From a virus: a DNA stretch of 31,346 nucleotides. The stretch lies in IMG/VR virus record IMGVR_UViG_3300030329_003332, positions 1 through 31,346 of that record. One strand, 5' to 3'. A model generated the notes under the pieces. The model was not told where the DNA came from, made no database searches, and was given only the letters and a program-made list of their open reading frames with translations. Position 1 is the stretch's first letter; each line of letters starts with the position of its first letter. Below, piece after piece: positions 1-31,346 of the stretch. The position numbers and the translations under genes are program-made.

Positions 1-2
1 TC

Positions 3-125
3 ACTGAAGATATATTGCCTGGAGAATCTGCATTAAGAGATAGGCTTGGAATAGCGGAAGATTTTTCAAGAGCTTTAGAAACACAAGCACAAGCACAATT
101 AAAAAGTATTTCAGAGCAAGTATAG
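3..125 (+). CDS. C-terminal end of a late-operon protein (partial)
   Basis: An open frame enters from the left edge and ends at TAG 123-125, giving the last 40 residues of a protein whose start lies outside the window. The visible part is polar and helical, ending in a Gln/Ala-rich stretch. The next gene starts 9 bases downstream on the same strand, so this is very likely the upstream neighbour in the late operon. Function cannot be judged from this fragment. Confidence 0.6.
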   Translation, partial: TEDILPGESALRDRLGIAEDFSRALETQAQAQLKSISEQV

Positions 126-134
126 GATTTTTAA

Positions 135-1604
135 ATGAAAGATATATTAGATGTATTTGAAAAGTTAACTGACGTTGGTTTAAATATAACCAAACTGCAA
201 ATGGCTAAAGAGTCTCAGCAAGATGCTATGGAGGCTGCAGCTGCATTAGAAGAAAGAAAGATTAGAGCTAGCCAACTACAAGAAGATTATAGAATGGCTA
301 AGCAAGTAGCTGGTGATATACATAAACAGAATGAATCAGAAATAAATAAATCTATAGACGAACTTAATAAATGGAATGTAAATGCATTAGATTTAAACAA
401 AGTCTCTAAGGAATCTCAAACTCCAGGTGCTAAGAAGATATGGGATGAAAGAGGTATTGAGATAAGTGATGGTCTAGATGTTAGGTTTGGCATAGCAAAT
501 ACAGCTCAAGAAATAGTAGATAACATGACCTTTGCTAATCAAGTTCAAGGTGATATTATTGATGACCTTAAAGATAAAGAACGTAAGATATTAGATTTAA
601 TACCTTTAATAGATAAAGTAGGATATGATGCAGGCATTAAAGGGGTTAAAGATATAAAAGACTTCCAAAGCTTTGTTAATAAAGTAAAAAGCGAAGATGT
701 TATAGATGAAGTATTCTTTCAAGATGAAGAAGTTTCAGACTTTAGAGAAGAATTGAAAGGTAATCCTTGGCTAGAGCAAGCATTCACATCTCTTGAAATG
801 TTAAAGCTAGCAGAGCCAGGAGAAAAAGAAGCTGCAGCATTATATAAAGCAAAGTATGGAGCATCACCTTTTAAATCAGTTAAAACTGATGACCCTATGG
901 CTCCAGTAAATGAGACCTTTAGCAATCTTGCAAGGACTAAGTTTGATGAGATAGGTGTTCTTGAAAGTAGAATTAGAGCTAAAGGAGACAGCGTATTAAA
1001 AGAATTACCATTAGGTATAAGTGCAATTAAAGGTGATATGGACATTTATACAGATTATGAGACTGCAAAGAACAGACTTCCTATGATAGAGAATGAAATC
1101 CTTAATGTGATATCTAAAGGCGATGATAGGGATTTAATAGGAAGCACTGACCCTATGATAACAACAATATTAGAGAATTCTAGACAAGGTACTCCAGCTT
1201 CCAAGAAAAGAGCTGTTTATCAATTACATCAGTTACTTATTCCTCAAGCTAATAGAGTAAGTGATATTAGTAGTTCTCCTAAACCTGATAGGACAACAGT
1301 TGCAAACTTTAGACAAGATGCAGCTCGAGTTAATATTGGAAGCCCAACTAACCCTAAATATGTTGACGCTCCAGGATGGGAAGGATTAGGTATAGATTTA
1401 GGGGGATGGAGGGAAGGTGAGGATGCAGATAAACCTTTATTGGAAGATAAATATTTAAATGCCTTGTTAAGCCAATGGGGGCTTTTTCAACAAAGATATG
1501 GAGCTGAGTATTTAAATGATGCATTTAAAGAATTAGATATGTCTAAAAATCAAACAGACTATAAAAAGGATAGTGGAAATACTTCAGTATATCCATTTTA
1601 TTAA
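135..1604 (+). CDS. hypothetical helical protein, possible internal virion protein
   Basis: A 489-residue protein with no family I recognise. Residues 1-95 look like a long coiled coil rich in Ala, Glu, Gln and Lys; the rest is mostly charged helical sequence with a Pro/Gly-rich tail (about 390-489). There is no signal peptide or membrane segment. The ATG follows an AGGA sequence at a normal distance. It lies 18 bases upstream of the giant polymerase-bearing polyvalent gene and ends the same late block. By analogy with podoviruses, proteins just before giant injected proteins are often internal core or ejection proteins, but that is inference from context only. It is clearly coding: a single long frame with consistent AT-rich codon use. 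Confidence 0.75.
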   Translation: MKDILDVFEKLTDVGLNITKLQMAKESQQDAMEAAAALEERKIRASQLQEDYRMAKQVAGDIHKQNESEINKSIDELNKWNVNALDLNKVSKESQTPGAKKIWDERGIEISDGLDVRFGIANTAQEIVDNMTFANQVQGDIIDDLKDKERKILDLIPLIDKVGYDAGIKGVKDIKDFQSFVNKVKSEDVIDEVFFQDEEVSDFREELKGNPWLEQAFTSLEMLKLAEPGEKEAAALYKAKYGASPFKSVKTDDPMAPVNETFSNLARTKFDEIGVLESRIRAKGDSVLKELPLGISAIKGDMDIYTDYETAKNRLPMIENEILNVISKGDDRDLIGSTDPMITTILENSRQGTPASKKRAVYQLHQLLIPQANRVSDISSSPKPDRTTVANFRQDAARVNIGSPTNPKYVDAPGWEGLGIDLGGWREGEDADKPLLEDKYLNALLSQWGLFQQRYGAEYLNDAFKELDMSKNQTDYKKDSGNTSVYPFY

Positions 1605-1622
1605 TAGAAAATACAGGTGTAA

Positions 1623-4600
1623 ATGGGAACAAAATTTGGTTACTATGAGCCTCTTGTAGACGAAGAGGAATTAAAAAGGCTTAGAGAAGAAGAAGAGAAA
1701 CTTAGAGCTGAAGAACAAGAGAAAAGACAAGGATTAATCTCTCAGCAAACTCGCACTCCACAACGTGATGATATGGTTGAATCTTTAGATGCCGACCAGC
1801 AACAACAACCTAAATATAAATCAAAACAAGATATAGTTCAGGATATTAGAAAAGATGCTCCTGATTATTTACAAGGATTAAGCGACCAAGAGCTTTATGA
1901 CTATGCAAAAGAAATAAACCCAGACCTTGATAAAGATTTACCTGCTCCAAAATTGGCTACAGAAATATTCCCTGAGAGCCTAAGGCAGTATGGAGAATCA
2001 TTATTTTATGAAATGCCTGCTTATTTCGCTGCTATAATGTCAAGAACAGATAGTGAGAAAAATAGAAATAAGTTTAGAGGTGCAGGTCAAGGTATAGAGA
2101 GGATGATATCCCTCAACAATGATATTGAATTAGCTAATAGAATAAAAGAAGAAAATCCTAATCTTACTAATTCTCAAGCTATGAAGGTGCATAACTATCA
2201 AAAAGAATCTGTAAAACCTTTATTGAAATTAGCTGGGGATTGGTTGCAACAAGGAAGAAATGCAACATTTGAATATTTAAAGAATAACCCAGATGCATTA
2301 GCTACAAGAGAATGGATGTCTGGAAGCAAATTAAGTGATACTAAAGGTGGGTTTGCTAAATATGTTGGTAAGGTTGTTGCTAATGTAGCTCCAAGTCAAA
2401 TAACTACTGAGGCTAGTGGAGCTTTGTTTGGTCTGACTGCATCTATATTAACTAGAAATCCTCTTTTAGTTCATCAAGCATATAGTTTTGGCGTAGGTTT
2501 TGCAGGCTTTGCATTAGAAGGCTCATCTCATCTTGGTGCAGGTTTTGATTATCTAACTCAAGATAGACCTATTAAAGTAGAAGATTTAGAAAAAGAAAAG
2601 ATGGATGCTAGACAATATTTTGAATCCAGAGGAAAGTTATTTTTTGACCCAGAATTAAAAGCTACAGTTACTCCTGAACAAGCATATGCTAAATGGTATA
2701 ATGATAATTATTATACTCAAGGTAATGTTGTGATAAAAAAGGGAATGCCTGTTGAAGAAGCTCTAGATATAGTTACTATGCCAGCACTAGGGGTTGGTAT
2801 TTTAAATGGTGCGATTGAAACATTATCTACTGCAGCAGGTGTTAAGTATTTAACTGGTAAAGATATAAGCTCATTGTTTGGCGTAAAGCATTACGCTAAG
2901 ATGGTTGGCAAGATGGAAGAAAAAGCAAGACTTATTCCTGAAGTTGCAGGTATCGGCAGTAGATTAAAAAGAAATGGCGGCTTATATGGAGTGAACTTAA
3001 TGCATCAAAGCGTAGCTGAAGCTGCTGAAGAAGTTGCTCAAGGATTTACTGATGAAGCTATGGGTGTGATGACATGGTCTGACGAACCTTATAATTATTA
3101 TTTTCCTGAGATTGCTGAAAATGCATTTGCTGGTGCTATTGGGTCTGCCTCAAGAGGTGGTAATAGGATGCTAGCTAATACAATAGGCATATCTGAAAAA
3201 GTTGCTAACTTTAAGATAAGAAATATGTCACCTAAAGGTGAAGGTGTTAAATATTATGTAGATAAAAATGAGAATGGTAAACACCAAGTCTTTGTTAAAG
3301 TTGCTACATTAAATCAAGAAACTGGAAAATATGATGTAAGTACTACACCTATCACATCTGAAATGAGCTATGACCCTGATACTGATTCAAGTTTTGATAC
3401 TGAATTTGATAATTTTACAGATGCATATAGAGTCTCAGAGTTATTTACGACATGGAATTCAGAACTTACTGAGAAAATGCATGCATGGAAGTACAGGAGA
3501 TATGTAGGAGCTGAGGTTAAAGTCGAAAAGAATGAAGGAAAGTTTGATGTTAACATATATAATGCAGATGGCAAGCTTTTAGAAAATGTTGATTCTTTTG
3601 ATACTAATTGGAAAGCTAAGTCTACCTCAAAGACTTTTCAGAATAATATCAACCTTACTACTAAATGGCATCAAACATATGGAGGTAATGAGAAGTTATC
3701 TCAAGACTCTTACATAAAAGATTATGAAGACAAGGTTAGTAAAGGCTTAGATACTGAGACAGCAGCCAAAGACCTTCCTGACAATTCAGATGAAACTGTT
3801 GATAAAAGAAAAAGAATTAAGCTTGGAATACAGCAATTTATGGGAGACCATGAAGGGATAACCCCAGAAGATGAAGATGTTATATCACAGTTTGATGATG
3901 ATGGGGAAAGTCCAATAGGTATAGAGCCTGAGGTTATTAAGAACTTAGCTAAGGAAGACCCTAAAGAATTTAAAAGTCAATTAGATAAATTAAACATTCC
4001 AGTAGAAGATGTTGTTAGAGATTTTGATGAAACATTTCCTGATAATGCTGGTGAGCTAAATGATTTACTTGAGGGGCCACCTCAAATGCCTGTTGAAGAA
4101 GGGCCTGTAGATACCAGAGAACAGCCAGGTCAGGTTGAGATGTTTAGAGATGAAGATACTCCTGAAGGTGCCCCTGCAAAAGGTAGGCCTACTACAAAAG
4201 ATAAATATGCAAATTTAAGTGACGTAGAATTACAGGATTTATTATCTGAACAAAAAGGTATATTAGAGAAATCTGATAAAGGTAGTATGGAAGGTGTTAG
4301 TGCATCTGCTCAAATCAAAGGTATTGAAAAGGAAATAGATAGAAGAGCACAAGAAGCTCCTCCTAAAGAAAAGCGTATAACTTTAGAGCAACAAAAACAA
4401 ATCAATGAAGCGTCTTTTGAATTAAAAGAATTACAGGATATGGGTGTTAATATAACTAGACATCCTACTGACCCTGATAGAATAGGTGAAATAGAAGTTC
4501 CACAAGAATTAAGAAATAAAGGTGTAGGAACTAGAGTAGTAAATGCATTAAAGAAAGAATTTAAAGCTAAGGGTAAAGATTTTATAAATATAGTAGCTAA

Positions 4601-7600
4601 ACCAGAAGCTCAACCATTCTGGAGTAAAATGGGCTTTAAGGTTTATGGTAAAGCAGATAAGACTGTTAAAGTTGATGGTAAGGATGTATATCCAAACCTA
4701 ATGAGATATGACCTTAAAGAAGAGCCAGAGATGGATACAGATGAATTTAAGGTTAGGGTAGGTGCATCCAAGAAGAAAGCTCTTATTCAAAGATTGGATA
4801 TGCTAACCTCTAAGTTTGCAGGTAAGATTAAATATGAAATGTTTGATACTGCTAATGAAGACGTTAAAAAGCTTATGAGCCTTCATGGAGTTAAAGATAT
4901 TGATAAAGCAAGTGCTTGGTATTATAATGGAAAAGTTTATGTTATAGGAGATAGGTCTACATTATCTGAGCCATTCCATGAATTCTCGCATCCATTTATA
5001 CAGGAGATAAAAAAGTCTAATAGAAAGCTATTTGATAATATTTATCAAGGTATAGTAGATAGCCCTCAATCTAGAGATTTTATAAATCATGTTGCATCTC
5101 TGTATAAAGAATATCCAATGGATAGTGATGACTTCAAAGAAGAGGTTATAGTATATGCATTAGAGCAATCTTCAGAAAAGAAATACAGCTCAAAGAATTC
5201 ATTTGTTAAGGCAGTTAATAAAGTTTGGAATTGGATTAAGGAAAAGATATTTGGCAAAGGTTGGAAGTCAAGCTTAAAGGTTAAAGATTTAGAACCAAAC
5301 ACAAGTTTAAGTGAGTTAGCTGATATCATTGCAGAGGAAACAGGACAGACTATTGATTTAACATTACCTGAGATAGTTAAGGATATTACTCCTGCTAAGC
5401 TTAAAAAGATGATTGATGAGCATGTGCCTAATTCTCAAGAGCAGGTAATTGAAAAGTTGAATGAAGAGCTACCTTATATAGAAGAATATGGAAAAGCTAA
5501 ATCTAAATATTTAAGAATCCTATTTAACGATACTTATAAGTTCCTTAAAAGATTAGCAGATAACAACAATCAAGTATTAGATATGCAAAGCTTTTCATCT
5601 GTAATGTTAGATAGCCTTCAAGCTTATGGTTTAAGAGAATCTTATGAGAGTTGGGCTAAAGAGAAATTCAAGTATGTTAAATCTAAAAATGAACGTAGAG
5701 TTGGAGATAGATACCTTCCTGTTGAAGATATTACAAGCCAAGTTGTTGAGATATTAAACGAAGAACATAACAATATATTGAAAGTTGGAGACAAAAAGTA
5801 TTCTGATGAGAAAGAAGGAAATACATTATATGTTAAGCAGCTAAATGTTTATCTAAGTGAGCAGCAAATAAAAAATATTAGAGCTAAAGCCAAAAGAATG
5901 ACCTTTAATGAGTGGAGAGAATTCGTAGTTAAAAGGGTTTTAAAGAAAGGTGATAGGTTAGGTTCTGTAGTAGATAGAAATGGATTATTAAAAGATTACA
6001 ATAGATTAAGAAGCAGTTTGTTAACTAATGGTACTGTGGACACATGGGATGGTAAACCTGCAGGATTTAATGAGAGAGTTAATTATCAAATATTTAAAGA
6101 TAAAGGCTTAAAAGGTAAGATACATTTAGTATTATCGCAAAAGGGGCCTGAAAACAAAGTTAAGGGAATTCAAAATAGCAGATTTGAGAAGATTACATTA
6201 GCTGAGAACAATATATCTAAAGGAAAAATACATTTTATATCTGGTTCTGATGTTTACTCTAAAGATACTAAAACTGGACTTTATAAAGAGTCATACAATT
6301 TCTTTTCTCAAGAAGAGTTATTTGACTTAGAAGAAACTTTAAAAGAGAATAATATGGCAATTGCATTCTCAAGGGGTGATTCAGATAAACTTGGAATAGT
6401 TGATGTCGATATAAAGAGAGCTGAGACAGCAAAAGAGTTTTGGCAATCTCAATTAGATGCAGGGTTGGTTAGAAGTAGTCATGTTAAAAACTTTATGCAA
6501 GGTGATGCATTTAGCATAGCAAAAGAAATAGCTATATTTGAAGCTGTTAGCAATATATGGCCAAGATATTTATTAGATTCTAAGGGTGGCTCTAATGTCT
6601 TTAAGAGACTTAAAATCCCATTTACGCCAGTCACTATAAGTCAGGAGATGCCATCCTTTAGAGTTGAGAAGTTTAACCCACAAGAGGTTATGTTTACGTA
6701 TAAAGATAAGAGTTTCTCACCTTATAAAATTATAAGAGGATTTAAACCTAAATATGCAGGCGATGGGCAATCTATAACAGGTAAATCTATGTTTGATTTA
6801 TTCCAAAAATATCATGGTTTAGAGAAAACTACAGCTAAAGCAAAGACTGTTATTTACAATAAAGATGCTAATGGCAATGTTATAGCAATAAAGCATCAAC
6901 ATATTTTAGCTAGACCTGATTGGAAAATCACTGATAAAGAAGGAAATGTATTATATACTATCGATAAAAAGGGCAATATAAAGAATGCTAAGGATGAAGC
7001 TGTAGATATGCTTGTTACTAGCGATGAAGCTAAGATTTGGGATGTAAAACAAAATGAATTTGATGTTCCAGGGAGCTCATTAGGGTTTACAAAGTACGAT
7101 GAAGATGCTCCTAATTTCTCCAAGCATGGTATTCAGATATATAATCATGTCTTAGACCAAGCTATATTTAATATGTTTGAGACTTATTATGTTCCAAGAA
7201 TGAGTAAGCAGATAAAAAGAACTTATTATATGGCACTTGATAGTAAATATGGAGTAGGTGCTGAAAGATTAGCTAAATGGATGTCTAGAATATCCTCTGG
7301 AGAAGCTCATATAGGTAGACTACCTGTGTTGTCTGAGTTAGTAAAACTAGGAGCAGGAATGCATCCCTCAGTTACAAACCTATTAGATTCATTAATACAA
7401 ACTAGAAAGGTATTACCTTCTTTAAACCTATCTGATTCAAATGGTTCTAGATATGATATATCTATGGACTTTACAGATGAGTTAGGTCAAAAAGAAGTAT
7501 CTTTATCTTCAGAAAATTCTAGAATGGTTTATCAAAGATATGCAGATGCTTGGGGTATTACATTAACAGATGCATTAACATTGCCTATAGATGAAATAAA

Positions 7601-9176
7601 TTCATGGTTACAAGAGAACGAAGTGTATGTTATGGTAACTAGATATCCTGTTCCACATGTTGGTGGTTCATTTATGGCTAGAGTAAGGTCATTGCATGAT
7701 AGGAAGTCTGTTATAGAAATGAATGCATATGATGTATTTGCTAGGCTTGAAGGCGATAATGATGGAGACGAAGTTATAGTAGAAATGCTAGACCCTCAGG
7801 TTGAGTCTGTATATAAACAATATTTTGATACTATAGAAGTTGGAGCTATAAACTTAGATAGATTTGTTCCTAAGAGTAGAGCTAGAGTTGATTTATCTAA
7901 TAACGATGCTAGAATTTCGCTTATAGCTAACGCTACAGCTGGTAAGATGGCTATTGGTGAAATAGCTAATATACAAACTGTATATGGAATAATGTCTAAT
8001 GCATATAATTATATTAATATTGCTGGTGCCAATATAACAATTAAGCAGCCTAATGATTCAATAACATTCCCACAAGCCGTTTATGATGGTTCTAAAGGTA
8101 GTTGGAGAGGTAATGTTAAAGATTATTTAAGAGTATGGTTGCAGGCTGCAGTAGATAATGCTGAATATGGATTATTAGGAGAATGGGGATATAAACCTTC
8201 TACTAAATGGGGACAGCTTAGTGGCCAACAAAAGATATATGCTAAACTTATTAGAATAAATGGACAAGATTTTAACCCTGATTTCAGATTCCATATGCAA
8301 GCTTTTAGACAGTTTGAAAAGATTATAAGGTTTCATAAGACAGCAGGTCATTTAAGAAGAGGTGGCAATTTTGAGAATAGAAGTTTTAAATTAAGTGACA
8401 CTATATCACATAGTAATGCTTATTATAGCATGGTTGGAGATAATGGTGCGACTAGAGAAGCAGGTATAATGTCTTTATTTGACCCTATATTTACAGAAGT
8501 TTCAATTAAGAATAGAAGGCTTTTACCAGTGGAGCATATAGCTGTTATGGCCGCTAAAGAACATGAGGCTTTAAATGACAGAAGTGATTTATTTCAGATA
8601 GGTGATACCCCATTTATGCTTCCTGAGAATGCACATGAGAATGCACATGTAGAAGCTATAAAGTATATAAATGAAAAAGCATTAAGTATGATAGAAACTA
8701 GAATGAACAAAGATAATATTACTAGAAAATCAAAGGAAGGTCAAGAAGAGGTAAGTAAAGGTCAATCTTATACTCGTGAGATGGGTGGAAAGTTCATGAA
8801 TATATTATCTAAATACAATGATATAGGATTAAGGACTATGGATGTAGATGCAGAGTTCTCAGAGTTTAAGGATGAATACCATGCAAAATTTAAAGAATTA
8901 TCAAATACTGCTAAGGCAGCTGCAACTATATCGTTCTTAAGAGGTTACTTGAAAATGTCTGATAAGGTTAGGTTGAAGAAGCATGCTAATTTTCCTGTTG
9001 CTATGCCACCTGTAAGCTCTTCTAAATTTGAAGCTAACTTATTAGATAGCAATATAATGAAAATATTTTTCAGACAGTATAACAAAAGTTTAAGTGAAAG
9101 AAGGACTACAAGCCCACCTCCAAGTGTAGGTAGAGATATTACTCTTCAAAAAATAGTAAGGGAGATATGTAAATAA
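1623..9176 (+). CDS. giant polyvalent virion-type protein: GNAT, zincin and two-barrel RNA polymerase domains
   Basis: This is a 2517-residue multidomain protein. Residues 1-60 are a charged coiled coil, and 61-130 include a YLQGLSDQELYDYAKE-like segment of a type I associate with phage structural proteins. A hydrophobic, small-residue-rich region follows at about 260-310. A GNAT acetyltransferase core lies at about 920-1030, with the acetyl-CoA loop motif R-N-K-G-V-G-T at 964-970. A zincin metallopeptidase motif H-E-F-S-H is at 1119-1123, followed about 50 residues later by an acidic EEVIVYAL segment that could supply the third zinc ligand. The C-terminal third resembles a single-chain double-psi-beta-barrel RNA polymerase: GDGQ around 1713-1716, lysines K1741 (AKTVIY) and K1757 (IKHQH), the metal-binding D-N-D-G-D at 2045-2049, then a helix GKMAIGEIAN resembling the bridge helix. 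Polyvalent proteins are known to enter the cell with phage DNA. I infer an injected polymerase that transcribes early genes. Its stop overlaps the next start by one base. Confidence 0.78.
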   Translation: MGTKFGYYEPLVDEEELKRLREEEEKLRAEEQEKRQGLISQQTRTPQRDDMVESLDADQQQQPKYKSKQDIVQDIRKDAPDYLQGLSDQELYDYAKEINPDLDKDLPAPKLATEIFPESLRQYGESLFYEMPAYFAAIMSRTDSEKNRNKFRGAGQGIERMISLNNDIELANRIKEENPNLTNSQAMKVHNYQKESVKPLLKLAGDWLQQGRNATFEYLKNNPDALATREWMSGSKLSDTKGGFAKYVGKVVANVAPSQITTEASGALFGLTASILTRNPLLVHQAYSFGVGFAGFALEGSSHLGAGFDYLTQDRPIKVEDLEKEKMDARQYFESRGKLFFDPELKATVTPEQAYAKWYNDNYYTQGNVVIKKGMPVEEALDIVTMPALGVGILNGAIETLSTAAGVKYLTGKDISSLFGVKHYAKMVGKMEEKARLIPEVAGIGSRLKRNGGLYGVNLMHQSVAEAAEEVAQGFTDEAMGVMTWSDEPYNYYFPEIAENAFAGAIGSASRGGNRMLANTIGISEKVANFKIRNMSPKGEGVKYYVDKNENGKHQVFVKVATLNQETGKYDVSTTPITSEMSYDPDTDSSFDTEFDNFTDAYRVSELFTTWNSELTEKMHAWKYRRYVGAEVKVEKNEGKFDVNIYNADGKLLENVDSFDTNWKAKSTSKTFQNNINLTTKWHQTYGGNEKLSQDSYIKDYEDKVSKGLDTETAAKDLPDNSDETVDKRKRIKLGIQQFMGDHEGITPEDEDVISQFDDDGESPIGIEPEVIKNLAKEDPKEFKSQLDKLNIPVEDVVRDFDETFPDNAGELNDLLEGPPQMPVEEGPVDTREQPGQVEMFRDEDTPEGAPAKGRPTTKDKYANLSDVELQDLLSEQKGILEKSDKGSMEGVSASAQIKGIEKEIDRRAQEAPPKEKRITLEQQKQINEASFELKELQDMGVNITRHPTDPDRIGEIEVPQELRNKGVGTRVVNALKKEFKAKGKDFINIVAKPEAQPFWSKMGFKVYGKADKTVKVDGKDVYPNLMRYDLKEEPEMDTDEFKVRVGASKKKALIQRLDMLTSKFAGKIKYEMFDTANEDVKKLMSLHGVKDIDKASAWYYNGKVYVIGDRSTLSEPFHEFSHPFIQEIKKSNRKLFDNIYQGIVDSPQSRDFINHVASLYKEYPMDSDDFKEEVIVYALEQSSEKKYSSKNSFVKAVNKVWNWIKEKIFGKGWKSSLKVKDLEPNTSLSELADIIAEETGQTIDLTLPEIVKDITPAKLKKMIDEHVPNSQEQVIEKLNEELPYIEEYGKAKSKYLRILFNDTYKFLKRLADNNNQVLDMQSFSSVMLDSLQAYGLRESYESWAKEKFKYVKSKNERRVGDRYLPVEDITSQVVEILNEEHNNILKVGDKKYSDEKEGNTLYVKQLNVYLSEQQIKNIRAKAKRMTFNEWREFVVKRVLKKGDRLGSVVDRNGLLKDYNRLRSSLLTNGTVDTWDGKPAGFNERVNYQIFKDKGLKGKIHLVLSQKGPENKVKGIQNSRFEKITLAENNISKGKIHFISGSDVYSKDTKTGLYKESYNFFSQEELFDLEETLKENNMAIAFSRGDSDKLGIVDVDIKRAETAKEFWQSQLDAGLVRSSHVKNFMQGDAFSIAKEIAIFEAVSNIWPRYLLDSKGGSNVFKRLKIPFTPVTISQEMPSFRVEKFNPQEVMFTYKDKSFSPYKIIRGFKPKYAGDGQSITGKSMFDLFQKYHGLEKTTAKAKTVIYNKDANGNVIAIKHQHILARPDWKITDKEGNVLYTIDKKGNIKNAKDEAVDMLVTSDEAKIWDVKQNEFDVPGSSLGFTKYDEDAPNFSKHGIQIYNHVLDQAIFNMFETYYVPRMSKQIKRTYYMALDSKYGVGAERLAKWMSRISSGEAHIGRLPVLSELVKLGAGMHPSVTNLLDSLIQTRKVLPSLNLSDSNGSRYDISMDFTDELGQKEVSLSSENSRMVYQRYADAWGITLTDALTLPIDEINSWLQENEVYVMVTRYPVPHVGGSFMARVRSLHDRKSVIEMNAYDVFARLEGDNDGDEVIVEMLDPQVESVYKQYFDTIEVGAINLDRFVPKSRARVDLSNNDARISLIANATAGKMAIGEIANIQTVYGIMSNAYNYINIAGANITIKQPNDSITFPQAVYDGSKGSWRGNVKDYLRVWLQAAVDNAEYGLLGEWGYKPSTKWGQLSGQQKIYAKLIRINGQDFNPDFRFHMQAFRQFEKIIRFHKTAGHLRRGGNFENRSFKLSDTISHSNAYYSMVGDNGATREAGIMSLFDPIFTEVSIKNRRLLPVEHIAVMAAKEHEALNDRSDLFQIGDTPFMLPENAHENAHVEAIKYINEKALSMIETRMNKDNITRKSKEGQEEVSKGQSYTREMGGKFMNILSKYNDIGLRTMDVDAEFSEFKDEYHAKFKELSNTAKAAATISFLRGYLKMSDKVRLKKHANFPVAMPPVSSSKFEANLLDSNIMKIFFRQYNKSLSERRTTSPPPSVGRDITLQKIVREICK

Positions 9177-12100
9177 TGGCATCAGCATGTGATACAGGTA
9201 AGAAGTCTTTAAACAGCATAGAAAATAATGATGCTAAACGTAGAGAGAATTCTCCATATTCTGGAAGGAATAAAGACGTAGCATCTAAACTGCAAGAAAG
9301 AGGTATACTTTTAGGTTCTGTTATAGATGAAGGTTTAGCTGATAAAGCTTTAGATGATTTATATGGACCTGAGAATGAATCTGCTAAATTAGTTGCTAAG
9401 ATAGAAGGCTTACTTGATGCCAATGAGGGTATTCAATTAATAGTTAATGACTTTATATTGCAACATGCACCTAAAGGTATAAAACTTGGTAGCCCAACAG
9501 GTAGGCTTAAGATTGAAAATTTACCTGTTAAATCTTTGAAATTAATTTATGCTAAAGCTATTACTATGTCTAAGCAGATAAACCCTAGAGGTGAAGCTTA
9601 TTCTAATTTTGGTGGTATATTATCTGCAATAAGAACTCCTAAAGGATTATCTTGGAAAGAACCAACAGGTGCATTTTATAATATTACTAAAGCCACTAAA
9701 GACTACCCTTCTAGAGTATCAAGTAGAATTAATATGTTTATTAGTGACTTGAATCAATTAAAAGGATTTGCTAAGAAAGTTAAAGCTGGTAAAGAAGGAA
9801 CACCAACTATGACTATGCAGACCATATTTAGTGAGGTTAAGAATTTAATTAGTGATGGAGATGGAAGAGCCAATCAAGACTTGTTTCATAAGTATATGAT
9901 GGGATGGGTTAAATATGAAAATGGTGAGTTTTATATATATAAAGATTATGAGCCAAGAAGAGAGTATCAAGTAAAAGGTTCTCAAGAATGGGTTGATATA
10001 ATAAAAGGAGAAACTAAGATACCTAAAGGTGCCATTGTAAGACTTAAAGGTTATGAAAGCACTAAAGATGTTATGTTCTCATTCCAAAGCCCTGTGAAGT
10101 TAAAGGACTATGAAGATAAACAGGCAGGTATAAATAAAGGTGATTGGGATTTAAAGATGCCAAAAGCATCTGTTGATAAATTTTTAAAGCTAGCAAAAGA
10201 AGCTAGGAAAATAGATGATTTAGTGTTTACATATATGGAAAGAAACATGAAGTCCTCTATAACTAAGCTAGTCAAAGAACTTTCTAAAACATTTCCTAAG
10301 CTTATGCCAAATCAAACTAAATCTATATTCTTCAATCCTTCATCTAAAGAGTCTAAAGCAATATTGAAAACATTAAGTAAAAAGGATTTAGATGCATATA
10401 ATAGATTGAAAGATATATTTGGAATGTATGCAAATGATGAGTTCGTTATAGCTAATGGAGGCAAAGTAGAAAAAAGGAAAAATCACTTCCCTGTCATGTA
10501 TAATAGAGATGTATACAAGTTGATGGTTGATATGATGGCTGAAGATTTTGAGGCTGCAATAGATAATGCTCAGTCAATTAAAGATGACCCTAACTCTTCT
10601 CCAAGCGATAGAATTAAAGCTAAAAAAATGGTTAATGATTTTAGAGCTAAAATGAATTATGCTAAGTCTATCTTAGATAATTTAGACGGATATCATTTAG
10701 AGAGCACACAAAACATATCAATACCTTTTGCTAAAGACAATAAGTATTTCAAGAGAATCTCCAATGCGTATGATATTAGAAGCACAAGAACAGATGATTC
10801 TGTTTATTATGACTATTTAAGGCATGTTATGTCTTCAATAGAAAGAAATAATCTTACAGCTGAGCTGGTTAAAAGCTTAAGAATAGCAAAATCAGATGCA
10901 GTTAAAAGAAGTGCTGTAAATATATATAGAGTTTTATTTGCAGACCCTAAAGCAGAAGGTGTATTTGGAACTTCAGTAGAAGGGTTAACTAATAGGTTTG
11001 GGAAAAATATATCTCCTGAGCAAGCAGGACAAAGTTTACGTAAAATCGGAAGTTATTTATCAGGTGTATATTTGAGTGGGATGGGTAGTGCAGTTACTAA
11101 TAAATCAGCTATGCTTCAGAATATTATAGATTATGGCAAGGAATATTCTGATAAGGCTAAAGACATTATGTCCGATAAAGATATCTTGGAGAAAGTAGAA
11201 GTTTTGATAAGAAGGTCAGGTATTGCAGAATTTTCTGATTTCTTTAGTAAATCTATGGTTAATGGCGTTATTGATATGCAATTAGAAGAAGATATATCTA
11301 ATGCTGTTTTAGGCGAGATGGTTATGTATCACTATAACATTAAAAAAGGAAAGTCTGAAGAATCAGCAAGAGAAGAGTTTCAAACCAATGTATCCAAGTA
11401 TTTAAAAAGTTCTAGTGTGTTTTTAAAGGAAGGTGTAGGAAAGATTATAATTCCAGATTCCGATAGATTGGCAAAAAGGAAAAAAGATTTAAGTAAAAGA
11501 ATGCGGCAAACTACAATAAATAAACTTTTAGATTATGCTATAAATAAAGAATATCAATTTAAACTTACATTAAAAGAGCTACCTATGTCAAAAATTGCAA
11601 AGGCTAGAAAAGCTGTAGTTGATAAAGCATTATGGGGAGCTGAATGGTGGGCAAGCCAGATGAGAGCACATCGCCTAACTATGAGTCAAACTGAGAAATA
11701 TTTAAGAACTTTATCTTTTGTTATAGGTGTTCAAAAAGCTCATGATTCTGGGATTCTTAGAAATGATGTAAATTGGTGGGATTATACTGATGAAGCTGAT
11801 ATAAGTAAAGCTATTGCTATAGGTAGAGAGTATAATGAGTTTACAAACTTTGGTTTGTCTACACAAGAAGCTGGAAGATTTAACTATGGTGACCATGGTA
11901 AACTATTAGGGAAGTTTAAAGTTTGGGCTCAACAAAAATTTGGAAGAGATGTTAGATTGTTCCATGAAGCTTATCTTTCTCATAAAAGTATTGCAAGTAT
12001 AGAATCTGGAATATTTGACAGCAAAGCAGTCTTAAAGACTATGCAAGGTGTTTTAGGAAAAGGTAAAGGTAAGCAGTTAAGGATAGCAAATCCTGAGACT

Positions 12101-12514
12101 CAAGCATTACGAACATTTATAGCAACACAAGGAGCTTTAACATTGCTATGGGATATTTTTATAAAAGGACCATTTAGAATACCTTTTCTTACAAGACATG
12201 CATATAAAGGAATATTAGGAAAAACAACAAGAAACTTCAGTTCAGACTTAATTTCACTTCTATTTATGCCTCTAACTATGGCTATAAAAATTACTTTAGC
12301 TAATGGCCTTGATGAAGAAGAAATTGAAAGAGATTGGACTTATTACATGAGAAGAACATTTTTAGGCTATGTCCCTATGATGGCCCTTGATACAATTTTG
12401 ACTTTATGGTATCTTGGGGCTGGAGAAGAGGAGAAAGCTTTTGATAAATTACCTATACCAGCACCTCCGTCAGCTGTAAATACAGTTAAAGAAATAATAC
12501 ATTATACAAATTAA
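9176..12514 (+). CDS. large late protein with hydrophobic C-terminus, probable partner of the polyvalent polymerase protein
   Basis: A 1112-residue protein translated in a TAATG overlap with the polymerase-bearing gene, so the two are probably translationally coupled and made together. Most of it is charged and alpha-helical. A conserved-looking C-terminal region contains NFGLSTQEAGRFNYGDHG followed by WAQQKFGRDVRLF, a style I associate with the C-termini of large polyvalent phage proteins (LPD-type domains); I cannot assign it to one family. Residues about 975-1100 hold two or three hydrophobic segments (around ALTLLWDIFI, SLLFMPLTMAI and MALDTILTLWYLGA) that could insert in a membrane. This fits a protein ejected with the genome, possibly part of a channel or a carrier for the polymerase. 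That role is inference. It is the last gene of this plus-strand block. Confidence 0.7.
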   Translation: MASACDTGKKSLNSIENNDAKRRENSPYSGRNKDVASKLQERGILLGSVIDEGLADKALDDLYGPENESAKLVAKIEGLLDANEGIQLIVNDFILQHAPKGIKLGSPTGRLKIENLPVKSLKLIYAKAITMSKQINPRGEAYSNFGGILSAIRTPKGLSWKEPTGAFYNITKATKDYPSRVSSRINMFISDLNQLKGFAKKVKAGKEGTPTMTMQTIFSEVKNLISDGDGRANQDLFHKYMMGWVKYENGEFYIYKDYEPRREYQVKGSQEWVDIIKGETKIPKGAIVRLKGYESTKDVMFSFQSPVKLKDYEDKQAGINKGDWDLKMPKASVDKFLKLAKEARKIDDLVFTYMERNMKSSITKLVKELSKTFPKLMPNQTKSIFFNPSSKESKAILKTLSKKDLDAYNRLKDIFGMYANDEFVIANGGKVEKRKNHFPVMYNRDVYKLMVDMMAEDFEAAIDNAQSIKDDPNSSPSDRIKAKKMVNDFRAKMNYAKSILDNLDGYHLESTQNISIPFAKDNKYFKRISNAYDIRSTRTDDSVYYDYLRHVMSSIERNNLTAELVKSLRIAKSDAVKRSAVNIYRVLFADPKAEGVFGTSVEGLTNRFGKNISPEQAGQSLRKIGSYLSGVYLSGMGSAVTNKSAMLQNIIDYGKEYSDKAKDIMSDKDILEKVEVLIRRSGIAEFSDFFSKSMVNGVIDMQLEEDISNAVLGEMVMYHYNIKKGKSEESAREEFQTNVSKYLKSSSVFLKEGVGKIIIPDSDRLAKRKKDLSKRMRQTTINKLLDYAINKEYQFKLTLKELPMSKIAKARKAVVDKALWGAEWWASQMRAHRLTMSQTEKYLRTLSFVIGVQKAHDSGILRNDVNWWDYTDEADISKAIAIGREYNEFTNFGLSTQEAGRFNYGDHGKLLGKFKVWAQQKFGRDVRLFHEAYLSHKSIASIESGIFDSKAVLKTMQGVLGKGKGKQLRIANPETQALRTFIATQGALTLLWDIFIKGPFRIPFLTRHAYKGILGKTTRNFSSDLISLLFMPLTMAIKITLANGLDEEEIERDWTYYMRRTFLGYVPMMALDTILTLWYLGAGEEEKAFDKLPIPAPPSAVNTVKEIIHYTN

Positions 12515-12642
12515 AACCTATTGTTGAATATAGTATCCCAATATAAGAATAAAAGAAATATAGGGATAAATATAAAAGGCTCCACAAAGCATAATGCAAT
12601 TATTATAATGAATACTATATCGCTAAGCTTGATATCTAACAT
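12511..12642 (-). CDS. 43-residue hydrophobic membrane microprotein
   Basis: A short frame starting MLDIKLSDIVFIIIIALCF, strongly hydrophobic between residues 9 and 33, ending with polar residues and an aromatic WDTIF segment. It reads as one or two short membrane helices. It overlaps the preceding 59-residue gene by 20 bases in another frame, as is usual in this operon, but I see no clear ribosome binding site, so translation would have to be coupled. It is the last possible gene of the minus-strand operon, and its stop overlaps the 3' end of the 1112-residue gene on the other strand. Function unknown; a small lysis or host-membrane protein is possible. Confidence 0.45.
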   Translation of the reverse strand: MLDIKLSDIVFIIIIALCFVEPFIFIPIFLLFLYWDTIFNNRF

Positions 12643-12802
12643 CGACTTTTGAAGTACGTTTAAGTACACCTATAATTTCTAATTTTTCTTTTGGACTAAA
12701 TTCTTCATACCTTCTGTTTTTAAACATTGATTCAATATATTTATTTGTAATGTTTTCGTGAAGCGCAGCAAACATAGCTGTTTCACTCTTTGGTTCTATC
12801 AT
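12623..12802 (-). CDS. 59-residue hypothetical protein
   Basis: The frame starts MIEPKSETAMFAALHENITN and is charged and helical, with a central KNRRYEEFSPKEKLEIIG stretch. It has a good ribosome binding site (GGAG, 6 bases before ATG) inside the end of the nuclease gene and overlaps that gene by 20 bases. The overlap style and signal match its neighbours, so it is very likely real. I do not recognise the family. The SPKEKLEIIGVLKR segment could be a small helix-turn-helix, but this is weak. Confidence 0.7.
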   Translation of the reverse strand: MIEPKSETAMFAALHENITNKYIESMFKNRRYEEFSPKEKLEIIGVLKRTSKVDVRYQA

Positions 12803-13139
12803 CAGTTTCTCCTATTAATTCTAAAAATGATTCTAATTCTAAAGCTGCATATGTCTTAGTCCTATTTCTTTTAAAGATTAAAACAGGCACTCTATCGTCA
12901 GAGTTACCTTCAGCTTGGTTTAATGATTCCCATATATTTAGACGCTCTTGATTCTTACACTCAAAGCTATATGGTATGAAATCTTTTGCAGTTGGAGAGA
13001 GAATGATGTCTTCACCAGACTCTCCCATTATTGCAGTTTTTATATCCCCATTTCTTAATGATGGGAAATATGTGTACAGTTTATCTCTTAGAAAGTTCTG
13101 TAATCGTCTTCCCTTGCCCTTTGCTGAAGATGGCTTCAT
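12783..13139 (-). CDS. PDDEXK-like nuclease (resolvase-like)
   Basis: A 118-residue protein starting MKPSSAKGKGRRLQN. After a basic N-terminal helix it shows G-E-D-I (beta strand with Asp), then about 17 residues later F-E-C-K-N-Q, matching the D...E-x-K signature of PDDEXK nucleases, followed by a strand VPVLIFKRNRTKTYAALE. Small phage proteins of this type resemble Holliday-junction resolvases and VRR/recombination nucleases, and fit a replication/recombination operon. I chose the ATG at 13139 rather than an upstream TTG because the upstream extension overlaps most of the preceding gene. The ribosome binding site is weak, and translation is probably coupled to the preceding gene, which overlaps it by 59 bases. 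Confidence 0.7.
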   Translation of the reverse strand: MKPSSAKGKGRRLQNFLRDKLYTYFPSLRNGDIKTAIMGESGEDIILSPTAKDFIPYSFECKNQERLNIWESLNQAEGNSDDRVPVLIFKRNRTKTYAALELESFLELIGETDDRTKE

Positions 13140-13314
13140 ATAGTTTTGTTCTTTCTTTATCTGATGGGTTTGATAAAAAGTCTTTAATAGCTTCGAGGCG
13201 CTGGCCTCTAACAAAATTTACCATTTCTTCAACTACGTTGTCAAGGTTTTTTGAGTTACGTGCATAGAGTATCAAATGCTGCACTTGCTCTTTTAAACTC
13301 ATCTCATTAGACAT
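13081..13314 (-). CDS. 77-residue hypothetical helical protein
   Basis: Starts MSNEMSLKEQVQHLILYARN. It is helical throughout, with a basic middle (FVRGQRLEAIKDF). The ATG at 13314 has GGAG 9 bases upstream and overlaps the stop of the preceding gene by 8 bases; an upstream TTG in frame is a poorer start. It overlaps the nuclease start by 59 bases in another frame. No family recognised. Conserved operon position next to a nuclease suggests DNA metabolism, but nothing in the sequence proves it. Confidence 0.65.
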   Translation of the reverse strand: MSNEMSLKEQVQHLILYARNSKNLDNVVEEMVNFVRGQRLEAIKDFLSNPSDKERTKLYEAIFSKGQGKTITELSKR

Positions 13315-13504
13315 TTTCAAAGTCTCCAATTATTATAGGAACTCTATCTTTAACTAGGCGTTTATAGCCTAAGTCTTTAGCGTTCATTGCATACTTTTGT
13401 ACGTCCTCTTTGAGCTTATTACAGAGTATATCCAATGCTTCTTCGCTCATTTGAACGCCACATTTCATGAACTCTTTTCTAATATACTGCTTAGATAATA
13501 ACAT
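13307..13504 (-). CDS. 65-residue protein with histone-fold-like pattern
   Basis: The helix pattern resembles the archaeal histone/NF-Y fold: short helix YIRKEFMKCG, loop VQMS, long helix EEALDILCNKLKEDVQKYAMNAKDLG, then Y-K-R-L-V-K-D in the place of the G-R-K-T-I-K-A-E-D loop and a short hydrophobic end. The spacing from the Ser before helix 2 to the basic loop is within 2 residues of HMfB as I remember it. Some residues typical of DNA-binding histones are not conserved, so this may be a generic three-helix protein. Start at ATG 13504 just after the preceding TGA, with a modest AGG signal. Confidence 0.5.
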   Translation of the reverse strand: MLLSKQYIRKEFMKCGVQMSEEALDILCNKLKEDVQKYAMNAKDLGYKRLVKDRVPIIIGDFENV

Positions 13505-13505
13505 T

Positions 13506-13778
13506 TCAAAGACCTAATCTCGAATTTACAGATTTCATCTTATTCTGCATTTCTAGTACTATTGTCTTTAAATCTTTAGTTAATTCTACTGTTACTCTTA
13601 ATAATTCTTCGTTATCTTTAACTCTATCGTGTACTCTTTCAATCCTGTCTAATAACGAATCTGTCTTAACAGCAGCCTTTTTCTTTTTAGGCTTAGCATT
13701 ATCTTTTTCTGCTACTTTATCTAAAGCACCTTCGCAAGCTTTCTCAAGCTCTTTTACTGTTATCTCTTTCTTAACCAT
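13506..13778 (-). CDS. 90-residue Lys-rich coiled-coil protein
   Basis: Starts MVKKEITVKELEKACEGALD, then a Lys/Ala-rich linker (KPKKKKAAVK around residue 29-38), then a heptad-like coiled coil from about 40 to 84. Strong site AAGGAG four bases before ATG. It is likely an oligomer with a basic patch that could touch nucleic acid. No family recognised. It is separated from both neighbours by one or two bases, typical of this operon. Confidence 0.65.
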   Translation of the reverse strand: MVKKEITVKELEKACEGALDKVAEKDNAKPKKKKAAVKTDSLLDRIERVHDRVKDNEELLRVTVELTKDLKTIVLEMQNKMKSVNSRLGL

Positions 13779-13779
13779 A

Positions 13780-14013
13780 CTACTCCTTTATTCTTAGTCC
13801 AAAGTTACATTGTTTTTCTAGTTTTATCAGAGCCCTTTTTATTATACCATCCATATCAAACTTTATAGCTGGTGGCTCTTTCTCTCCTAATAAATCACAT
13901 AACGCTTTTCTATATCCTTGTGCATAGGATATTTCAGCTTGCGATTTATATGAAGGCTTTTCTATAAATTTAGTTTGTTCTTTTATCTTTTTCTTTATTT
14001 CCTTTTGATTCAT
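13780..14013 (-). CDS. 77-residue hypothetical protein
   Basis: I place the start at MNQKEIKKKIKEQTKF because AGGAG lies 5 bases upstream; an upstream ATG extends it by five residues but lacks the site. The N-terminus is very basic. The middle reads SQAEISYAQGYRKALCDLLGE, a helix pattern seen in small phage proteins of unknown role, and the C-terminus is mixed. Function unknown. Confidence 0.65.
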   Translation of the reverse strand: MNQKEIKKKIKEQTKFIEKPSYKSQAEISYAQGYRKALCDLLGEKEPPAIKFDMDGIIKRALIKLEKQCNFGLRIKE

Positions 14014-14050
14014 CTTCACTCCTATCATCCAGATAAGTACTTATTTCATG

Positions 14051-14179
14051 TCAGTTTTCTGCGTATCCACAATTAGTGCATTGCATATGACAGTTTAAGA
14101 CTTCAACTTTAGTTCTACAATTAAAGCATATACCATATTTTCTAAACTGGTATCTCTTTAACTTCTTTTCACTGTTCAT
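14051..14179 (-). CDS. 42-residue zinc-ribbon microprotein
   Basis: Starts MNSEKKLKRYQFRKYGICFN. Two knuckles, C-F-N-C and C-T-N-C, are separated by 13 residues, the classic arrangement of a four-cysteine zinc ribbon. A GGAG lies 6 bases before ATG, and the start overlaps the end of the next upstream gene by 11 bases. Zinc ribbons this small commonly bind RNA polymerase, ribosomes or nucleic acid; the partner here is unknown. One of four tiny zinc-binding proteins within 1.7 kb. Confidence 0.75.
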   Translation of the reverse strand: MNSEKKLKRYQFRKYGICFNCRTKVEVLNCHMQCTNCGYAEN

Positions 14180-14300
14180 TTCTTACTCCAAATACTGCTA
14201 CACAATAACTGCAATCTTTACTGTACTCATCTGGATATTTATGACCTTTACTACATTCACTTGGTTGAGGACTTAGGTCCTTTAGTGTCAGTATGTCCAT
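14169..14300 (-). CDS. 43-residue zinc-finger-like microprotein
   Basis: I place the start at MDILTLKDLSPQPSECSKGH, with GGAG 7 bases upstream, rather than a longer frame that lacks a signal. It contains C-S-K-G-H followed after 9 residues by C-S-Y-C, a plausible C-H-C-C zinc site. It overlaps the preceding coiled-coil gene by 44 bases and the following zinc-ribbon gene by 11 bases. Role unknown; the pattern suits a small nucleic-acid or RNA polymerase binding factor. Confidence 0.65.
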   Translation of the reverse strand: MDILTLKDLSPQPSECSKGHKYPDEYSKDCSYCVAVFGVRNEQ

Positions 14301-14484
14301 TATCTTTCTCCATTTTCTTAGATTCTTTCTCCATAAATTTAAGAAACTTTTCCTCTTTACCTTCAAAAGTAATATAATTTCTTATCAGGTTGCCTATACC
14401 ATCTAATACTTGGCATATCTCATCCTGACCCTTATGTAACTTAGCTAAATGGAATTGAACCTCTTTATTCGTCAGTTTTTTCAT
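14257..14484 (-). CDS. 75-residue hypothetical coiled-coil protein
   Basis: Starts MKKLTNKEVQFHLAKLHKGQ with AGGAG 6 bases upstream. The first 45 residues are an amphipathic helix (DEICQVLDGIGNLIRNYI), and the end is a very basic/acidic low-complexity tail (KFMEKESKKMEKD). It overlaps both neighbours in other frames. No family recognised. Confidence 0.65.
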   Translation of the reverse strand: MKKLTNKEVQFHLAKLHKGQDEICQVLDGIGNLIRNYITFEGKEEKFLKFMEKESKKMEKDNGHTDTKGPKSSTK

Positions 14485-14611
14485 ACAAAGCTCCTAAATC
14501 TGTTATCTTTTTAGTTAGTCGTTTAAAGTCTTTTTCACTTACACCTTCAGCTCTATCTAATATTGTTATTATCAGATTAAGGTCTTCGTCTCTGGTTAAT
14601 TTATTTTGCAT
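14465..14611 (-). CDS. 48-residue hypothetical protein
   Basis: Short frame starting MQNKLTRDEDLNLIITILDR, with GGAG 7 bases before ATG, overlapping the upstream zinc-finger gene by 11 bases and the downstream gene by 20. Two helices with GVSEKDFKRLTKKI between them could form a small helix-turn-helix-like bundle, but this is not strong enough to name. Very likely translated because signal and overlap match its neighbours. Confidence 0.7.
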   Translation of the reverse strand: MQNKLTRDEDLNLIITILDRAEGVSEKDFKRLTKKITDLGALYEKTDE

Positions 14612-14813
14612 TATGTTTCTCCATCATTTCTTCTAGTTTATGTACATATTTCTTTCCTGATTCTCTTTTAGCGCATTTATGACAAACTACCATCTTCATT
14701 CCAGTTAACATAGCCTCCCATTGAAACATTAACTTTGACCGTTTACCACACATTTCACACTCAAAAAGATTTTTACCTATATATCTACTAATCATAATTG
14801 GATAGGGAGACAA
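14601..14813 (-). CDS. small zinc-finger protein (TTG start)
   Basis: About 70 residues. Two knuckles, C-E-M-C-G-K-R and C-H-K-C-A-K, lie 20-some residues apart and form a likely four-cysteine zinc site; the C-terminus is basic. The likely start is TTG at 14813, four bases after GAGG; the first ATG in frame (14795) has no binding site. A short spacer of 24 bases separates it from the DUF932 gene upstream. Probably a small nucleic-acid or protein-binding factor. Confidence 0.7.
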   Translation of the reverse strand: MSPYPIMISRYIGKNLFECEMCGKRSKLMFQWEAMLTGMKMVVCHKCAKRESGKKYVHKLEEMMEKHNAK

Positions 14814-14837
14814 GTTTCCTCATCTCCCTTACCCCTC

Positions 14838-15635
14838 CTACGCCATTGCACCAAGCAAAGCATCAGTAATATAAGCGTTATGCTGAAATGATGCTACTGT
14901 AGGCTTCTTATCGTGCCAGAGTATATCTGTGCATGAATTATAGAATTCCCACAATGAAACATCATCATTATGATACTTCTTTAGGTAGTTGTCAGTTATC
15001 TTACCCCAGGTTGTTACAGGGAGTGCTGGAATTAGAGTCCTGACCTTTTTCATTTCATCGATATCAAACGTAGTGTTCACCATCTTTCTTAAGCCACTTA
15101 TGGCTGTATCTATATCTGATGAACAGTTATCTATGGTATCAACGGCTTTCATTATCTCTTCTTCATAGCCTTCACTAGAGCTATCATGCTTAAATCTAAA
15201 GCTCTGGAAGGTATCTTTACTTATCATTCCATTAGTGCATGCTAATCTCACTAAGAACAATCTAAATGATAATGCAGTGCTGCCATCATAGCTATTCCAG
15301 AAACCAATACCAATACCTACATCATCTCCTACTTTAACTGCTTCTGTTGTAGTACGGCATTGCATTCCATAGAAATACCTTCTACCATCAAAGAATGTCT
15401 TTAATGGTTCCCAGTCTAGCTTAGATTGGTCTGCTATATCATCTGCTAAGTTTTTAACTTCAGTATTTGGAATAAGTAGATATTTATTACCTACTACTCC
15501 TACTTCTTTCCATTTATTAATTAATAACTCAGTCTCTTTATCTTTAACCTCTTTTTCCATCTGTACAGCGAAAGCAGAGGATGCTATTCCATTATAATCC
15601 AATGGAACCTTTCTGATTGGTGCGTATGCGTTCAT
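14838..15635 (-). CDS. DUF932-family phage protein
   Basis: A 265-residue protein with the features of the DUF932 / phage-plasmid-like family: a mid-protein block VGIGIGFWNSYDGSTALSFR followed by LACTNGM, corresponding to the family's N-S-Y-D-G and C-x-N-G-M signatures. Family members are common in phage and plasmid replication regions and are sometimes found with recombination genes; their biochemical role is not established. It has a strong AAGGAG site, lies just downstream of the primase-helicase and overlaps a 51-residue zinc protein by 44 bases. No membrane segments. Confidence 0.82.
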   Translation of the reverse strand: MNAYAPIRKVPLDYNGIASSAFAVQMEKEVKDKETELLINKWKEVGVVGNKYLLIPNTEVKNLADDIADQSKLDWEPLKTFFDGRRYFYGMQCRTTTEAVKVGDDVGIGIGFWNSYDGSTALSFRLFLVRLACTNGMISKDTFQSFRFKHDSSSEGYEEEIMKAVDTIDNCSSDIDTAISGLRKMVNTTFDIDEMKKVRTLIPALPVTTWGKITDNYLKKYHNDDVSLWEFYNSCTDILWHDKKPTVASFQHNAYITDALLGAMA

Positions 15636-15747
15636 TATTTCTCCTTGTTATTTTAGATAGGCACATTTCACATTGTTTACCTTCAAACTCTTCTGTATAT
15701 CTTTTACTCCTACAGTAGCATTTGAATTCTAAACCTTCGTAACCCAT
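15592..15747 (-). CDS. 51-residue zinc-knuckle microprotein
   Basis: Starts MGYEGLEFKCYCRSKRYTEE. Contains C-Y-C and, 16 residues later, C-E-M-C, a likely zinc site, followed by a strongly basic tail (ITRRNNERIRTNQKG). Its ATG overlaps the TGA of the primase-helicase by one base (TGATG), so translation is coupled. It overlaps the DUF932 gene start by 44 bases in another frame. Function unknown. Confidence 0.65.
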   Translation of the reverse strand: MGYEGLEFKCYCRSKRYTEEFEGKQCEMCLSKITRRNNERIRTNQKGSIGL

Positions 15748-17492
15748 CAAACTTCGTTAGCTGCTAATATATTAAGTTTGTTTACCTTAAGGAGTACATT
15801 AAGGCTTCCTCTTTCTCTATTAGCTTCTGTTTTAATTGCCATAGTTTTAACCAAACCATTATCATCTTTACCTGTAGTAAGAGATAGTATCTTGCTTGCA
15901 TTGTATGATATTCTGAATGAACCTCTTACTGAGGATATATTCATACCTTCATGAAATGCTTGCTTAGTTATCTCTGATACTGTAAATACGATTAGGTTGT
16001 TCTTAATTGCTAGTTCAGTTAATGCTCCAGATATTTCTTCCATCTTCATATTCATATCTTTATTCTTTGATAGCATTAATCCCATATGGTCAACAACTAC
16101 AATCTCTGGTTTAACTGGTAACATATTTATTCTTTTCTCTAGCTCGTGTGGATAGCACGGCCTATAATCCATATGTAGCCATTTAAACTTCTCTGCCATT
16201 CCTCCAGAATTATTAGAATAATAATCTCTTAACTCATTATCATCCCATTTATTCTCTATTTGGATAAATCTAGACCACATTTGTCTTGGAGACATTTCCA
16301 TCTCTAAGAAATATGTAGGTTTCTTTAATGCATTTACCCAATTCATAAATAGCATAGTCTTCATAGTTTTAGGTGGAGCTTGAACTACTACTAATTCACC
16401 TGGGTATATAGGAAAGTCTTTGTTATATAACTTGCCTATATTTACAGGAGTAGTATCTCCTTTTAACCAGCTTATTAGATTAGATTCCATATCTTGAGGG
16501 CTCATTAAACCTTGAGCTCTTTTAGCTGTATATAATGTGCAACTATCTTTACAGAATTTGTCCATTATATTATCCATGCATCCATATCTATAACCTTGAC
16601 CATTATGACCTTTATAGCAATCTCTTACTATTCTATGCATTTCTTCTTCTTTAAATGGATGTTCTGGAGTACTTACTCTTTGTCTCCAATCTTCCATTAT
16701 TAGCTTTACAGTTTGTTCTGGATATCTCCATCTAAACCATGCTGCTAATCTTAATGCTATTGCATGTCTACTTCCGTAAGCAGAACCACTTAACATCTTT
16801 TGAATACAGGGATAAAGCTGTCTATCTGGCTCAGCTCCCATCTCTGTTTGAAATGTCACAGTTTGTTTCTTTACTTCTCTCTCTAATATATTGAATACTG
16901 GCTCGCATTCAAGTTTGGGGATATCTATTCTTCTAGGTTTAGCTGCAGTAGCTTTTATCCATATATCATCAACATTCTTCATTTCATCATTAGTGATATA
17001 TATTTTCCACAATCTTGATTTAGAATTTAAAGTATTATTTAGCCTTATTATCCTTGTCTTATCAGTAACAGAAGGGTCTGCATAGTTGTATATCCCTCTC
17101 TTGTTTAACTCATCCTTTACCTTTAAATGAAGGTCTACAGATGGTTGCCACTTAAATGCGGATTGAGGTATTCCTAAATGAAATCCTCTGCCACTGAAAT
17201 AAACATTGTATGGAACTTTTATTAATTCCAATAGTTTAATTAGGTCTAACGCTTTTTCTCTTGCTTCTTTTACATTGGTGCCATCAACGTCTAGAAGGTA
17301 TTCCTCAGGAAGATATACTTTACCAGTATAACCAGCAAGTGTCTTCTCTTTATTGAAATAATCTACAACATCGTTATCGTATTCATATAAGGATTGAAAA
17401 GTATCTTTAGCTGTAAACTCCCATTTACATGCATTATTAGACTCAAAGAAATGATGTCTATTTGATAATCCGAAAGCGAATTCTCTTATCAT
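15747..17492 (-). CDS. primase-helicase (archaeo-eukaryotic-type primase fused to RecA/DnaB-like ATPase)
   Basis: A 581-residue replication protein. N-terminal domain about 1-170: D-V-D at 68-70, S-G-R-G-F-H at 100-105 and D-P-S-V-T-D-K-T-R-I-I-R near 139-150 match the DxD, SxH-like and basic motifs of archaeo-eukaryotic primases. A middle helical region (about 225-320) carries C230, C292, C305, C314 and C318, likely a metal-binding primase C-terminal module. The C-terminal RecA-like domain has a Walker A-like APPKTMKT at 372-379 and Walker B EIVVVDHMG at 463-471, followed by SSVRGSFRI near 520-527. The Walker A lacks the usual second Gly. It should synthesise primers and unwind DNA at the fork. 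It has a strong AAGGAG site and is preceded by a folded RNA spacer. Confidence 0.85.
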   Translation of the reverse strand: MIREFAFGLSNRHHFFESNNACKWEFTAKDTFQSLYEYDNDVVDYFNKEKTLAGYTGKVYLPEEYLLDVDGTNVKEAREKALDLIKLLELIKVPYNVYFSGRGFHLGIPQSAFKWQPSVDLHLKVKDELNKRGIYNYADPSVTDKTRIIRLNNTLNSKSRLWKIYITNDEMKNVDDIWIKATAAKPRRIDIPKLECEPVFNILEREVKKQTVTFQTEMGAEPDRQLYPCIQKMLSGSAYGSRHAIALRLAAWFRWRYPEQTVKLIMEDWRQRVSTPEHPFKEEEMHRIVRDCYKGHNGQGYRYGCMDNIMDKFCKDSCTLYTAKRAQGLMSPQDMESNLISWLKGDTTPVNIGKLYNKDFPIYPGELVVVQAPPKTMKTMLFMNWVNALKKPTYFLEMEMSPRQMWSRFIQIENKWDDNELRDYYSNNSGGMAEKFKWLHMDYRPCYPHELEKRINMLPVKPEIVVVDHMGLMLSKNKDMNMKMEEISGALTELAIKNNLIVFTVSEITKQAFHEGMNISSVRGSFRISYNASKILSLTTGKDDNGLVKTMAIKTEANRERGSLNVLLKVNKLNILAANEV

Positions 17493-17511
17493 ATTTTCTC
17501 CTTATTAGTTA

Positions 17512-17601
17512 ATAAAGAGAGCCTCACATATTCCTTTGCCTAAGTCTCTACTAAGTAGCTTAACATTAGGACTTACAGGACCAGTTATTGACTCTCTTTA
17601 T
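17512..17601 (-). ncRNA. structured RNA element A in the leader of the primase-helicase gene
   Basis: The 118-base spacer 17493-17610 folds as minus-strand RNA into a long closing stem of 12 bp (17590-17601 with 17512-17523), with nested helices UAAGUC/GACUUA (17570-17575 with 17541-17546) and CUAC/GUAG with a 3-base loop (17548-17558). One closing pair is G-U only on the minus strand and a mismatch on the plus strand, supporting minus-strand RNA. The stem ends 11 bases before the AAGGAG of the primase gene, so it may control or protect that mRNA. Function unproven. Confidence 0.5.
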
Positions 17602-17610
17602 ATGTACTGA

Positions 17611-18126
17611 TTATAGTGGGACTTGGTCAGCTAGCCCACTACTTTCACTTACGGTTTGAGCCATTTTAGCGGCTCTTTTACGTTGATATTCTTCAGCAGA
17701 TGCTTTAATCTTTTCGATTCTAGACTCTGTGAACTTATCTACGATATTTTCAAACGGATTAGCAGGTGCTACTTTCTGAAATACTTCAGTATATCCATTA
17801 TCCTTTTTATAGAATAATACTTGTAGTCCTTTACCTTTTAGTCCTGCTGGTGAATCATCTAATGTTGCGGCTGTTTCTCCATCTAGACTTTCTTCTTCTA
17901 ATACATCAGGGTTGCTATATCTTATCATATTAGATATGCTAAACTCTTCACCTTCTTGGTTTCTAGCTTCCCATACTCTGCATTTAAGAGATTCTGGATA
18001 ACCATCAAAGAATAAATCAATATACTTTGAACCATTATAGTCACCATAAACTGCATTGTTTATAACAACTGTTTGCCATCCTTCATCGAATCCACCTTCT
18101 GAACTCTTCTTTACTGTTAATCCCAT
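17611..18126 (-). CDS. possible single-stranded DNA-binding (OB-fold-like) protein
   Basis: A 171-residue protein starting MGLTVKKSSEGGFDEGWQTV. The first half is beta-rich with a pattern like phage DUF669/SSB-type proteins: a start with EGWQTVVINNAVYG, then KYIDLFFDGYPESLKCRVWEAR, then a segment with hydrophobic LQVLFYKK. The second half is a helical charged tail. The gene sits between ERF and the primase-helicase, where a single-strand binding protein is expected. The sequence lacks a diagnostic motif, so the name is an inference from shape and context. Strong AAGGAG site. Confidence 0.5.
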   Translation of the reverse strand: MGLTVKKSSEGGFDEGWQTVVINNAVYGDYNGSKYIDLFFDGYPESLKCRVWEARNQEGEEFSISNMIRYSNPDVLEEESLDGETAATLDDSPAGLKGKGLQVLFYKKDNGYTEVFQKVAPANPFENIVDKFTESRIEKIKASAEEYQRKRAAKMAQTVSESSGLADQVPL

Positions 18127-18135
18127 ATTAACTCC

Positions 18136-18633
18136 TTATCGTTTGGCTGCTTGTGCTGCAGCATGTTGTTTACTTAATCCTCTAGTTGCATTACCATCGT
18201 CATCAAATTGTGCTATACCAGTCATAGCTGATAAGCCATATCTTCTACCATATGTCATTGATGAACCTACAGCTTGTGCATCTGATTTACCACCTATAGG
18301 CATTCTTATTTCACTTTTTATCCATTGACCAGATTCGTGTAATAAAGTTGTTGTTACGTAAAAACCGTTAGTTTTAGTACAATAGTCGTTTCCTTGGACA
18401 ACAGATAATCCATATTTAGTTAAAGCAGGTAAACAAGCTTGTATTACTGCATGTAAATCTGCATAACCGCTGTTAAAGAATGGATTAGTGCTTTTCTTTT
18501 CAGCTCCCTTCATTTCAGATTGGGCTTTAGCTAGTGCTCCAGCTAATTTATCTAATTTATCAGATTTCCAATCATTATTAGGGACAGCTATTTCTTCAAC
18601 CTGAATTATTTCAGGCTCTTTTACTTCACTCAT
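18136..18633 (-). CDS. erf: ERF-family single-strand annealing protein
   Basis: A 165-residue protein. The central block has NPFFNSGYADLHAVIQACLP and then GSSMTYGRRYGLSAMTGIAQ followed by a DDDGN segment, matching the ERF superfamily (P22 Erf-like annealing proteins): a conserved Y-A-x-L followed by S-x-x-T-Y-x-R-R-Y. It promotes annealing of complementary DNA ends, circularisation and recombination. I place the start at MSEVKEPEIIQ because AAGGAG lies 7 bases upstream; an upstream extension of 15 residues lacks support. It is shorter than many ERF proteins, which often have a longer C-terminal domain. Confidence 0.88.
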   Translation of the reverse strand: MSEVKEPEIIQVEEIAVPNNDWKSDKLDKLAGALAKAQSEMKGAEKKSTNPFFNSGYADLHAVIQACLPALTKYGLSVVQGNDYCTKTNGFYVTTTLLHESGQWIKSEIRMPIGGKSDAQAVGSSMTYGRRYGLSAMTGIAQFDDDGNATRGLSKQHAAAQAAKR

Positions 18634-18676
18634 GTTAAGTCTCCTTTTTAATAGCGAATTGAGTGTATAATTTAAC

Positions 18677-18702
18677 ATTTCTCAAAGAATTATCCGAGAA
18701 AT
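18677..18702 (-). other. short hairpin in the spacer before ERF
   Basis: Perfect 7-bp inverted repeat (atttctc / gagaaat) with a 12-base loop in the 72-base spacer between the HTH gene and ERF. There is no U-run after it in either direction, so it is not a typical terminator. It may be a processing or stability hairpin. Confidence 0.35.
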
Positions 18703-18705
18703 ATA

Positions 18706-18912
18706 TCAATTATCCTGTTTTAAGGTGTATCTTGCATAGCCTGCTTTACCTTCCAAGTCAGTTGTTATATTATGACCGTCTTTATGCTTAAGGTCATAGA
18801 TTATAGCACTGAGCCTGTATGCTTCAAACAGGTCTATAGCATCTTTTTGAGTTATAGAACCATAAGTTTGCATATACATTAAGATTCTATCTTTTTTACT
18901 TTGTTTTTTCAT
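18706..18912 (-). CDS. small winged-helix DNA-binding protein (HTH_39-like)
   Basis: A 68-residue protein starting MKKQSKKDRILMYMQTYGSI, then TQKDAIDLFEAYRLSAIIYDL. This matches the HTH_39 type: a short helix, ITxxxA turn, and a recognition helix followed by RLxxxIxDL. It is probably a small regulator or DNA-binding accessory protein. The start is chosen at 18912 because of AAGGAG 6 bases upstream; a longer frame would run into the preceding gene. It precedes the ERF gene by 72 bases, which hold a 7-bp hairpin (18677-18702). Confidence 0.75.
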   Translation of the reverse strand: MKKQSKKDRILMYMQTYGSITQKDAIDLFEAYRLSAIIYDLKHKDGHNITTDLEGKAGYARYTLKQDN

Positions 18913-18922
18913 TGTTATCTCC

Positions 18923-19216
18923 TTATAAGACTGGTAATACTTCAGTTTTAGTAAACTTTTCACCTGGAAAAGCTTCAATTTCAACTGTTTCGTTAGGATT
19001 TACCCATAATAATGCACCACCATCATTACCTTCATCATCCATTTGTGGCATTATTTCTGAACCATCATCTAATGTTAATATTATTGGTCTTTTATACCAT
19101 CCAAAGTCTTTTTTGGCAGATAATTTACTTAACCATCTAATTTTTACTATTTTTTTACCTAATAGCATTTTGTTAGCTGAAGTTTCCCATTTTTTACTTA
19201 GTTCTCTTTCATTCAT
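18923..19216 (-). CDS. conserved phage hypothetical protein (PQMDDEGNDGG type)
   Basis: A 97-residue protein. It has SANKMLLGKKIVKIRWLS near the N-terminus, GWYKRPIILTLDDGS in the middle, then PQMDDEGNDGGALL, and ends in LPVL. From memory this combination recurs in small proteins of many environmental phages, with no established function. It is beta-rich and probably a small barrel. AGGAG 8 bases before ATG. It follows a 171-residue gene by one base and precedes the HTH gene, so it belongs to the same operon. Confidence 0.7.
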   Translation of the reverse strand: MNERELSKKWETSANKMLLGKKIVKIRWLSKLSAKKDFGWYKRPIILTLDDGSEIMPQMDDEGNDGGALLWVNPNETVEIEAFPGEKFTKTEVLPVL

Positions 19217-19218
19217 AA

Positions 19219-19734
19219 TTAAGCTCCTAACATAGGCACATCTGAGCCTTTAAGTATTGCATTTACTTGACCTGTTAGTTCTTCAAGGTCATTTATACCA
19301 TGTAAAACATCACAGGCAGCTCTTTTCTTAGATTCAAGCTCTTTAATCATCTTTCCTGATTCTGTTTCTGTCTCTTGACCTTGAGCTGTTTTATTGCAAA
19401 CATATCTAAATGCTTTATCTATATCTGAATAAGATGAACCATTATATATAGAAGGAACTTGAGAATCATATCTTCTTTTTCCCATAGATTCTAATATTTC
19501 ATCATATACTGCTGTTATCCTGCCACCTAATAAATCAAATTCATCTTTAACTTTCTTATATCTTGATAAAGTTTTATCCAATTTAATAGTCTTTAAGTAC
19601 CTTTTATACTCTGATTCAGATATCTGCTGTACATCTGCAGCTCTCTGTTGTTTAAGTATATTTATCTTCTCATTTATTGAGTTCTCTATTCTTTCAACAA
19701 AGTATTTTCTTTGCTGAACGCTTATTTTTGCCAT
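19219..19734 (-). CDS. 171-residue hypothetical helical protein
   Basis: Starts MAKISVQQRKYFVERIENSI with a strong AAGGAG site. The first 90 residues are charged helices with coiled-coil character (NEKINILKQQRAADVQQ); a second helical region ends in a low-charge tail. No motif or family recognised. It lies between a 113-residue and a 97-residue unknown in the early operon. Good codon use and tight spacing indicate a real gene. Confidence 0.65.
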   Translation of the reverse strand: MAKISVQQRKYFVERIENSINEKINILKQQRAADVQQISESEYKRYLKTIKLDKTLSRYKKVKDEFDLLGGRITAVYDEILESMGKRRYDSQVPSIYNGSSYSDIDKAFRYVCNKTAQGQETETESGKMIKELESKKRAACDVLHGINDLEELTGQVNAILKGSDVPMLGA

Positions 19735-19748
19735 GTTTTTCTCCTTTT

Positions 19749-20090
19749 TTATTTTAATCTAAATCTAAAGTTGAATTCATCAAGATATTCCCTATCTTTA
19801 TCTGTTTCTATCATATCAAATTCATTTATAAAGCATTGATATTTATATTCATCCTCAGGATGTATTTCTGAATCAAAAGTCTCACTTGCATATCCATCAG
19901 AAGGATTGGTTCCAGTTACACAGAAATCAATTCCTCTGTCATGTACACCTACATATTGGTATCCATCAAATATTGGATGGTCTTCTATAGCAAGAGCTAT
20001 AGCACAAGAGTTCGCTTCACCTGCTTCTCCTTTATTTATATGTTCTCTTTTAACTTCACATTCTTGCCACAGATAGTAGTTGTTTATCAT
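19749..20090 (-). CDS. 113-residue hypothetical acidic protein
   Basis: Starts MINNYYLWQECEVKREHINK with GGGGAG 6 bases upstream, inside the end of the preceding gene. It has ANSCAIALAIEDH, a beta-rich middle (YQYVGVHDRGIDFCVTG) and a very acidic C-terminal half. The family is not recognised; acidic early phage proteins often mimic DNA or bind host enzymes, but nothing here shows that. Confidence 0.6.
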   Translation of the reverse strand: MINNYYLWQECEVKREHINKGEAGEANSCAIALAIEDHPIFDGYQYVGVHDRGIDFCVTGTNPSDGYASETFDSEIHPEDEYKYQCFINEFDMIETDKDREYLDEFNFRFRLK

Positions 20091-20091
20091 A

Positions 20092-20262
20092 TTAATCTCC
20101 CCAATTATAACTATTTATATAATAATTGAATGTTATAGAGGATATTCTACCCTCATTAAATAGTCTTTTTAAGTTTTGTTTTGCTTGTTTACGGTTTAAC
20201 TCACCATCTTGGAATAAATCTTCTTGTGGGAGTTCTTTTTCTGCTATTTCATAAGCTTCCAT
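20092..20262 (-). CDS. 56-residue hypothetical protein
   Basis: Short frame starting MEAYEIAEKELPQEDLFQDG, with a strong AAGGAG site 5 bases before ATG, directly after the structured spacer 20263-20483. It has a helical NRKQAKQNLKRLFNEGRIS middle and a Tyr/Asn-rich end. Its stop lies one base before the next gene. Very likely real; function unknown. Confidence 0.7.
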   Translation of the reverse strand: MEAYEIAEKELPQEDLFQDGELNRKQAKQNLKRLFNEGRISSITFNYYINSYNWGD

Positions 20263-20275
20263 GTTTCTCCTTAAG

Positions 20276-20348
20276 TTGGAGAGAGAGCTGGAACAGTTAA
20301 ATTATAGGGAAAACTGCTTTACACCTCACGATATAAAGACTCTCTCAA
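20276..20348 (-). ncRNA. structured RNA element B2: three-way junction with GNRA tetraloop
   Basis: As minus-strand RNA a closing stem (UUGAGAGAG-like strand at 20340-20348 with 20276-20285, one bulge) encloses two hairpins: UUUAUAUC-GUGA-GGUGUAAA (20318-20337), whose loop is a GNRA tetraloop, and CAGUU/AACUG (20294-20298 with 20312-20316). The first hairpin has two G-U pairs that become C-A mismatches on the plus strand, so the fold is specific to minus-strand RNA. It ends a few bases before the AAGGAG of the 56-residue gene. Confidence 0.55.
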
Positions 20349-20371
20349 TTGTATTAAGCTTTTTTCTCATT

Positions 20372-20462
20372 CTATGGTAGTGCTCAAAACCCAGGCGTTG
20401 CGAAGGAAGTATTATATGAGTTCCTGGAATAAACTTAGGCTAACTTCTCAGGACTGCCATAG
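20372..20462 (-). ncRNA. structured RNA element B1 in the same spacer
   Basis: Upstream half of the 221-base spacer 20263-20483. A 10-position stem pairs 20372-20381 with 20453-20462, enclosing CCAGG/CCUGG (20391-20395 with 20423-20427) and a short crossing pairing CUCA/UGAG that would make a weak pseudoknot. The main stem is perfect on the plus strand (one G-U) but has one C-A mismatch on the minus strand, so strand and function are less certain than for B2. Confidence 0.35.
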
Positions 20463-20483
20463 CTATAGTTAGCTACTTAATTA

Positions 20484-20981
20484 TTAATGTATAGTGAATC
20501 CACCACTTTGAAGACAGAATTCAGCAAAAGCTTCTACATTCTCTTCGCTGAAAGGATATGAATAGTCTTCATCTCCATTTAATCTTTCACTTTCTTCATA
20601 TTCTTCTTTATACTGTCTTACTACACCTTCTTTAAGTTGAGATTTAAGAGCTAAACCTATTAGTGTAGCTTTCTCTTCACTTATTTCATGACCATCATTA
20701 TAATGTCCACTATTATGGTCTTCAGATGTTAGTGATTTACAGTGTATACATACATAATCCCATAATGGTCTCCACCACCAACAATTATTTCTAAAGTATA
20801 CACCTGGATTAGCAGATTCAAATTTATCGTACTCTTCCCAATATTGCTTTCTTATCTTTTCATTGGTATCAAGTATTTTTAATCTATCTGAAAATTCCAT
20901 ATTTTGAAATTTATAATAAACCTTAAAGTTTTCTTCAGGTTCATTTACTCTTGGGTTTAAGCCATACACATCGAATCCCAT
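20484..20981 (-). CDS. conserved phage hypothetical protein (GFDVYG / NNCWWWRPLW type)
   Basis: A 165-residue protein starting MGFDVYGLNPRVNEPEENFK. It contains GVYFRNNCWWWRPLWDYVC, then NSGHYNDGHEISEEKA and a helical C-terminal half. From memory, this set of motifs (GFDVYG start, Trp-rich centre, SGHxNDGxxI) occurs in a family of phage proteins without known function. The invariant-looking His, Asn and Asp could form an active or metal site, but this is speculation. Strong AAGGAG site. Confidence 0.7.
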   Translation of the reverse strand: MGFDVYGLNPRVNEPEENFKVYYKFQNMEFSDRLKILDTNEKIRKQYWEEYDKFESANPGVYFRNNCWWWRPLWDYVCIHCKSLTSEDHNSGHYNDGHEISEEKATLIGLALKSQLKEGVVRQYKEEYEESERLNGDEDYSYPFSEENVEAFAEFCLQSGGFTIH

Positions 20982-21002
20982 TTTATCTCTCCTTTTTTGT
21001 TA

Positions 21003-21218
21003 TTATTTAAGTCTAGCTATTTCACGAAGCAACTGTGCATTAAACTCTTTCAATAGAACAATCTCTTGTTTGAGAGTTAAGATGTCTTCTTTAGCTATTC
21101 TAACCTCATCTTTAAGGTCTTCATAGATAGCATTAGAATTAAGCCTAAATTGATTTACACCTTCCTTCCAATCTTCATAAGCTCCTAATTTATCTTGAAA
21201 TGTTCTATCTCCAGCCAT
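21003..21218 (-). CDS. 71-residue coiled-coil protein
   Basis: Starts MAGDRTFQDKLGAYEDWKEG. From about residue 25 it is one continuous leucine-containing coiled coil (YEDLKDEVRIAKEDILTLKQ onward). The ATG overlaps the preceding stop (TAATG) and has GGAG upstream, so it is coupled to the RHH gene. It probably dimerises or bundles; role unknown. Confidence 0.65.
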   Translation of the reverse strand: MAGDRTFQDKLGAYEDWKEGVNQFRLNSNAIYEDLKDEVRIAKEDILTLKQEIVLLKEFNAQLLREIARLK

Positions 21219-21463
21219 TAATCATCTCCATTCTGCTTCTTATATATCTCTTGCAATTCTGATTCAGTGTAAAGAGGAGTATTAACTGTCTCTTTTGAGT
21301 CTGTACCTTGAAATGCTTTCATTCTTTGAGTTAACAAATATATAACTTGCATTGATATAGACCTAAAGTTCTCTCTAGCGTCTTCTGATATAAATTTATG
21401 AAGCTTTTTATTTAATTTCAATAATACAGGTGATTCATCTCCATCGTATATTGCTCTACTCAT
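21218..21463 (-). CDS. ribbon-helix-helix (Arc-like) DNA-binding protein
   Basis: An 81-residue protein. The segment VLLKLNKKLHKFISEDAREN, then RSISMQVIYLLTQRM, follows the Arc/MetJ ribbon-helix-helix pattern: a beta strand with alternating basic/polar residues, helix A, an R-S-I/M-S turn and helix B. The C-terminal part is a charged tail. Such proteins bind DNA as dimers and usually repress promoters; this one may regulate the phage's own early or late genes. It overlaps the preceding gene by 8 bases. Confidence 0.7.
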   Translation of the reverse strand: MSRAIYDGDESPVLLKLNKKLHKFISEDARENFRSISMQVIYLLTQRMKAFQGTDSKETVNTPLYTESELQEIYKKQNGDD

Positions 21464-21662
21464 TGTTTGTTCCTTTCCCTAGAATAGTTTCTAGTTTCAT
21501 TTTAAAGTTTCTGATAGCATAATAGAGGCTTACTATAGTTCTTTCGTTAGTGTAATTGTCTTCTAATATTTTATCAAGCTGCTCTTCAAACATATCAATG
21601 TTTATGATTGCCTCATCATATACACTCAATACATCTTTTCTTGTTTTTTTATCTTTTTTCAT
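21456..21662 (-). CDS. 68-residue hypothetical helical protein
   Basis: Starts MKKDKKTRKDVLSVYDEAII with GGGAG 7 bases upstream; a longer frame adds six residues without a site. It is basic at the start, then two helices (MFEEQLDKILEDNYTNERTI and SLYYAIRNFKMKLETI). No family recognised. It is the first gene after structured spacer C and overlaps the RHH gene start by 8 bases. Confidence 0.65.
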   Translation of the reverse strand: MKKDKKTRKDVLSVYDEAIINIDMFEEQLDKILEDNYTNERTIVSLYYAIRNFKMKLETILGKGTNNE

Positions 21663-21715
21663 TGTTTTCTCCCAAAACATTATATTTATTAGTAATGAGA
21701 TATTAATCTCTGCTT

Positions 21716-21783
21716 AAAAGAGGTCAACTATTTAACCTTGGTTTTTGCGATGCCTAGATTGTTGTTTATAGCTAACCTCTCTT
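21716..21783 (-). ncRNA. structured RNA element C2: 16-bp hairpin
   Basis: Minus-strand RNA pairs 21768-21783 with 21716-21731 over 16 consecutive base pairs, 3 of which are G-U pairs that become mismatches on the plus strand. The loop is about 36 bases and contains AACCAAGGUU. A second small hairpin, GAGAU-UAAU-AUCUC, follows at about 21698-21711. The spacer lies between the HNH endonuclease and the 68-residue gene. The long, strand-specific helix would be a natural RNase III substrate. Confidence 0.55.
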
Positions 21784-21789
21784 AATTTA

Positions 21790-21876
21790 TAGGGGCTTGA
21801 CCATCGTTAGTTTCCAGTGGCAAATTCCTCTCTGGACTCTACAGCTGTGCCTCAACTCGCCTGTCAATATCCCCTA
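21790..21876 (-). ncRNA. structured RNA element C1: closed domain with H-type pseudoknot
   Basis: Closing stem UAGGGG/CCCCUA (21871-21876 with 21790-21795) extended by UUGAC/GUCAA (21863-21867 with 21797-21801). Inside, GGCA...UCCAG...UGCC...CUGGA (21848-21851, 21832-21836, 21819-21822, 21813-21817) are ordered as an H-type pseudoknot. The stem begins at the stop codon of the HNH gene. This looks like a folded RNA domain rather than spacer, but function is unknown. Confidence 0.5.
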
Positions 21877-22890
21877 ATTAGGTATAACTCCATTCCATTG
21901 TTTAGGATATATATCCGTTGGAAGAGTTTTAATAACCTCTATGTCTTCTGGCCTTAGTTTATTACCTTTAACTATATTCTCATTAGACTTAAGCCATCTC
22001 ATGTTCTCAGGATTACAGCATTTCTTAACCTCATTAGCATCTTCTAGGTTATAGATAGATATAGGTATAATGTGGTCAATATGATAATCCATAGACTTTA
22101 TCTCTTCAAGAGTATAACCCATTTCTTTAGCGTCTTCAGATAGCTTTTTAATACATTTAGAGTAATCTAAGCCATAACTTCTTGAATTTAGAACTTTACC
22201 CTTTTTAGTGTATAGATTTAAAGCATTAAAGAGACAAGCTCTTAATCTTCTTGTCATAGCATATGAAGAGTTATTCTTTGACCATATATAATGTAATTCT
22301 CTTCTTCTTTTCATTACTTCAGGTCTTTTAGAGTTTTCTTTATGCCATTTACTTACCTCAGCTCTATAATCAGGATTAGACATTCTTATAGCTTTCATCT
22401 TGGCAGCTCTTCCGCTTTCTGTATATTTCTTTGTATAAGCTTTAGTTGTAGCCTTTCCTTTATCAGATGAGATATATTTTTCCCTACTCTTATCATAATT
22501 AGGACTTCTGTATCCTGGGTTATCTTTTCTCCAAGCTTTAGATTTTTGACGACATCTCTCTGATACTTCTGGCTTACTTCTATATACTTTAGCTTTTGAT
22601 AATAACATATCCCTATTTTTATAATAGTATTTCTTTCTATTTCTTAATATTTCATCCCTCTTCTCATCATACCTCTTTTTATTTACCTTTGCATAATGAG
22701 CTTTGTTTTTAATATAATTCTCACGAGTACTTTTATTTAGAGCTTCTTTATTGTCTAAATAATATTTGTGTTGCCGTTTCTTTTGGTTTATATATTGTAG
22801 TAGAGGGTCTGTCTTATATTTCTTCAGAAAGCTCTTAGGTATATCTTTATATGTATACACCTTACCATTGTATTCTATTGATTTAGTCAT
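21874..22890 (-). CDS. HNH endonuclease, free-standing, with long basic N-terminal repeat region
   Basis: A 338-residue protein. The nuclease core is at the C-terminus: H-I-D-H-I-I-P around 270-276, then C-C-N-P-E-N near 291-296 and a final SNENIVKGNK near 302-311, the typical HNH arrangement with last-motif N-x-x-x-G-N-K. The first 200 residues are an unusual Lys/Tyr/Asn-rich array of repeats resembling Y-K-x-N-x-x-x, probable DNA-binding modules. I place the start at MTKSIEYNGK because of AAGGAG upstream; a longer frame runs into structured spacer D. It may be a homing-type endonuclease that mobilises itself between phages, or a DNA-processing enzyme. Not in an intron that I can see. Confidence 0.8.
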   Translation of the reverse strand: MTKSIEYNGKVYTYKDIPKSFLKKYKTDPLLQYINQKKRQHKYYLDNKEALNKSTRENYIKNKAHYAKVNKKRYDEKRDEILRNRKKYYYKNRDMLLSKAKVYRSKPEVSERCRQKSKAWRKDNPGYRSPNYDKSREKYISSDKGKATTKAYTKKYTESGRAAKMKAIRMSNPDYRAEVSKWHKENSKRPEVMKRRRELHYIWSKNNSSYAMTRRLRACLFNALNLYTKKGKVLNSRSYGLDYSKCIKKLSEDAKEMGYTLEEIKSMDYHIDHIIPISIYNLEDANEVKKCCNPENMRWLKSNENIVKGNKLRPEDIEVIKTLPTDIYPKQWNGVIPN

Positions 22891-22894
22891 AACA

Positions 22895-22913
22895 TCTCCT
22901 TGTTTATTTATCC
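22895..22913 (-). repeat. 19-base leader repeat, copy 1 (before HNH gene)
   Basis: The sequence GGATAAATAAACAAGGAGA occurs here and again at 23780-23798 on the same strand, both directly in front of a start codon and containing the ribosome binding site. In both places it follows a strong hairpin. A 19-base identity in two leaders suggests duplicated regulatory elements. Confidence 0.8.
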
Positions 22914-22925
22914 GTTTAAATCTAG

Positions 22926-23149
22926 AGCCCAAGTAGTCTAGGAGGAGCATCTTGGGCTGTTGTTATATCTAACTTAAAGACTGTTTACTTCGTCCAAGGG
23001 ACTTGCCCTTGAGGCTTATAGCATTCAGCTCCTGTATATAGTATTGTCGCAGTTTCCTGAGAAGAGCTCCGAGAGTCCTAGGACCTCTGTCGTTTATCTA
23101 CTTGAGTGCTTTGTCCAACTACATACTATTACCAACCCTGCTAAGGGCT
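22926..23149 (-). ncRNA. structured RNA element D in the leader of the HNH gene
   Basis: The 250-base spacer contains several stems in minus-strand RNA: a hairpin AGCCCU-UAGC-AGGGUU (23134-23149) overlapping the preceding stop codon, a long-range AUAGUAU/AUACUAU helix (23038-23044 with 23123-23129), CAAGGG-CAAGU-CCCUUG (22995-23011), a GAAA-loop CAG/CUG mini-hairpin near 23050-23060, and a final AGCCCAAG/CUUGGGCU stem (22926-22933 with 22951-22958) before the 19-base leader. The pairs are mostly Watson-Crick, so the strand is inferred from the adjacent genes. Confidence 0.45.
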
Positions 23150-23329
23150 AGGAATGTCTAATCTATTAAGTATATCTTGCTTTAAAGCTGCTAACTGTGA
23201 CTTTATATTAGATGTAGAAGCAATTATCGTACAAAGACTTGAGTCTAAGTCTGATAGCTCTTTATCTAATTTATCTATCTCAGTTAACATTCTATGTTTC
23301 AAGACATTTAAGTTTATTTCTTTACTCAT
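23141..23329 (-). CDS. 62-residue coiled-coil protein
   Basis: Starts MSKEINLNVLKHRMLTEIDK. A regular heptad pattern with Leu/Ile runs from about 5 to 57, so it should form a coiled coil. Its ATG overlaps the TGA of the membrane microprotein upstream (ATGA), suggesting coupled translation and possibly a joint function. It has the same size class and layout as small spanin-like or holin-associated pairs, but there is no lipobox or signal sequence. Confidence 0.65.
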   Translation of the reverse strand: MSKEINLNVLKHRMLTEIDKLDKELSDLDSSLCTIIASTSNIKSQLAALKQDILNRLDIPSP

Positions 23330-23451
23330 ACTGCTACCGCCATTAAGAACTTAATCATACCTATTGTAAGCAAGGCACAGAATCCAGCTGCTATTAAGTG
23401 TAGTAGATAAGTACAGTAGTTAAGTATTATATCTAATGGGTCTCTATTCAT
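23326..23451 (-). CDS. 41-residue membrane microprotein
   Basis: Starts MNRDPLDIILNYCTYLLHLI and has one long hydrophobic stretch from about residue 8 to 41 with a small-residue-rich centre (AAGFCALLTIG). Strong AAGGAG site 6 bases before ATG. It overlaps the next gene by ATGA. It is very likely a single- or double-pass inner-membrane peptide; role unknown (host membrane modulation or superinfection exclusion are possibilities). Confidence 0.72.
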   Translation of the reverse strand: MNRDPLDIILNYCTYLLHLIAAGFCALLTIGMIKFLMAVAV

Positions 23452-23460
23452 GTTATCTCC

Positions 23461-23775
23461 TTAGTTTTTAAGTAAATCATCTATATTTAAAAGTCTATTT
23501 ACAGAGAAGTCCTGAGTTTTTATTACATGTTCTTGTAGCTTTAAGAATGCCTCAAATCTATCTTCAATAGACAATCCCTCAAGATATTCATCAGATATAT
23601 CTCCATCTAATCCAATACGAAGCCATTTAGTAATAGTAGAGTACATATTCTTTATACCTATCATCTCGCCATCACTATCAGTTTCATATTGTAGACTGTC
23701 TAACATACTATCTTTCTCATCAAGAGATAAGTCTCTCAATTTAATCTTTAGTCCACTTTTGAGTTTAAATCTCAT
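23461..23775 (-). CDS. 104-residue hypothetical protein
   Basis: I place the start at MRFKLKSGLKIKLRDLSLDE with AAGGAG upstream; a longer in-frame extension covers structured spacer E and is rejected. It is acidic and helical with a segment LSLDEKDSMLDSLQYETDSD. It resembles small phage proteins that lie before tail or replication genes, but no family is recognised. Its start is preceded by the 19-base leader repeat shared with the HNH gene. Confidence 0.65.
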   Translation of the reverse strand: MRFKLKSGLKIKLRDLSLDEKDSMLDSLQYETDSDGEMIGIKNMYSTITKWLRIGLDGDISDEYLEGLSIEDRFEAFLKLQEHVIKTQDFSVNRLLNIDDLLKN

Positions 23776-23779
23776 GTTG

Positions 23780-23798
23780 TCTCCTTGTTTATTTATCC
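23780..23798 (-). repeat. 19-base leader repeat, copy 2 (before the 104-residue gene)
   Basis: Identical to 22895-22913, including the AAGGAGA ribosome binding site. It lies between the final hairpin of element E and the start codon. Confidence 0.8.
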
Positions 23799-23809
23799 TG
23801 TTAGTTATT

Positions 23810-24028
23810 AGAGGGACAGTCAGGTTGAGTGTGTCGACTATCCCTCTTACTCTCACCATTTGTCTCGTAGGATGGTATCCCAAACACATTGGTGTTTCCC
23901 CAAGAGAGTATTAATTTTGTGGGACAAGTGTTCTGCTGCATTATGAACTTTGAGCGTAGTCTGCAAGCACCACGACTTACCGAGCCCTAATGTCCCTTGG
24001 TAACCAAATCATAAGACGCTAGCCTTAT
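23810..24028 (-). ncRNA. structured RNA element E: stop-codon hairpin, pseudoknot, three-way junction and 12-bp hairpin
   Basis: Read 5' to 3' on the minus strand: hairpin AUAAGGC-UAGC-GUCUUAU (24011-24028); an H-type pseudoknot layout UUACC/GGUAA (23999-24003 with 23977-23981) and GGGACA/UGUCCC (23991-23996 with 23921-23926) enclosing a 6-bp hairpin (23955-23974); a three-way junction with closing UACUCUC/GAGAGUA (23848-23854, 23904-23910) and arms AAACAC/GUGUUU (23882-23897) and ACCAU/AUGGU (23855-23876); then a 12-bp hairpin (23810-23821 with 23836-23847). In the 12-bp and the 6-bp hairpin a G-U pair on the minus strand is a mismatch on the plus strand. This is the most elaborate of the folded spacers. 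Confidence 0.6.
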
Positions 24029-24030
24029 AA

Positions 24031-24162
24031 TTATCCTATTAATATCCTTATTATAAAGTATGAGACTATTAAGCCTAGTACTGTGTTAACGTCTGTTAAG
24101 AACAATAAGATAGCCCTTAAATCGTTAAATAAATTGATGTAACACTCTTTAAAATGATTCAT
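24031..24162 (-). CDS. 43-residue membrane microprotein
   Basis: I place the start at MNHFKECYINLFNDLRAILL, with GAGG 6 bases upstream; a longer frame overlaps the preceding gene. Hydrophobic from about residue 17 to the end (LLFLTDVNTVLGLIVSYFII), so one or two membrane helices with the N-terminus outside the hydrophobic core. Its stop lies next to the UAGC-loop hairpin that opens element E. Function unknown. Confidence 0.6.
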   Translation of the reverse strand: MNHFKECYINLFNDLRAILLFLTDVNTVLGLIVSYFIIRILIG

Positions 24163-24229
24163 ATGATACCTCTCTGTGTTTAAGATACGTTTATATATAA
24201 TAATACTGTCTTTATGTGCGTATAGGAAT

Positions 24230-24257
24230 GGAAGGATGCTAGTGATAACACCCTTCC
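24230..24257 (-). other. 9-bp intergenic hairpin (element F)
   Basis: Between the first and second genes of the minus operon, GGAAGGGUG / CAUCCUUCC pair over 9 positions (one G-U on minus) with a 10-base loop. No U-run follows, so it is not a standard terminator. It may be an attenuator, a processing site or an mRNA stabiliser. Confidence 0.4.
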
Positions 24258-24268
24258 TATTGAGTTGT

Positions 24269-24637
24269 CTATGCAAACAACGAAGTCCTTTGGTCTTGAG
24301 GTACTGCCTCGTACTCTTCAACGGACACAATGCTAGTCGAACAGTCTGGTGAACCAGGTTGTCCTTCTATCTTTGCGAAGGCAACAGTCTTGTTCATCTC
24401 TTGGTAGATAGAGAACTCCTCGTCAGTCATATCATTCTCCCATATAGTAACACTATCTGATTGACTTGCTATTCGTTGCCCACCTATGTAGAAAGAAACA
24501 CTAACATTCCTTTCTTGCCCTAGCACGTTGGCTGTTCCACCCATTTGGGAAGACCAAGCGTATGAGGATTTCTCCTCGCCTGTTGTCTTGTCTACCCAAG
24601 TAATAAGTCGTAAGAATACTTTGATGTATCTATTCAT
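24269..24637 (-). CDS. 122-residue hypothetical protein, first gene of the minus-strand operon
   Basis: Starts MNRYIKVFLRLITWVDKTTG with AAGGAG 7 bases upstream. Beta-rich N-terminal half (YAWSSQMGGTANVLGQE, then VSVSFYIGGQRIASQS), then a helical acidic part ending EAVPQDQRTSLFA. It is the first gene after the divergent promoter region, where phages often place immediate-early host-takeover genes. No family recognised. Confidence 0.65.
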   Translation of the reverse strand: MNRYIKVFLRLITWVDKTTGEEKSSYAWSSQMGGTANVLGQERNVSVSFYIGGQRIASQSDSVTIWENDMTDEEFSIYQEMNKTVAFAKIEGQPGSPDCSTSIVSVEEYEAVPQDQRTSLFA

Positions 24638-24679
24638 TTGGTATCTCCTTGTAATTGTGACATATCTATGTCGTTTGAA

Positions 24680-24720
24680 ATGAAAAATAACGGAATTCTA
24701 TATATGAAAAACCGAATTCT
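24680..24720. repeat. imperfect tandem direct repeat in the divergent region
   Basis: ATGAAAAATAACGGAATTCT (24680-24699) is followed by a shorter copy, ATGAAAAACCGAATTCT (24704-24720), each ending with GAATTCT. It lies within 90 bases of the first minus-strand gene and could be a regulator-binding site. Confidence 0.5.
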
Positions 24721-25147
24721 AGGGGGCTATATAGGTAAATTACTCCACATATCATTTTGCCCCAATTTTTGAAACTAATCTCTTTGTTTTATGTTTTGAC
24801 TATGGCTATATTATCACATTCAAGGAAGTGGTTTTTTAACTATCATCCAAGTGGTACCCCTGAAATGGTTCTGCCAAGTGGATTAGACGTTGGTTTTGCT
24901 CTCCATATAGGATTAAGAGATTTTCACCTACAGCTTCCGAAAATGGTTTTAGTATAAGCTTTGAGTATGGGTCGAGTTGACTTATAGTGGATAAAAGCAG
25001 GATGAGATTGAGATTGTCTTAGAGACTAATTAAGCCGAGCTTTACCGAAGCTATAATGATAAAGGGAACTGGCTCTAGGTGAAGTCTAAAACTCAAGAAT
25101 TTTTAAGGTCCTCAGGGGATACCTGCGTCTAATTTAGATTCGTTCAC

Positions 25148-25167
25148 CAATTTGTTTTTGCAAATTG
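25148..25167. promoter_or_regulatory. 7-bp inverted repeat overlapping the head-operon -35 region
   Basis: CAATTTG-6-CAAATTG is a perfect inverted repeat. It overlaps the -35 box of the promoter at 25158-25186. It could be an operator (for example for the ribbon-helix-helix protein) or a promoter hairpin. Confidence 0.35.
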
Positions 25168-25186
25168 TCTCACATTGATATATATT
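25158..25186 (+). promoter_or_regulatory. sigma70-like promoter candidate for the head operon
   Basis: TTGCAA at 25158-25163, a 17-base spacer and TATATT at 25181-25186 match the host consensus well. The expected start of transcription (about 25192-25194) falls on the ATG of the next gene, which has no ribosome binding site. If it is used, that mRNA would be leaderless. Confidence 0.45.
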
Positions 25187-25192
25187 TAACAT

Positions 25193-25408
25193 ATGTCTAA
25201 ACCCAAAAAAGATAAGTCTAATAATATTATATATAAGCTTGAAGTATGCTATAATCCTGATACTGATGAGGTAGAGTATTTAAAGGAGCAATTAGTAGAA
25301 GATGCATTTGAATTCACTTATGATGTCTCAGGAGTGGATATGTTTGACTATTGGGATGAGGACTCTCTCGATGCAATAGAAGAATCATACGAGATAGGAG
25401 AAACATAA
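25193..25408 (+). CDS. 71-residue acidic hypothetical protein, first gene of head operon
   Basis: Starts MSKPKKDKSNNIIYKLEVCY; the second half is very acidic (DMFDYWDEDSLDAIEESYE). Nothing like a ribosome binding site lies before the ATG; the upstream sequence is AT-rich promoter. It ends in a one-base overlap with TerS (TAATG). Acidic small proteins at the head of packaging operons are usual but unassigned; it may bind DNA-binding proteins. Confidence 0.65.
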   Translation: MSKPKKDKSNNIIYKLEVCYNPDTDEVEYLKEQLVEDAFEFTYDVSGVDMFDYWDEDSLDAIEESYEIGET

Positions 25409-26130
25409 TGAGAAGTTTTAAAGTTAATGGTGCGTTTCATAATGTATACGAGATTAACGAGTCTCCTCCTGTAAAGGCTATAGGCGACTGGCGTAAGGGG
25501 AATATTGGTGATTGGGTAGAGTCAGATGATGGCTGCATTATTCAAGTTCTAAGAAAAGGTAAGATGCTTAGAAAGAATGGTGAGGTTAATTATATAGGTA
25601 CTTGTACTGGTACATTTATTGCAGATAAGAATACTTATATGGATACTATTAAAAGAGATAATATATATTCTTTTGGTGGTAGTAAGACTCCAGAGCAGGT
25701 TGTTCAAAGTAGAGCTGCCTTAACAGCTAACGAAGAATTGTTTGTTCAATATATATCTTCAGGAATGACTCCTGAGGATGCATATGTAAAAGCATTTCCT
25801 ACTAATAATAAGAGGTATGCTAAAGTAAAAAGTGGACATTTAGTAAAAACACAGAGGGTTAAAACAGCTATGAAAGAAGAATTAAAACCATTATGTGATG
25901 AGCTCGGAATTAACGAAACTTATATATTAAAAGGAATTAAGTCCGAAGCTGAATTAGCCGAGAAGGCTGATACTAGGCTTAAAGCTTTATTTAAGTTATC
26001 AGATATAATGGATTTAGAAGACAAGAACGCACCTAAGGTGCAAAGTGCAACTGCTATACAGTTCCAAGGATTCTCTCAGGATATGTTAGAAGGAGCTGAA
26101 CGGCCTAAGAAAATAGAAGGAGGTAAGTAA
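25408..26130 (+). CDS. terS: terminase small subunit with extra N-terminal domain
   Basis: A 240-residue protein. The C-terminal half has the small-terminase helix pattern, starting LTANEELFVQYISSGMTPED then AYVKAFPTNNKRYAKVKSG, with a helix-turn-helix that recognises packaging DNA. The first about 95 residues form an unrelated beta-rich domain with GDWVESDDGCIIQVLRKG and YIGTCTGTFIA, giving a two-domain TerS. It overlaps the 28-residue gene by one base and lies just before TerL. It should form a ring that marks the phage genome and activates the large subunit. The terminase call is strong; the role of the N-terminal domain is unknown. Confidence 0.78.
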   Translation: MRSFKVNGAFHNVYEINESPPVKAIGDWRKGNIGDWVESDDGCIIQVLRKGKMLRKNGEVNYIGTCTGTFIADKNTYMDTIKRDNIYSFGGSKTPEQVVQSRAALTANEELFVQYISSGMTPEDAYVKAFPTNNKRYAKVKSGHLVKTQRVKTAMKEELKPLCDELGINETYILKGIKSEAELAEKADTRLKALFKLSDIMDLEDKNAPKVQSATAIQFQGFSQDMLEGAERPKKIEGGK

Positions 26131-26216
26131 TGCCTAAAGGCAAAGGGACTTATGGTTCAAAGGTCGGTAGACCTAAAAAGAAAAAAGTAATGAAAAAAAG
26201 TAAAGGGAAAAAGTAA
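26130..26216 (+). CDS. 28-residue basic peptide between TerS and TerL
   Basis: Starts MPKGKGTYGSKVGRPKKKKV and ends in a Lys/Ser-rich tail; about half the residues are Lys or Arg. It has a very strong site (AGGAGG, 6 bases before ATG) and overlaps the TerS stop by one base; TerL begins 2 bases after its stop. From memory, similar K/R-rich G-x-Y-G-x-x-x-G-R-P peptides occur in other environmental phages. It probably binds DNA or RNA, but no function is known. Confidence 0.72.
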   Translation: MPKGKGTYGSKVGRPKKKKVMKKSKGKK

Positions 26217-26218
26217 GA

Positions 26219-27775
26219 TTGGCAAATGTAAACTTTAAGAATGTATCTGAGCAAGAAGAAGCATTAGAGCTTGCTAAGAAAGATTTAATTGCATTTGGTA
26301 AATTGTTTTTGCCTGATGATTTCCTTCGAAGTGAAACACCCCCCTTTCATTATGAAATAGCAGATACCATAACAGATATAGAAAAGAAGCAAACTGCAAT
26401 TATATTACCTAGAGGACATGGTAAAACTGTTCTTACTAAATGTGATATATTAAGAGCATTTTGCTTTACCGACACCCCTCTTTTCTACGGCTGGGTATCT
26501 GCTACTGCTAAATTAGCTACTGGTAATATGGACTATATTAAATATCATTTGGAATTCAACGAAAGGATTCAGTATTTCTTTGGGTCCCTCAAAGGTACAA
26601 AGTGGACGGAGACGGATATAGAGACTACGAATGGATGTAAGCTTATTTCCAAATCTAACATTTCTGGTATTCGTGGTGGAGCTAAATTGCATAAAAGATA
26701 TGATTTAATAATACTGGATGACTTTGAAGATGAAAATAATACTATTACCCCAGAAGCTAGAGCAAAAAATTCCAACCTTATCACTGCTGTGGTATTTCCT
26801 GCCCTTGAGCCTCATACTGGTAGGCTACGCATTAATGGTACTCCTGTGCATTTCGACTCTTTTATTAATAACCTTATTGTTAATTATGAAAAATCACTTA
26901 AGCAAAAAGATGATTTCTCTTGGACAGTTATTCTTAAAAAGGCGATAGAGGAAAACGGAACAATGCTATGGAATAGCTGGTTTGGTAAAAAAGAAATGGA
27001 TAGAAAAAAGAAATTCTATGCCGATTCAGGTCAGCCGCATAAGTTCTATCAAGAATATATGATGGAAGTTCAATCAGCTGATGACTCTATGTTTACTCGT
27101 GACCATATACAATATTGGGAAGGTACCTTTATGCATGAAGAAGATTCTGGTATTTCCTTTATAGAAGTAAATGGAGATGTTAAACCTGTAAATGTATTTG
27201 TAGGAGTTGACCCAGCAACTGATAGTGTTAGAAGGGATGCTGATTATAGTGTTATAATTGCAGTCGCTGTTGATTGTGATAACAATCTTTATGTATTAGA
27301 TTATTTAAGAAAAAGAAGTATTCCAGTTTTAGGTATTCCAGGTGAGAATAAAAGAGGTATAGTAGATTATATGTTTGACTATTCTAAATTATATCATCCA
27401 AGTTTGTTTGTAGTAGAGGATACTACTATGTCAAAACCTATATTTCAATCTTTAAGAGCAGAGACTAGAAGGCGTAATGATTTCTCTGTAAGATTTAAAG
27501 AAGAAAAACCTGGAACAAGAATGAGTAAGAGAGATAGAATACAAGAAATACTTGCTCAAAGGTTTGCTATAAAGCAAATTCATATTAAAAAAGAAATGTA
27601 CGATTTAGAACATGAGATAATTACTTTTGGCCCAAGGATGGGTCACGATGATACTATAGATGCATTAGCATATGCATGTAAATATGCAAATCCACCTGTT
27701 GGTATTAATGAAGATAAGCAGACTAAAAGGTATTTTAAAAATACACCCAAACCAAAGTCTTGGGTTATTGCCTAA
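26219..27775 (+). CDS. terL: terminase large subunit (TTG start)
   Basis: A 518-residue DNA-packaging motor. ATPase domain: Walker A P-R-G-H-G-K-T at 64-70, Walker B LIILDDFED at 163-171. Nuclease domain (RNase H-like): D331 in VGVDPATD, E400 in FVVED and the HDDTIDALAYA motif at about 476-486. It pumps DNA into the procapsid and cuts it. The next Met is far inside the protein, after the Walker A, so translation must start at TTG 26219, two bases after the preceding stop, possibly by coupling. The gene is complete. Confidence 0.93.
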   Translation: MANVNFKNVSEQEEALELAKKDLIAFGKLFLPDDFLRSETPPFHYEIADTITDIEKKQTAIILPRGHGKTVLTKCDILRAFCFTDTPLFYGWVSATAKLATGNMDYIKYHLEFNERIQYFFGSLKGTKWTETDIETTNGCKLISKSNISGIRGGAKLHKRYDLIILDDFEDENNTITPEARAKNSNLITAVVFPALEPHTGRLRINGTPVHFDSFINNLIVNYEKSLKQKDDFSWTVILKKAIEENGTMLWNSWFGKKEMDRKKKFYADSGQPHKFYQEYMMEVQSADDSMFTRDHIQYWEGTFMHEEDSGISFIEVNGDVKPVNVFVGVDPATDSVRRDADYSVIIAVAVDCDNNLYVLDYLRKRSIPVLGIPGENKRGIVDYMFDYSKLYHPSLFVVEDTTMSKPIFQSLRAETRRRNDFSVRFKEEKPGTRMSKRDRIQEILAQRFAIKQIHIKKEMYDLEHEIITFGPRMGHDDTIDALAYACKYANPPVGINEDKQTKRYFKNTPKPKSWVIA

Positions 27776-27838
27776 TTTGTGTGTAAATTAAAATGGAGAA
27801 ATATAGAGATTTAAGGTTCATGGAGTCAATAAAAATAA

Positions 27839-28108
27839 ATGGATTTATTTGCAGCAATAGAAAAGTTCGGTGTACCGATTGCCGTAGCAATGGCTTTTGG
27901 TTTCTTTATATGGAAACAAAATAAATACATACAAGATGATTTAACTAAAGACTTGCATGAGAAATTTAACAGATTAGAGGGTATTATAGTAAAACTAATA
28001 GACCAACAGAAAAAAATGCAAATTGAGCAACGTGGAATTGTCAGGTCATACCAAACTCTAATAGATATTATAACACGACTATTTAAAGGTAATAAAGATA
28101 ATGGCTAA
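27839..28108 (+). CDS. small membrane protein with coiled coil, possible holin-like protein
   Basis: An 89-residue protein. A membrane helix lies at about 8-25 (GVPIAVAMAFGFFIWKQ), followed by a charged helix DDLTKDLHEKFNRLEGIIV and a coiled coil to the end. Small proteins of this layout lie next to terminase and portal genes in several podovirus-like phages and are sometimes annotated as holins; nothing here proves lysis function. The ATG lacks a well-spaced ribosome binding site (a GGAG is 13 bases away). It overlaps the portal start by 8 bases. Confidence 0.6.
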   Translation: MDLFAAIEKFGVPIAVAMAFGFFIWKQNKYIQDDLTKDLHEKFNRLEGIIVKLIDQQKKMQIEQRGIVRSYQTLIDIITRLFKGNKDNG

Positions 28109-30371
28109 AAGGGTAGATAAGACAGCAGAAAAAGTAAATAGAATTTATCAGCATTCTAAAACTGATAATAGAATTCAATGGGAATATATAAACCAAAAAG
28201 GTTTTGATTTTGCCAATGATAATCAATTAACCTATGCTGAAAAGACAGCCCTTGAGGAACAGGGGATGCCTACCTTTACTATTAATAGAATTATACCTGT
28301 GGTAGAAATGTTAAATTATTATGCAACAGCTAGTAACCCTAGATGGCAAGCAGTTGGTGTTGAAGGTTCAGATACAGATGTTGCTACAGTTTTTGCAGAT
28401 ATAGCAGATTATATTTGGAATAACTCAAACGGAGATACACTATTATCTAATGCAGTTAATGATGCAGTTACTAAAAGTTTAGGATACTTATTAGTTACTG
28501 TTGACCCAGATGCAGATAGAGGGATGGGAGAAGTTGTAATTAAACAGCCAGACCCATTCGATGTTTTTGTAGACAATAAGTCTAGAGATATATTATTTAG
28601 AGATGCTGCTTACATCTTAATCCGCAAAATCCTACCAAAAGGTCATCTTATACAACAATTTCCTGATAGCAAACGAAAGATTATGGCAGCATCCTCTAAT
28701 ACAGAGTCTTATGAAAATTATTCAGAAAAGGCTACAGATTTAGAACAGCATGATTTCCATTATAAAGAAATGGATGGTAATAGCTCTATATATTCAGATA
28801 AGGAAAGTGAATTGGTAGAGCTGTTTGAAATGTATGAAAAAGAAAAAGTTCCATATGTAAATGTATTTTATAAAGTTCCACCTAATAAAGAAGTAATTGC
28901 AAATATAAAAGAACAAGCTGCTAAACAGACCGAAGATATGAAAGCTGAAATGATGGTAGCAATGAAGGAGAAGCAATTACAAATGGCTCAAGCAGTACAG
29001 CAAGGTAAGATGTTACCAGAGAGAATGGAACTAGAAATGAAGAAAGAAATGGAGATGATGGAAAATCAACTCAAGTCTTTCGCTATTGAAGTAGAAAATA
29101 GATTACAAGAAGAAGCATCTAAGGTAGAGAATGATGTAGTTTCTAAAAAAGAATTTGATATATTAATGAAAGATAAGACTTTTGCAGGTAGAGTTGTAGA
29201 TAGCATTAACTTTCATGAAAGCAGAATTAAGTTGTGTTGCATCGTTGGAGATAAAACTTTATATACAAAGTATTTACCTCTACAAGAGTATCCTATAATA
29301 CCATTTCATTATAAATGGACAGGTACTCCATTCCCAATGTCTGCTGTTTCACCTTTAATAGGTAAACAGAGAGAAATGAATAAAGCTCATCAATTAATGA
29401 TACATAATGCATCTCTTGGTAGTAGTTTGAGATGGATGTATGAAGAAGGTAGTATTGATACTGATTATTGGGAAAGATATTCATCAGCTCCTGGAGCATT
29501 ACTTCCTAAAAGGCAAGGGTATGAAGCTCCAACTCCAGTTCAACCATTTCAGTTAAACAATGCTTTCTTTGGTTTGGTAAATCAAGGAAAAGGAGATATG
29601 GAGTATTTAGCAGGGATTTATTCTTCCATGCAAGGAGATACAGGGTCTACTGCTGACATGCCTTATCGTGGAATGTTGGCTATGGATGAGTATGGAACAA
29701 GAAGAATTAAATATTGGTTAAAGAATTGTATAGAGCCTGCACTTAAACAGGTAGGTGAAGTTGTTAAGCAATATTCACAGATAGTATATACTGCTCATAA
29801 AGTATTTAGAATAGTTCAGCCTAATGCAATTACAGAAGAACGCACTGTAGAGATAAATGTTCCCATGTATAATGATTTTGGTGAGGCTATTGGAAAATGG
29901 AGAGATTATCCCTCTGCTAAATTTGATGTTAGGATAATTTCAGGTTCTACTCTTCCAGTTAATAGATGGGCATACTTAGAAGAATTAAAACAGCTAATGA
30001 ATCTTGGTGTTGTGGATGATATAGCAGTATTAGCCGAGACAGATATTAAGAACAAAGAAAAAATTGTTAAACGTAAGAGTTTATACTCACAATTACAAAA
30101 TCAAATCGCTTCACTTGAAGAACAGCTCAAAAAAGAGAAAGGTTCTAATGAAACGCTGGAAAGACAAGTTATACAAGCAGGTATCAAGAATAAAGTTATG
30201 CAAGGAGATGTGGAACTTAGCAAGCAATTGCATGACAGCAAATCGAACATACTTAAAGAAGAGCTTGAGACGAAGGCGCAGCAAAAACATTTAAGGAAAA
30301 TGATAGATAGTGAAAACAAAATGGCAAAAGAAAAAGTAAATAATAAAATTAAGGATTTGCAAAAGAACTAG
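28101..30371 (+). CDS. portal protein, P22-like
   Basis: A 756-residue protein. The N-terminal half has the P22-type portal features: a start region with NRIYQHSKTDNRIQWEYINQ, then FTINRIIPVVEMLNYYATAS, PRWQAVGVEGSDTDVA, and QPDPFDVFVDNKSRD. A long helical coiled-coil region of about 80 residues lies at about 265-345, with many Met, Glu and Lys residues. The C-terminal third is a second charged helix up to residue 756. It forms the dodecameric DNA entry ring at a capsid vertex. Its length is close to that of the P22 family (about 725 residues). Confidence 0.87.
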   Translation: MAKRVDKTAEKVNRIYQHSKTDNRIQWEYINQKGFDFANDNQLTYAEKTALEEQGMPTFTINRIIPVVEMLNYYATASNPRWQAVGVEGSDTDVATVFADIADYIWNNSNGDTLLSNAVNDAVTKSLGYLLVTVDPDADRGMGEVVIKQPDPFDVFVDNKSRDILFRDAAYILIRKILPKGHLIQQFPDSKRKIMAASSNTESYENYSEKATDLEQHDFHYKEMDGNSSIYSDKESELVELFEMYEKEKVPYVNVFYKVPPNKEVIANIKEQAAKQTEDMKAEMMVAMKEKQLQMAQAVQQGKMLPERMELEMKKEMEMMENQLKSFAIEVENRLQEEASKVENDVVSKKEFDILMKDKTFAGRVVDSINFHESRIKLCCIVGDKTLYTKYLPLQEYPIIPFHYKWTGTPFPMSAVSPLIGKQREMNKAHQLMIHNASLGSSLRWMYEEGSIDTDYWERYSSAPGALLPKRQGYEAPTPVQPFQLNNAFFGLVNQGKGDMEYLAGIYSSMQGDTGSTADMPYRGMLAMDEYGTRRIKYWLKNCIEPALKQVGEVVKQYSQIVYTAHKVFRIVQPNAITEERTVEINVPMYNDFGEAIGKWRDYPSAKFDVRIISGSTLPVNRWAYLEELKQLMNLGVVDDIAVLAETDIKNKEKIVKRKSLYSQLQNQIASLEEQLKKEKGSNETLERQVIQAGIKNKVMQGDVELSKQLHDSKSNILKEELETKAQQKHLRKMIDSENKMAKEKVNNKIKDLQKN

Positions 30372-30412
30372 AATTAGAATAAATTACGTTAATAATTTAC
30401 AAGGAGAAACAC

Positions 30413-31324
30413 ATGATAGAAGAAAATAACCAAGGTAACCCAGAAACTGCACCAGCTCAAAAAGCAGCTGAAGCGCAAGTTTTTGGCTCCTCAGGTGATG
30501 ACTTCTTTGACGCTCTTGAAAATGATGTTAACAGCATGGTTCAAGACGAAGACAAGCCAGTAACCGAAACTGAGGCAACCCCTGTAACTCAGGGCTCCAA
30601 TAATGTTGAAGAAGAGGCGAATTCGGTATCACAAGTATCTGAGAATGAAAATTTCAAGAAAAGATATAGTGATTCCAGTCGTGAGGCACAAAATCTAAGA
30701 GCCCAACTCAATGAGTTGAAACCTTTTATACCAGTGCTAGATGCGATGAAACAAGATAGTGGCTTAGTAGAGCATGTTAGGAACTACTTTGATGGTGGTG
30801 GTGCCGTACCAGGAGATATCAAACAGCAATTAAAGCTGGATGAAGATTTTGAGTTCGACACTGATGAGATGGTAAATAATCCAGACTCTAAATCAAGACA
30901 GGTCATAAATACAATGGTAGACGGTATTGTTCAAAAAAGAGCAAATGAAATTTTGCAAAGAGAGCAAGCTAAAGCGCAAGAGGTTAATAATAAGATAGCA
31001 TTAAAGAATCAAGCTGATGACTTTAAGAAACGTCATAATATGGATGACGAGCAATTTTCACAGTTTGTGAGAGAAGCTCAAAATAGGTTTTCCAAAAACG
31101 GCTTAAGTTTTGATGATATGTTCATGTTAACTAATAAAGGTGCAGTTAACCAGAATGTTGCTAATGCAACAAAACAAGACATGTTGAATCAAATGAAAAC
31201 AGTTCGTGACATACCTGTAAGTCAGAGTTCGTCAAACAATGCAGGGACAGCAAACAATCCTAATGATAGTGTATTTGATACCCTGCTTAATTCTGACGGT
31301 AATATAGAAGAACTGTTTAGCTAA
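30413..31324 (+). CDS. scaffold-like protein
   Basis: A 303-residue protein, strongly acidic in its first 90 residues (many Glu/Asp, few aromatic residues), helical in the middle, with a basic C-terminal part ending DGNIEELFS. It follows the portal by 41 bases with an AAGGAG site 6 bases before ATG. Position between portal and (expected) major capsid gene and the composition fit a scaffolding protein that guides procapsid assembly. No signature motif, so the call rests on composition and gene order. Ends just before the window edge. Confidence 0.7.
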   Translation: MIEENNQGNPETAPAQKAAEAQVFGSSGDDFFDALENDVNSMVQDEDKPVTETEATPVTQGSNNVEEEANSVSQVSENENFKKRYSDSSREAQNLRAQLNELKPFIPVLDAMKQDSGLVEHVRNYFDGGGAVPGDIKQQLKLDEDFEFDTDEMVNNPDSKSRQVINTMVDGIVQKRANEILQREQAKAQEVNNKIALKNQADDFKKRHNMDDEQFSQFVREAQNRFSKNGLSFDDMFMLTNKGAVNQNVANATKQDMLNQMKTVRDIPVSQSSSNNAGTANNPNDSVFDTLLNSDGNIEELFS

Positions 31325-31346
31325 TATATTTTAAAATATTTAAAGC

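Follow-up and report, generated by a model that had tools for sequence, protein, structure and literature searches.

A giant phage protein with a putative two-barrel RNA polymerase in an abundant, uncultured marine lineage

In a 31,346-nucleotide stretch of viral DNA (IMG/VR record IMGVR_UViG_3300030329_003332; hereafter, the window), one open reading frame encodes a giant protein whose C-terminal half is, judging from residue conservation and fold prediction, a single-chain two-barrel RNA polymerase. A first-pass annotation of the sequence had proposed this, and both the predicted fold and the conserved residues support it. The best complete explanation is that this two-barrel polymerase is packaged, injected, and transcribes the early genes, and we give it a probability of roughly 0.8. 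Until now, virion polymerases of the two-barrel type had been described in crAss-like phages of Bacteroidota and in Thermus phages. The window places such an enzyme in an abundant uncultured marine lineage with unrelated head genes, which suggests that a particle-carried two-barrel polymerase is a widespread route to independence from host transcription.

The combination had been thought possibly undescribed for this lineage. As far as we searched, that holds: tblastn of the giant protein against the 50,697 phage records in INPHARED gave no match, and the papers that our search turned up contain no description of it. The features of the window are listed in Table 1.

Table 1. Features of the window, with residue numbers referring to the giant protein
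Feature	Position	Strand	Evidence or remark
Upstream late-strand protein, 489 aa	135..1604	+	Detected in just one relative
Giant multidomain protein with putative RNA polymerase, 2,517 aa	1623..9176	+	Open reading frame
GNAT acetyltransferase domain, residues 950-1010	4470..4652	+	Pfam PF13673, E = 2.7e-6
HEFSH, zincin metallopeptidase-like motif, residues 1119-1123	4977..4991	+	Motif only
Modeled RNA polymerase region, residues 1330-2517	5610..9173	+	AlphaFold2; Foldseek and VIA matches
Putative first double-psi barrel (beta-like, DPBB-B), approximate, residues 1679-1825	6657..7097	+	Strand order in model
Invariant D1714-G1715	6762..6767	+	31/31
Invariant catalytic-type lysine K1741	6843..6845	+	31/31
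Invariant K1757-H1758	6891..6896	+	31/31
Predicted second double-psi barrel (beta-prime-like, DPBB-A), residues 1935-2075	7425..7847	+	Aligned to AR9 non-virion RNAP 243-410
Invariant R2007-x-P2009, like beta-prime RAP or crAss YRIP	7641..7649	+	31/31; phi14:2 gp66 has YRIP...DFDID
Putative metal-binding D2045-N-D2047-G-D2049	7755..7769	+	Aspartates 31/31; G in 26, H in 5
Bridge-helix candidate with GKMAIGEIAN, residues 2094-2127	7902..8003	+	One 34-residue helix in model
Downstream partner protein (probable), 1,112 aa	9176..12514	+	Position equals that of phi14:2 gp65, "RNA polymerase associated protein"
Convergent early/replication module: DnaB-like primase-helicase (PHROG primase), ERF, PDDEXK, others	12783..24637	-	
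Packaging/head module: terminase small and large subunits, P22-type portal, scaffold-like protein	25193..31324	+	

Conserved residues and predicted fold

Standard searches miss the polymerase. When we compared the window protein to Pfam, PHROGs, and the sequences in the PDB, we found the GNAT domain alone, and a search for related loci with single-sequence patterns from the giant protein found nothing. Pfam's RdRP family (the QDE-1 family) does match the homolog from one relative, G001, over the catalytic region (E = 1.8e-5, below the curated cut-off). The sole match among the control genomes in this search was in Bacillus subtilis, which carries the gene for the SPbeta enzyme YonO. The family of T7-like RNA polymerases (PF00940) had no match in the window protein or in the 18 genomes, and the control gave no match either.

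The relatives encode homologs of the giant protein of 2,461-3,785 amino acids. We aligned 31 homologs that are 21-37% identical to the window protein and found that D1714, G1715, K1741, K1757, H1758, R2007, P2009, D2045, D2047, and D2049 are invariant (31/31). The first-pass annotation had placed its key residues correctly: GDGQ begins at residue 1713, K1741 lies in AKTVIY, K1757 lies in IKHQH, and the aspartates of DNDGD are at 2045, 2047, and 2049. It had also named the absence of the DxDGD aspartates from close homologs as evidence that would count against a polymerase. All three aspartates, as well as both lysines, are kept in all 31 sequences. At residue 2048, 26 of the homologs have glycine and five have histidine; these five (L169-L173) have DHDHD instead of DxDGD at the putative metal-binding site, so the glycine appears to be dispensable and the aspartates do not.

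By itself, a D.DGD pattern is a weak lead, as such motifs arise by chance in other large open reading frames: we found eight, versus 4.4 expected, in 134,498 amino acids of other large open reading frames from the same lineage. In the window protein, about 0.05 would be expected from its composition. The conservation of the motif is not due to chance. The window protein also has an R-x-P motif 38 residues upstream of the first aspartate (D2045). In the beta-prime subunit, RAP lies about 35 residues before DFDGD, and in gp66 of the crAss-like phage phi14:2, YRIP precedes SDFDIDKM.

We used AlphaFold2 to model the polymerase region, with 31 sequences in the alignment (pLDDT 82.2, pTM 0.81). The PDB entry that best matches the model is the polymerase packaged in phi14:2 virions, 6vr4 (Foldseek E = 1.3e-12), followed by QDE-1 (E = 2.9e-9) and then by the non-virion polymerases of P74-26 and P23-45. 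With VIA-align, 813 residues align to 6vr4 (Z = 14.6, rmsd 5.1), 665 to QDE-1 (Z = 13.7), and 460 to P74-26 gp62 (Z = 13.5); QDE-1 and the plant enzyme RDR2 rank directly after 6vr4, with Z of about 12.4-14.5. The barrel of the AR9 non-virion polymerase (nvRNAP) aligns to the part of the model with D2045-D2049 (Z = 12.8, 138 residues, rmsd 2.8), and the putative first barrel falls within the range that is aligned to QDE-1 and 6vr4. A fold without two double-psi barrels had been named as the other result that would speak against a polymerase, and the model instead resembles two-barrel RNA polymerases across the greater part of the catalytic region. The top matches in BFVD are unnamed entries (32-34% identity, TM 0.80-0.90), followed by proteins of crAss-like phages. 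The same family is present in UniProt as unnamed entries.

After the second barrel, the model has a 34-residue helix in the placement expected of the bridge helix, which makes it a candidate for that element. G2107, A2110, and E2113 within it are nearly invariant. The likeness of GKMAIGE to the bridge helix had been noted before; the motif is real and begins at residue 2107, but its start, nucleotide 7941, lies just beyond the range of 6750-7900 that had been given for the polymerase signature.

Gene neighborhood and proposed role

The polymerase gene sits with late structural genes, both in the window and in its relatives. Because the window is an incomplete record, the late genes between the scaffold-like protein and the 489-amino-acid protein fall outside of it. 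The packaging/head module is kept in all 17 relatives, and the P22-type portal that the first-pass annotation had recognized was confirmed (PF16510, E = 3.9e-54).

The giant protein may be a polyvalent protein, a kind in which one late-encoded chain holds several effector or enzyme domains, typically including a metallopeptidase (Iyer 2017). It has a GNAT domain, a putative RNA polymerase, and a conserved HExxH; the peptidase is represented by its motif only. Pfam has no match to the region around HEFSH, but the same HExxH is present in G001, G005, and G007, and a variant is present in G019. In contrast, the GNAT domain was found in just one of the 18 genomes: it is inserted in the giant protein of the window and in none of the 17 relatives.

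The 1,112-amino-acid protein that follows is probably the polymerase's partner in the virion, as both change together between phages. Its homologs were found only with polymerases of the window's clade (clade 1). This protein has no recognizable family, and we did not detect sequence homology between it and gp65.

The gene position, the packaged closest solved match, the HExxH motif, and the precedents of the N4-type polymerases and P23-45 gp96 together lead us to infer, with good support, that the polymerase is packaged, injected, and transcribes early genes. Fusion to a metallopeptidase is nearly universal among the injected polymerases of the N4 type (PMC5512222), and P23-45 gp96 carries a metallopeptidase domain (PMC10770324). 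We propose that the giant protein would be made late, together with the structural proteins, and packaged as an internal or ejection protein. It would be injected along with the DNA, and the peptidase-like domain may aid its entry or its maturation. The injected polymerase would then transcribe the convergent early module, its presumed target, before any new phage protein exists. For catalysis, the first barrel would supply K1741 and K1757, and the three aspartates of the second barrel would bind the catalytic magnesium ions, with the bridge helix next.

We searched for an early promoter motif with expectation maximization, dyad counts, and repeats, and nothing was clearly above the shuffled sequences and controls. 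Of the candidates, none recurred in relatives except for ribosome-binding sites. Upstream of the first early gene, at 24681-24721, an AGAATTCsGTTwTTTTTCAT-like repeat occurs twice in tandem; it was not found at that position in the relatives. Within the early module, an HNH-like protein of 358 amino acids (21874-22950, minus strand) is shared with G025 only, at 77% identity, and resembles a mobile endonuclease.

Comparison with known polymerases and alternative readings

The most similar known system is phi14:2. Its gp66 is also a giant single-chain two-barrel polymerase with RxP and DxDxD motifs, and it is the best fold match. The layout is alike as well: the polymerase gene lies on the late strand after the structural genes, a large partner gene comes next, and the early module that follows is convergent. 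The corresponding proteins of phi14:2 were annotated from virion mass spectrometry. On the other hand, gp66 has DFDID where the window's lineage has DxDGD or DHDHD, and there is no significant sequence similarity. Profile comparisons to the gp66 family gave E = 0.0044-0.14, which is near the level of unrelated controls, so the putative kinship to gp66 rests on fold and layout. PMC7886860 notes that the polymerases of crAss-like phages diverge unusually quickly. Also, phi14:2 has a genome of about 100 kb and Crassvirales head genes (Crass_capsid, the portal phrog_6547, and the terminase phrog_6681), while the window's lineage has genomes of about 54 kb with SU10_MCP, P22_portal, and the terminase phrog_38. 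We tested for membership in the Crassvirales by running hhalign on the head proteins, and the results were not significant. As this lineage lacks the Crassvirales head genes, its putative two-barrel polymerase lies outside the Crassvirales.

The Thermus phages P23-45 and P74-26 have both a virion polymerase (gp96, fused to the tail tape measure) and non-virion polymerases (gp64/gp62) of the two-barrel type (PMC10770324). In gp96, as in the window's protein, the two-barrel polymerase is part of a giant chain, which in the case of gp96 is a virion protein that carries a metallopeptidase domain. The polymerase of gp96, however, is at the N-terminus of a 5,002-residue tape measure (PMC10770324), while ours is C-terminal. 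The virion RNA polymerase of N4 (Schitoviridae) works alike, in that it is an injected, peptidase-fused polyvalent protein of about 3,500 residues (PMC5512222, PMC12633501), but its catalytic domain is T7-like instead of two-barrel. The RNA-interference polymerases QDE-1 and RDR2 share the fold, but they are eukaryotic and are not fused to phage proteins.

These comparisons also bear on other readings of the protein. It might be an active two-barrel polymerase that does not enter the virion and that, produced late, serves the late genes, as the non-virion polymerases of P23-45 or jumbo phages do. We consider this unlikely. Although P74-26 gp62 and AR9 nvRNAP also match the fold well, and our motif searches found no early promoter motif, polymerases for late genes are usually encoded early, whereas the gene for this one is at the late strand's end, alongside giant genes of a structural type. 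The chain also contains a peptidase-like motif, a fusion that recalls the injected polymerases of the N4 type (PMC5512222), and 6vr4, the solved structure that matches best, is a packaged enzyme.

It is quite improbable that the two barrels make primers or copy RNA templates, as a QDE-1-like or RdRP-like enzyme would, instead of transcribing early genes: the phage already encodes a DnaB-like primase-helicase, and the top match, 6vr4, is a DNA-dependent phage enzyme. Such a role would fit with QDE-1 and plant RDR2 coming next after 6vr4 and with the match to Pfam's RdRP family. Finally, the DHDHD of five homologs could be taken to mean that the domain has lost catalysis and persists for structural reasons. 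This is hardly credible given that neither the three aspartates nor the two lysines vary across 31 sequences at 21-37% identity; furthermore, phi14:2 gp66, whose reported activity is cited in PMC7886860, itself has DFDID.

Relatives and exchange of the polymerase

The large terminase has at least 599 relatives in IMG/VR. We did not find a cultured member of the lineage, and the best terminase identity to a cultured phage is 27%. When we searched 32 of the records with related terminases for the giant protein, six of them had clear matches that cover residues ~1217-2495, in open reading frames of 3,002-3,785 amino acids. A subsequent profile scan identified 30 loci, some of them on the same contigs. 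All 17 of the near-complete relatives (49-58 kb) have a polymerase homolog beside the structural genes, and the relatives have P22-type portals and SU10-type capsids.

With BLAST, the window's polymerase has no match in the other complete relatives, but they have a giant open reading frame at the same place. In ten of them, DxDxD and the equivalent pair of lysines, spaced by 15 residues, do not vary, although identity is just 13-18% for some pairs. The motifs in these proteins are DYDID, DYDVD, DFDLD, DFDFD, DYDGD, and DNDGD; variants such as DHDHD, DYDID, and DFDLD indicate which positions of the putative active site are dispensable. In G009, the polymerase is in a separate open reading frame of 1,496 amino acids. 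Profile comparisons join all of these versions: the window's clade matches G009 (E = 2e-23) and the clade of G013 and G017 (5e-11), the latter clade matches the two other versions (3e-9 and 7e-9), and those two match each other (5e-17), while unrelated controls had E above 0.02. The predicted model for a second clade had a pLDDT of only 43.

Compared to the window, terminases are 68-86% identical, portals 57-76%, and primase-helicases 50-68%, but the giant polymerase is 27-34% identical or undetectable. A tree built from terminase, portal, and capsid pairs G018 with G025 as sisters (100/100) and likewise G024 with G027, yet the polymerase types and the downstream partners differ within each pair. 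G018 and G025 have terminases that are 87% identical and helicases that are 81% identical, but their giant proteins have no BLASTP match to each other, and the 1,028-amino-acid partner in G018 has no match in G025. Instead, both the giant protein and the partner of G018 match G023 (28% and 33% identity), which is more distant by its head genes.

Apparently, the polymerase and its downstream partner are swapped between phages as a cassette. Exchange fits the pattern in G018 and G025 better than fast drift does, though uneven rates are possible. We tentatively suggest, with rather less than even confidence, that phages whose head and replication genes are almost the same use mutually unrecognizable two-barrel polymerases at the start of infection, as parts of an exchangeable cassette of virion polymerase and partner. 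Either the early promoters would be swapped too, or the polymerase would have little promoter specificity on the entering DNA. The apparent swap among close relatives makes promoter recognition testable by natural comparison.

One homologous contig, L195 (NHFY01000017.1), is purely phage and was binned in a metagenome-assembled genome from the Flavobacteriales, which is a weak hint of the host.
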